Assembly (NCBI RefSeq): GCF_001540865.1
Contig: NC_033621.1
Coordinates: 7,299,286 to 7,363,285 of the forward strand
DNA length: 64,000 bases
Direction: 5' to 3'
Origin: Ananas comosus
Lineage: Eukaryota > Streptophyta > Magnoliopsida > Poales > Bromeliaceae
The notes under the pieces: generated by a model
The model's input: only the letters and a program-made list of their open reading frames with translations
Databases searched by the model: none
What the model was told of the DNA's origin: nothing
Part shown: piece by piece, positions 1 to 64,000 of the stretch
How positions within the stretch are numbered: position 1 is the first letter of the stretch
Layout: each line of letters starts with the position of its first letter
Program-made: the position numbers and the translations under genes

Positions 1-391
1 ACGTCAAATAGACGCCGAACGGACAGAGTTTCCCCTATCCGCCCAAGGCTCATCACATGTATAAATTCAAACAAGAAATGCATTAGCGGAAACACACACA
101 AACGGCTTACATTCCATAGCGCGGAATCTGTCTCCGGTGGTTTCAACCCAAGGTAAAACATCATTTCATGGGATACTAGTAGAAAACATGTACTACTATT
201 TACTACATTTCTTTTCTTACATTACACATTAAACTCCATTTACACTACATTCTTTTTTTAATACGTTACACATTACTTCATGTTTCTTAGTACTTACATT
301 TACCTAAGTTACATATACTATTTTTTACTTAGTATCATGAACATTTACAAATCAAAAGGAAAGAAAGTGATTACCGATAACGAATGGGAGC

Positions 392-416
392 NNNNNNNNN
401 NNNNNNNNNNNNNNNN
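392..416. other. Assembly gap (25 N)
   Basis: Run of 25 N inside the older LTR. The small minus-strand frame that crosses it (352-546) is not supported as a gene. Confidence 0.99.
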
Positions 417-797
417 GCAAAAGCCCCATTTTCAGTCCTAACAATGTCATATAGGGGTTTCTTCCTAGAATTGATTCATACCCTAGCAAAACTAGCTTTA
501 GAATCACCTTAAGCATTGCTAATAACACCCCTAGCATTAGAACCATCCCTAGGGCAGTCTATTTTGGATTCGGTAACAAGTTCACCATGAGGCACCATGA
601 GAAAACCATGTTTTTATGGGTTTCAGCTCAAAAAGGTTTTCTAAAGCTGAAGAATTAGCTCCACTCCAAACTAGGATAAAATACAACCCTAGAGCCTCTA
701 CTTGCAAGAAACTCACCTAGTTCAAGCCCTCCAAGATCTTTTACTGTTAGGAGAGCTCCTGAACCCACCAAAGCTCAAACCCACCTTCTTCCAAGCT

Positions 798-802
798 CCT
801 CT
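798..802. repeat. Target site duplication, left copy (CCTCT)
   Basis: CCTCT immediately before the LTR start at 803 is repeated exactly at 11285-11289, immediately after the opposite LTR end. A 5-bp duplication is standard for Ty3/gypsy integration. It proves that 803-11284 moved in as one unit. Confidence 0.9.
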
Positions 803-3488
803 TGTCACGCCTCGGGATCTGATTTACCAATTTGTGCCGCCCGAGCACGTCAAATAGACGCCCGACTGACGGACAGAGTTATCCCCTAACCGGCCCAAGG
901 CTCGATCACATGTACAAATTCAAACAAAGAAATTGCATTAAGCGGAAACACACACAAAACGCTTACACGGAGGGTAAGCATAGCCATGTAGTGAAAGATA
1001 AGGAAAATCTGAAACATTTACAAGTACTTATGATTCATTTTTTTCATATACATTGAGTCCATTTACATTCATGATTCCTTGTACTTCTTCACACATTGCA
1101 TAATGTTTCTTTTTGACATCCACATTTACTCTCAAATATACACATTAATTCTTTCTTACATCATTATCAATCATTGTAATGAATCATAGGGTACGTTACT
1201 ACAAAAATGGAACCCAAAACTTGGGTGGCCTCTGGTCTAAGGCGCGATACCTCTGTTGTTCGGTCCTCGCCGGCTCGCTCGTGGTCCCGGTCTGTGAATA
1301 GTGGTGAGAACCTACAACAAATTTTCGTAGTGGGTTCGGCCTCCCACCCATCACCGACTTTCCCCACTAGGACAACCTCTCCGCATAATAGGCAACAGGA
1401 TAGCGAAATATAGTAACCAACTCTACAATGCATGATGCTAATATGCCTGAACAATAAGCATAGGGAAATTATGACTCAACATATACATATGCAGATTATG
1501 CAAGTCTTTCGTTCTTTGATCTTTACACTTTGGTTCTTGTTCTTTGTTCTTTGTCTTTATTCTTTGTATTTTTAATCTCAAGTAACCCGGGGTTTCGCAC
1601 TAACTTGCTTTAACATTAAGTCCTATCATCACAGCTCACCCGCTAGAACCGATCCTTCGGTTTATCCAACCCTGTGACTGCATTAACTCCGGAGCGCATC
1701 GCCGGGAGGGGGAGCGGACCGCCCTCGAGCACGGACCCCTCATAGAAAGTTATGATCATATCCTTAACTCAAAGGATTTATAAGTTCAATCTTGACTTTA
1801 ACACTAGCTCTAGTGTTCATTCAATCCTTATGTTGCTCTCGGCGAATCATTGTTCCTTTACCATTTCATTTACGTCTTGCTAACTCTAGCGATTATATCT
1901 TTAATTCTATCTCTTTATTGGCTACCTCTAGCAGCTTCATGTTCTTTACTCCTCCACATTACTTTATTTTAAACATATGTCATTTTCATCATCTTTAATT
2001 ATATTTGGTTCTTTACCTAACCACTATCTCTAGTGTCATCAATTGATAACTTTATCAAAATGCCACTCGCATCGCTATGTCATTGTGTCACTCTGGTGTT
2101 CATTTTGCTCCACTCTGGGTGCTCACTTTTCTCATGCATACATTAGGGTTTTTTTGACGTTACATAGTTTCATTCATCATATATATGCAAATGTGTATAC
2201 AATCATGCAATCATTGGATATGTTTCGATCACTACTTCTTACCCAAAATGCAATGGCAACAAGTATATTACACATGCTCAAATGAATGACACATTAGGCA
2301 TAGAGAGAAGTTCAATGAGTTTGAGAAGCACCACCCACCTCGTAGGCTTTCTAAGGTGCTCCGATGATTTTTTTGAGATTTTTAGGCTTCTCGTTCTTTA
2401 CCTGCGGCAAAACGAAGCCCTATTAGGCCATTTTGCTCATATCTTTACATTGGCTTTTCGTAACATTTTTCCGAGCGCACCAACGCGTCGGAAATACCCC
2501 CAATTAGGTTTCTAGCTCCATTGCATATATCAAATCTAGGGTTTGATCTCATTGGGAAGCAAAAGTAGATTCATTCTACTCTAGGAAGTCCATTAAAACG
2601 ATCTTTAATTCAATCCAAACCCTAGTTTGGATTCTACCATGAGAGGGGATGAAACTCTCCTTCAAGCTTCACCTCCAACACTAAACCCGTGGTCTTGATC
2701 TCAAATGAAGCAAAAGAAAAGTTTCAAAGACTCAAAATGTTCCATAAAAACCATTTCTAGGTCACATAGTTCCCATTTTTGGGTTTTAGCATGATTAGAG
2801 TTCAAAGCTTACCTTGTAAGCTTTCCCTTTCCAAGCTATAAATGAGGGAGAGGGAGTTTCTTCACTACTTCTTCTTCTCTACTTTCTTCTTCTTCTTTTC
2901 CTTCCTTTCTTCTTCTTCTCCTTTGCCTTCTAGAGAGAGAGAGGGAGAGAAGAGAGTGTGAGAGGGTGAGGAAATGAGAGAAAATCTCATTAGCCCCCAT
3001 AACATAACCATTAGGTTGCAAAATTGCAGCCAAGCCCCTCAACTTTCACTTTAACACACTGCCCGAACTGGGCAGTTCGTGCAGGCGGGGACCGTCTCTC
3101 CTTCAGGGACCGGTTCCCGAAGGCTCTCCCCGCGCAGCCAGAGCTGCTGCGCGCAGGGCAACCGGTCCCTCTTTGGGGGACCGGTCTCTCGGGGACCGAT
3201 CTCTCAGGCAGGGACCAATTCCCGAGAGCTAGTTTCTCAGGACTTAGCCGATTTTTCGGCTGTCTCATTTCATACACGTTCGGGGACCGGTCTCTCCCAC
3301 CAGGGACCGGTTCCCGAGAGCTGAAAACTTGCAGAATGCAGATTTCACAATTTTAGCTCTCGAAAACCTCCCGTAACTCAATTTTGATTATTTTAACACC
3401 TTCGGACTTTCCGAAGTGTACCATCCTCGCACTTTGGTCAATTTGACTAAAGTTTGATATTTATTTTTCGAATTTTCGGTATATTAAA
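803..3488 (-). repeat. 3' LTR of the chromovirus
   Basis: Matches 8556-11284 along its length. On the minus strand it ends ...GGCGTGACA. Its first bases read TTTAATATACC where the other LTR has TGTAATATACC, so the terminal TG has been lost by mutation. The half from 803 to about 2330 differs from the other LTR by very many single-base insertions and deletions, while 2800-3488 is almost identical to its partner. This contrast suggests sequencing error in the first part rather than age. It includes a CT/TTC-rich tract (2864-2940) and a cluster of ACCGGT sites (3109-3311). Confidence 0.9.
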
Positions 3489-3501
3489 TTCTCCACCCCT
3501 T
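3489..3501 (-). promoter_or_regulatory. Polypurine tract
   Basis: The minus strand reads AAGGGGTGGAGAA directly before the 3' LTR, the position and composition expected for the plus-strand DNA primer of an LTR retrotransposon. Confidence 0.75.
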
Positions 3502-3533
3502 AAAATAATTTCGTCCGCGAAATTACGCATACC

Positions 3534-4214
3534 TTAACTTGTCGACTCAAATAAATGCGGATACTCTCTCCGCATTGACTCCTCGAGCTCCCAAGTGGCT
3601 TCTTGCACTGCATGGTTGCTCCATTGGACTTTTACATACGGAATCTTGCGACTTCGTAACTTCTTCACTTCTCTATCGAGGATGCACACGGGGTACTCCT
3701 CATACGACATATCCTCACGTAGCTCTACGGGCTCATACTCCAATACATGTGTCGAATTCCGGATATACTTTCGAAGATTTGACACATGAAACACATTGTG
3801 AACTCCCGCGAGTCTCGGTGGCAGTGCGAGCTTGTACGCCACCGCAGCCACACGCTCCAGTATCTCGAATGGTCCAACATAACGGGTACTTAGCTTCCCG
3901 CGGACCCCGAATCGTTTGACTCCTCGCATTGGCGATACTCTCAAGAATACACGGTCTCCAACCGCGAACTCTAAATCCTTTCTTCTCTTGTGGGCATAAC
4001 TCTTTTGCCGAGATTGCGCCGTCGCCAACCGTCGACGGGCAAGGCGAATCTTCTCTTCCGCCTCCCGCACTACATCCGGGCGAAGAGCCGTTCTCTCGCC
4101 CACGTCACTCCACTGGATAGGAGAACGACACTTACGTCCATATAGTGCCTCAAAAGGCGCCATCGCTATGCTTTCTTGGTAGCTATTATTGTAGGCGAAC
4201 TCCGCCATAGGCAA
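3534..4214 (-). pseudogene. Integrase C-terminal region with chromodomain-like tail
   Basis: This is the last part of pol, 226 residues. It begins inside the integrase core (AEFAYNNSYQ, then FEALYGRKCRSP), runs through the GPFEILERV / HNVFHVSNLRKY C-terminal region, and ends in a chromodomain-like segment with IPYVKVQWSN and EATWELEESM. Chromovirus integrases use such tails to bind chromatin at the integration site. It is out of frame with the preceding integrase segment (4241-4846) because bases are missing near 4240, so no single protein can be made from this copy. It stops at 3534, just upstream of the polypurine tract, as expected for the end of pol. Confidence 0.9.
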
Positions 4215-4240
4215 GAAATCATGCCATCCTCCTTTATAAT

Positions 4241-4846
4241 CTAGTACACACGCTCGAAGTAAATCCTTTGTATCGTCCGCTCTGATTGTCCATCACTCTG
4301 AGGATGAAACGCCGTACTGAAGTTGAGCCGTGTGCCTAGCGCGTCTTGCAAACTCTTCCAAAAGTGGGATGTGAATCTGGGGTCTCGATCCGATACGATC
4401 GATACTGGAACCCCATGAAGTCTTACAACCTCGTCGAGATAAACTTGAGCTAACTTGTCTTCCGACCACGTAGTATGTATCAGCAAAAAGTGTGTCGACT
4501 TTGTCAATCGATCCACTATCACCCATATCGCATCGTGTCCGCCTTGTGATTGAGGCAAACCAGTAACAAAGTCCATTGCTATATCTTTCCATTTCCAAAC
4601 GGGTATTGATAGACTTTGTAGCTTTCCCGCCGGAAATCGGCGCTTTGCTTTAACTTGTTGGCACGTCAAACATTGCGCCACGAACTCCCCAATATCTCTT
4701 TTCATACCTGGCCACCAATAATGGTCTTTCAAGTCTTTGTACATTTTAGTGCCGCCGGGGTGTATGCTATAAGGGGATTGGTGCGCTTCTTGCATAATCG
4801 CCCTTCGTAACTCTTCATCCTTGGGCACGCACCAACGATTTCGAAA
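4241..4846 (-). pseudogene. Integrase N-terminal and catalytic core
   Basis: Carries the HHCC zinc-binding region (paired His around SPYSIHPGG, Cys in CLTCQQVK) and the DDE catalytic core: first Asp in DFVTGLPQS, second in SDRDPRF, Glu in DGQSERTIQ. Integrase inserts the cDNA into the host chromosome. A TGA in the same frame (about 4847-4849) separates it from the RNase H segment and looks like a CGA-to-TGA change. After the catalytic Glu the frame is lost through a small deletion near 4240-4250 and continues in another frame at 4214. Confidence 0.9.
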
Positions 4847-6034
4847 TCAAAGTGCGCCATCAGCTCCAATGCCAAAATCCTCGATACTACTTTTCTCAAC
4901 TTCGCCTCGTACTTTTTGAAGATAAGGATCTGAAGCCTGTAACTCTTCGATTCTCTCAAATAGGGTCGGTTGCACAACTAATGTGGCAAGTGTAGCCGGC
5001 ACTCCCGGTGCTACCACTTCCAACCCAAATCTTTGCATTTCCTTTTGCAACAGCGGTTGAGGCGTAATCGCCGTCGCTAGGTTCTCCGCCGATTTTCTAC
5101 TTAGAGCATCGGCCACAACATTGGCTTTACCGGGGTGGTATAGTATAGTGACATCGTAGTCCTTCAACAATTTCAACCACCGCCGCTGTCGCATATTCAA
5201 CTCTTTCTGGGTGAACAAGTACTTTAGACTTTTATGATCTGTGTAGACTTCACAATGTTCACCATATAAGTAATGCCTCCAAAGCTTTAGCGCGAAGATC
5301 ACCGCGGCTAATTCGAGGTCGTGAATCGGGTAGTTCTTCTCATAACTCTTTAATTGGCGCGATGCATATGCAATGACTCGCCCATTTTGCATTAGTACAC
5401 ACCCGAGACCAACATAAGAGGCATCGCTATACACTACAAAAGTCTCCCCCGGAGTCGGCAAAGCAAGAACCGGGGTCGACGTTAACCTGCTCTTTAACTC
5501 TTCGAAGCTCCGATTGCAATCATTGCTCCAAACATACTTTACTCCTTTATGCATGAGGCGTGTTAGTGGAGTAGTTATTTTGGCGAACCCCTCCACGAAC
5601 CGTCGATAGTAGCCCGCCAGTCCAAGAAAACTGCTGACCTCCGCTACATTCGTCGGGCGAGGCCAATCCTTGATCGCCTCTACTTTCTTCGGGTCTACCG
5701 AAACTCCGTCGCCCAATACCACATGACCCAAAAACGTGACCGCCTTTAGCCAAAAGTCACATTTCTTTAGCTTTGCATAGAGCTTCTCCTGTCTGAGTAT
5801 TTGCAACACAGCTCTCAGATGCTCTTCATGTTTCTCTTCACTCTTTGAATAAACCAACACGTCGTCTATAAATACCACGACGCATCGATCCAACAATGGC
5901 CTAAAGACTCGATTCATCAAGTCCATAAATGCTGCCGGGGCATTAGTAAGCCCAAACGGCATTACCGTGAACTCATAATGGCCATACCGTGTACGGTACG
6001 CTGTTTTGTGCACATCCTTCAGCCTGATCTTTAA
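4847..6034 (-). pseudogene. Reverse transcriptase (C-terminal half) and RNase H
   Basis: Contains the reverse transcriptase catalytic FIDDVLVYS block, the preceding [10 protein letters not shown] motif and thumb/connection sequence with [12 protein letters not shown] typical Ty3/gypsy RNase H follows ([46 protein letters not shown]). These activities turn element RNA into DNA. The frame is the same as in the upstream segment 6035-6880, but a TAA at 6035-6037 interrupts it where family members have a Gln codon after SGYH. It ends at a TGA at 4847-4849. Confidence 0.92.
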
Positions 6035-6880
6035 TTAATGATACCCCGACTGGAGATCAATCTTCGAATACACCTTGGACCCTTGCAACTGATCGAATAG
6101 ATCGTCAATCCTTGGCAACGGGTACTTGTTCTTTATCGTCACTTTGTTCAACTCGCGATAATCTACGCAGAGTCGAAGTGTGCCATCCTTTTTCTTCACA
6201 AATAGCACCGGAGCTCCCCACGGTGACACACTCGGTCTCACGAAGCCTTTATCGAGCAAGTCTTGTAGTTGACCTTTTAGCTCCTTTAACTCCACCGGTG
6301 CCATTCTATACGGAGCCTTCGAAACTGGTTCCGCCCCGGGAATCAAGTCAATGACAAACTCAACTTCCCGGTCCGGTGGCAGTCCCGGTAACTCCGCCGG
6401 AAATACATCCGGGTACTCGCACACTACTCGAATATCTCCCAACTCTGGGTACTCCTTTCGAGCATCCACCATGGTTGCCAAATAGGCCTTACACCCTCCT
6501 TTGATCATTCTCTTCGCCCTCACAGACGATATAGTCGCCGCGAAGCGCCTACTTTTGCACGCTTGGTAGACTAACTCTTCTTGATTAGGCTCACGAAAAG
6601 TGATCACCTTGCTTTCACAATCTATCACCGCATAGTACTTGGAGAGCCAGTTGGTCCCCAAGATAACATCGAATCCCCACATCTGATCTAGCACTAGCAG
6701 ATCAATCGGCATAATCCAATCGCCTATTTGCACTGGACACACCAAACACTCGTTGTGAACACTGAATGAATGTTCTGGGGCATTCACCCACCAGTAATCC
6801 TCATTGTACACCATCTCTATGCCATAAGTCTTAGCAAATGATGTGCTAATAAACGAATGAGATGCGCCTGTATCAAACAC
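6035..6880 (-). pseudogene. Aspartic protease and N-terminal half of reverse transcriptase
   Basis: Starts at the protease active site ([11 protein letters not shown], with the DTG triad), followed by the second protease motif region ending [12 protein letters not shown], a linker, and the fingers of reverse transcriptase ([34 protein letters not shown]). The protease cuts the Gag-Pol precursor. A one-base indel near 6900 shifts it out of frame with gag; the upstream residues of the protease lie in the gag frame. It ends at an in-frame TAA right after SGYH. Confidence 0.92.
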
Positions 6881-8229
6881 TGCTGTAGCTCTAGTGCCTC
6901 AATTATACCTGCCACGACGTCGTGGGGTGCTGCAGGTTGTTGCTTCTCCACCTGAGCGGCAAAGACTCGGCCGCTAGGCGCTCTCGATCTCTCCGGCTGA
7001 CGCGGTGATGATGCGCGCCCAGCCGACATCGCTGGTGGTAACCCTGCAAGCTGTCTCGGGGTAGACGGTGCTGATGCCGCCGTCGGCGCAGACGACGTCC
7101 ATGTCGGGCACTCCCGGATAAGATGTCCCGGTTGGCCACACTTGAAACACTTGCCATCGCGCTGCGGGCAAGTCGACACCTTGTGCTCACCACCACAAAT
7201 AACACATCGAGGTGGTCTCCAATTCCTCGCCTGCTGTCGGGGATACCGGGGGGGTTTCTTAGCATTTGGCCGGCCCCCGACACCGCCCGTCATTCTCTTC
7301 TTGCCCTTGTCTTTCGACTCGGCAATAGCTTCTCGCTCCTCGCGTACGTGGGCGCTACCGTGCTCCGCCCACAAGGCTCTATCAAAGACCTCCGCAAAGG
7401 TCGACAGCTTCAAAATCTGCACTTTCTCATAAATCTAGGGCTGAAGTCCTCGCAAGAACCAATCCGCCCGGTCCCGATCATCACGAACAACGTCGGGAAC
7501 GCAGTCAATAATGTGAGAGAATTCTTCCTCATACTCTCCCACCAATCGATCGCGGAACTTTTCTTGTAGCTTCCGCTTCACCGTGTCGGGGAAGTAGTTC
7601 GCGAATACCGCTCTCTTGAACTCCTCCCATAGCATGAGCGGGAGATCGGTAGGACGATCCCGCTTAACTCGCTTCCACCACACCATCGCCGCCTTCCCTA
7701 GACAATGGGTGGCGAGGTACACTTTGTCTTTCTCCGAGGTATTCAGGTCCTCGAAGAGCGTCTCCATCGAGTCGATCCACGACTCTACAACCGCCGGCTC
7801 CACCAAACCGCCCTCGAAGGTAGGTGGGTCGAACTTCTTGAACTGAATGAGAGCCGCCAACGTGCGCTCTCGCTCTGCCTCTACCGCCGCGCTATCGGGG
7901 TTTGAGGTTCTCGATCCGGCCGGTACTACCGTGACTGGAACAGCCGCTGCTGCCGCCGCTCCCTCAACAACACTCGGCACTACCACAGGGGGCGCGACAT
8001 GCTCGACACCCGCCTGGGCCGCCGCCGCCTGTTGGCGCTCCAAGATCTCCTGGAGCCACTGAATCTGTTCCCTTTGGCGTTGAACAGACTCCGCTTGTTG
8101 CCGCACTAGACCAATAAGCGCGGCCATTTGCTCCCTAAGCTTTTCGTCGCCACTTGCTCCGGATTGCTCGGGCACTGCATTCGTTTCCTCCGGCATCGAC
8201 CTTGTCTGCGATCGACGTCGAGGTGCCAT
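6881..8229 (-). pseudogene. Gag polyprotein with zinc knuckle
   Basis: Capsid-nucleocapsid precursor. I choose the ATG at 8229 (MAPRRRSQTR); the longer frame to 8256 uses a non-ATG start. The order is a Gln/Glu-rich coiled region, an Ala-rich linker, and a retrotransposon Gag domain beginning near FKKFDPPTFEGG with the WW pair in AAMVWWKRV. Then comes an in-frame TAG (7435-7437), followed by the rest of the frame with a CCHC zinc knuckle (CFKCGQPGHLIREC) and a second, degenerate Cys/His cluster just before it. The stop appears to replace a Glu codon. Past ~6900 a frameshift separates it from protease. Confidence 0.9.
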
Positions 8230-8535
8230 TGCTTCCTGAAAAGAAGCAACTCGCATTAGTCACTTGACCGACATTACTTGACCATACCCAATTAGGCGAA
8301 AGCAATACGCACATTCATCCTTGCCTCAAGCGTAATGTCGTCGGCCGCCCGACATAACACTAAAAGTAGAGGATAAACGAAAATTAAACTTAGCCTCTAA
8401 TCACATTAGAGACGCCCCAACTTAACCCAATCATATGCTTTCGCTAATTTTAATCCCACGTCACTCACGTTTCCTAGATCCTTCAGGAATTCCAATCCAA
8501 AGGGTCTCTAGGTCCACTCCTATTCTTTCACTCTT

Positions 8536-8548
8536 GGCTCTGATACCA
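8536..8548 (-). promoter_or_regulatory. Primer binding site (initiator Met tRNA type)
   Basis: The minus strand reads TGGTATCAGAGCC, 7 bases inside the 5' LTR. It is complementary to the 3' end of plant initiator methionine tRNA, the usual primer for many Ty3/gypsy and Ty1/copia elements. Confidence 0.9.
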
Positions 8549-8555
8549 CGCTATC

Positions 8556-11284
8556 TGTCGCGCCCCGGGACCGATACCAATTTGGGCCGGCCCGAGCACG
8601 TCAAACAGACGCCGAACGGACAGAGTTTCCCCTATCCGCCCAAGGCTCATCACATGTACAAATTCAAACAAGAAATGCACTAGCGGAAACACACACAAAC
8701 GGCTTATACGAGGGTAAGCAATAGCTATTAGTGAAAGAAAGGAAAACTAAACATTTACAAGTACTATGATTCATTTTTGATCATATACATTGCATCCATT
8801 TACATTCATGATTCTTTGTACTTCATTACACATTGCATAATTTTTTTCTTACATCACATTTACCTCAAATTACACATTACATTCTTTTCTTTACATCATT
8901 TATCATCATGTACAAAAGATGATCATAGGGTACTTTACTACAAAATGGAACCCAACTTTGGTGGCCTCTGTCTAAGGCGCGATACCTTTACCTCGGTCGC
9001 TCGCCGGCTCGCTCGGTCCCGGCTCTGTGGAATAGTGGGGTGAGAACTATAACAAAGTTCCTAGTGGGTTCGGCCTCAACATCACCGACTTTCCCACTAG
9101 GACAAACTCAGGCATAATAGCAAGGATAAGCTGAAATATAGTAACCAATCTACAACATGATGCTAATATGCTTGAACAATAAGTAAGGAATATGCTCAAC
9201 ATTAACATATGCAGATTATGCAAGTTCTTTCGTTCTTTATCTTTATACTTTGTTCTTTATTCTTTGTTCTTTGTTCTTTATTCTTTATTCTTTAATCTCA
9301 AGGCTAACCCGGGGGTTTCGCCACATTAACTTGCTTCACATTAAGTCCATCATCGCAGGAAATCACGCTAGTACGAGTCCTTCGGTTTATCCAACCGTGA
9401 CTGCATTATTCTGGAGCGCATCGCCGAGGGGGAGACCGCCTCTGAGCACGGACCCTCATAGCAAAGTATGATCATATCCTTAACTCAAAGGATTTATAAG
9501 TTCAATCTTGACTTTAAACTAGCTCTAGTGTTCATTCAATCACTTTATGTTGCTTACGGCAGAATCATTGTTCCTTTTACCATTTCATTACTTTGCTTAA
9601 CTTAGCAATTATATCTTTATTCTATCTCTTTAATTTGGTACCTCTAGCACTTAGATTCTTTACTCCCACATTACTTTATACTTTAACATATTCATTTTCA
9701 TCATTCTTTAATTATATTTGGTTCTTTACCTACCACTATCTCTAGTGTCATCAATTATAACTTTATCAAATGCCACTCGCATCTTATTGTCATTGTGTCA
9801 CTCTGTTTCATTTGGCTCCACTCTGGGTTGCTCACTTTTTCTTATGCAATACATTAGGGTTTTTTTGACGTTACATAGTTTTCATTCATCATATATATGC
9901 AAATTGTAACTAGCATCATGCAATCATTGATATGTTTCTATACTTCACTTACCCTAATAATGCAATGGCAAACAATATATTTACACGATGCTCAATGATA
10001 AATGACACATTAGCATTGAGAGAAGTGTTCAATGAGTGTTTTGAGTAAGCACCACCAACCTCGTAGGCGTTTCTAGGTGCTCCGATGATTTTTTTGCAGA
10101 TTTTGTAGGCTTCTGTTCTTTACCTGCGTGCGCAAAACAAAGCCCTATTAGGCCTTCTTGCTCATAATCTGTTACGATTGGATTTCGTAACATTATTACC
10201 GAGCGCTCAACGCGGGTCGGAATACCCCAGATTAGGTTTCTAGAGGGGTCAATTTTCAGCTTAGGAACCCCTCATGAGCAAAAGCCCATTTTGGTGCCCT
10301 AGTCCAATACATATACAAAAACCTAGGGTTTGATCTTCAATGAGAAAACAAAAGTAGGGCTTCATTATACTCTTAAAAAGTTCATTAGAACATTCTTAAG
10401 CTCACTCAAACTTTAGTTTTGGATTTCACCATGAGAGAGGGGATGAAGACTCTCCTCAAGCTTACCGTCCAAACACTAAACCTGTCTTGATCTCAAAATG
10501 AAGCAAAAGAAAAGTTTTCAAAGACTCAAATGTTTCCATAAACATTTCTAGGTACATAGTTCCCATTTTAGGGTTTTAGCATGATTAGGGTTCAAAGCTT
10601 ACCTTGTAAGCTTTTCCTTTCCAAGCTAGAGATGAGGTAGAGGGAGTTTTTTCACTCCTTCTTTTTCTCCACTTTCTTCTTCTTTTCCTTCCTTTCTTCC
10701 TTTCTTCTTCTTCTCCTTTGCCTTCTAGAGAGAGAGAGGGAGAGAAGAGAGTGTGAGAGGGTGAGGAAATGAGAGAAAATCTCATTAGCCGCCATAACAT
10801 AACCATTGGGTTGCAAAATTGCAGCCAAGCCCCTCAACTTTCACTTTAACACACTGCCCGAACTGGGCAGTTCGCGCAGGCGGGGACCGGTCTCTCCTTC
10901 AGGGACCGGTTCCCGAAGGCTCTCCCGCCGCAGCCAGAGCTGCTGCGTGCAGGGCAATCGGTCCCTCTTTGGGGGACCGGTCTCTCGGGGACCGATCTCT
11001 CAGGCAGGGACCGGTTCCCGAGAGTTAGTTTCTCAGGACTTAGCCGATTTTTCGGCTGTCTCATTTCATACGCGTTCGGGGACCGGTCTCTCCCACCAGG
11101 GACCGGTCCCCGAGAGCTGAAAACCTGCAGAATGCAGATTTCACAATTTTAGCTTTCGAAAACCTCCCGTAACTCACTTTTGATCATTTTAACACCTTCG
11201 GACTTTTCGAAGTGTACTATCCTCGCACTTTGGTCAATTTGACTAAAGTTCGATATTTATTTTCCGAATTTTCGGTATATTACA
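8556..11284 (-). repeat. 5' LTR of the chromovirus
   Basis: Long terminal repeat of 2729 bp. On the minus strand it runs from TGTAATATACC (right edge) to GGGCGCGACA (left edge), with TG...CA ends. It contains a GA/CT microsatellite near 10725-10760 and a cluster of ACCGGT palindromes (about 10885-11110). The promoter should lie here, but I could not place a TATA box with confidence. Confidence 0.92.
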
Positions 11285-11289
11285 CCTCT
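11285..11289. repeat. Target site duplication, right copy (CCTCT)
   Basis: Exact partner of 798-802. Confidence 0.9.
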
Positions 11290-11884
11290 CCTTCAACACC
11301 TTGCTCTAGTGTTGAGCTCTAGAGAGAGAAAGGGAAAAATGAGAGAGAGGGGAGAGTTGCTGTGTAAATAGGTGGGAGGGGGTGTGTTGGGCTATATATG
11401 GTGTGCTACAATAGCAACTAGACCCCCCGAATTCTTATAATTGCAGCAGATCTATTCTTGCTATCAAGTCCAAAGTGTACCGGTACACAGGATTTTGTAC
11501 CGGTACAACTCTACGAAGACGCCAAACCCGAGAGCAACTCTCTCGGTTACGCGGGATTTGTACCGGTACATTTTCAAAGTGTACTGGTACACTTCCAATT
11601 TTTTCTCAAACCCGAGAGCTTACTCTTCTCGGGCTGCAGGGCTGTACCAGTGACAACTCGCTGGTTGTACCGGTACACTTTACTCCAGAATGCAGTTTTG
11701 CGCCGTTTTTTATTCTGTTTCGCGCCGGTCGATGCTAAAACCTTTCTAACACCTCTTAAACTCATTCTTAACCCTTCCAACATAGTTGGAATGTTAATTG
11801 GAACTTGTCCAACTAATTCTTTCGTGCACTTTAGTCAATTTGGCTAAAGTTCGATAATTTCTTTCGAGGTTTCAATATGTTACA
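11285..11884 (-). repeat. Right part of the older LTR interrupted by the chromovirus
   Basis: Continues the LTR that begins before base 1. It ends ...caatatgttaca, giving a TGTAACATATTG start on the minus strand, parallel to the nested LTR's TGTAATATACC. It contains GA-rich sequence and four or five GTACCGGTAC-type palindromes between 11477 and 11675. No internal retrotransposon sequence follows, so it is probably a solo LTR or a fragment. Confidence 0.65.
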
Positions 11885-12129
11885 TATGGTAAGCTCGTAT
11901 TTGGTTAAATGTAATCAAGATACATGTGTGGATGTAATAATAGTAGCACTTTCACTTGCTTGGTTGATACTTACCCTCGTGCAAGCCATGCATATCTAAA
12001 TTTCCGTTTGCACAAATTGTTATACATGCTAATATGGTGTTGAGCCTTGGGTGGACAGGGAAGGTGCTGTCCGTTCGGCGTCTGTGGACGTACCCCAACT
12101 GATCGAATTGGCGGTCGCGGGACGTGACA
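11885..12129 (+). repeat. Fragment of a related LTR in opposite orientation
   Basis: The right end of this stretch (gttgagccttgggtggacag ... gcgggacgtgaca) is the reverse complement of the LTR edge seen at 8556-8700 and 803-960, including the ccgttcggcgtctg block. Only about 245 bases remain. Confidence 0.6.
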
Positions 12130-12845
12130 TCTCTAATGTGAGAGAGAGGAGAAGAGAGTAAGGGAGAGGAAAGAAATGTGTTTTCTATTTAGTAAACACA
12201 ATATGGAAAAAGGGCTATGATTCCAAACTTATGATGTGTTGTAATAATTGCCCCAAGGTCCTACCAAACCGTTGTATTTGCACGCAGTCAAAAACTACAT
12301 CTTGTAGCATTGAATACGGATACTCGAATTTTGCATATCGGTACACAAGCTTTAGGTCCAGTACTTACCCTCCAGTTCCTCAAAACCCAAACGTTGGATT
12401 TTCTGGTTTTCTACTGTAGTAGTGCAACATTGTGAGACTCAATAGGGTCGGGCCCCACGAGTGCCCCTCCAAAGTTGTGGTGGCTGATAGATATATTAAG
12501 TGTATGCATGCAGGGCCGAGCCACCATGTTAGTGTGGTTATCGGGCGTGCAGCAGCCTAGACTTGACCGGACCTATGAGCTAGTCGATGCAATTACGCTC
12601 TATGATTTTGCTTATTTATTATCCACTTGTTGCATGATGAACTTTAATACTACTTTGAGCTTTGAGTTATGTAGAGGTTTGATCAGAATCGAGACATTTC
12701 TATTATCAAGTTATTTCGACATCGTAGTGTATTTTATTAGTTTATTTCATATCATGCTCTACTACTCACCTTATTACTATTTGTTTGCTATCCTTGCATC
12801 TGATAGATTTAGTGGTGTAGGTCATCATTGTTAATGACTATACCC
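12130..12845. other. Intergenic, no gene recognised
   Basis: Begins with a GA-rich tract (12130-12170). The rest is unique-looking sequence with a 119-codon frame at 12475-12834 that has no recognisable domain. It may be decayed LTR material, but I cannot show that. Confidence 0.4.
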
Positions 12846-13602
12846 ACTGACTGCGTTTGGTTCAGATATAAGTAAGAACTATTTATTCTAAAGATAGGTA
12901 CAAGTTTGGGCATAAGCAAGAATTAGACCAATTTTGCGTTTGAATAAAAATTGGGTTATTCATAGGAAGAAAATAAATAGTATTTGGATGGTTAGATTGG
13001 AACAAAGAGAATAAGAGTTATAATTTTAAATTAAAATTATTTTATCTAATTAATTAACTTCAAAATATTACTTAAAAGTCATTTAATAAATTAATAAATT
13101 TATTAGCTATGAATATTATATAAGACAATAAAAATATGTTAATTAATTAATTAATTATGAACAATAATTTAATGTTTTAATTGGTTAGTAAATTATTTTA
13201 GCAGGATAACTAATAAAAAAAATTAAAATTAATTAGATTAATAGAAATATTAACGGTTGATCAATAAATATTAGTTTATGAATAAATACATTAAATTATT
13301 AATAATTAATAAATTAATTAATTATTTTATTATTTAAGCAATAAATAATGATTAAAATATATTAATTAGATTAATTAATGATTTAATGTCGTAATTAAAA
13401 TTAAATTTAGACTTTAATTAACCTTATTCTCACAAGGGAATAGGCTTGTTCGAGGAAAATGGGTGAACAGCAGTTCCAGCTTTATACCAACTTATTCTAG
13501 TAACCCGAGGACTACTGTTCTCAGGTACCAAACACGGCATTTAGAAACAAAGGGGGGAGCAAGGGCTTATTCCCCCTGTTCCCGAACCAAACACTGCCAG
13601 TG
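12846..13602. mobile_element. AT-rich MITE-like element with short imperfect terminal inverted repeats
   Basis: The left end reads CACTGACTGCGTTTGGTTC, slightly offset. The right end, reverse-complemented, reads CACTGGCAGTGTTTGGTTC, so about 17 of 19 bases pair. The interior is very AT-rich with many attaatta runs and no coding potential. A second GTTTGG-type end near 13540 hints at a nested or composite structure. I could not define a clean target duplication, so the superfamily is open. Confidence 0.5.
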
Positions 13603-15683
13603 AAAACTATTGATTATAGTCCTCACATCCTTCTTTGTAGTTTCTTTTCCGGAGCATTTAGCACTAGTTGCAGTAGCGGATCAAGGTAAGGAGTTTGTGA
13701 GTTAGATGGCATTCCCTACCTGTGGTTATGGATAGAAGAGGACCCTGCGGATAGTGCATGAGTAACAGTGTAATGTGATATTTGGCGAGAATGTGTTGTA
13801 TGTATCTGTATTTATATTCTAATTTTGGCAATTATGTATATATGTATTTTATGTTGTCATATCAAAATAGTAGATTATTGTACCATTTGTTATTTTCATT
13901 TACTCTAATACCTCTTTTGTGGTGAGCTCTAGGATTGTTCACATGTGATTTTAATGTACACTTCGGGTGTATGAGGTGTGCCCTGTGCATTCATTCTTTC
14001 TTCTTTTCTCCAAAAGGAAAAAATAAGAAAGAAGATTATTCTCTGCTCTCTGCTTTCTTTTTAGATAAATTGGCTGGCTGCTGTATTCTGTTTTCTGGCC
14101 TCTAAAGCAAGAAAGAAAGTGAGCCCCTGATTCCACTGCTTTTGTTTCCCTTTTTATCAAAGTTTTCATAACAGTATTGGTTAAAAGGACAAGTTTATTC
14201 CCTGGGAATCTAGCCAAGGTCTAGTACTCAGATAAATGCCATCCCTCGTGATTAAGACGGTCCGAAATTTATTTGATAATAAATTATTATGTATTGAATT
14301 AAGTTTTCTTTTTCGAACTCGCAAAAGTTATTTTAGCGTTCTATTACAGCTAGAAGTATTCCCATGTCAACTTTTTGTTTCAGTTGGAGTCTCTACTTCT
14401 TTTGGTTGTCCAAAATTTCAAACGTTGATTATTCTCTCTGTTAAAAATCTGTAGGGCTTACACTAGTAAGAAAAGGATTAATACAACTCATTAATTAGTA
14501 ATAGCATATTGTATATACACCACCGCATCTCTAGGTTATTTTAGAAACTAATTCATTAGAGAAATATATTCCAATAAATTTTACCAATCAGTACGTTATA
14601 ACTAATTGAGACAAACTCTTAAACTAGAATTTCAATTAGAAGTTCCAATAAATATTACAAATTAAGAATAACTAGTTAGTTAATTAATTATAGGATGCTC
14701 GGTCACACTTACCCCATGAAGTACAAAGAGGGATGCACTCTGTACACATCACTCAACGTCTTCTCTTTACGTTCGAATGGCTGAGTTTCGGCTACGTTGC
14801 ATGCAGATGCCATCCGTTGGATCCGAATACGCAATCAATCAGGTAATAATAGCACGATTTTAAAGCATCACCATTATTATACGGTATGGCGTTCCGTGAG
14901 CAGCGAGTGCTAGCGAGCCACATTGAACCACGTGGCAAGCAAGGAGATGACCACGACGGGCTGGAATCAAATCCTCGATCGGTGGAGCAATCACGACCGT
15001 AGGATCGCAGGGCATCCCATCATCAGCTGTTCCCTCCCGAAGCTGTCTTTTTAGCTTACACCATCGGCACCGAGCGGGGGAAAGAGGATAAGTGCTAGCC
15101 CATTAATAAATGGATTCGTTTAATAAATGGATAGGTTTTGGAATGAATATCATATGTAGTGATGTTAAGGGGCCGTATATATATATGTACATATGGCTGA
15201 TGTAATTGTAAATTTAGAATAATCTAAAGAGAGATGCTATCAAGTCAATTCTAAAATATGTAAATCTTAAATCCTATCATCTAAGGACTATTCATTCTTG
15301 TCTTGTTAAACGTTTTTTTTTATAATACTAAAAATTAAAAAGATATTTAAATTCTATGATGAGGGTGTAAGATCTACCGTACTCCCTATTTGGGGTATGC
15401 AATTAGCATTTTTCTAGTTGAAAACATATACAGTTGCAAATAGAGTAGCTACTGACAGTGTATCATGTTTAATTGGATATAGCATAAAGTGTACAGTCAT
15501 AATAATTTTTTGGTTGTATGTAATTGAGATATGTATTTATAAAATTTTATTACATTATAAATGAGATGATTAGATTATCTCTAATATAGAAAAATATTAT
15601 ATTTAGTGAGGTGATAGGATGGTAATCTTATTTTTTCGTTAATTGGGATGCATGTGTATCTAGATCTTTGTTTGAAATAGTTA
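13603..15683. other. AT-rich intergenic DNA, no gene seen
   Basis: Frames here (for example 13951-14217 and 14236-14454) are short and show no family features. 14690-15080 is more GC-rich and could be the remains of a gene or element, but I recognise nothing. Confidence 0.5.
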
Positions 15684-16074
15684 CTATGTCCAACTATTAC
15701 AGTTTAAATTACAGCCAATTTGTTTGTAATTTTAACTACTGTAGTTGAGCCTCCTTGAGCAATTCCAGCCGTAAAAGTTAGACTTAAAAGTGTCAAACTA
15801 TACAACAAAATTGGATCAACATACATGTTAACGTTGTTGCAACTGTGGTTACAAATTAAGTACATACAACAAACAATCCCTATGTCCAACTATTACAGCT
15901 TGAATTACAGCCTCTTTGTTTGTAATTTTAACTGCTATGGTTGAGCCTCCTTGAGCAGTTCCAACTGTAATAGTTAGACTTAAAAGTGTCAAACTAAACA
16001 ACAAAATTGGATCAACATACATGTTGTTGCAACTGTGGTTCAGTTATAAATTAAATACATACAACAAACAATCC
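15684..16074 (+). repeat. Tandem duplication of a ~196-bp unit
   Basis: Two adjacent copies, 15684-15879 and 15880-16074, both run from ctatgtccaactattacag to caacaaacaatccc. They share long blocks such as gttgagcctccttgagca and differ by scattered substitutions and a few small indels. There is no coding potential. Confidence 0.9.
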
Positions 16075-16466
16075 CTATGTGTTTTTAATTTGGAAGACAA
16101 GTGATGCTAAGTAATTAATTAACCATGCAACCCCAGGTCTGGAACGCACAAGCTAATTAAGGACACATCTAACATAACAAATATATATAAATGCTCAATC
16201 TCAATTATTTATGCATGAATAGTAAAAGAGAACATAATCACAATGCAAACAAATCTGAGCTGGACTCAACGAAACTCGTCAAGGTCGCTTTTTGCGTAAC
16301 AGTTAAATGCAACAGTTTAGAGTGACAAATGAGATCCATACATATATTTATTTTAAATGATGCATCATGCGAATGTAGGACTAACACTTTAAAAACCTGC
16401 CAAGCGATATTGCTCGGTTCTCCTAACATTGCACTATCTTTATATCTATATCTATATAAATATATG
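16075..16466. other. Intergenic sequence left of the Tat element
   Basis: AT-rich, ending in a short tatatctata microsatellite just before the LTR. No gene is seen. Confidence 0.5.
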
Positions 16467-17034
16467 TGTTGGCGGCCTAAAGTCCCGACCCTTGACCCGG
16501 TCAGGTATCCTCCTCGGGAAGAGCGTCGGGATGATGAGCGGCCGTAGATGACGACCCTCGACTTTCTATTGATTAGCAAGCGGAAAGAGTACAGGAACAA
16601 GGGAGTGATGCCCGTAGGGCAGACAGACTCCGAGTATGAGAACAAGGGAGTGATGCCCGTAGGGCAGACAGACTCCGAGTATGCTAAATTACAGGAACTA
16701 CTCCTAAGGAAAGCGGTAAATGCGAGAATAGAAAGATGCAGGAAAATAAAGGTGGTCTTTTGTGCGCAGGGGCTAAGACCCGTTTTCAGAGTATCAAACG
16801 CTTATTTATAGGATTGCCCTTGCGTTAGTTATTCCTCTTTCACGATCAGCCATGATCTCCTAAATTGTAGGACCACCTTTGGCCGATCGGAACCGCTCGC
16901 AACTGCTTGCGGTTGCTATAACTTCTTGGTCCAGCGCAGCTCGCGTGCATCCGGTGTACTCTAAGTCTACTGTTTTAGCCGTCTTACTAATATGGACCCG
17001 GCGTGCCATCTATTCGCGCCTGACTGGCTCAACA
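16467..17034 (-). repeat. 3' LTR of Tat copy 1 (internally deleted)
   Basis: Starts tgttggcggcctaaag and ends ggctcaaca. At 568 bp it is 189 bp shorter than the other LTR because the segment equivalent to about 28005-28194 is absent, at the junction ccctcgactttc. It carries a short internal tandem repeat (two units of gggagtgatgcccgtagggc at about 16600-16680). Confidence 0.88.
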
Positions 17035-17471
17035 ATTGCCCCCTCGGCAGCTTTCGAAGCGATACTTCGGTAGCTGGCGCTATTTTTTGAACTCCCGACA
17101 TACTCTTTGTCTTATCTTCTGAAAAACAAGTGCGATCCGAGGGGTCTTCCTCAGTCCAATCAAATTTAAACTCTCTGGCTCAATCCGTAATACAATCTTT
17201 TGTACGATTTAATTTTGGCCGCTGATTCTCTCTTTTACGGCCTTGATCACATTCTTTATTTTTTGTTTCATACGCGGCATTAATTAGGCCATCTTAATTA
17301 CCGCCGTTTAATCATCATTATAGCCGACCTCGAAACTCGCTTCGACGGGACGGTTCGATTCGACGGCCTTTCTTCTTCTTCAAGCTTTTACCTTTTTGTC
17401 TCTTCTATTCCTTCTTCGTTTTCCAGGAAACTCTTCTTTCGCTTCTTTTGGCATTTTCTTTGCTTCGAAGC

Positions 17472-18985
17472 ATGGCGCCTCTTCCGCCATTGCCCACTCG
17501 TCCTTCCTTGGACTACTCTCTGCTTAGGCCATATCTTGATTCGGACCCTGCCAGGTTTATCTTCGGTCCCTCATTTACAACAGACCCATCTGCCGATGAT
17601 TTTCCATTTTCTAATGAAGGTCTTCCTTTGATGGCTGAAACTATTCATCTTCATTCGTGGTATCCTTCGGCTTCGACGAGAAGAAGTCTCCGAACCTGGC
17701 CTAGTACTTCAGACGCCTATTTGGCTTGGTTGGATCGTGTACAAGCCACTTACGGTGATTTATGGCGAGAAACTGGCATCTATGAAGCCATCCAGCTATC
17801 CCGAAAACCTCCTTCAGCTCACTTCCTTCTTTTGGCTTCCGCCCTTTGTTTCTGGTCCCCTGTTTCCAACATTTTTCTTTTTAGAGGCGGCCCTCTTACC
17901 CCAACTCTTTTTGATGTCGCCGCCATTGTTGGCCTGCGCCCTCATGGTATCACCCTTTCCATGGCTTATAATCCTGATGGTGTATCCGATTTTGAGGCCA
18001 ATCTTGATCTCAATGATTTGGCCTACTCCAAATTTCTTCGTAAATTTGCAGGTGGATCTTCCGCTCCGGTTACTAAGAAGGAACATACTGCATTCCTTCT
18101 GTACTGGTTATGTCATAATCTTTTCTGCACTCGTTCGCAGAAAATTAACCGAGATTTTGTTTCTATTGCCGTTGGTTTATCTAACGGCGATAAATTGGCC
18201 TTAGGGCCCTATTTTCTTGCTTTTGTTTACAGAGAGATTTTTGACTCTATTAGGTCGTCACCCAATGACAATGATGTCACCATTAGCTCGGGCTGCGGTG
18301 TTTTTTGGTTTTTGCAAATGTTTTACAATTTTATTTCAGTAGGCTATGCCGAGAACTTTTAGATTTGAGCTTGGCTACTCGCTTTGACTCCTACGGACTT
18401 GCTCTCGGCTGTCCTCCACCGTTTACATCTGGGCATCCTTTGAACTTCCTCACTTATTTTTCTGTTTTTTATGATTCGAGCCCTCACTTTCTTATTTATT
18501 GGTCTCCTTTTGCTGATCGAGTTACTGGCCCCCCTTGGTTTTTGGCCAGATATGAATCATTTCAGGGTGAACTCGCCTCTTCTCGTGCTAGCGAGTATTC
18601 TGATGTTTGGTATTCTTTCTTGGCTCCTCGGGACTTGCACATTGGCTTGAAATCACGCTCGAAGTTATTACCTAGTACCGAGGTTTACTCTCCGCAGTTT
18701 GCGGCGCACCAATTTGGTTTTGCCCAGGCCATTCCTGCCCCGGCCAAGTTTTTTACGGCCAATACGGCCACTCATCGCCCGCCTACCAAGAGCATAGCGG
18801 ACGCCGATCAGATTTCGGCTATGGGAAATCGTCTGCGGCGATTCTTCAAATTGGTCAGCTTCAAGACCAATCATACCGGAGTATTAGGTTTTCGCTATAC
18901 TGTAAATTGGGATATTTTCCTCAAGAAAACCTTTGCTCCTATCGTCTCGCATGCACATCGCAAGACTCGTCATCCTCTCATATGA
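17472..18985 (+). pseudogene. Antisense plant-mobile-domain protein, N-terminal region
   Basis: Lies antisense to gag-pol in the region between pol and the 3' LTR. I start at ATG 17472 (MAPLPPLPTRPSLDYSLL); the upstream TTG at 17448 is less likely. The segment with PSAHFLLLASALCFWSPVSN, the Gly-rich loop and then LFDVAAIVGLRPHG has the spacing of the plant mobile domain, where a folded core precedes a T-L-x-D-V-x-x-L-x-G-L motif. The frame is lost near 18340-18360, through a one-base shift or an intron ending at a cag there, and resumes to 18985 with more aromatic-rich sequence. Members of the Tat lineage are known to carry such antisense frames. Their function is unknown; host-gene capture or a role in the element's cycle are both possible. 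Confidence 0.72.
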
Positions 18986-19059
18986 TATTCCTTTTGAAAA
19001 TGATTTCCTGCTTATAATTACTGCTACTCATTCTATTTATTTTTGTAGCTCCTTTCCCA

Positions 19060-19568
19060 AGTAAGATTCAACCGGAGGGCCCTACCGAGCCATCCATATC
19101 AGACGAACAATCGGAAGAGGCTGTTGAAACTCCGCCTCCTTCCTCTGTAATGTTTTCTAATCTGCTCCTCTTTTGTTCTTTCTATTTTGCTGTTTGTAAT
19201 ACTCATTTTATTTCTATTGTCAGTCTATACCCACCCCTTCATCGGTTCCAAGTTCAAATAAGAGACCGACTGAGACCGTACAAGTTCTCCCCTGCCGACT
19301 TCGAAACGGCGTAAATCAGTTGCTAAGCGGCAATTTTGACGAGCCGACAGTATTCCTTCGGCTGACAATCTAGAAGACACAGCTGAAGATATGCCTTCGG
19401 CCTCAATTCCAACAACAAGAACCGAAGATATACCTTCGGCTAATGTTCCGTCAACAAGAACCGAAGTCATATCTTTGGCTAGTATTCCATTAGAGGAAAC
19501 TGTTGTACCTTCCTCAGCTGCGGAACCAAGCTGTGTCCCGACCGAAACAATTGATATCGGGGTACGTC
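19060..19568 (+). pseudogene. Antisense gene, middle exons (acidic, Pro/Ser-rich)
   Basis: Two stretches look like exons. The first runs from about 19050 to a gtaatg donor near 19147. The second follows a tgtcag acceptor at about 19223 and ends near a gtacgt donor at 19561. The second contains repeats of EDIPSA-like acidic units. Copy 2 has a matching exon (about 40799-41057, minus) with clear tgcag and gtatga borders, which supports splicing. Low-complexity acidic sequence suggests a disordered linker. A frameshift lies near 19300-19390. Confidence 0.6.
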
Positions 19569-19653
19569 AAATCAGTTGTCAGTAGGCAAATTTTATTTTT
19601 CTTCATCTATTTATCTTTTCCTTTTAACGCGCTCACAGTCTTCTCCTGAAAGA

Positions 19654-20601
19654 GTTCCTTTTCCTCATTTCTCAAAGACTCAGATGGAACGGCAGCTTCG
19701 CAGAGAAGCCCGTCTTGAGAAGAAAAGAGGGGTGGAAAAGAAGAAAAAATTTGTTGAAACGGCGAGCACAACGCCGTTACCCGGTGAGGTCACATCACCT
19801 CGTTCTGCTCCTGTCCCAACATCAACTGCAAAGGACGAGCAAACAAACATACCTCTTGGGCGGCTTTCTGGAGATGAAAGTGCTGTTCCTCCCTGCTCAA
19901 CTCAAGAAGCTCCCACTCCCGATGATCCTTTATCTGTAACTCTTCAATCCTTTTTTATTCCGAGCCCCAGTTCAACCGAAGGGGATGATTCTTCAACTAT
20001 TATCATTTCGTCGGACACCCGAAGCAAATTCGACGAGTGTCTTAAAATATATGGTGCCGGTATTCCCAGTTTGGCTCAAAATCCAGAACAATTTGATCGG
20101 TTATATGCCCTTTTACTTGATTTGACCGATCGAACAGATGTTACTCCTGGCATAAAATGTTTTGTGGCAACTTTATCACTTCAACTTTCATCTTTTTTGG
20201 TTCGGCAGTAATCTTTAGGTGCCGAACTTGTAGCTTTAGATCAACATTTTTATCGTGTTGATCATTTTAAGAAAAATATTCCTGATGTAACAGCTCCGAA
20301 TACTGAAGTACAACAAGAAGATAAAGAATTGGCTGATCAAGAATCGGCTCTGCAGAAGCGAATCTTCGCTCTTAAAGAAGAATTAGCAGCAGCCGAGTCT
20401 ACTCTGGTGCAAACCTCCGAGCGTCGACTTCAACTAAGAAATCAATTGAAGTCTAAAAAGGAAGAGGGGATAAAGCTTAAAGAGGAACTTTCCCAACTTT
20501 ACAAAGTACACCCTCTGATGAAGCGCCGAAGGAAAGCTACCAAAACCGCTCAAGCCAATCTCATAGCCGAATGGAACCAACTTAAAGACTTATTATCCTG
20601 A
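19654..20601 (+). pseudogene. Antisense gene, C-terminal coiled-coil exon
   Basis: Opens after a ctcacag acceptor with SSPERVPFPHF. A basic block follows (MERQLRREARLEKKRG), then a Ser/Pro-rich linker, a folded-looking segment (CLKIYGAGIPSLAQNPEQF), and a long heptad-type coiled coil (QKRIFALKEELAAAEST to KEELSQLYKVHP), ending WNQLKDLLS. A TAA at 20209-20211 interrupts the frame where copy 2 has CAA (Gln). The stop lies about 35 bases from the pol stop on the other strand, so the two genes converge tail to tail. The layout is repeated in copy 2 (39702-40643). Confidence 0.7.
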
Positions 20602-20635
20602 TTCGGCTTGTAATATTCTGACTTTAATTATTTTT

Positions 20636-21715
20636 TCACATTGATGGGTAATATCTCTTTAAATATTTTCTGTTGATTGGTTTTTCGCTTTCTGACCCAT
20701 CCTTGTTTTGCAAATAATATGCATTTCCTCTTGTGATTCGGCTAATCTGGAATGGTCCTTCCCAATTTGGGGACCATTTCCCATACATTCGGTCTTTTTG
20801 ACCGATTGGAAAAACCGGCCGAAATACTAAATCGCCAATGGCAAATGTCTTTGATCGAACTTTCTTATTGTACACATTACGTACTCGGCTTTGGTATGCT
20901 TGCATGTTATCTAAAGCTATCAACCGAGTATCTATTAATTCTTCTGCTTTATCTTTCATTAAATTACTATATTCGTCAGTCGAGAGGTCTTCTTGTTTCT
21001 CTATCGTTAAAGAAGGGACTATTATCTCAGTTGGAATTACGGTCTCATGGCCGTAAACTAACTGAAACGGTGTCATCCCTGTTGCCGTTTTTATTGAAGT
21101 TCGGCATGCCCATAACACTTCGGAAAGCTTTTCATTCCACTTTCTCGGGTATTTCCCGATATGTCGCTTCATAAGGTTGATAACTATTTTATTTGCTGTT
21201 TCTACTTGTCCATTCGCTTGAGCATAATAAGGAGACGAATGAAGCAGCTTTATCTTTCGAGACTCGACGAACCGAACAAACTGACCCCCTGTGAACATTG
21301 TCCCTTGATCGGTTGTGACAGTCTCAGGAATCCCAAAGCGATGAACTATATGATCTTCAACAAAATCAATAATTTCCTTTTGCGTAACCAACCGAGTGGG
21401 TTTGGCTTCCACCCACTTAGTAAAATAATCGATAGCTACTATTAGAAATTTGTGACCAGCCGAGGAATTCGGCTGAATTTCTCCAATTAAATCAATGGCC
21501 CATTCTCGGAAAGGCCATGGTTTAATTATTGCGTACATCTCAGAGGTAGGAACTCTCTGAATTGGGCCATGAAATTGACATTCTTGGCAACCCTTGGCAT
21601 ACTCTATGCAATCTTGATGCATAGTCGGCCAATAATATCCTAGGTGCCGAATTGTCCATCTTAACTTTTTTCCTACCAAATGGGTTCCACATATTCCCTC
21701 ATGTGTTTCTCCCAT
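20636..21715 (-). pseudogene. Tat copy 1 integrase
   Basis: About 359 residues. The zinc-binding HHCC region shows as HLVGKKLRWTIRHLGYYWP with CQECQFHG. The catalytic triad is Asp in AIDLIGEIQ, Asp in TTDQGTMFTG and Glu in QANGQVETAN. The C-terminal part (GKWSPNWEGPFQISRITRGN) is the usual GPF-type end of gypsy integrases, with no chromodomain, consistent with a non-chromovirus lineage. This stretch is open throughout. A stop at 21716-21718 separates it from upstream pol. Confidence 0.92.
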
Positions 21716-21718
21716 TAC

Positions 21719-21940
21719 TCATAGAACTTCTTCCGCCCCTAAACATTTCAATAGAACTTCTTCGGCTGTTCTTTTGTATAGTTGACCATCTAATAAACAG
21801 TAGCCGAGAGCTCTTCTTCGAATATTATAATCGACCCTGATATTAGGATCCTCCAAATATTTGATCAATGACTTCCTCCAATCATCCTTTACTTCTACAA
21901 GAGCTATGATCGGTTCTCGTATATGAACCGAAGGTAGCAA
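21719..21940 (-). pseudogene. Pol linker between RNase H and integrase (Tat copy 1)
   Basis: Short open stretch with LPSVHIREPIIALVEVKDDW and RRALGYCLLDGQLYKR, the usual spacer and N-terminal integrase lead-in of Tat pol. Stop codons on both sides interrupt the polyprotein. Confidence 0.75.
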
Positions 21941-21941
21941 T

Positions 21942-22730
21942 CTATATTACTATTGACTTTGACTTCGGCTCTCTGTATCCTGAAGCCGATTGGGCCAATT
22001 CGTTTGCCCTTTCATTTTCCTGTCTGCCTAAATGCTCGAATTTGACTTCTCCGAAATTGTATAATAATTCTATCGTTTTCTTCAAATAATTTTGCAAAGT
22101 CGGATTCTCACATCGGTATTCTCCGTTAACCTGTTTGATTATTAATTGTGAATCACCGATAACTTTGACTGACTTTGCATTAAATTCTTGGAATATTTCA
22201 AGGCCGATTATCAAGGCCTCATATTCGGCTTGGTTGTTAGAACAACCGAAATCTAATTCAAATGCAAATTGACAAACATGACCTTCAAGAGACTGAATCA
22301 CTACCCCTGCTCCTGCAGATTCAGTTGTTTTTGAACCGTCAAAGTACAATACCCAAGGTTGACAGCCGATTACGTTTTGTATCGGCTCTTCTATCTCTAC
22401 ACATGGGTGATCGGCCAAAAAATCAGCTATAGCCTGGCCTTTGATAGCTTTAGCAGGAACGTAATTAAGGGAGAACTCAGATAAAGCCAATATCCATTTC
22501 CCAATACGTCCTCGTAGCACTGGCTTAGATAACATATATTTTATCAAATCGGTCTTGCATATTACCGATACTTCGGCTGATAAAATGTAATATCTCAATT
22601 TTGTGCATGAATAATATAAAGCCAAACATAATTTTTCTATAGCCGAGTACCTCTTTTCAGTATCTAACAGGCGTCGGCTTAGGTAATAAATTGCCTGTTC
22701 TTCCTTCTCTTCATTTTCTTGAGCGAGCAA
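21942..22730 (-). pseudogene. Dual RNase H region (Tat copy 1)
   Basis: The first part is the degenerate retrotransposon RNase H/connection (AIYYLSRRLLDTEKRYSAIE, KPVLRGRIGKW). The second is a complete archaeal-like RNase H: WVLYFDGSKT with the first Asp, GVVIQSLEGH, NNQAEYEALIIGL with the Glu, and VIGDSQLIIKQVNGE with another Asp. The acquired second RNase H is diagnostic of the Tat lineage and is thought to help remove RNA during reverse transcription. Continuity with reverse transcriptase is broken at 22731-22733. Confidence 0.9.
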
Positions 22731-22733
22731 ACA

Positions 22734-23990
22734 TCACAAATTTTCATCTGCAGCCGATATATATAACTTCATCGGCTGATTCAGCTTTGGAGGTACCAGT
22801 ACCGGAGGATTTGATAAGTATCTTTTTATATTTTCAAATGCCTCCTGCTGTTCATCTGCCCAAACGAATTCTTTCTTATCTTTCAGCCGAAGTAATGGAG
22901 TAAAAACCCCGATTCTTCCGGCTAAATTAGATATAAACCGCCGAAGATAATTAACCTTCCCCAACAAACTCTGTGATTCCTTTTTGCATTTGGGTGGCGG
23001 TAATTCTAATATTGCTCTTGCTTTATTTTTATCAATTTCAATCCCTTTCTTATGCACCAAAAACCCCAAGAAATTTCCTGCAGAAACTCCGAAGACGCAT
23101 TTCAAAGAGTTCATTTTTAAATTGTATTTTCTCATTCTCTCAAAAGCGAGCTTTAAGTCGATCCAATGTTCGGCTTGTGACTTGGATTTGATAACTATAT
23201 CATCGATATAGACTTCCAACATTTTGCCGATTAAATCGTGGAAAATAAAATTCATAGCTCTTTGGTAAGTAGCTCCGACATTCTTTAAGCCGAACGGCAT
23301 AACGACCCATTCAAAGGTTCCAATTGAACCGGGGCATCTAAAAGTCGTTTTAGCCACATCTTCCTCAGCAATATAAATTTGATTATAGCCAGCATGTCCA
23401 TCCATGAAGGACAGAATTTCATTACCAGCAGCCGAATCTACTAACATATCGGCTATAGGCGTTGGATATTCGTCTTTAGGTGTAGCTAAATTTAAGTTCC
23501 TAAAATCGATACAAACTCTAACTTTACCATTCTTTTTACGTACTGGAACTATATTAGACACCCAATCAACATAACGGGCCGCTCTAATAAATCCGGCCTT
23601 TAAAAGATTTTCGATTTCATTCTTAATTTGTAGTACAATACTCGGCTCAAACCTACGAGCCGGTTGTTTAAAAGGCTTAAACCCTTTTTTGATAGGCAGC
23701 CGATGCTCTACAATCTCTCGGCTTAAACCTGGCATTTCTTCATAGCTCCAGGCGAAGCAATCCTTGTACTCCTTTAATAGCTTCTTCAATTCTTCTTGTT
23801 GCTGAGCCGACAGCTTGGAACTTATGAATGTCAGCTTGTTGTCTTCACCAGACCCCAGGTTTACTTCTATGAACAAGTCCTGGGTTTCCAGCTTTTTCTC
23901 GTCGGCTTTAATAGGCGATTCTTCTGGCTCCATTTCCGCTATCTGCCTATTCATCTCATATGATCTATCGGTCTTCATGACCGATTTCAT
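22734..23990 (-). pseudogene. Reverse transcriptase (Tat copy 1)
   Basis: Long open frame (418 codons). Fingers: KNGKVRVCIDFRNLN. Palm: FMDGHAGYNQI, VMPFGLKNVGATYQ and the catalytic VYIDDIVIKS. Thumb and connection: KVNYLRRFISNLAGRI. The N-terminal ~80 residues (KADEKKLETQDLFIEVNLG) are the protease-RT spacer. It ends at a stop after YISAADEN. The frame does not join the protease frame, so there is a shift near 23990-24150. Confidence 0.93.
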
Positions 23991-24181
23991 TTGACCTTCT
24001 TTCTCGGCTTTATGAACCGAGTTTTTATGACTTCCTCGGCCTTATTGGCCGAATTATCAAGTGCCAACACATCGGCTTTGGCAGCCGAATTATCCTCATA
24101 GCCGATCATGTTGATCGGCTCATCTTGTTGAGGCTTGTGCCAAGCCCCTATTCCCGATTTTTGGGACTCCATTTTAACCAT
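23987..24181 (-). pseudogene. Protease-RT spacer, shifted frame (Tat copy 1)
   Basis: Sixty-four codons rich in Asp, Ala and Lys (DNSAAKADVLALDNSANKA). They match the region in copy 2 at about 36113-36300 that is continuous with the RT frame. This is a frameshifted piece of pol, not a separate gene. Confidence 0.65.
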
Positions 24182-26454
24182 CTAGGTGGCTCTTCATTGG
24201 CCACCATAGTGTTGATATCTTTTGAGAGAATTAATTGAATCCCCTCTTCTATTACTTTTACGAATGAAATCTGATCTGGATCAGCATCGGCCCAATTGAT
24301 GTGGCCGATGTCATCCATGTTGACAGCTAACATTTGAGGCCGTCCTTCGGCCCGGACTTCTTCTACCTTGTCTCCTATCCACTGGAACAATTTTCCGTGG
24401 AGTGTAGAGGGTACGCACTCATTCGAGTGTATCCAGTCTCTTCCCAACAGCAAGTTGTAGTGACTATCTGCATCCACTACAAAAAACACAGTTTTCAAAG
24501 TTTTTGAACCTACTATTAGTTCGGTGGTGAGCACTCCTCGAGCTTGTTGACCGTTTCCTGTGAAATCGGTCATGATTGAGTCGGTAGGCTTCAAATCATC
24601 TTCATCTTTGCCCAGCTTCTTGAAAAAGGAAGTGGGCATCACATTGACCATAGCGCCGCCATCTACCATCACTCGGCCTACTGGCCGACCTTCTATCAAA
24701 GCTTTTATAAACAGAGGCCTTATGAACCTCGCCTGCATGGCCGATGGTTTCTCAAAAACCACTGCATTGGCCTGTCGAGCATCCTCTAGCTGCAATTGGG
24801 CTACTGTAAGCCCCTTCTCTTCTTCTTCTCTGAACTCCTCGTATTCCACCAGCTCTGCTTTGAAGGATTGAGGCAGAGCGTACACCATATTTACTTCGGC
24901 TGGTGATTCATCAGCCGATTTCCCTTTGATCCTCTGTTTCTTCTCTTCTGACTCCTTAGCCGTTTCGGCTGAAGAGTCACTCTCCATGCGAACCACTCTC
25001 TCTTTAGGAGGCCACCTTTCTCTCTTGATCATTGTCTCGAGGGAAGCTATTTTATCTTCTAACTCACTCCTGGTCATTTTTTCTTCTATCTCGGCCTCAG
25101 TTGGTCGTTCTATTATTGACTTCAACTGAAGGGTAGGTGATGAGCCGCCTGCCTCATGATTATTTCTCATCGGTCGAAAAGGGTGTGGTCGCTCGTTAGG
25201 GCGTCTCCATACATTGAGCCTCATCCCTTTCGCCTCTTCATAATTTTGTCTTGCCTCGGCTTGCATCCTCTGCTGCCGACGCTTCTGAGTTTTTGTCAAC
25301 ATCGGCCCCTGCCATCTGGCCGATGGTTTAGCCTCTACTTCGTGCCATTCATCCACTGGCACGTTTGCCGGTACTTTAACCATTCTTAAATGATTTTTTA
25401 GAATTTCTCTTCTCTCCAATGGTCTCGGCCAAGGCTGAATGCCGAGTTCGTTGACTAGCCTTCGACCGAGGAATTCTATGTTCCCCTCGGTCATTCCTTC
25501 AAATTCTGGTTCTGGTCTCGGTCTGGCTTGTTGTTGCCAATGTGGCCGATACCCAGGGAACCTTTGCTGGGAGCCGAATGGTCTGTTCTGGTAGTCCCAT
25601 CGGCCACGACGTTCTCCACGCCTGTTGTTGTAGTAATCGTGCAGAATCTTCTGTATCATCATGTCTTTCTTACGTTGAACCAAGTCTACTTCCGGCTCAG
25701 TGTCATTAGAGGCTGCATCCGAGCCTTCTTCTTCTTGGTCCTCGCCATCGGGAATATCATCCCAATCTTCAAGGAACGTCATCAATTCGTTCCATTCGTT
25801 CCCTCTTTTCTTGGCATTCACAATAGCTTCCCAATCTTTTTTTGTCATTTCGGCCTTGCACCTGATGCATAGCCGAAGATGTTTCTTAGCATGAGCCACA
25901 TTGTCAGCGGTCTCCTTGTCCAAAACGTTCTTTCCTTTGATATTCACCATATTGACCTGAAATGGAAATGAAGTTTTGTTAATTATTCGACTTTTATTTT
26001 CTTGGTCTGCCAATATGAGCCGACCCTCTTCTATTTCCTCTTGGATCTGCCTTTTTGCAGTCGCTTTTCCTTTCCCTTTCATGTTCACGGTGTTGACCTG
26101 TGATGGAAAAGGATTCTTATCAATTTCCATATCTTTATTTTCTTGGTCGGCAAAGATCAGCCGACCCTCATTTATCTCTTTTTGAATTTGCCTCTTAAAG
26201 GCAGTGCATTCACTAGTTTTATGGCTCCATGAATGGTGCCATTTGCAGTATCTTCTGCGTTTCAACTCTTCTACAAAAGGTATTGTTTGGCCTTCATGTA
26301 ATTTAATGCGTCTATCCTTTAACAACCGATCAAAAATAAGATCGGTCTTTGCGATATCAAATGAATAACTAAATGCGGATATTTGTGCTTTTGCTTCTCT
26401 GGACTTTGCAGGTTTTAGCAAAGCACATTTATACGGTTGGCTATTTCTCACCAT
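24148..26454 (-). pseudogene. Gag C-terminus, linker and aspartic protease (Tat copy 1)
   Basis: Open frame of 768 codons. Near the N-terminus is a Cys/His cluster (YCKWHHSWSHKTSEC), the degenerate zinc-finger type seen in Tat Gag proteins. Two near-identical acidic repeats follow (QIQKEINEGRLIFADQEN and QIQEEIEEGRLILADQEN), then a long charged linker. The C-terminal third is a retropepsin-like domain with VDGGAMVNVMP in place of the common DTG/DSG and a second motif YNLLLGRDWI. DGG is unusual, but copy 2 has an Arg in the second Gly position, so the site is drifting. Confidence 0.85.
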
Positions 26455-26510
26455 CTCGGCAGCACAGATTTCAGCTTCATCAGCCGAATCTTCTGCCTCT
26501 TCAGATGAAT

Positions 26511-26734
26511 TCAGCTCTTCATGAGCCGAGGATTCTTCGAAGAAAGAAATATTTTTCTCTTTCCTTTATTCCAATCTTTGTTTCGGCTCCATCTAGGCCG
26601 ATCTTCATTATTGCCTTTTCGAAATTGCTCATACTGAGCAACTCGAACTCCCAAATCAAAAAGATTTGGAAAGAACTTATCCTCAAAATGATCTTTAATC
26701 TTAAAATGCATGCCGTTAAATGCCATTTTGGCAA
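26511..26734 (-). pseudogene. Gag capsid segment, shifted frame (Tat copy 1)
   Basis: Holds AFNGMHFKIKDHFEDKFFPN and RVAQYEQFRKG, continuous in copy 2 (within 33279-34382). Here stops and shifts at both ends separate it from the flanking Gag segments. Confidence 0.75.
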
Positions 26735-26735
26735 A

Positions 26736-27857
26736 TTATGATTCCGGCATCCTTACAAAGCATCGGCTTCGAGCCGTCTTGAATCGGTTGAGATATTCGT
26801 CAACCGAGTCTCCTGTTCTTTGTCTAAATTGAGCCAAGTCTGCAACCGACAACTCAGGCTCAGTTCTATAAAATTGCTTATGAAATTTACCCTCTAACTC
26901 ATCCCAATCTCGAACGGAATTAGCGGGTAAACTTGTATACCAAGTGAAGGCTGTCTTAGTCAGTGAAGTATTAAATAATCTTAACTTCAAAAAAGGATCT
27001 GCCGCTGCTTCGCGGCATTGGGCTATAAATCGAGCGACATGTTCGACCGTATTTTCGGTCTCATCTCCAGAAAATTTATCAAATTTCGGCATCTTCCAAT
27101 TTGCCGGATATGGGTGTTCTATATCTATATTAGCAGGATATGGTGATCTGAATACAGGCCGCATTGCCGGCCTTGTGCCTACTCCGAAAGTATTCCGGAT
27201 CGCTTCTTCTATTTGCGCATATATCTCATTATTAATCCCCGGCAAGGGGGCTTGCGCTGGTACTGGGTTCAATGGCTGTTGAACCCCAATATTCTGCACT
27301 AGGGGATTAACCCCTTGTGCATTCGGAGCCTGCCCCCTAGCCCTAACATTTTGGGGCTGGTAGGCTGTCACTGAAGGGGGTGGAGGTAATCCCCAAGCCA
27401 CTTCCGGCTGTTGACCGGTGTTCCCAACAACCGGTCTATAAGCCGCTTGATACTGTGCCCCCTGGTATTGGGGCTGACCAACTACCGGTGTTACTGGATT
27501 TTGTAACATAGGCGTTATCACAGGCGCTTGAAGGCCTGCTATCGGCTGTTCGTTTCGAGCTAGCAACTGCCCTATTTGGGCTATGTTCTCGTCAGAGGTC
27601 GTGATTGCGGCCAAAACAGCATCCAGCCGTGCGGTACTTGCATGACTATTTTGGTCCAAAGTCTATAGGACCCTAGTCATTTGGCCAAGTGCTTGGGTCA
27701 AACTAGGCTCCTGTTGGCCGGATTGACTGCTAGTCTCACCTTCCACCGGTAAAACTGCTTGGCGCTCCACAGCGTTCTCCGAATTACTGGGCTGTTCACT
27801 CCCAGAATTTCTGGGAATGGCCCTATTACGGAGATTCATGGCGTTGTCGTCAGCCAT
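26736..27857 (-). pseudogene. Gag N-terminal region (Tat copy 1)
   Basis: Starts at ATG 27857 (MADDNAMNLRNRAIPRNSG), with one in-frame TAG at 27660-27662. A Pro/Gln/Val-rich linker (TPVVGQPQYQGAQYQ) follows, then the Gag capsid domain (KMPKFDKFSGDETENTVEHV, AFTWYTSLPANSVRDWDEL, VDEYLNRFKTARSRC). It forms the virus-like particle core. It lies directly downstream of the primer site. Confidence 0.85.
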
Positions 27858-27885
27858 AATTTATTCAACTTTACCTCAAATGTGA

Positions 27886-27905
27886 GTCCCACCGGGCGTG
27901 CCAAA
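27886..27905 (-). promoter_or_regulatory. Probable primer binding site (Tat copy 1)
   Basis: The minus strand reads TTTTTGGCACGCCCGGTGGG a few bases inside the 5' LTR. The same block lies at 32201-32220 in copy 2. Its position fits a tRNA primer site; I do not assign the tRNA. Confidence 0.7.
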
Positions 27906-27909
27906 AAAT

Positions 27910-28666
27910 TGTTGGCGGCTTAAAGTCCCGACCCTTGACCCGGTCAGGTATCCTCCTCGGGAAGAGCGTCGGGATGATGAGCGGCCGCGGATGACGACCC
28001 TCGAAGTTTGCGCCCACGACGGATCAAGCGATTCGGCCGATGACGGATCGAATCAGCCGGGTCCGAAAACCTTTGCAATAAATTCGCTTCAGCGGGATGA
28101 ACCGAATGGACAGGGGAGGCCTATATCTCGGCTGAGAGATGAGCCGAATGGCTAAAACAACTCGAGATCTGATTGGTAGGAAGGGCCGAAAATAACTTTC
28201 TATTGATTAGCGAGCGGAAAGAGTACAGGAACAAGGGAGTGATGCCCGTAGGGCAGACAGACTCCGAGTATGAGAACAGGGGAGTGATGCCCGTAGGCCA
28301 CAGACTCCGAGTATTCTAAATTACAGAACTACTCTAAAGAAAGCACGGTAATCGAGAACAGAAAGATGCACGAAATCCAGTGTCTTTGTCGCAGCGAAGA
28401 CAACCGTTTCAAGAGTATCAAAACGCTTATATTCAGATTGCCGCTTGCGTTAGTTATTCCTCTTGACACTATCAGTCCAATGGATTCTCCTGAATTATAG
28501 GACCGACTTTGCCGATCACAGATCAACCGACTCGCAACGCTTGCGGTTGCTATAAACTTCTTAGGTCCAGCGGGCTCGGCGTGCATCGCTGTACTCTAAG
28601 TCTAATGTTTTAGCGCTCTTACTAATATGGACCCGGCAGTCCATCTGTTCGCCGACATGGCTAACA
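27910..28666 (-). repeat. 5' LTR of Tat copy 1
   Basis: 757 bp, from tgttggcggcttaaag to atggctaaca. It matches 16467-17034 except for the ~189 bp missing there. The part after about 28260 has many single-base indels against its partner, suggesting poor base calling rather than age. Confidence 0.88.
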
Positions 28667-30985
28667 ATATCAAACGCAGTTTTTGTACGAATGCGAAAGG
28701 CGAGCATGGATGCGGGCACAGGCGAATGGGAAGCCAGGAATTTTTTTTTTTTTAAAGGATTTAGGTTTTTTTTTTCCTAATCCAATCTAATATTTTTTTA
28801 TTATAAAATTTTAAATATATAATTTTTATATACGCGAATTTTTAAATCTAACATGTAAGTGGTTTGATATAAAAATAAAATTTTAACAAGGTTGAAATAA
28901 ATGTTTCAAAAATGCTTCATGTTTGGAAAATTTTATACCGATTTATTTTGATTTTAATATCAAAACTTGTAATATATATATTATAATATGATGAGTGATT
29001 CAATTTACATCTATAATTTTTCAAAACTCATCAAAAATGAGTGCTGGACTCTTAATTTTAATAATTATGCATTATAAATATTTAATTAGCTTAGATTAGT
29101 TTTAACATACTCCGTTTTTCGAATAAAAGTCGATAATTGAACAAAATGGATGATAACTCATTTCTTCTTTATTTGGAATAATTTAATTTTTGGTCTTCAC
29201 AATTAGTAACAATCCGTAACAATTGTTCTAAATAATGTTTTTAAACAAATATTTGTAATCAATGGCCTCTACACTTTTCGGTCTTCAATTAGTAGTTAGT
29301 TGATACTGAGACCCATACTAATGCCTATTAATAAAATAGAGAGTTGAGAGTACGAAGCATTTTTAGGATTTGCTTTTTTATATCTCTGATGAACGTAGAA
29401 AATATTAAATTTTAACGTGTTAACGCAATATTACTACGGAAATAAAATAAAGTATTTTTTCAATCTAAGTTTCTCCACCAACCTTTCGTAATGTATATTC
29501 ACCTACAATTCCAACAAAAATCTAAGACCAGCGAATATAGTTCCAATATTTTTTAAGTCAAATATTATAGATCAATTGCTTAATTAAATAATTATTAATA
29601 TGTAATATATTCATATGATGCTATTAATTCTATTAGTTTGATTTAATACTAATATTATTGGCTAACTTACTTATATATAGAAGTGGCGTTACTTTTTTTA
29701 TCGATGAATGCAAACTGTTTATTAAACAGCTAAATTGTATATATATAGAGATAGAATCATTCAATCTTAGTGCTGTTGGCCATATTTTAGAAAACTCAAT
29801 TAGAACCTGCAACCTTTCGTTTTAATTACATCGTAGGACTCAACTTAATTTTGATTGAATATATTTACACCCGCTGCGAGACGGGGCCCTACATAGTATA
29901 ATAATTCATTGACTATCTTATAGCCTATTAATAATTCTCAATGAGCTATATATCAGGCCACATGTCACTATGACGAGATCTTCTGTGGGATACAGCTTAA
30001 AAAACTTTTGTCCTTTGGATGGATATAATATACTTATATGTATATTATATAATTAATATATATATATATGACATCATGCGAAAGAATTAATGCCGCGCGC
30101 CCCAAAGAATTTTTCACCATGCACTAAAGAGGACATTCTTTTAGCTGGTTTGGTTCCGTAAGCCTTTTATTCCAACCCAAAAGAGGAAATTAACGTCCGA
30201 GTGTGCAGGGGCCAACGGTCGTTATTGGTCCCTTTTCGCCAGTTGTTCTATTTCCTTGGCCAGTTGTTCGATAGAGCTGGAACGTGCATATGGAGCACGC
30301 ATCAACGCCAAAATTTGTTAGCCCTCCTTTTCCTTTTCTGATGTGATGATTATTTATTTTCTTTATATGACAAGTGTAAGAGCTGTTTAGTTTTCGGAAA
30401 GAATTTCAAATAATAATTTATACTAGTTAAGGACCCCGCCATATGTGGCGAAAAAGCAGTACAATAATAAATTATTATAATTATTAATATTATTTTTTTT
30501 ATCTACTAATATTTTTAAATATTATTTATCTCAGTATTGAATAATTAAAAATTAAAGAATAAATTTAGAATGAAATTAAAGTATATTTCAGTCTAAAAAT
30601 ATTTAAACCTAATAAATAAAATGAAAACATCAGTTTAAAATAAAACAAAAGCTTATTACAGCATTAAGAAAGATAAATAATACTTTTCTATTCTCATCAA
30701 GGTAGAATTTACAAAACAAAAATAAAAGCATTACGTGGAGTGAAAATACTAGTTTTGGTATTCTTAGTAGCAACGTCTTCATTGTGCCCTTATTAACTTT
30801 TATTGTTACACATACAACTAATAAAGTATTTGATTCATAAATTTTAATTTAGTGAAGAAATCAGTAGGTAATAATCAGAAGCAAAAAAAATAAGACTAAT
30901 AAAAAGACATTCGAAATCAAAATAGATATTTTTTACACAGTAAAAAAATTCAACTACCAAATATTATATTATTATATAAATTAAT
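28667..30985. other. AT-rich intergenic DNA, no gene seen
   Basis: Spacer between the two opposed Tat elements. It has poly-T runs, a TA microsatellite around 30040-30068, and a short GC hairpin (cgccatatgtggcg, about 30437) of the kind that marks some DNA-element ends. The less AT-rich stretch 30090-30340 shows no coding signal. Confidence 0.5.
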
Positions 30986-31494
30986 NNNNNNNNNNNNNNN
31001 NNNNNNNNNNNNNNNNNNNNNNNNNNNNNNNNNNNNNNNNNNNNNNNNNNNNNNNNNNNNNNNNNNNNNNNNNNNNNNNNNNNNNNNNNNNNNNNNNNNN
31101 NNNNNNNNNNNNNNNNNNNNNNNNNNNNNNNNNNNNNNNNNNNNNNNNNNNNNNNNNNNNNNNNNNNNNNNNNNNNNNNNNNNNNNNNNNNNNNNNNNNN
31201 NNNNNNNNNNNNNNNNNNNNNNNNNNNNNNNNNNNNNNNNNNNNNNNNNNNNNNNNNNNNNNNNNNNNNNNNNNNNNNNNNNNNNNNNNNNNNNNNNNNN
31301 NNNNNNNNNNNNNNNNNNNNNNNNNNNNNNNNNNNNNNNNNNNNNNNNNNNNNNNNNNNNNNNNNNNNNNNNNNNNNNNNNNNNNNNNNNNNNNNNNNNN
31401 NNNNNNNNNNNNNNNNNNNNNNNNNNNNNNNNNNNNNNNNNNNNNNNNNNNNNNNNNNNNNNNNNNNNNNNNNNNNNNNNNNNNNNNNNNNNNN
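30986..31494. other. Assembly gap (509 N)
   Basis: Run of N. It abuts a CT/TA microsatellite that probably caused the assembly break. It removes any outer part of the second Tat element's 5' LTR. Confidence 0.99.

Positions 31495-31575
<81 letters not shown>
31495..31575. repeat. Compound (CT)n / (TA)n microsatellite
   Basis: About 20 CT units followed by about 17 TA units. Confidence 0.97.
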
Positions 31576-31579
<4 letters not shown>

Positions 31580-31704
31580 TCCGGCTACTATACTTATTGA
31601 GCCGATTAAGCGAGAATCGGATTTAGATGCGAATATTCCCTTCAAAAGCGTCTTTTGGGTCGTGCATCGGAAGTACCGGAAGAAGGCATCACGCAAATTG
31701 AAGG

Positions 31705-32198
31705 TAATAATACCCCAAAAAGGGGTCTTCGCCCCTGCGCACAAAAGACCACCTTTATTTTCTTGCATCTCTCTTTCTCGCATTTACTTGTTTTTCCTAG
31801 GAGTAGTTCCTGTAACTTAGCATCCTAGAGTCTGTCTGCTCCTCGGGCATCACTCCGTTGTAGACTAAAAACCCATCTCTCTGTACTTTCCCCGGTTCCA
31901 TTTAATAGAAAGTCATTTTCGGCTCTTCAGGTCGACCAAATCTCAAGTTGTCCTAACCATTCGGCTCTTCTCTCTGCCCACTTTCTGGCTTGTTTCAAGT
32001 ATTCGGCTCATCCCAGCCGAACCGATTCTCTTATAAAGGTTTTGAACCCGGCTGACCCGATCCCTCGTCAGCCTAATCGCTTGATCTATCAAAGGGCGCA
32101 TACTTCGAGGGTCATCCTTCGCAGCCGTTTCCATCCCGATGCGCTTCCCGAGGAAGAACTTTGACCGGTTCAAAGGTCGGGAAATTTCCGCTCCAACA
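31705..32198 (+). repeat. Partial 5' LTR of Tat copy 2
   Basis: Matches the reverse complement of 16467-17034 and 27910-28666, for example gcacaaaagaccaccttt and ttcctaggagtagttcctgt. It ends ctccaaca before the primer site. It differs enough from copy 1 to be a distinct, older insertion or subfamily. Confidence 0.82.
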
Positions 32199-32200
32199 AA

Positions 32201-32220
32201 TTTTTGGCACGCCCAGTGGG
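32201..32220 (+). promoter_or_regulatory. Probable primer binding site (Tat copy 2)
   Basis: TTTTTGGCACGCCCAGTGGG just inside the LTR end, conserved with copy 1 (one difference). Confidence 0.7.
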
Positions 32221-32259
32221 ACACCAACATAAGGTAAATTTGCATTATATATATAAAGT

Positions 32260-34382
32260 ATGGCTGATGATAACGCCATGAATCTTCGTAATAGGGCTAT
32301 CCCTAGAAATTCTGGGAGTGAACAGCCCAGTAATTCAGAGAATGTGGTAGAGCGCCAAGCAGTCCTATCTGCTGAGGGTGAAACCAGCGGTCAATCTGGC
32401 CAACCGGAGCCTAGTTTGACTTAGGCGCTTGGACAAATAATTCGGGTCCTACTAACTTTGGACCAAAATAGTCATGTGAGTACCGCACGGCTGGATGCCT
32501 TCTTTGCCGCAATTACGGCCTCTAACGAGAACATCGCCCGAATAGGGCAGTTGTTAGCTCGGAATGAACAGCCGATAGCAGGCCTACAAGCGCCTGTGAT
32601 GACACCGGTGTTACAAAATCCAATAACAACAATAATTGGTCAGCCCCAATACTAGGGGGTACCATATCAAGCGGCTTATAGACCGGCTATCGGTAATGCC
32701 GGTCAACAGCCAGAAATGGCTTGGGGTTTACCTCCACCCCCTCTAATAGCAGTGTACCAGCCTCAGAATGTAGGGACTAGGGGGCAAGCTCCAAATGTAC
32801 AAGGGGTTAATCCCGTAGTACAAAACATTGGAGTTCCACTCCCACCGAACCGAGCACCAACGCAACCTCCTTACAGGGGATTAATAACGAAATTTATGCG
32901 CAAATAGAAGAAGCCATCCGGAATACTTTCGGAGTAGGCGCAAGGCCGGCAATGCGGCCCGTATTCAGGTCACCATATCCTGCAAACATAGATATAGAAC
33001 ACCCATATCCGGCAAATTGAAAGATGCCGAAGTTTGACAAGTTTTCCGGCGACGAGACCGAGAATACGGTCGAGCATGTCGCGCGGTTTACAGCTCAGTG
33101 CCGTGAGGCCGCAGCAGATCTATTTTTAAAGTTGAGGTTATTTAATACCTCATTGACTAAGACAGCTTTTACTTGGTACACGAGTTTACCTGCTAACTCT
33201 GTCCGAGATTGGGATGAGTTATAAGGTAAATTTCATGAACAGTTTTGTAGAACTGGGCCAGAACTATCAGTAGCGGATTTGGCTCAATTCAAACAAAGAA
33301 CAGGAGAATCGGTTGATGAATATTTAAACCGATTCAAGACTGCTCGAAGCCATTGTTTTGTAAGAATGCCGGAATCGGAGTTTGCCAAAATGGCATTCAA
33401 CGGCATGCATTTCAAAATTAAAGATCATTTTGAGGATAAATTCTTTCCAAATTTTTTCGATTTGGAAGTTCGGGTTGCTCAATATGAGCAATTTCGCAAA
33501 GGTAATAATGAAGATCGGCCCAGATGGAGCCGAAACAAAGATTGGAATAAAGGAAAAGAGAAAAATATCTCTTTCCTTGAAGAGTCATCGGCTCATGAAG
33601 AGCCGAATTCATCTGAGGAAAATGAGGATTCGGCTGATGAAGCCGAAATTTGTGCTGCTGAAATGGTGAGAAATAACCAACCATACAAATGTGTTTTGTT
33701 AAGACCTGCCAAGTCAAGAGAGGCGAAAGCACATGTGTCTGCTTTAAGTTATTCGTTTGATATAGCAAAAACCGATTTGATTTTTGATCGGTTGCTAAGG
33801 GACGGACGAATTAAACTACAGGAGGGTCAAACTATACCTCCTGTAGAAGAACTAAAACGCAGAAGATATTGCAAATGGCACCATTCATGGAGCCATAAAA
33901 CTAGTGAATGTACTGCCTTCAAGAGGCAAATTCAAAAAGAGATAAATGAGGGTCGGCTTATCTTTGCCGACCAAGAAAATCAAGACATGGAAATTGATAA
34001 GAATCCTTTTCCATCACAGGTCAACGCCGTGAACATGAAAGGGAAAGGAAAAGTGACTGCGAAAAGGCAGATCCAAGAAGAAATAGATGAGGGTCGGCTC
34101 ATATTAGCCGACCAGGAAAATGAAAATAAAGTAATTAACAGAAGTTCGTTTCCGTTTCAGGTTAATATGGTGAATGTTAAAGAAAAAGAGATTTTGGACA
34201 AGGAGACTGCTGACAACGTGGCCCATGCCAAAAAGCATCTTCGGCTTTGCATAAGGTGCAAGGCCGAAATGACGAAAAAAGACTGGGAAGCCATTATAAA
34301 TGCCAATAAAAAGGGGAACGAATGGAATGAGTTGATGGCGTTCCCTGAGATTTGGGATGACATTCCTGATGGTGAAGACTAA
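32260..34382 (+). pseudogene. Gag (Tat copy 2)
   Basis: Starts at ATG 32260 with MADDNAMNLRNRAIPRN, as in copy 1. In-frame stops occur near 32422 (TAG) and 32653 (TAG, after QPQY), among others. From 33024 the capsid region is open (MPKFDKFSGDETENTVEHV), and 33279-34382 gives 367 codons including the Cys/His cluster YCKWHHSWSHKTSEC and the paired EGRLIFADQEN / EGRLILADQEN repeats. It ends at a TAA near 34380 in the acidic segment. Confidence 0.85.
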
Positions 34383-34852
34383 GAAGAAGAAGGCTCGGAC
34401 GCAGCCTCCAATGACACTGAACCGGAAGTGAAATTGGTTCAACGCAAACAAGACATGTTGATGCAGAAGATTCTGCATGACTACTACAACAACAGGCGTG
34501 ACGAGTGTTAAGGCCGATGAGACTACCAGAGTAGACCTTTCGGCACTAAGCCAAGGATTCCTAGATATCGGCCATATTGGCAGCATCAAACGAGGCCGAG
34601 ACCAGAATCGGAATTCGAGGGAATGACCGAGGGAGACATAGAATTTCTCGGTCGAAGATTAGTCAACGAGTTAGGCATTCAGCCTTGGACGAGACCTTGG
34701 GAGAGGAGAGAAATTTTGAAAAATCATCTGAGGACAGTAAAGATACCGGCGAACGTGTCAGTAGATGAATGGCACGAAGTTGAGATTAAACCATCGGCCA
34801 GATGGCAGGGGCCGATGTTGACGAAAACTCAAAAGTGTCGGCAGCAGAGGAT
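34383..34852 (+). pseudogene. Gag-protease linker (Tat copy 2), up to a nested insertion
   Basis: Broken frames match the charged linker of copy 1: MTEGDIEFLGRRLVNELGIQ at 34623 and RWQGPMLTKTQK just before 34853. The match stops abruptly at 34853 where a foreign LTR begins. Confidence 0.75.
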
Positions 34853-35371
34853 GTGTCACGCCCGGGTACCAGCGGAAGCATATCCGGCACGTGCACAGAT
34901 CCGCCATACACCTACAGTATATAAGGCGTCTACAAGCAACAAGTCGATAGGAGAAAAGTATAGTAAAATCCTATTCTGATATCAGAGCAAAGTACAAGTC
35001 GATATACTATCAGTAAAGGTACAAAGAGTATACAATCCAAAATCTCAGCAAAAAGGAGAAGAGATCACAACTATAGTATCTGGTCCAAACAGTAAATATA
35101 CATCACGGGGTATACAAAAAGTAGGTACAATGGTAGTCACTCTATACACTGGACATCACCTTCGACAGTAGCCCGAGTAGCAAGGTGATCGACTAGCATG
35201 CTCCTAGCAATGTCTAGATAGACGCGACTCCCTTGCCACGATCCCTAGCCTCTCCTGTACTAGGCTCTGTAAAAACAACCACCAAAAGGGCGTGAGAACT
35301 ATAAACAATAGTTCCCAGTGGGTAAGCCGCCAGCCTCGGCGAATTACACCACTAGGCTCATGATGTACTAA
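34853..35371 (-). mobile_element. Partial LTR of another element nested in Tat copy 2
   Basis: Begins tgtcacgcccgggtacc, the same edge type as 63658 and the chromovirus LTRs. It shares the gtgagaactata ... agtgggt ... cactaggctcatgatg layout with them. It stops at a single N (35372), after which Tat sequence returns about 110 codons further on. The element is therefore truncated in the assembly, not complete. Confidence 0.7.
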
Positions 35372-35372
35372 N
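35372..35372. other. Single-N seam
   Basis: One N joins foreign LTR sequence to Tat copy 2. About 110 codons of host linker present in copy 1 are missing here. Confidence 0.9.
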
Positions 35373-36146
35373 AAATCAGCCGAAGAGTCGCCGGCTGAAG
35401 TGAATATGGTATATGCTTTGCCTCAATCCTTTAAGGCAGAGCTTATTGAGTATAAAGAGTTTAGAGAAGAGGAGGAAGATGGGCTCAAAGTAGCCCAGTT
35501 GCAATTGGAAGACGCCAAACCGGCCGATATGGTGATTTTCGAGAAGCCATCGGCCATGCAAACAAGATTCGTGAGGCCTCTTTTTATTCGGGCCTTAATT
35601 GAAGGTCGGCCGGTGCGCCGAGTAATGATAGATGGCAGAGCTATGGTTAATGTCATGCCCACTACGTTCTTCAAGAAGTTGGGCAAAGACGAAGATGAGT
35701 TGAAACCCACGGACACGGTCATGACCGACTTTACTGGGAGCGGTCAGCAAGCTCGAGGAGTCCTTACAACTGAGATCACGGTAGGTTCTAAAACTTTACG
35801 AACGGCATTTTTTATGGTTGATGCAGATGGTCAATATAACCTACCACTCGGGCGCGATTGGATTCATGCAAACAAGTGCGTGCCTTCTACACTCCACGGA
35901 AAACTATTCCAGTGGATCGGAGATAAAGTCGAAGAAATCCGGGCCGAAGGACGGCCCCAAATTGTGGACATCAACAATGAGGAAGTCGGCCATATCAATT
36001 GGGCCGACGCGGATCCAGATCAAATTTCCTTCGTAAGAGTTACAGAAGAAGGAGTCCAGTTGATCTTTACCAAAGAAGAAGGGGCTTTGGTGGCAGCCGA
36101 TGAGCCACCAAAGTGGTTAAAATGGAGTCCAAAAACTCGAGAATAG
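35373..36146 (+). pseudogene. Aspartic protease region (Tat copy 2)
   Basis: Open for 248 codons from 35400. Corresponds to the last third of the copy 1 frame 24148-26454. Protease motif: MIDGRAMVNVMPTTFF (copy 1 has VDGGAMVNVMP). Second motif: YNLPLGRDWIHANK. The active-site Asp is present, but its DGR context is abnormal, so activity is doubtful. Confidence 0.82.
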
Positions 36147-37235
36147 AGGCTTGTCAAGAGCCTCGACAGGAAAAGCCGATCAACAAGATTGGCTATAAGG
36201 AAGATTCGGTTACCACAGCCGATATGTTAACACTTGATGACTCGGCTAGTAAAGCCGACGAGGTTATAATAGATTCGGTTTACAGGACCGAAAAAGAAAA
36301 TCAAATGAAGTCGGTCACCAAGACCGACAAATCAGGCGAAATGAATAGACAAGCAAAAAAATTGGATCTAGAAGAGTCGCCTATCAAAGTCGGTGAGAAG
36401 AAGTTGGAGACCCAAGACCCACTGATCGAAGTAAATTTGGGATCCGACGAAGATAAGAGACAGACGTATATAAGCGCAAAGCTTTCGGCTCGACAGCAGA
36501 ATGAGCTGAAAGAACTATTGAAGGAGTACAAGGACTGTTTCGCCTGGAGCTATGAAGAAATGCCTGGGTTAAGCCGAGAAATTGTAGAGCATAGGCTGCC
36601 CACTAGAAAAGGGTTTAAACCTTTTAAACAACCGGCTCGTAGTTTTGAGCCGAGTATTGTACTCCAAATCAAGAATGAAATAGAAAATCTTTTGAAGGCC
36701 GGATTTATTAGAGCGGCCCGTTATGTTGATTGGGTGCTAACATAGTTCCAGTACGAAAAAAGAATGGTAAATTTAGAATTTGCATTGATTTCAGGAACTT
36801 AAATTTAGCCACACCAAAAGATGAGTATCCCATGCCAATAGCCGATATGTTAGTAGATTCGGCTTCCGGTAACGAGGTCATGTCCTTTATGGATGGACAT
36901 GCTGGTTATAATCAAATTTATATTGCTAAGGAAGATATGGCTAAAACGGCTTTTAGATGCCCTGATTCAATTGGAACTTTTGAATGGGTTGTATGCCGTT
37001 CAGCTTAAAGAATGCCGGAGCTACTTACCAGAGAGCAATAAATTTTATTTTCCATGATTTAATAGGCAAAATTGTGGAAGTATACATCGACGATATAGTC
37101 GTAAAATCCAAGTCGCAAGCCGAACATTTAATTGATTTAAAGCTCGCCTTTAAAAGAATGAGGAAATATAATTTGAAAATGAACCCTTTAAAATGTGCTT
37201 TTAGAGTTTCAGCAGAAAATTTTTTAGGATTTTGA
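36113..37235 (+). pseudogene. Spacer and reverse transcriptase (Tat copy 2)
   Basis: The spacer (MVKMESKNSRIEACQEPRQE) leads into RT: FKPFKQPARSFEPSIV, then a frame break at about 36740, IDFRNLNLATPKDEYP, FMDGHAGYNQIYIA, a second break near 37000, and the catalytic VYIDDIVVKSK. A stop at 37233-37235 (TGA) replaces a codon before the thumb. The YIDD core itself is intact. Confidence 0.87.
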
Positions 37236-38312
37236 GTGCATAAAAAAAAGATCGAAATTGATAAAAACAAGGCGAAAGCAATATTAGAATTACCGCCGCC
37301 AAAAAGCAAAAAGGAATTACAAAATTTGTTGGGAAAGATTAATTATCTTCGGCGGTTCATATTCAACTTGGCCGAAAAAATTGGAGTTTTTACTCCATTA
37401 CTTCGGCTTAAAGACAAAGAAGAATTTATTTGGACGGAGGAACAACAAGAGGCGTTTGAAAATATAAAAAGATATTTATCGAATCCTTCGGTACTGGTGC
37501 CTCCAAAGCTGAATCAGCCGATAAAGTTGTACATATCGGCTGCAGAGGAGAATTTGGGATGTTTGTTAGCCCAAGAAAATGAAGAAAAAGAAGAACAAGC
37601 CATTTATTATTTAAGCCGACGTTTTCTAGATACTGAGAAACGATATTCGGCTATTGAAAAATTATGTTTGGCTTTGTACTATTCATGCACAAAGCTAAGA
37701 TACTATATTTTACCGACTGAGGTGTCGGTAATATGCAAAACCGACCTGGTAAAGTATATGTTGGCTAAACCTGTATTAAGAGGTCGGCTTGGAAAATGGA
37801 TGTTGGCTTTGTTTGAATTCTCCCTTAATTATATTCCGGCTAAAGCCGTTAAAGGACAAGCGATAGCTGATTTCTTGGCTGATGATCCATATGTGGAATT
37901 AGAAGAACCGAAGCAAAATTTAGTCGGTTGTTAGCCTTGGACACTTTATTTTGACTGCTCAAGAACAGCCGAATGAGCAGGAGCTGGAATAGTTATCCAA
38001 TCTCCTGAAGGGTATTCATGCCAATTTGCTTTCGAGCTAGATTTCGGCTGCTCTAACAATCAAGCCGAATATGAGGCCTTAATAATTGGCCTAGAAATTT
38101 TACAAGAATTGAAAGCAAAATCAATCAAAGTCATTGGTGATTCACAATTAGTAATCAAAGAAGTGAATGGGGAATACCGATGTGGAAACCCAAATTTACA
38201 AAATTATTTAAGGAAGAATTTAGAGTTGCTATGTGAATTTAGAGAGACTGAATTCAAACATTTGAGCAGACAAAAAAATGAAAAGGCTAATGAACTAGCT
38301 CAATCGGCTTAA
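37236..38312 (+). pseudogene. RT thumb and dual RNase H (Tat copy 2)
   Basis: 37236-37934 holds the thumb and the degenerate RNase H (KINYLRRFIFNLAEKI, AIYYLSRRFLDTEKRYS). After a TAG comes the archaeal-like RNase H with LYFDCSRT, NNQAEYEALIIGL and VIGDSQLVIKEVNGEYRC, carrying one more stop near 37975. It ends with a TAA after NELAQSA. Confidence 0.87.
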
Positions 38313-39684
38313 GGATATAGAGAGCCGAAGTTAGAATCAATAGTAATACAGAGGAAGTTGCTACCTTCAGTTCACATATGAGAACCGATTATAGCTCCCA
38401 TAGAAGTGAAGGAAGATTAGAGAAAATTATTAATCAAATATCTCGAGGATCCTAATACAAGGGTCAATTATAATATCCGAGGAAGAGCTCTCGGCTATTG
38501 TCTATTAGACGGTCAACTTTACAAGAGAGCAACCGAAGAGGTTCTATTAAAGTGTTTAGAACCTGAAGAAGCTCTATTGATAATGGGAGAAACACATGAA
38601 AGAATATGTGGAAGCCATTTAGCCGAAAAAAAAAGTTAAGATGGACAATTCGGCATTTAGGATATTATTGGCCAATAATGCATCAAGATTGCATAAAATA
38701 TGCCAAAGGTTGTCAGGATTGCCAAGTTCACGGCTCGATCCAGAGAGTTCCGGCCTCTGAGATGTATGCAATAATTAAACTATGGCCTTTTCGAGGTTGG
38801 GCCATTTATTTAATTGGAGAAATTCAGCCGAACTCCTCGGCTGGTCACAAATTTTTAATAGTGGCTGTCGATTATTTCATTAAGTAGGTGGAAGCAAAAC
38901 CCATTCGGTTGGTTACCCAAAAAGAAATTATTGTTTTTGTTGAAGATCATATAATTCATCGCTTTGGGATTCCCGAGACAATTACGACTGATCAAGGGAC
39001 AATGTTCACAGGAGGACAGTTCGTTCGGTTCATCGAGTCTCAAAAGATAAAGTTGCTCCATTCATCTCCTTATTATGCCCAAGCGAATGGACAAGTAGAA
39101 GCAGCGAATAAAATAGTCATCAACCTGATGAAACGACATATCGGAAAGCATCCGAAAAAATGGAATGAAAAACTTTCTGAAGTATTATGGGCATGCCGAA
39201 CTTCAGTGAAAACGGCAACAGGGATGACACCATTCCAGCTAGTTTACGGACATGAAGCCGTAATTCCAGCCGAAATAACAGCTCCTTTAAAGACAGAAAA
39301 ACAAAAAGATTTATCGGCTGATGAATATAGTAATTTGATGAAGGACAAAGCAGAGGAAGTATGTGATACTCGGTTGATAGCTTTAGATAATATGCAAGCA
39401 TACCAAAGCCGAGTGTGTAGCACATACAATAAGAGAGTTCGATCAAAGACATTTGTCGTCGGTGATTTAGTACTTCGGCTGATTTTTCTAATCGGTCAAA
39501 AAGACCGAACATATGAAAAATAGTCTCCAAATTGGGACGGGCCATTTCAAGTCAGTCGAATCACAGGAGGAAATGCATATTATTTGCAGAACAGAGATGG
39601 GTCAGAAAATGAAAAACCAATTAACGGAAAATATTTAAAGAGATATTACCCATCTATGTGGAAAAATAATCAAAGTCAAAGTTA
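38313..39684 (+). pseudogene. Integrase (Tat copy 2)
   Basis: The zinc-binding region (KKLRWTIRHLGYYWPIMH, CQDCQVHG) is in 38606-38887. A TAG at 38885-38887 interrupts, then the catalytic core continues: TTDQGTMFTGGQF, QANGQVEAANK, and MTPFQLVYGHEAV. The last third breaks at 39521. It ends about 18 bases from the antisense gene's stop, repeating the tail-to-tail layout of copy 1. Confidence 0.87.
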
Positions 39685-39701
39685 AAACATTACAAGTCGA
39701 A

Positions 39702-40643
39702 TCAAATTAACAAATCTTTGAGTTGGTTCCATTCGGCTATAAGGTTGGCTTGGGCCGCTTCGGCAGCTTTTCTTCGACGCTTCATCAAAGGATGCACCTT
39801 GTAGAGCTGAGAAAGCTCTTCCTGAATTTTCTTTCCTTCTGCTCTTTTAGCCTTTAATTGGCTCTGCAATTGAAGCCGACGCTCAAAGGTTTGGGCTAAA
39901 GTTGATTCGGCTGCTGCTAACTCGTCTTTAAGGGCTAAAATCCGCTGTTGTAAAGCCGATTCTTGATCGGCTAAAGTCTGATCCTCATGATTTACCTCAG
40001 TGATAGGGTCAGCTATTTCAGGGATATTCCTCTTAAAGTGATCAACGCGATGAAAATGTTGATCTATAGATAAGAGATTGGCACCCAAAGATTGTTGCCG
40101 AGCCAAAAAAGAAGAAAGTTGAAATGACAAAGTCTCTACAAAACATCTAATACTAGAAGTAATATCTGTTTGTTCGGCCAAATTGGTTAAGAGAGCGTAC
40201 AGCCGATCAAGTAGCTCTAAATTTTGAGCTAAACAGGGGGGACCATTGCTATATATTCTAAGACATTCATCAAATTTACGTTAAGTGTTTGATGAGATAA
40301 TAGTCGAAGAATCATCTCCCTCATTGGAACTGGGACTCGACACCAGTAAAGAATGAAGAGTAGCAGTTAGAGAATCCTCAGGAGCAGAAGGGGAAGTCCC
40401 ATGAATCGGAGGAGGAGGTACGGTACTTGTTTCTCTAGAGCCTTGTGCCTCTCCAGGACCTTGTGTGACAGGTATATTTGCTATGTCATCTCTTGTAATT
40501 GGGGTTGGGGCAGAAGGAGGTGATATGATTTCACCTGGTAATCGCATCGTGCTCGCCTTTGCAACGGATGTCTCCTTTTTCATACCTCGTTTCTTTTCAA
40601 GAGGTGCTTCCCGGCGAAGCTGTCTATCCATTTGCGCCTTCAA
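39702..40643 (-). pseudogene. Antisense gene C-terminal exon (Tat copy 2)
   Basis: Counterpart of 19654-20601. The basic start is MDRQLRREAPLEKKRGMKK, then a Ser/Pro-rich linker, a stop or shift around 40180-40281, and the coiled coil with QQRILALKDELAAAEST and KIQEELSQLYKVHPLMKR, ending WNQLKDLLI. The Gln codon at the position of copy 1's stop is intact (RQQSLGANL). A cag acceptor and pyrimidine tract lie upstream, consistent with splicing. Confidence 0.68.
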
Positions 40644-40671
40644 AGAAGAAGTAAAACGAGCTCTTGAATTA

Positions 40672-40757
40672 TTTTCGGGAGAAGACTGTTTTATTAAAAA
40701 GGATAAACGAATTGTTTTCGGGAGAAGACTGCTTTATTAAAAAGGATAAACGAATTG
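40672..40757. repeat. 43-bp tandem duplication in a putative intron
   Basis: Two adjacent copies from ttttcgggagaagactg to gataaacgaattg, 40672-40714 and 40715-40757, differing at one base. They lie between two exons of the antisense gene. Confidence 0.92.
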
Positions 40758-40798
40758 AGAAAATAATATGAGGTAAAGTAACAAATCAAGTATTCATA

Positions 40799-41326
40799 CC
40801 TCAATCTCACTGGGCTCATCGAGAGCGGAGTCTTGTTTGGAAACATCAACCGAAGGTGTTTCTTCGGGAATAGGAGCCGAAGGCGTTCCTTCAGCTTTTT
40901 TCTCTAAAACATCAGCCGAAGCAATACCTTCGGCATGTGTAGAATAGGACCTTTTAGCAACTGACTTACGCCGTTTTGAGGGCGGCGGAGGAGTAAATTG
41001 AGCGGTCTCAATCGGTCTTTTTTCTGAAGCTGGGACCGATGAAGAAACTGGAGTTGACTGCAGAAAAAAGAAAATAAGTATTTGGAATATTGAAAAGAAA
41101 GTTGAAATAGAAATTAGTACATTACAAAAGAAAGAGGCCTGACCTCAGAAGCCTCTTCTATTTCTTCTCTTGGTGATGAGACAGGAGGATCGGCTGAAAC
41201 AACTGGATGAATAGTTCTTCGGAATGCTCGAAGAAGAGAAAGGTCAAGAGTACGGTCAGTAAAATGATCCCAGATAGTAGCATAACCAGCAAGAGCAACT
41301 CCTGTGTAGTTCGGCCTGAAGCTCAC
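40799..41326 (-). pseudogene. Antisense gene, upstream exons (Tat copy 2)
   Basis: An exon at about 40799-41057 has a tgcag acceptor on its right and a gtatga donor on its left (minus-strand reading). It encodes SKRRKSVAKRSYSTHAEG-like basic then Glu/Pro-rich sequence. A further exon, 41114-41326, is the end of the mobile-domain part (SFRPNYTGVALAGYATIWDH) with a gag/gtcagg donor. The 5' part is lost in the gap at 41400. Confidence 0.62.
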
Positions 41327-41399
41327 TAACTTAAAGAATCAACGAAGGCGATTTCCCATAGCCGAAATCTTATCAGCTTCGGCTATACCTTTAGTAGGG

Positions 41400-41499
41400 N
41401 NNNNNNNNNNNNNNNNNNNNNNNNNNNNNNNNNNNNNNNNNNNNNNNNNNNNNNNNNNNNNNNNNNNNNNNNNNNNNNNNNNNNNNNNNNNNNNNNNNN
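41400..41499. other. Assembly gap (100 N)
   Basis: Exactly 100 N, a conventional placeholder for a gap of unknown size. The 3' LTR of Tat copy 2 must lie in it. Confidence 0.97.
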
Positions 41500-41749
41500 T
41501 TCTACACCTAAATTGCGACCTTAAGTGTGAATTTAACTTTTTTTATTTAAAGAACTTCAAATAGTTTAGTTATTCATTAATTTAAATTCATAGTTTAAAT
41601 TAAAGGGTTTGAAATTTTTTGAGAATAATTTATAAATTTTAGAAAAGACTCTTTTTTGGTTACTATTTGACAATAACATCACATCATTAAATCCTTCTCT
41701 CATGAAGTCACGTATGTAGCCCATGAACTTAATTTTTAACCAATGAGAT
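41500..41749. other. AT-rich intergenic DNA
   Basis: No gene or repeat recognised. It precedes the start of duplication X. Confidence 0.5.
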
Positions 41750-42840
41750 AATGCCACATACCTATGGAAAAGTTTGGATGTGCCCGGTTCACTATAAACC
41801 GACTATAAACCGACTATAAATTGTACATTAAAATTAAAATGTCGATGAGATAATAAATTATTTAAATATTTTTATTATATTATATTTTATCTTATGTTAA
41901 ATGCTCCATCAATTATATAATATTCTGTGCAGTATACGAAAAATCAGTATGCATTAGATGTAAAAAAAGTTTCTTCTATCTTTCGAAATTATATGTGCAC
42001 TGGACTAAACATTCTCTACATCTGAATATATTTATGTACATATGCCACCTGCTCAACATTCTTTAATAGAAATTTTAAAATTAATACATCAAATATAATT
42101 TAAACTATTAGACTTTATAAATAAGATATATTTAGTTAATTTTTGATATTGGGCCATTAGTCAGCTAATATAAATTGTAGCATGTGGAGTAATAATATAC
42201 ACCAGATATATCCAATAGTTGCTTCTCTTCCAATTAATTTTAATAAAGTAAAGACACTCTCACCTATTCATTAATTTGATTTGAAATAAGTCCTCAAATT
42301 TTAATTTTTTAATTAAAAAATTTACTTAAAGAATGCCATCAAAATTATTAAATTTTAGTAAAGTTTTAAATAAAATTATTAAAATAATTCAACTCTATAA
42401 ATATTGAAAGTTAAGAAAATACTACTTAAAAAATTATTTCTTTTAATGTATGTATCACTATTTTATAAGTTTTCTCATATTTTTAATATATTTTTTTTTA
42501 AAAAAATTTAATAATTATATATTTTAATTGGCTGAAATAGAATCTATCCGCCGCGAAGCACGGTCCTATACCAGTTTAGAAATATAAGGTCCTCACCTCT
42601 CTCTAAAGTTAATAAAATTAGACCTTCAAAAAAATTTTATTTTTAACTAGTATTTCGAGTAGAATTATTTAAATATTTTTGTAAATTTTTTGAGAATTTA
42701 ATAAGATAGCGCGAATTGAACGTACTTTGTGATTAGATTTTGTGGGTCACATAAGAGGAATTGTAAATTACTTTATTAAAGAACAATTAATTTGAGGACT
42801 AAAATTTAGACATTGGTGCACCTGGTTTGGTGTAGCCAAT
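41750..42840 (+). repeat. Duplicated segment X (first copy)
   Basis: AT-rich, non-coding. The first ~388 bp match 60717-61104 almost base for base, from gccacatacctatggaaaag onward. The last ~150 bp (aagatagcgcgaattgaacg to gtgtagccaataat) match 63241-63385. The part between is found in the second copy only when 61105-63237 is read backwards. It contains a GC hairpin (ccgccgcgaagcacgg, about 42549). Confidence 0.92.
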
Positions 42841-44485
42841 AATTTGAGAAATATATAAATTTTTTAGAGTCGAATCTCAATTTCTCTGCCACCACATCGT
42901 ACTCCTAAATGATGAATTACTTAAAATATAATTACAATAATATTAACTATTTATTCTCTTTGGATGCAAAAAACTTGCGTATTGATATTCGATTCCAATT
43001 TAAGCCTAATTATATATATTGCCTAATATTATAGGGCAAGATGATAAATGCACTTGATATTCAACATGGTTACCTTCTTCAAAAGAGAAATAATATAGAA
43101 AAAATTTTAGAATACGCATAAATCTATAATTTCAATATTTTGTATTCTTAGTACCTATGTGTTTAAAGTTATCGATTTAGTGTCTGCCATGTTATTTTTA
43201 TTTTTTATTTTTATTATTAATTTCTACTAATTTTAAAATACTATTTAGTTGACAGAGCTATTAACTTAATATCATCTTTTATTTAATTAAATAAAAAATT
43301 TTTATCTAAATAATTAGTATGTTATTCAGATAATAATAAGAAAAAAATCTCAAGATTGAGAAGCACCTATAATTACTTCTAAAAGTTGTTTTAAAAAACA
43401 TGTTACTGCATCGTACTTTAAAAATTAAATTAAAATATATTTTTGAAAATTTTTATATATATACTCTGTCATATTGGACAGAACAAGGCTTCTCTGCTTG
43501 TATCAAATATCCAAATTAAGGCTGGAATTTGAAGGCTAATAAATAGTTAGGTTAATTTCATATTTACTCACAAAGTTATGATAATATCATAATACCTTTG
43601 AATTTTTTAAAATTTCACAAATACCTCTTAAATACAATATTTCTTTTCATAAAACCTCACCCGTTATTTTTTTCCTACTTCCATCAACGATAGCATTTTT
43701 TTTATTTTATTTTCAAACTTATGAAATTACCCATTTTAAACCCTTATTTTTTTTTAAAATCAAACTTTTGTTCACTTATTTTTGATATTATACTAAAACT
43801 ATCAACTATAGTCATTTAAGGTAAATCTTGAAGCTTTTTATTATTATTTTTTGAAGATAAATATTTAATTATATACTACGAAATTATTAAATTATTAAAT
43901 TGTTATAAATCATTAATGGATTAGATAGAACTCTCTAATTTAATAATAAATTATTAGAAAAATAAAATTTAAGAAGACTTTAATTAAAAAGTTAAATTTG
44001 GAGTGTATTCACTAATGTTTAGTTTAGGGGGTCTCGCTGATATTCAAAAAACAAAAAATTGTGAGTAGTGGTGATTAAATTAATAATAAACGTAAAATTC
44101 GGTATTTTTGAAGTTAATAACAATTGGAGCCTATGAGCGGAGTATTTTGAAAACTTTTTCATACTTTTGGAAGCAACTAATGAATTTACAAATTTTGAAG
44201 GGTTATTCTTGAAAATTAGACTACTATGGAAGTATTGAAAAATTTTTCCGCTTTTAATTAATTTACCAAATGAACTATGCCCGCACGTACACTGACGCTA
44301 ACGCTACCAGTCAAACATGCTGCGACACGCTCCGCACCTAGACACATAACACAAACCAATATTTAATCTCAACTATAAGACACTATACAAGTAAGGAACA
44401 CACTAATTCTAATGATCTAAGACGCACGCAACTAAACGCCCGCGGCCGCTCGCCAGCACGACGTCGTCTAACATCGGGTATGGCG

Positions 44486-45420
44486 CTGGGGAGCGTCTGC
44501 TTGCTCGTGCCGGGAAAAGAAAACACGCCTACTTCCGCATTGCATAAGCCACAGTCCTTTCATTGCCTCGGTCCACGCCTTGGGTTCGTCGCCTGGCCAA
44601 GTCGCCTAGCACCCCCCTTACGAATTTCCTCGCGGCCTCCTTTAGCGACCTACAAGTCCGCTCCTTGCCCTTCGTTGGCATGCATGTGCGCAAGTTCTGG
44701 ATCTGACGCTGGAGCGCGGATAAGTCACAGGGCGAAATTCGTGGGGCCGCATGCATGCTAGACTCATAATGGAACAATTTGGGGCTATACATTGTATGTT
44801 CTTGGGCTAGTGAGAAGGCATCCAAGGCATTCTTATGAAGCACTTTCGAAGAGAGATGCGGTTGGCAAACAGGAGCACTCCTATAGCTTGGTGGCCAACG
44901 CTCCGTATTGGGTTTGCTCGTTGGACTCGAGAGTCCGACAGTGGTGTCGATTACAGGTGAATAGGTCGTGCTAGTAAGCTCGTAGAGAGACAAGCTTGCA
45001 AAATTACTTGATTGGTATTTTCGCTTCTAAGTTTTGGGAGACATTGTCCGTGTAGAGACTCGAGAAGCTGACTCAGATTGCGACACTTTGAGCGCCGCGC
45101 GGGAATTCAAGTGAAAAGCTAACCCTACGGGGGCGGCCAGGAGCGGGGGGGACGAGCAGAGGCGGCGGCTTGGTGCGGCGCAATCTAGTCCGCGACGCTA
45201 ACGCGACCTGGTAGAGCCAAACCCTCGCCGGTAACAGGATCCGGCGAGGATGACGCAGGCTCACCCGCGAGGATCGCAACGAGGTTCCCGGCGGTCTCTT
45301 CCATGGGGGCCCCGTAGAAATCGACGTGTAGGTCTGCCGTGAAGCTCGGCTGCGCGCGCCTCATCTGCCGCCGTGGGGGGGGGGGGTGGTCCACTGAACG
45401 CAGCCGTCCGGCCAGCCATT
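44486..45420 (-). pseudogene. Small membrane protein family, copy A (in Y)
   Basis: Noisy equivalent of 54486-55442. Pieces of the N-terminal part (ADLHVDFYGAP, equivalent to FDHVDFYAGAP) and a shifted membrane segment are readable between 45185 and 45420. Short indels break the frame, and the same inserted sequence separates the C-terminal part. Confidence 0.7.
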
Positions 45421-45428
45421 TGTAAAAC

Positions 45429-45860
45429 GGAAAACTCAAACCCCTCTTGGTTTCATCACTTTTCATTTTAGTCCCCTGTTTATAAGTTATCCAATAGTAC
45501 CCTGTGGTTTCTTCTCACTTTATCATTAGTACCGTGTTGAAGGAATTCAAATTAGTACTCTGTGTTTCTGTACTTTATCACTTAGCTACGCTAATGGTTC
45601 ACACTTTATCACTTTATACCGATTGATAGTTTAAAAAACCACAGGTACTAATTTTGATACAAATATCAAAACCACAGAGTATCTAATAGGATAAAATGCA
45701 AAACCACAGGGATACTACTTGATACACTTAACCACAGTACAAAGTTGATAAAGTGAGAATCACACAAGTCACTAACTTGATACATTTTAGACAAAACCAC
45801 AAGGTTAACTAAAGGATAAAAAATTAAAAACCACAAGGGGGTTTTTTTTGAAGTTTTCCC
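45429..45860. mobile_element. MULE-type MITE (copy in Y)
   Basis: Equivalent of 55452-55916 with the same ends (ggaaaact ... aagttttccc) and flanks ttgtaaaac / ttgtaaaat. The internal ccctgtggttt-type subrepeats are visible but disturbed by indels. Confidence 0.75.
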
Positions 45861-46766
45861 TTGTAAAATGACCGCATCGACGGCCGAGCGAGTCTGGTGT
45901 GAGATACGGCAGCCTGCACTGGACCACTCATCTCGCTGATGAAGAATATACTTTAATGCCTCGACTCATTGCAACCACCTAATGATGAGATTGCCTGAAG
46001 GGAGGATGGCAGTGAGAGATTGTGATGCATCAGATCAGATCCTGAGATAATTCGTGGGAAATTAGTAGAAAAATAAGAGAAGAGCGGCTGGGGAAGAGAT
46101 CGTCGAGGAAGAAAGAAGAAAACAAAGAAGATAGAATTAGGAGGAAGAGAAATTACCGATCTTCCATAAACTTCTCATCGCTACACTCTCCTACTACATG
46201 ATCCCCCATCAAACGCCGACTAGAAAAAATTTTTACAGTAAAAATTATGTGTTTAAAAATAATAATACCATTTTGGTTGCTATGAAGAAAAAAATCAACT
46301 ATTTAAAAAAAAAAATTTGTTGCTATTAAAAAAAATTTCCTATGTTTTAGAAAAAAAAACTAAACTATTTTTGTGAATAAAAAAAGCATTATTTAAAAAA
46401 TATTATTTTTAAAATATAATACTATTTTTGTTGCAATACAAAAATCATACTATTAAAATAACTTTTTTTATTCAGTTAAAAAATCTACTGCCTAACAAAA
46501 AAAAACCTATTTTCGCTACTTGGAATTTTAATATGAGTCACTCTTGGAATCTTTAACTTTAAGTAATAATTTTCTATTAATGTCTTGATGCCTCGAGCTC
46601 TCGCCAATAAAGAGATCCATGCCACCAGTTCACAGCTAAAACACTCATCCTCTCGGCCGTTGCTGATGTTTCGATCACTATTATTCGCACCGATGATGCG
46701 AGCTCCGTGGTGGTGACACTGCGGCCGAGAGGCGTCAGCCCATGCTTCACTCAGCAGCTCCTTCAA

Positions 46767-47011
46767 CGGACGTCAACTCTTACAAACGGGGGCCGCCGCA
46801 CGCCGCGGAATCACCTCATCGCGATCCTCATAGGAACTGCAGTCACGCGCCGTCATCCTTTCCGCCGCGACTCGTTCTGGCTCTATGAGCCGCCTGCGCT
46901 CGCCCGACTGGATTCCGGGCCGCTCGCACTGCTACCGTCCCCATATCCCTCAGCCGCGGCCTTTTGTTCCCGTGCCTAAGCCCTATGCGTCCCTGGGTCA
47001 CCCTACCTCGC
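46767..47011 (+). pseudogene. Small membrane protein family, copy B (in Y)
   Basis: Noisy equivalent of 56773-57092. Readable fragments include the gccgccgcgactcg and ccggattccggg blocks and the ccctgggtcaccctacc tail. Confidence 0.65.
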
Positions 47012-47559
47012 TGTAAGGGTTGTAGTTGTTTACCCCGTGTTGCCCCCTAAACTCCTCAACCATACGCCGGGCTAGAAAAAATTACATTTAAAAAATATTC
47101 TGTTTAAAATATATACCATTTTTTGTTGCTCGAAAAAAAAATCTACTATTTAACAAGAAAAATTGTTGCTATTAAAATAAAAATTTTCTATTGCTTTAGA
47201 AAAAAAACACTATTTTTGTTGCAATAAAAAACATTATTTAAAAATATTAATTCTTTAAAAATAGAGACTAATTTTTCAAAAAATAATACTATTTTTTTGT
47301 GCAATTAAAAAAATCACATTTAAAATATACTATTTTTTTGCAGTTTAAAAAATACCTGTCTAAACAAAAGCCAAAAACCTATTTTCTACTTGAATTTGTA
47401 TTGCCTCCTGAGATCTTTACTTTACAGAAATAATTTTCTATAATATATCTTGGTCCTTGACTTCTGCGCCCCTATAAAAGTCAGCACGCAGTCGACGCCT
47501 AAACACCCATCCCCCTCCGCCGTCGCGCCGCTGTTTCTGATCCCTTAATTCCACCACCA

Positions 47560-47876
47560 ATGTTGCCTATCTCGGTGGACTATGCCTCGAGAAGCGGTAG
47601 CCCAGCTTACAGGCACTCCTTCGATTTACGCAAACTCTACACAGGTCCGCCGCAGCGCCCGGATCCTCGTCGCGATCCTCCTAGTGACTGCATCATCCGC
47701 CAGTGATCCTATTCGCATGGCGGCGTCTGCTCTACTGACTACCGGAGCCGCACGGCGCTCAGCCAACTTGGACCCGGGGCCGGCCGCAACTCGCCATCCC
47801 TCTACCGTCCTGGCGCTCTCCATGTAGCGCTGCCTCTTCTTCCCCCCGCAGCCCAGGCCCTCCGACGCCAGCTCGA
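47560..47876 (+). pseudogene. Small membrane protein family, copy C (in Y)
   Basis: Noisy equivalent of 57636-57975. Carries the cgcgatcctcctagtgac membrane-segment block and the ggcctccgacgcc/cgatgtag end, with broken frames. Confidence 0.65.
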
Positions 47877-48744
47877 TGTAGATCCGATTCGTCGTAGCTG
47901 CGGGCGGCCGTGTTTGCTTACGTCTTGAGTTCTTTCTTTTTTTTTTTTTTATTGAAGCGATCTTAGAATTTAGAGTTATAAGTGTTACTGGTTTACGCGT
48001 TAAGTTAGAGTTATAGTGTTACATGTTGAGGGCGTGCGCTTTAAAGTAAGAGTTAATGTTCTATTTAGCTCTTAGAGTAAGTATAGCCTTTTGTGTTCTT
48101 TCGAGTTTCGAATGCTGATCATCCATGTTTTGTTAGTGTTCATTTAATAGTTAATCAACATACATAAATATTAAATGAATCTTGAAATTGCACATCATAT
48201 ATTATGTACACCAACTAATGTAAAGTATGGCCAAGGAATTAATTTGACTAGAGGACCAGTGACTGAAGCAAACTAACCCCTAAAGCAAACAGCAAAAGAG
48301 TAAGGCACTGCGCGCTCAGATTAAAAATGGCTTAGATGAAACGAACTCAATAATTTTGCTTAGTCAACATGACAGTTGCAACACTCATCACTGTGTCAAT
48401 ATATCGGCCACAATCAATATGGCCACTATCTAGCTTTGCCATGTTTTTACATCATCAGCCACAGACAAATCATATCGCTATAGTTTCCATGGTCAGATCA
48501 CTTCAAACCATCCTGAGTGACCACAACAATCTAATGATATTGGTCTTCTAAGAAAACACATACTAATAATACACATACAAAATTCTAAAACGTTGTTAAA
48601 ATCAAATTCATTTTCATTCATATCCGACCCATCCGTCTCAAAATTGTTTAAGTCCAGTTATTATACTTAATGACTAAGTCTTTCTATCTCAAATCACATT
48701 TTCATTCCTATCTGACAGAAATAACTGGGGTGTTACATTAACAG

Positions 48745-48880
48745 CGTCGAATTGAGTGCCTGCTGAAGTGGGCTACCCACTTCGGCCGCCAATCGATCGC
48801 CACCTGGACGACTATTCAACAATCGTGTGAATTAAGGATCGACTAAACCCGCGCCGAGGGGATTGCACCGTGTTTAAGCA
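48745..48880 (-). pseudogene. Small membrane protein family, truncated copy D (in Y)
   Basis: Noisy equivalent of 58858-58985: only the N-terminal ~35 codons plus upstream sequence, reverse-oriented. Confidence 0.55.
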
Positions 48881-49639
48881 TGAACTGGGGCATAACACTT
48901 TATGGGCGTGAAGACTCGAGATCAAACATACTATATAAAATTATTTCTTAAAGTAAAATTCCAAGGGCACAGATCACAATATCCTGAAGCAAAAATCTGT
49001 TTTTTTTTTTTAGACAGTCTATTATTTTATCTTCAACAAAAACAGTAATTTTTTAAAAATAATATTTTTAAATGATAGTTTTTTTTCATTGGCAAACAAC
49101 AATAGTGTAATCTTTTTTTCTAAAACAATAGATTTTTTTCTAATAAAAAATTTCTTTAAATAGTAATTTTTTATTTACTGGCAAACGAAAAATGGTTAAT
49201 TTTTAAACATACATGATTTCCACTGTACACATTTTTATAGTGGGCGTTGGTTGGGGGTATTGCGAGGGAGGTCGACTAACAAGTACGGCTGATACTCTAG
49301 GGCATGTCTTGGTTCGAAGTTTGGAATCGAAATCGAAATGCCGAAATCAAATAAGCCTGGAATCGGATTCGCATGACTCATATCTAATTTTGTTTGTTCA
49401 CTCACCTGAAATCGGACGTCGGAATAAATCTTCTCATTGCGCTTGTTTGGTTCTATTGGATATCAAAATACGTAATAAATAATATACTAACATTATCTTT
49501 ATAATATATTAATTTTAAAATTCAAATTAAAAATTAAATTAAAATATATTAAAATTTATAAACTAATTCAAAATTTAAATCTATATTTTAAAAAAAAATT
49601 AAACTTTGAAGTGAGTGCATACATCAACTTCAAAGTTAT

Positions 49640-49970
49640 ATGGATAATTCCAACTCTTCTTACCAGCCGTCTGGGCTGGCCGGGGAGAAAAACCACTTCT
49701 TGAGCGGCGATGGACGAGTTAAGCGGCGGCCCCGGATCCAGTCGGCCGAGCGCGCAGGCGGCTCGATAGAGCCAGACGCCATGACCGAACAGAGACGCTA
49801 CAGCAATGATGCAACTAACTATGAGGATCGGCGCGAAGCTCCGCGTCGCTGCAGCCTTCGCGTAGAAGTTGACGTGTCGAAGTGCTGCCGTGAAGGTCCC
49901 GGTGCGCGCCCTCGGCCCGCCCGCGTCCACCTGTACGACCCGCCGCAAGCCATCTGTAATAAGACCCTGC
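49640..49970 (-). pseudogene. Small membrane protein family, copy E (in Y)
   Basis: Equivalent of 59786-60103. Residues such as RHVNFYAKAA, ILIVSCIIAVASLFGHGVWLYR and VVFLPGQPRRL can be read across a 178-codon frame (49568-50104), but indels scramble the segments between them. The real start would be near 49960. Confidence 0.7.
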
Positions 49971-50541
49971 GTTACTGAGCTAGGCGAGTTATGGTGGTGA
50001 GGATGACGGTCAGTCGAACTCTGAGTTAGAGAAGGAGATACGAGGGAATAGTAAGAGAATGGAAGGACGATTGGGAAAGCAAGAGGAGAAGAAGAAGGAA
50101 ACAATTGCGGAAGAAAGATATTATATATCTCATTGCTGTCTTCATAATTTCATTACAAGCACTTATAACTTCCCTATTGCGTACTGAAAGGTAATTACAA
50201 AAGATACCTGCTCAATTTAAAATATATAATAAAAATAATGGGCTACGTGGGCCCAATTACCATGGATCTGAGCTCCTTGATTCGCCGGTTAAGTTGGCAG
50301 ATCGAGTCCACGCCCGTAGTCGCCCGCCATCCATCTCCGGTCGTGCCCGCCTGTTAAGCTTGATTTTATTTACTTCATCCCTTTGACTTGCATAGATTTT
50401 GTCGTACTCTGACCTCCAACTCACTCTTCTCTCTCACTCCGATCTCTCATCCTCCCCGGCGTTAACATGCTTTCTCCGCTCAGGATGGAAAATTACTGTA
50501 TCCCGACTCACCGCAACCACACTAATGAGGATTGGGATGAA

Positions 50542-50701
50542 TGGCACGAGCCAGCATAAGTTTCTACAGGGTATAAATAAAAATCGGGACTTATATGGAC
50601 ATACATATGTAGATTGTTAGTTTTGTAGGAGAATATATTTCTTTTAAATTTCAATATTCCTACGTGATAAGATGATGATTTGTTGTCTCGCTCTACTTCA
50701 G
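50542..50701. other. Unique sequence between duplicated segments
   Basis: Starts where Y loses similarity to Y'. It ends in a pyrimidine stretch and cag that look like a splice acceptor for the next feature. Confidence 0.4.
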
Positions 50702-51102
50702 GTTTCCAGTTCTTGAAAGTTACTGTGGATAACGACGGTGCAGATGGGAAGGAAGGAAAAATAAACAAAAGGGTATGACTTTTAACTTATAGTTGACGAA
50801 TTTACATATTTTATTAAGATTTTTTATCATAGTGGATAGGATTTTACTTCAGCTAAAGCAAAAGCTATCTTTTCTATGCGATGCTTTCTTATTGAATGTG
50901 GTACAAAGTGATATGAATGTCTTTAAAAGAAGTAATTTAAAATTGCCAATTTACTCGCGAAAGTGGCTCCAAACAGGTCAAGAGCTTTCTGCAGAAAAAA
51001 TCGATTAATTGGATCGAAGAGGAAGGGAACCCTGGTATAATTTTCATTCGTCTTGATCAAATAGATCCAAGCAAATTGAATTCTACTAAAGACTCGGATT
51101 GA
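50702..51102 (+). pseudogene. Two probable 3'-terminal exons of an unidentified gene
   Basis: Exon 1 (50702-50772) lies between a cag acceptor and a gtatg donor and reads FQFLKVTVDNDGADGKEGKI in phase 2. Exon 2 (50977-51102) follows an aacag acceptor and reads VKSFLQKKSINWIEEEGNPG onward to a TGA at 51100-51102, 41 residues. The phases are compatible: exon 1 ends on a full codon and exon 2 starts on one. The sequence is clean, unlike Y to its left. I do not recognise the family. Upstream exons are not visible, probably because the duplication and inserted DNA displaced them, so this may be a gene remnant or the end of a real gene whose start is scrambled in Y. A chance frame of this kind cannot be excluded. 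Confidence 0.45.
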
Positions 51103-51629
51103 TTGCGCCTTTTCGTTGTAAGGTTCCAGCGGCACCTTCACCCCTTATCTTAACTCTGCAGATATATAGCAAACAGCTTTTCTTAAAAGTGTTCCTTTTA
51201 TTCTTTGCTCTTTTTTTTTTGATGAAAGGTATTCTTGCAATTTGAGAAATTGTTGCAAATAGCTGTGGGATGTTCGAATGATGCATAGTGCCTTTTTTTT
51301 GAATTAAATTGTTGTTAGACTTGATTGTTATGTGAAAGCTTCTGTGTCCATTTTTGCGAGTCTCTGCGCAACAAAGATGCTTATACAAATGCTTTGGCAT
51401 GATCTGAGTCACCACCAGGGGCGATTGTGGCTCCCTTGTCGCGGCAGCTGCGTGGCCTCATTTGGTGGGATGAAATGAAAATCAGGCTAATATTGAATGT
51501 GTGGTGAAGTGATCAAATAGGAGTTATTACTTGTATTAGTTTCGGCTTTTGCGAGTATTATCCTTCGAAGTTGATTGTAAGGTGCTGCAGTTTGTTGCTC
51601 ATTTCTCTCTATTCTCTCGCTTCAAGTTC
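51103..51629. other. Intergenic, no gene seen
   Basis: Would be 3' flank of the preceding exons if they are real. T-rich with no recognised element. The minus-strand frame 51086-51415 has no family features. Confidence 0.45.
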
Positions 51630-52850
51630 TCCTAGGCCTAGTTTGGTTGGGGATAAAGCGGAAAGTTATTCCTGCTGTTCACCCAAATGGGATGTTTTCT
51701 AGTCGGGATATTTTTATTCTAGTCGAAGTTTTATTATCTTTGGTTATTCTGGAATAGCTTGGGATAAATTATTGGCTAAATTATAAAAAACCTTTCTGTA
51801 ATAACCCGCTTTTTCATTTTTCCTCCCTGACATTTAAAAACCTACACTTTGCCTCCTTATAAAATGAAAAATGTGGACTTCACTTCCTACCGTTAGGGTT
51901 TCGTTAGGGTTCCGTTATAAAATATTTTTTTATGCCGAAAATATCCTTCCGCCTTCTTCCTTGTTGCTTCGTCTCTCTCCGGCTCGCCGCCTCGCCGTCC
52001 TCCACTGCCTCGCCCTTGCCCACATCCCCTTCGCCCTCCTCCTTCGCCTCGCCTTCGCCCTCATTGCCCTTGCCTACCTTTCCATCAACATCCATCTCGA
52101 TTTTTTCCCTACTATCGTCGAAATTGAGGGGCGGCGAGGGTGCAGGAGGAGAAAGGGAGTAGGTGCAGAAGGAAATGGAGAGAAATCGCAGCCGATTAAG
52201 GTGGGAATCGTGGTCACGATTCGAAGGGGATCGAAGGGGCGGCTGAGAAAGATGAGGAAGAAGACGAAAATGGCGAGGGGCAAAATGGTCATTTTACACA
52301 CCGTAACCCCCATGTGAATATTTTTTATTTTACAATCGGGTAAAGTGTAGGTTTTTAAATATCAGAGGGGAAAGTGAAAAAGCAGGTTATTATAGGGGGG
52401 GTTTTTTGTAATTTAGCCTAAATTATTTCACCATTTTGGTAGAATATTATGGTTTCAAAGTTTAGTTTCAAGCTTTGTTAAAGATTATACCTAAATTTAA
52501 TTAGGGTAAACTATGCAGACATAACATATTACATATTAAAATAAATTATTTTTATTTAGAAATTATTAATCGTGTTGTATTAATACATATTATTTGTACT
52601 TAAATATTGCAATAAATTATGCTTAAATATTATAATAAATTATTTTTTTATTAAAGCATATTTTATAATATTCTAATAAAACATACTTTATAACGACTTG
52701 TTTTTATTATTTTCTTTTATAAATTATTTTTCCAATAAATTAATTTTATTAAATTATATTTCATATTAAATTCAATCATCATTTTTTTTTTATTATTATT
52801 CTTTACTATTTCATAAAATTTACCCAAACGTACTTGTAATTATTCTTGGG
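51630..52850. mobile_element. Possible MITE-type DNA element hosting a nested MULE MITE
   Basis: The left edge ctaggcctagtttggttggg and an AT-rich body ending near tacccaaacg (52822) resemble the GTTTGG-type ends of small plant DNA elements. End pairing is weak and I find no clear duplication. The better defined 51774-52418 element is inserted in it. Confidence 0.35.
51774..52418. mobile_element. MULE-type MITE with captured GC-rich sequence (Pack-MULE candidate)
   Basis: 645 bp. The ends GGCTAAATTATAAAAAACC and GGTTTTTTGTAATTTAGCC (right end) form an inverted repeat that extends about 80 bp with few mismatches (shared inner blocks include ctttttca and aaaaacctacacttt). The 9-bp flanks TAAATTATT at 51765-51773 and 52419-52427 are identical, the target-duplication size of Mutator-like elements. 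The interior (about 51940-52310) is GC-rich, Ser/Pro/Leu-coding in one frame (148 codons, 51871-52317), and unlike the AT-rich surroundings, as when a MULE captures a host-gene fragment. The source gene cannot be named from sequence alone. Confidence 0.85.
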
Positions 52851-53054
52851 AATAACACCACACAAATTAAATAATTTTATTTTTATTTTTGATTATTTCG
52901 AAGTAATAAGTTGTTGTAGGAATAATAATAATAAAATTTATCCTGTAATAATAAAATATATTTTTATTAAGTTCAAAATCTTTTTCTTAATACCATATAA
53001 AAATATAAATAATTTTTTATATATTATTTAAATGTGTAATTATCATGCTTCTTC
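52851..53054. other. AT-rich intergenic DNA
   Basis: No gene seen. Confidence 0.5.
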
Positions 53055-53749
53055 TGAAGAGAATATATAATTTTTTAGAGTCGGAATCCTGAAGTTCTCT
53101 GCCACTCAATCGTATTATAAATGATGAGTTACTTAAAATATAATACAATAATATTATATTTTAGTTATCTTTGGATGATAAAATACTTGCGTATTGATAT
53201 TCGATTCCAAATTTGAAGCCTAATTATTATATGTGACCATTTATAGCAGAGATGATAAAGCACTTGATAGCAACATGGTTACCTTTCTTCAAAAGAGAAA
53301 ATAATAATAGAAAAAATTTTAAATACCATCTCTATAATTTCATATTTTTTTATTTTAGTACCATGTGGTTTAAAGTGTATCGATTTAGTGTCCCATGGTT
53401 TATTTTTATTTTTTTTTATTATTAATTCTACTAATTTTAAATGACTATTAGTTGACAGAGCTATTAACTTTAATATAATCTTTAATTTAATTAAATAAAA
53501 AATTTATCTAAAATAATTAGTAGTTATAAAGATAATAATAAAAAAAAAACTCAAGAGTTGAGAAAGCACTATATTAGCTTCAAAATTTGTTTTAAAAAAC
53601 ATGTTACTCATCGTACTTTTAAAATTAAATTAAAATATATTTTTAAAATTTTTTATATATATACTCTGTATATTGGGACTGAACAAGGGCTCCTGCTTGG
53701 TAGTCAAATATCCAAATTAAGGTGGGAATTTGAAGGGTATAAATAGTTG

Positions 53750-54280
53750 AGGGTTAATTTCATTTGTACCCTCACAAAGTTATGAAATATCATAAATACC
53801 CTTTGAATTTTTAAAATTTCACAAATACCTCTTTAAATACAATATTTCTTTCATAAATACCCTCACCGTTATTTTTTGCTAACTTCCATCAACATAGCAT
53901 TTCTTTTTATTTTATTTCAAATATGAAATTACCATTTTACCCTTATTTTTTGTTTAAAAATCAAACTTTTGTCAATTAGAAAATAAAATTTAAGAAGACT
54001 TTAATTAAAAAGTTAAATTTAGGAGGGTATTTCACAATGGGTTGTAATTGAGGGGGTCTCCTTATATTCAAAAAAAAAAAAAATTGTGAGAGTGGTGATT
54101 AAATTAAAATAAAGGGTAAAATTGGTATTTTGAAGTTAATGTAACAGATTGTTAGCAGTGAGGGTATTTTTGAAACTTTTTCATACTTTTGGAGGGCAAA
54201 TATGAAATTTTAAAATTTTGAAGGGTATTCTTGAAATTAGACTACTTGGAAGGGTATTGAAAAATTTTTCCCTTTTTATT
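53750..54280. mobile_element. Probable MITE-like AT-rich element
   Basis: Left part reads taccctcacaaagttatg with repeated aaataccc words. Right part carries the complementary gggtattttgaaact and gggtattcttgaaatt words, so the two halves form a loose inverted repeat. There is no coding potential. A matching block lies at 43550-44260. Ends are not sharp. Confidence 0.5.
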
Positions 54281-54485
54281 AATTACAAATGAACTATGCA
54301 CGCACGTACACTGACGCTAACGCTAACACAAACATGCGTGCGACACCCCGCACGCGACACAAACACAAACGCTAATATATATCTCTAACTATAAGACACT
54401 AACACAGTAAGTAACACTACTAATTCTAATGACTCTAAGACGACGCAAACTAACACGCCCGCCCGCTCGCCAGCACGACGTCGGT

Positions 54486-55442
54486 CTACATCGGGTAGGG
54501 CGCTTGGGGAGCGCTGGGCTGGCCGTGGCCGGGGAAGAAGAAAACCGGCCTCACTCCGCATTGCTAGCCACTAGTCCCTTTCTTGGCTCGGCCACGCCTG
54601 GGTTCCGTCCCTCCAGTCTCCTAGGCATCCCACCTTACGAATTTTTCCTCGGCGTGCCTTCCTTTAGCGAGCCTACAGAGTTCCGCCTCCTTGGCCTTCG
54701 TGGCATGCGATGTTGCGAAGTTCGGATCTTGACGCTGGAGGCGTGCGGATTAAGTCACAGGAGCGAAATGCGTGGGAGGCGAGATGCATGGCTAGACTCA
54801 TAATGGAACAAGTTGGGGGGGAACTTGTAATGTTCTTGGGCTAGTGATGAAGGCACCAAGGCATTCGGTTATGAAGCACTTTCGAAGAGAGATCGGTTGG
54901 CAAGACAGGATGCACCTAGCTTGGTGGCCAACCTCGGTATTGGGGTTGCTCGTTGGGAACTCGAGGAGTCCGACGAGGGGTTCGATTACAGGTGAAAGGT
55001 CGGGCTGTAAGTCTCGTAGAGGAGCAAGCTTGGCAAAATTCTTGGATTGGTATTTCGCTGTTAAGTTTGGGAGACTTGTCCGTGTAGAGGACTCGAGAAG
55101 GCTGACTCAGGTGTGCGACACTTGAGCGCCGCGCGGGAATTTTCAAGGCGAAAAAGCTAACCCTACGGGGGCGCCAGGAGCGGGAGGGGACGGAGGCAGA
55201 GTGCGGCGGCTGCGCCGAATCTAGTCCGCGAGCGCCACGCGACTCTGGTAGAGCCAGACGCCCGCCGCGAACAGGATCACGGCGAGGATGACGCAGGTCA
55301 CCGCGAGGATCGCAACGAGGATCCCGCGGTCGCTTCCGGGGGCCCCCGCGTAGAAATCGACGTGGTCGAAGGTGCTGCCGGTGAAGCTCGGCTGCGCGCC
55401 CTCTGCCGCGCCGCGTGGCCACCACGAGCCGCCGGCAGCCAT
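54486..55442 (-). pseudogene. Small single-pass membrane protein family, copy A
   Basis: N-terminal 73 codons from ATG 55442: MAAGGSWWPRGAAEGAQPSF, a DHVDFYAGAPGSDRG segment, one hydrophobic helix (ILVAILAVTCVILAVILFAAG), then WLYQSRVALAD. TAG at 55221 stands where relatives have Trp (ALADWIR). The C-terminal motif (GFFFPG... PYPM, stop at 54486-54488) is still present but about 600 bp away, separated by inserted sequence (about 54545-55165) with no known identity. The gene is therefore broken twice. A MITE lies immediately upstream of the ATG. Confidence 0.75.
54545..55165. mobile_element. Insertion of unknown type inside membrane-protein copy A
   Basis: Sequence absent from copies B, C and E at the same position. 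The flanks (ccggcctcac on the left, gctaaccctac on the right) both resemble the uninterrupted gccagcgcctac of copy C, as if a target of about 9-12 bp had been duplicated. The same insert is present in the Y copy, so it predates the duplication. No terminal repeats or coding domains were recognised. Confidence 0.5.
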
Positions 55443-55451
55443 TTGTAATAA

Positions 55452-55916
55452 GGGAAAACTTCAAAAACCCCCTCTGTGGTTTCACACTTTTTCATTTTAG
55501 TACCCTGTGGTTTAAAGTGTATCAAGTTAGTACCCTGTGGTTTCTCACTTTATCACTTTAGTACCCTGTGGTTTCTCACTTTATCACTTTAGTACCCTGT
55601 GGTTTAAAGTGTATCAAATTAGTACCCTGTGGTTTTGTACTTTATCACTTTAGTACCCTATGGTTTCACACTTTATCACTTTAGTACCCTATAGTTTAAA
55701 AAACCACAGGGTACTAATTTGATACAAAATCAAAACCACAGAGTACTAAAGTGATAAAATGCAAAACCACAGGGTACTAACTTGATACACTTTAAACCAC
55801 AGGGTACTAAAGTGATAAAGTGAGAAACCACAAGGTACTAACTTGATACATTTTAAACCACAGGGTACTAAAGTGAAAAAAATTAAAACCACAAGGGGGT
55901 TTTTTGAAGTTTTCCC
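55452..55916. mobile_element. MULE-type MITE with ccctgtggttt subrepeats
   Basis: 465 bp. Terminal inverted repeat GGGAAAACTTCAAAAA at both ends, identical 9-bp flanks TTGTAATAA at 55443-55451 and 55917-55925. The arms consist of direct repeats of a unit with agtaccctgtggttt and actttatcactt, inverted in the right half, so the whole element can fold into a hairpin. It sits one base before the position of the start codon's upstream region of copy A: the undisturbed relative at 60104 reads ctgtaataatgaccc across the same site. Confidence 0.9.
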
Positions 55917-55925
55917 TTGTAATAA

Positions 55926-56270
55926 TGACCCATACGTGCTGAGGCGAGTATGGTGGTGAGGATGACGGCAGCCTGCACTGGACCACGTCTCTCGGCTCGG
56001 ATGAGAAGATACTTTAATGCCCGGACTCATTGCAACCACCTAATGATGAGATTGCTCTGAAGGGAGGATGGCAGTGAGGATTGTGGATGAATCAGATCAG
56101 ATCTGGAGATAATTCGGTGGGGAAATAGTAGAAGAATTAGAGAGAAGAGAGGTGGGGAAGAGATCGGTCGGAGGAAGAAGAAGAAGAAGAAAGAAGATAG
56201 AATTAGGAGGAAGAGAAATTACCGAGTCATTCCATAAACTTCTCAATCGCTACATCTCCTACTTACTATC
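55926..56270. other. 5' flank of copies A and B
   Basis: Sequence resembling 60110-60300 (tatggtggtgaggatgacgg), then GA-rich DNA. This is probably the promoter/5'-leader region of copy A, now displaced by the MITE. No clear TATA box is visible. Confidence 0.4.
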
Positions 56271-56640
56271 CCCCCAATCAAACGCCGACTAGAAAAAATT
56301 TTACAGGTAAAAAAAATTTATTGTTTAAAAATATAATACCATTTTTTGTTGCTATGAAGAAAAAAAATCTACTATTTAAAAAAAAAAATTTGTTGCTATT
56401 AAAAAAAATTTTCTATTGTTTTAGAAAAAAAAATAACACTATTTTTGTTGCAATAAAAAAAGCTATTATTTAAAAAATATTATTTTTAAAATATAATACT
56501 ATTTTTTGTTGCAATAAAAAAATCTACTATTTAAAAATATACTATTTTTTATTGCAGTTAAAAAATCTACTGCCTAACAAAAAAAAAAGCCTATTTTGCT
56601 ACTTGGAATTTATATGAGCACTCTTGGAATCTTTACTTTA
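56271..56640. repeat. AT-rich simple-word block upstream of copy B
   Basis: Repeats of tactattttttgttgcaat and related words, beginning at caatcaaacgccgactag. The same block precedes copy C (57128-57480) and copy D (minus, about 59060-59390), so it moved with the gene. Confidence 0.75.
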
Positions 56641-56772
56641 AGTAATAATTTTCTATATATGTCTTGATCCTCGAGCTCTCCGCGTGCATAAAGAGTCATG
56701 CCACCAAGTTCCAGCTAAACACTCATCCCTCTCGGCCGTTGCCGATGTTTCGATCCCTTAATTCCGCCACCG

Positions 56773-57092
56773 ATGGCTGCGAGCTCGTGGTGGTGACGCA
56801 TGGCGGCCGAGAGCGGGTAGCCCAGCTTCACCAGCAGCTCCTTCAACGACGTCAACTTCTACACGGGGGCCGCCGGCAGCGACCGCGGGATCCTCATCGC
56901 GATCCTCATAGTGAGCTGCATCACGCTCGCCGTCATCCTTTCCGCCGCGACCGTCTGGCTCTATTGGAGCCGCCTGGCGCTCGCCGACTGGATCCGGGGC
57001 CGCCGCACTCTGACTCCGTCCCCTCCCGCTCAGGCGGCGGCTTCTTGTTCCCTGGCCAGCCTAGCGCTCCCTGGGCACCCTACCCGCTGTAA
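56773..57092 (+). pseudogene. Small single-pass membrane protein family, copy B
   Basis: ATG at 56773 (MAA...), then WW followed by a TGA where copy E has Arg, a shared TAG further on, and a small frame shift. The hydrophobic helix is readable as ILIAILIVSCITLAVILSAAT, then WLYWSRLALADWIRGRRTLT and the C-terminal motif GQPSAPWAPYPL before TAA at 57090-57092. The TGA and TAG are also present in copy C, so these lesions are older than the B/C split. Confidence 0.75.
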
Positions 57093-57127
57093 GGGGGTTG
57101 TTAGTTGTTACCCCCTCCTATCCCTCA

Positions 57128-57480
57128 ACCAAACGCCGGCTAGAAAAAATTTTACAGTTAAAAAATATTTATTGTTTAAAAATATAATACCATTTTTTGT
57201 TGCTATGAAAAAAAAAATCTACTATTTAAAAGAAAATTTGTTGCTATTAAAAAAAATTTTCTATTGCTTTAGAAAAAAAAACACTATTTTTGTTGCAATA
57301 AAAAAAACTATTATTTAAAAATATTATTTTTAAAAAATAATACTATTTTTAAAAAATAATACTATTTTTTGTTGCAATAAAAAAATCTACTATTTAAAAA
57401 TATACTATTTTTTGTGGCAGTTAAAAAATTTACTGTCTAACAAAAGAAAAAACCTATTTTGCTACTTGGAATTTGTATGT
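57128..57480. repeat. AT-rich simple-word block upstream of copy C
   Basis: Second direct copy of the block at 56271-56640, starting at caaccaaacgccggctag. Together with copies B and C this gives a tandem repeat of about 850 bp. Confidence 0.75.
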
Positions 57481-57635
57481 GCATCCTTGGAATCTTTACT
57501 TTAAGAAATAATTTTCTATATATGTCTTGGTCCTTGAGCTCTCTGCGCCCATAAAGAGTCATGCCACCCAGTTCGAGCTAAACACTCATCCCCCTCCGCC
57601 GTCGCCGGTGTTTCGATCCCTTAATTCCACCACCA

Positions 57636-57975
57636 ATGGTTGCCAGCTCGTGGTGGTGACGTATGGCCGTCGAGAGCGGGTAGCCCAGCTTTACAGGCAG
57701 CTCCTTCGATGACGTCAACTTCTACACAGGGGCCGCCGGCAGCGACCGCGGGATCCTCGTCGCGATCCTCCTAGTGACCTGCATCATGCTCGCCGTGATC
57801 CTATTCGCCGCGGCCGTCTGGCTCTACTGACTACCGGAGCCGCCTGGCGCTCGCCAACTGGATCCGGGGCCGCCGCACTCTGCCTCAGTCCCCTCCCGCT
57901 CCTGGCGCCCCCGTAGGCGCTGGCTTCTTCTTCCCCGGCCAGCCCAGCGCTCTCCGGACGCCCTACTCGATGTAG
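57636..57975 (+). pseudogene. Small single-pass membrane protein family, copy C
   Basis: ATG 57636, W-W then TGA, a TAG and a further TGA after VWLY, plus one frame shift. Helix: ILVAILLVTCIMLAVILFAAA. The C-terminal end is the best preserved in the window: GAGFFFPGQPSALRTPYSM then TAG at 57973-57975. It shares its first two stops with copy B. Confidence 0.72.
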
Positions 57976-58021
57976 ACCGACGTCGTGCTGGCGGGCGGGC
58001 GTGTTTGCGTCGTCTTGAGTT

Positions 58022-58050
58022 TCTTTCTTTTTTTTTTTTTTTTTTTTTGA
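58022..58050. repeat. Poly-T tract
   Basis: Run of about 20 T within the 3' flank of copy C. Confidence 0.9.
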
Positions 58051-58056
58051 GAGTGA

Positions 58057-58190
58057 GTCTTAGAGTTAGAGTTATTAGTGTTACTGTGTTAGCGTCTTAG
58101 AGTTAGAGTTATTAGTGTTACTATGTTAGCGTCTTAGAGTAAGAGTTATTAGTGTTACTATGTTAGCGTCTTAGAGTTAGAGTTATTAGC
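58057..58190 (+). repeat. 37-bp tandem repeat
   Basis: About 3.6 units of gtcttagagttagagttatt + agtgttactatgttagc, units at 58057, 58094, 58131 and 58168. An inverted, shorter version flanks copy A on the left (about 54385-54450). Confidence 0.93.
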
Positions 58191-58199
58191 CTTTGTGTT

Positions 58200-58850
58200 G
58201 CTTGCGAGGTGTCGAATGCATGCATGCATGTTTGTGTTACGTGGTTCATTTGTAATAGTTAATAAAATACAATTATATATTATAATTGAATCTGTGAAAT
58301 TGCACATGCATATATATGTACACCACTATGTAAGTAATGGGCCAAGGAATTAATGTTGGACTGAGGACCAGTGACTTTGAAGCAAACTAACCCTAAAAGC
58401 AAACAGCAAAAGAGTAAGCACGTGTGCGGTCCAGATAAAAATATGGGCTTGAGATGGAAAACGAGACTCAATAATTTTGCTTAGTCAACATGACATGTTG
58501 CAACACTATTCTGTGTCAATATATCGGCACAATCAATATGGGCCACTATCTAGGCTTTTGCCATGTTGTTACACATCAGCACATGACACAATCATATCGG
58601 CATAGTTGCCATGGTCAGCACGTGCAAACCATCCTGAGTGACACAACAATCATTGATTATTGGTCTTCTAAGGAAAACACATATAATAATACACATACAA
58701 AATTCTAAACCGTTGTTAAAATCAAAGTTCATTTTCATTCATATCCGACCATCGTCTCAAAATGTTTAAGTCCAGTTATTATTACTAGTGACTAAGTCTT
58801 TTATATACTCAATCACATTTTCATTCCTATCTGACATGAGATTACTGGGG
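58200..58850. other. Intergenic or LTR-like stretch
   Basis: Ends tactggggtgtgaca at 58857, an LTR-type edge, directly before truncated copy D. No matching start was found, so I do not call an LTR. No gene is seen. Confidence 0.35.
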
Positions 58851-58857
58851 TGTGACA

Positions 58858-58985
58858 TTGACGTCGTCGAATGAGTTGCCGGTGAAGCTGGGCTACCCAC
58901 TTTCGGCCGCCATGCGTCGCCACCACGAGCTAGCAACCATCGGTGGTGGAATTAAGGGATCGAAACACTGGCGGCCGAGGGGGAT
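58858..58985 (-). pseudogene. Small membrane protein family, truncated copy D
   Basis: Reverse-oriented 5' end only: ATG near 58946, about 30 codons up to the aactcattcgacgacgtca equivalent (FNDV region), cut at 58858. Upstream (59000-59390) it keeps the same leader (cacccagttccagctaaac) and AT-rich block as copies B and C. Confidence 0.65.
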
Positions 58986-59419
58986 GCGTGTTTAGCTGGA
59001 ACTGGGTGGCATAACTCTTTATGGGCGTGAAGAGCTCGAGGATCAAGACATATATATAAAATTATTTCTTAAAGTAAAGATTCCAAGGGTGCACATATAA
59101 ATATTCTGAGTAGCAAAATATGTGTTTTTTTTTTTTTAGACAGTAGATTTTTTAACTTCAACAAAAAATAGTATTATTTTTTAAAAATAATATTTTTTAA
59201 ATGATAGTTTTTTTTATTGCAACAAAAATAGTGTAATTTTTTTTTCTAAAACAATAGATTTTTTTCTAATAGCAATAAATTTTCTTTTAAATAGTAATTT
59301 TTTTTTTACTGCAACGAAAAATGGTGTTAATTTTTTAAACAATAAATGTTTTTTAACTGTACAAATTTTTATAGTGGGCGTTTGGTTGGGGGATTGGAGG
59401 GAGGTAACTAACACAGTAA

Positions 59420-59760
59420 CGCTGATAACTCTAGGGCATGTTTGGTTCGAAGTTGGAATCGAAATCGAAATCGAAATCAAAATAAGCTGGAATCGGATTC
59501 GGAATGACTCATTATCTAATTTTGTTTGGTTCATCACCTGAATCGGAGTCGGAATAAATCATTCTCATTGTCGTTGTTTGGTTCATGTGGATATAAAATA
59601 CGTAATCAAATTAATATACTAACATTATCTTTATAATATATTAATTTAAATTCAAATTAAAAATTAAATTTAAAAGTTTATATTAAAATTTTAAAATAAT
59701 GTCAAAATTTTAAATCTATATTTTTAAAAAAAAATTAAACTTTGAAGTTGAGTGAATAAT
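59420..59760. mobile_element. Possible Tourist-like MITE
   Basis: Starts ctagggcatgtttggttcg, the usual GGGCATGTTTGG end of PIF/Harbinger-type MITEs, followed by a tcgaaatcgaaa repeat and an AT-rich body. The right end is not clear. A noisy copy lies at 49300-49620. Confidence 0.4.
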
Positions 59761-59785
59761 TCAACTTCAAAGTTGAGTGGATAAT

Positions 59786-60103
59786 TCAACTTCTTCTTCC
59801 CCAGCCGTCTGGGCTGGCCGGGGAAGAAAAAGCCACTGCTTGAGCGGGATGGGACGGAGTTAGAGTGCGGCGGCCCCGGATCCAGTCGGCGAGCGCCAGG
59901 CGGCTCCGATAGAGCCAGACGGCCATGACGAAAAGGATGACGGCTAGCATGATGCAACTAACTATGAGGATCGCGACGAGGATCCCGCGGTCGCTGCCGG
60001 CGGCCTTCGCGTAGAAGTTGACGTGGTCGAAGGTGCTGCCGCTGAAGGTCGGCTGCGCGCCCTCGGCCGCCCCGCGTCGCCACCACGAGCCGCCGGCAGC
60101 CAT
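59786..60103 (-). CDS. Small single-pass membrane protein, copy E (longest open copy)
   Basis: 105 codons from ATG 60103. Layout: a short N-terminal region with MAAGGSWWRRGAAEGAQPTF; a polar segment STFDHVNFYAKAAGSDRG; one hydrophobic helix at about residues 40-62 (ILVAILIVSCIMLAVILFVMA); a basic stretch WLYRSRLALADWIRGRRTL; a Pro/Ser tail. The positive-inside rule would put the RGRR side in the cytoplasm; there is no cleavable signal peptide. The tail after SHPAQ is out of frame relative to the conserved GFFFPGQP motif of copy C, which appears in the next frame (59724-59957), so a one-base deletion has altered the end. The family is unknown to me. It is the only copy without an early stop and the best candidate for expression. 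Confidence 0.6.
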   Translation of the reverse strand: MAAGGSWWRRGAAEGAQPTFSGSTFDHVNFYAKAAGSDRGILVAILIVSCIMLAVILFVMAVWLYRSRLALADWIRGRRTLTPSHPAQAVAFSSPASPDGWGRRS

Positions 60104-60716
60104 CTGTAATAATGACCCATGCGTACTGAGCTAGGCGAGTATGGTGGTGAGGATGACGGTAGTCGAATCTGAGTTAGAGAAGGAGATAGAGAGGGAGATA
60201 GAAGGAGAATTGGGAAGGAGAATTGGGAAGGAGAAGAGGAGAAGAAGAAGGAAAAATTGGGGAAGAAGATATTATTATTTCATTGCTGTCTTCTAATTTC
60301 ATTACAATGCTACTTATAACTTCCCTATTGCGTACTGAAATGTAATTACATAAAGATAACTGCTCAAGTTGTAAAATAAGTAACTAAACAATAATGGGCT
60401 AATGTGGGCCCAATCTACCAGTGGATCTGGGCTCCTTGATCTGCCTGGTTAAGTTGGCGGATCGAGTTCCACCCGTTAGTCGCCCGCTCCACTCGGTCGT
60501 GCCCGCTCTGTTAAGCTTGGATTTTATTTACTTATGCCCCTTTGACTGACATAGATTTTGTCGTATCTCTTGACCTCAACTCTACTCTTCTCCCTCTCCT
60601 CCGATCTCTCTCCCCGCCGGCGTTACATTGCGTCTCTCGGCTCGGATGAGAAGATACTGTAAGGCCCGGACTCACCGCAACCACCTAAGTGAGGATTGTG
60701 GATGAATGGGCTCGGA
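60104..60716. other. Upstream region of copy E
   Basis: Includes a GA-rich stretch (60170-60260) and an AT-rich section. Probable leader and promoter of copy E; no TATA box was fixed with confidence. Confidence 0.4.
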
Positions 60717-61104
60717 TGCCACATACCTATGGAAAAGTTTGGATGTGCCCGGTTCACTATAAACCGACTATAAACCGACTATAAATTGTACATTAAAAAT
60801 AAAATATCGATGAGCTAATAAATTATTTAAATATTTTTATTATATTATATTTTATCTTATGTTAAATGCTCCTTCAATTATATAATATTCTGTGCAGTAT
60901 ACGAAACATCAGTATGCATTAGATGCAAAAAAAGTTTCTCCTCTCTTTCGAAATTATATGTGCATTGGGCTAAGCATTCTCTGTATCCGAATATATTTAT
61001 GTACATATACCACCTGCTCAACATTCTTTAATAGAAATTTTAAAATTAATACATCAAATATAATTTAAACTATTAGACTTTATAAATAAGGTATATTTAG
61101 TTAA
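60717..61104 (+). repeat. Duplicated segment X' (left part)
   Basis: Near-identical to 41750-42137 (gccacatacctatggaaaag ... atatttagttaa). The match stops exactly at 61104. Confidence 0.93.
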
Positions 61105-63237
61105 CTGCCCTCATCAGGATCCTACCCACTGGGGGACCCTTCAACCCCGCAGTGTCGGCTAGTAGCTAAACCTCCGAGGTAGTAACTTTTGTTTACCCGC
61201 CGTTGTCTCAGGCAAACGATGGCTATTGTAAGGTCGAGTTGAGAGAGACAGAGATATATATAAATATGTGTGTGTGTAAATTTAAGTAGTATTTTAGGAT
61301 TACTAAATATTAACAAATTCTATTACACGACGTGGTTATTCTACTAAAATTAAGAAGATTTACTTACAATCTGCAGAAAAGTTTGAAACTCTTTGATTAA
61401 CTATTAAACGAAAGCTCATTTATACTCTCTATAAGATTCAATGGAGAGGTTGTTTTGTTCGGTTTTTACTCTATAAGGATCCATCATAATAATAATAAAA
61501 TTATTCATACGATTTCTTCGTGATACATACAAAGATTTAAGTTTTTTTTTTTCTTTTTTCTATAAAAACACATTATAACATTCAAGACGAAGAGCTTTCG
61601 TCTTCACACGAAGTGACAAAATTAAAAGTTATTAAAAGAGATTATTATAAGAAGATAGTACACCGTCTAGAAATATCTCCCGAGACAGCAAATGAATTTT
61701 TAAGTATAAGATTAAAGATAGAGTCTGAAGGAAACAACGATACTTATGATGAACTAGCTTGTCACGATGAGAAATGGTGTTTCTGTTTGTTGAACAAGTT
61801 TTCAACAGAATCCTTATTTCTCGTGAGTGTTTTTTTTTCCTTTTTTTTTTTTTTCTATTCCTTAACATTTCTAATTAACCACAACCGCGGAATTTTTAGC
61901 ACGGTGCACCACTTAACCATACATGGTGTTCTTATCGGAAACTTCGGTCTCTCCTCGTTGTATACCACGCGGTCCTCGTCTCTTTCACGTGGATTTTGGT
62001 TTTTCGTACGTCAACTAGTCGAATATGTTAATCCTAGACGTCTATCACCGGGTGTTTTAGTCCTTACACCGAGTAGTACCTTTATTGACTTATTGTTGTC
62101 CACTTTAATATTTATCTATTCTTTGTAGACTGTATCTCCATAAAAAGAGACACTTGCTCTTCTGGTTAAATAAAAAAGAATGTAAAAAGTGCAAGATCCT
62201 CATCAGATAAACGTTATAAAAGTAAACAGAAACGTAAATGACAAAAAAGGATCCTCATCAAAATCCTATCAAAGAGAGGTGTAACTTGCGGAATCATCGC
62301 TAAGAGAGAACATTTGTCACAAGGAAACAACGTTATGTGTATATAGTTGTAATAAGCCGAGTAATCGGCTTAGCTTCAATGACACATTTTAATAAGAAAA
62401 TAAAATTATATGTATATAGTTGTGGTAAGCCGAGTAGTCGGCTTGGCTTCAATGACATACTCTAACTTGAGCCGACTAAACTAAAGAGTAATCAGCTTAG
62501 CGAACTAAGCTGCCACCTTCGTCTGAAGCTCCCAGTAGTAGTCATCGACGAAGTAAGGAATCGCACGAAGGGCTTCCTTCCATAACTGGCTCAGTCGCCA
62601 ATTCTTTTAGCCGAGCGTCGTTGACTTAAAGGTGTCAAAGGTTAGAGAGAGAAAGAAAGAGAGAGAGAGATGGTTAATAGAACATAGTAAAACGAGAATG
62701 TGATTCTGGTATGGAACTTCCAACCGACTAAAACTGTAGATTTTTGCTGGAACCCTCATGACAACTTTTATATATCATAAAACTTCTCAGTTCTTCGTAT
62801 TATAAGAATAAAAGAATATCTTTCTCCTAACGTGTATGATTTAGAAAGCGTAGGAAGTTTAAATAATTTAATCATATCCGGACATGAAGCGCTTCCCATC
62901 TGTTATAAACTCGGTTAATTCTATCAGAATACATGTAATATTGAAAAATTAATCATAAAAGAATTGAAAGTTATAAATATCTCAACTTAATAACATTATT
63001 TAAATAAATTTTGAAATAATTTTAAATATCAAAATACCAGTAAGACATCCATTTAAAAAATTAATTTTTTAATTTTAAACTCCTGAATAAAGTTTAGTGT
63101 AATTACTTATCCACTCTCACGGAAATGGAATAATTTTAATTAACCTTCTCAGTTCGTTGATAACGTATATAGACCACATATAATAATGAGGTGTACGATG
63201 TTAAATATAATCTACTGATTACCGGGTTATAGTTTTT
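61105..63237. other. Segment stored reversed without complementing (assembly artefact)
   Basis: Read from 63237 backwards, the letters give tttttgatattgggccatta, which is what follows agttaa in X at 42140. The match continues for about 400 bases (63237 down to about 62850) against 42140-42560. Taken base by base as complement, without reversing, the rest gives Tat-LTR sequence and a 5S-rRNA-like motif. Genes called on either normal strand here, including the 171-codon frame at 61613-62128, are meaningless. Confidence 0.9.
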
Positions 63238-63238
63238 N
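63238..63238. other. Single-N seam
   Basis: One N at the right edge of the reversed segment. Normal sequence of X' resumes at 63239. Confidence 0.95.
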
Positions 63239-63385
63239 TTAATAAGAAAGCGCGAATTGAACGTACTTTGTGATTAGATTTTGTGGGTCACATAAGAGGA
63301 ATTGTAAATTACTTTTATTAAAGAACAATTAATTTGAGGACTAAAATTTAGACATTGGTGTACCTGGTTTGGTGTAGCCAATAAT
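63239..63385 (+). repeat. Duplicated segment X' (right part)
   Basis: Matches 42700-42840 (aagcgcgaattgaacgtact ... gtgtagccaataat). About 140 bp of X just before this point is absent, presumably in the gap. Confidence 0.92.
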
Positions 63386-63657
63386 TTTGCGCTCTCCATC
63401 CAAGGTGGTTAGTAACATGGCATTTTTGTGGTGGTGACGTGGCACAGCAAGGATATCATGACACTGTCAAATTAGTATACACCTGTTGTTGTAGTGATCA
63501 CACCCCAGTCCACTGAATGGTCGTCGTCGCGGAACGATTCTGCAGCTCATTATTTGATGATGAAATATATTTAAAACGATTGAATTAGTCGTTGGATGAA
63601 CGACGAGTTGTAGACGACCGTGAAATTGAGTAATGGTGGGATTGGTCAGTGTGTGTG
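63386..63657. other. Intergenic, no gene seen
   Basis: Departs from X at gcgctctccatcc. Nothing recognised. Confidence 0.45.
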
Positions 63658-64000
63658 TCACGCCCCGGATATCTCGTTCCCCGGGCACGCCGACAAATCC
63701 GCCGTATACAAAGGGATTTCCCCTGTATACGAAGCGTCAAAGTACCAGTAGAAATACGATACTACAAACAGTAGCATAGAGCTGCTCAAAAAAACTAAAT
63801 AACTGAGTTTCATATACATAGCTAGAATCCAAAATACAAGGCTACTCGCACTGGCGAGTTAACCAACTATGTACATAAACTCCAAAACAACAACTACCTG
63901 CAGTAGGGGAAAGCCTCTAGCTCTGACTGTCGGGTAGGGCTCTAGCTCGCAACGCCCTTGCCTCGATCCTGGTCGGCGGAAGATGCAGCAGCCGGCACCT
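63658..64000 (-). repeat. Start of an LTR running off the window
   Basis: Begins tgtcacgccccggatatctc with a gtatac-rich part, the same edge type as 34853 (shared tccgcc and gtaca/gtatac layout). By analogy with the chromovirus this is the 3' edge of a minus-strand LTR. It is cut by the window end. Confidence 0.6.

Follow-up and report, generated by a model that had tools for sequence, protein, structure and literature searches.

Letter-reversed, uncomplemented blocks in the pineapple F153 reference assembly

How should a stretch of chromosome be read when neither of its strands resembles the sequence that ought to follow its flank, and its letters match elsewhere once their order alone is turned round? 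The question arises at positions 61105-63237 of the window, the whole 64-kb stretch of Ananas comosus DNA analyzed here (C1:7299286-7363285 in the assembly searched, which holds 381,958,007 bases in 3,128 contigs). A reading made earlier from the letters alone (the sequence-only reading) had described this segment as written backwards without being complemented, and had attributed it to software that reversed a gap fill beside the single N at 63238. The segment was confirmed, with both edges where that reading had placed them, and the features discussed below are collected in Table 1.

Table 1. Coordinates of reversed blocks, their flanks and the copies used to read them (window positions unless stated otherwise)
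Feature	Position	Strand	Evidence
Letter-reversed block, uncomplemented, in place, 2,133 letters	61105..63237	.	C8, C19 and window matches; Markov log-odds
Single N, right edge of the 2,133-letter block	63238..63238	.	Sequence itself
X', ordinary left flank	60716..61104	+	373/389 identical to 41751-42139; true continuation is 61105-63237 read backwards
X', ordinary right flank	63239..63387	+	146/149 to 42698-42846, as written
X, ordinary copy, within-window answer key for 61105-63237	41751..42437	+	Alignment to X'
5S-rRNA-like piece, legible in plain complement only	61110..61143	.	32/34 to plant 5S positions 70-103
Retrotransposon-end-like piece (ends at ~28.0 and ~32.1 kb), legible reversed/complemented only	62424..62595	.	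72.5% to 27936-28109; 70.3% to 32001-32156
Ordinary left flank of the second block	1..111	+	1-109 as written vs 8598-8706, 97.2%
Second letter-reversed block, 280 letters	112..391	.	Reverse-only matches: 98.9% to 8709-8988, 87.1% to 970-1252
25-N gap, right edge of the second block	392..416	.	Sequence itself
Ordinary copy, answer key for the second block	8598..8988	+	Reversed match starts at 8709
Reversed block, ~8.0 kb, starting at a single N	L014 1419 to ~9420 (C14:5,507,418-5,515,419)	.	Plain complement of C1

Results

Letter order of the 2,133-letter block

The central claim of the sequence-only reading was that X' breaks off at 61104 and that its continuation, as known from the copy X, lies in the block in reverse order. 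When the letters of 61105-63237 were reversed, positions 1-299 matched 42140-42437 at 94.0% (301 columns, E 1e-127), and with the block restored to reversed order the alignment of X and X' lengthened from 389 to 690 columns, unbroken at 61104. As written, the segment's matches in a BLAST search of both strands of the 64-kb window were limited to itself, an internal repeat of its own and simple repeats. An ordinary inversion or reverse complement was rejected for this block, and for a second one at 112-391 described below, because neither strand as written gives a match of the kind obtained by reversal. The broader form of that explanation is an inversion or mis-oriented contig in which strand and direction are both swapped. 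It would suit the position of the block edges at gaps, where mis-orientation is common, but no both-strand BLAST match as written was found in the window, and reverse-only text matches at 94-99%, so it is extremely improbable. A mis-oriented contig resembles the present case in that a minus-strand piece was handled wrongly; it differs in remaining a valid, searchable reverse complement, whereas the text here is invisible to DNA and protein searches.

The sequence-only reading had also recognized pieces of the block in its plain complement. The resemblance around 62219-62261 was recovered (82.6% to 31763-31808), as was the 5S-like piece at 61110-61143, which agreed with positions 70-103 of the plant 5S rRNA sequence (E 5e-11); in that comparison the piece as written gave a 9-letter chance hit and the remaining two readings gave none. 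A further resemblance, claimed for 62525-62640, held in part: the plain complement of 62426-62580 matched 32001-32156, so that the interval is only partly covered, and the reversed text also matched the retrotransposon end near 28.0 kb (Table 1). Rfam at its gathering threshold returned no matches over the whole window.

Composition set the block apart from its surroundings. Under an order-4 Markov model, the log-odds of the as-written over the reversed text was -44.9 for the block; across 27 controls it averaged +32.0, with an sd of 9.5 and a minimum of +18.0. The block was negative, and the lowest of all, at every order from 1 to 5; one of the 27 controls likewise fell below zero at orders 1 and 2. 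Its dinucleotide values as written (GC 0.70, CG 1.17) differed from those in the rest of the window (GC 1.14, CG 0.97). In a backwards-tile control, for which the window was divided into 29 tiles of 2133 bp (the block and 28 others), six tiles exceeded 45 bits and all six contain a reversed block or a known partner copy, partners being those found by searching the whole reversed window against itself; two further tiles reached 40-43 bits.

The same search of the reversed window yielded the 280-letter block at 112-391, which the sequence-only inventory of reversed text, correct for 61105-63237, had missed. Its order-4 log-odds was -7.2, and it went undetected by the two-state HMM described below, being shorter than the HMM can call. 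Both blocks of the window show the same order of parts, from ordinary flank to reversed block to N.

Copies and seams elsewhere in the genome

In reversed order, the 2,133-letter block matched C8:4048221-4050162 at 97% over query positions 144-2082 (1.94 kb, 3226 bits) and C19:765627-765925 at 99% over letters 1-299. The C8 copy is without letters 1-143 of the block, and no flank match lies beside it. Sixteen listed copies begin with the first or second letter of the reversed block, and eight of these are preceded directly by the left flank; for the other eight, no flank match was present among the matches listed (best 40 of 128 candidates). Flank and block are exactly adjacent at six seams, namely C1:7341424/7341425 (which is X in the window), C19:765626/765627, C5:14064301/14064302, C7:11370259/11370260, C10:5464364/5464363(-) and C24:5616476/5616475(-), and lie within two bases of each other at two more (C5:5989738/5989740 and C1:21910504/21910503). 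Since the flank directly precedes the start of the reversed block in these eight copies, the sequence that truly follows 61104 is the block read backwards.

The block as written behaved differently in the genome. Among the best 40 of 130 candidates, its best non-self match was short and scored 142 bits, and at least 45 non-self matches fell in 31 places. The analysis covered twenty of the 31 places, in 14 long stretches and six further short loci; each of the 20 is reversed at the match, by score or by painting, which rules out a genuine forward family behind the as-written matches at the places examined. Forward copies of that repeat family (in the stretches L002, L006, L020, L022 and L027) match the reversed text only.

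Recurrence of two polarities across the assembly

Genomic stretches, designated by L-numbers, were fetched as 10 kb around each of 14 as-written match places together with six arbitrary ones. A two-state model of k-mer composition (forward, F, or reversed, R) was fitted on these stretches and the window, 263 kb in all. BLAST, which is blind to composition, divided ~311 kb (40 random stretches among them) in the same way at E ≤1e-15. Reverse-only matches between labelled stretches numbered 243 for F-R pairs and 0 for both F-F and R-R pairs, and ordinary matches numbered 470 for R-R, 133 for F-F and 8 for F-R, all eight of the last sitting where the HMM had set two block edges too far out. Pairs with unlabelled or mixed stretches contributed a further 52 ordinary and 82 reverse-only matches. 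As 14 of the 20 long stretches had been picked for matching reversed text, these counts describe a partition and not a genome average. The stretches sampled beyond the window, where the sequence-only reading had suggested a scan, show the defect at many other sites, and flank continuity was regained on reading the block backwards at the window block, in the C14/C1 pair described below and at the L028 block 6741-9329.

Counting every locus a single time gives 17 blocks, 15 from fetched loci and two from the window; 12 of them adjoin an N run, of 1, 12, 14, 24 or 25 letters, in agreement with the relevance that had been ascribed to the single N at 63238. In three of these 12 the N has reversed text to its left and to its right, and the remaining five blocks have no N within the fetched stretch. 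Many N runs have no reversed block beside them: this holds for three of five in the window and for three of four in the six arbitrary stretches. Several blocks are large if they are continuous between probes: ~20 kb or more on C15, 15-25 kb on C10, where one inside probe was ambiguous, and 14-24 kb on C24. The ambiguous probes of these ladders were L077 (+3.1), L073 (+2.5) and L086 (-0.2). The HMM painting extended the large block of the window beyond its N to 64000 and contained contrary short runs, reversed at L025:5492-5611 and forward at L019:3829-3914 and 9277-9315. The L025 run is painted reversed within an otherwise forward stretch, and its locus contains no N.

The C14 block and its normal counterpart on C1

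The ~8.0-kb block on C14 could be compared with a normal copy. The flank on its right (L014 9418-9901) matches C1:12936878-12937361 as its reverse complement at 99.4%, and against the continuing C1 sequence the block is the plain complement, at 99.9% over 690, 100% over 1,842 and 99.9% over 2,430 letters; the comparison spans 5.0 kb of the block, and ~2.9 kb of the C1 counterpart lies outside it. The two agree at the seam within three letters. All 19 pieces (500 bp or remainder) cut from the two C1 loci had forward scores, with two falling below 1. The correct patch would be the reverse complement; judged from the letters, the C14 patch is one that was complemented but left in its original order, which amounts to reversal in place. 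The block carries ~90-100 letters beyond its C1 counterpart at one place, next to a long run of A (L014 6900-6990 against L087 1834-1842).

These identities also bear on whether such text could be natural. Copying of DNA in parallel orientation would produce mirror sequence, and apart from the letters themselves nothing points to it. The 99.9-100% plain-complement agreement of the C14 block with normal C1 and the N runs beside most blocks argue against such copying, and we know of no polymerase or recombination route that yields parallel-orientation mirror copies. Its probability is negligible.

Genes hidden in reversed text

Pfam domains were found in five of nine long ORFs taken from reversed blocks and in none of the six longest ORFs as written. 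The five comprise an F-box, a Core-2/I-branching domain in two pieces, a Tf2-1 SH3 domain with an integrase end, and a plant mobile domain; the reversed ORFs of L014 (211 aa), L017 (176 aa) and L016 (175 aa) gave no Pfam match. The Core-2/I-branching domain was read from reversed C14 text with a Pfam E value of 1e-61. The same gene lies in normal polarity at C1:12944514-12945152, with 100% amino-acid identity to the reversed C14 reading, and in a six-frame search of the genome the C14 place was absent among the matches listed. Over 12 blocks, ORFs of at least 120 residues numbered 31 in the reversed reading against 16 in the text as written, with L012, L019 and L021 holding more as written than reversed. 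Pieces of a Core-2/I-branching enzyme, an F-box protein and a quinone-oxidoreductase exon (the last from C20, below) are visible after reversal only, and aligners, gene finders and repeat maskers appear unable to read many blocks of this crop reference.

Origin of the reversed text

The recurrence, the seams and the letter relation all support a software error as the cause, as the sequence-only reading had supposed. We conclude that 61105-63237 is almost certainly an assembly artefact, in which an opposite-strand piece was converted wrongly in gap filling, patching or scaffolding so that the text is the true sequence in reverse letter order. The error is one of genome-wide text handling, not a biological feature. 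The analyzed copy of the sequence may instead have been altered after deposition.

As to the program, its faulty step and the strand of the source patch, we infer that a minus-strand patch was most likely complemented but left unreversed. A plus-strand patch reversed without complementing would give the same resulting letters. The latter is the step the sequence-only reading had named; it fits the letters, but the defect is systematic and the minus-strand route accounts for the letters identically. Only some gaps are affected, which favors an orientation-dependent bug and with it complementing without reversing. Calling Perl's reverse in list context is a known slip of this kind.

The defect extends past the gap fill that the sequence-only reading had assumed. 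The C14 block of ~8 kb, those of C15 and C10 at the sizes given above, and perhaps one of ~94 kb on C20 go beyond small fills. The fault may have arisen in the scaffolding or merging of whole contigs or BAC-derived pieces and not in gap filling, a variant to which we give somewhat less than an even chance. The large blocks speak for it, as does the low indel rate between blocks: the ratio of gaps to substitutions in alignments of at least 85% identity was 0.05 for R-R pairs, a value dominated by one repeat family, 0.11 for F-R and 0.59 for F-F. A published account describes F153 (382 Mb) as built from Illumina, Moleculo and PacBio data and 9,400 BACs (PMC6022998), sources compatible with such merging. 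Both window blocks, at 280 and 2,133 letters, nevertheless have flank at one edge and N at the other, like a one-sided extension. Large and small blocks could have passed through one faulty routine. The low R-R indel rate speaks against a fill from raw PacBio or other long reads.

One-sided or over-filled gap extension is described for PBJelly (PMC3504050). The likeness to that description lies in new letters standing between a contig end and residual N, here with the contig end continuing into the patch read backwards; the difference is that the fills described there (PMC3504050) are read-derived and of normal polarity, whereas the blocks here have wrong polarity and few indels. No source was found stating that PBJelly was used for this assembly, and no earlier report of a letter-reversal error in pineapple was recognized among the open-access papers listed.

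Extent in the assembly and relation to F153-specific sequence

Several samples bear on how much of the assembly is affected. None of the 40 random 1.2-kb stretches, which were not in the training set of the model, was confidently reversed; 33 scored above +5, L057 and L062 were marginally below zero and L033 was all N. The stretches used to calibrate these scores were themselves part of the training set. One block, 2.6 kb long, lay in the six arbitrary 10-kb stretches. Initial candidates for this text, 130 as written against 5,074 reversed, give a rough 2.5%, and the reversed share of the window, itself chosen for the finding, is 3.8%. The reversed share of the assembly is thus perhaps 2-6%, with a wide error.

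Sequence held to be peculiar to F153 offers a point of comparison. A pineapple PAV study lists 15,973 F153-specific regions totalling 24.18 Mb and missing from two other assemblies, the longest being 94,200 bp at chr20:65,001-159,200 without PAV genes (PMC8824783). The same study gives the size of F153 as 377 Mb, so the release may differ and coordinates may not transfer exactly (PMC8824783). C20 was taken to be chromosome 20, an assumption from size order. Four 560-bp probes inside chr20:65,001-159,200 had log-odds of -11.5, -3.9, -1.1 and -15.9, all four thus reversed, two weakly; forward pieces of the window, used for calibration and also part of the training set, averaged +8.8 (sd 5.0), with 5 of 105 below zero. 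One probe, when reversed, contained a quinone-oxidoreductase exon, which matched in PDB over the whole 81-residue ORF (E 2.8e-8) and in NCBIfam over the ORF's first 58 residues (1.3e-10). Of two ORFs of this probe as written, one gave nothing and the other E 0.45, and Pfam found nothing in six short ORFs of the C20 probes (four reversed, two as written).

In that study the F153-specific sequence is taken as real (PMC8824783); in our analysis part of it, including its longest segment, looks like backwards text. Reversed blocks probably create false differences between varieties. It is somewhat more likely than not that a 2-6% share of the F153 reference (on the order of 8-23 Mb, in blocks of hundreds of letters to ~94 kb) is reversed, hides genes from every search and explains much of the 24 Mb published as F153-specific. 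Comparing the k-mer log-odds of a stretch with that of its mirror image is a cheap check, and if the estimate is true, a polarity scan by composition only could reveal the same error in other public assemblies.

Repeats and retrotransposons at the locus

A repeat of ~600 bp has many copies in the genome. Its inverted arms, ~110 bp long, face one another over a spacer of ~370 bp, and AT and CT runs flank the repeat. It occurs in the window at 61156-61267 (in reversed polarity) and in L005, L012, L014, L015, L018, L021 and others, and appears to be a small non-autonomous DNA transposon. By arithmetic on the matches in L022, the normal spacing of its arms is regained only with the block 4350-5973 read backwards.

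Two related retrotransposons of the Ty3 type stand head to head within 20636-39523 of the window, one on the minus strand (27662-20636) and one on the plus strand (33225-39523), and a 509-N gap at 30986-31494 lies between them. The second matches the first on both sides of 34854-35372 and not within it. That stretch ends in a single N and is without a reverse-only match, while 35043-35371 match L028:9673-10000 as written; it is probably another insertion or patch.
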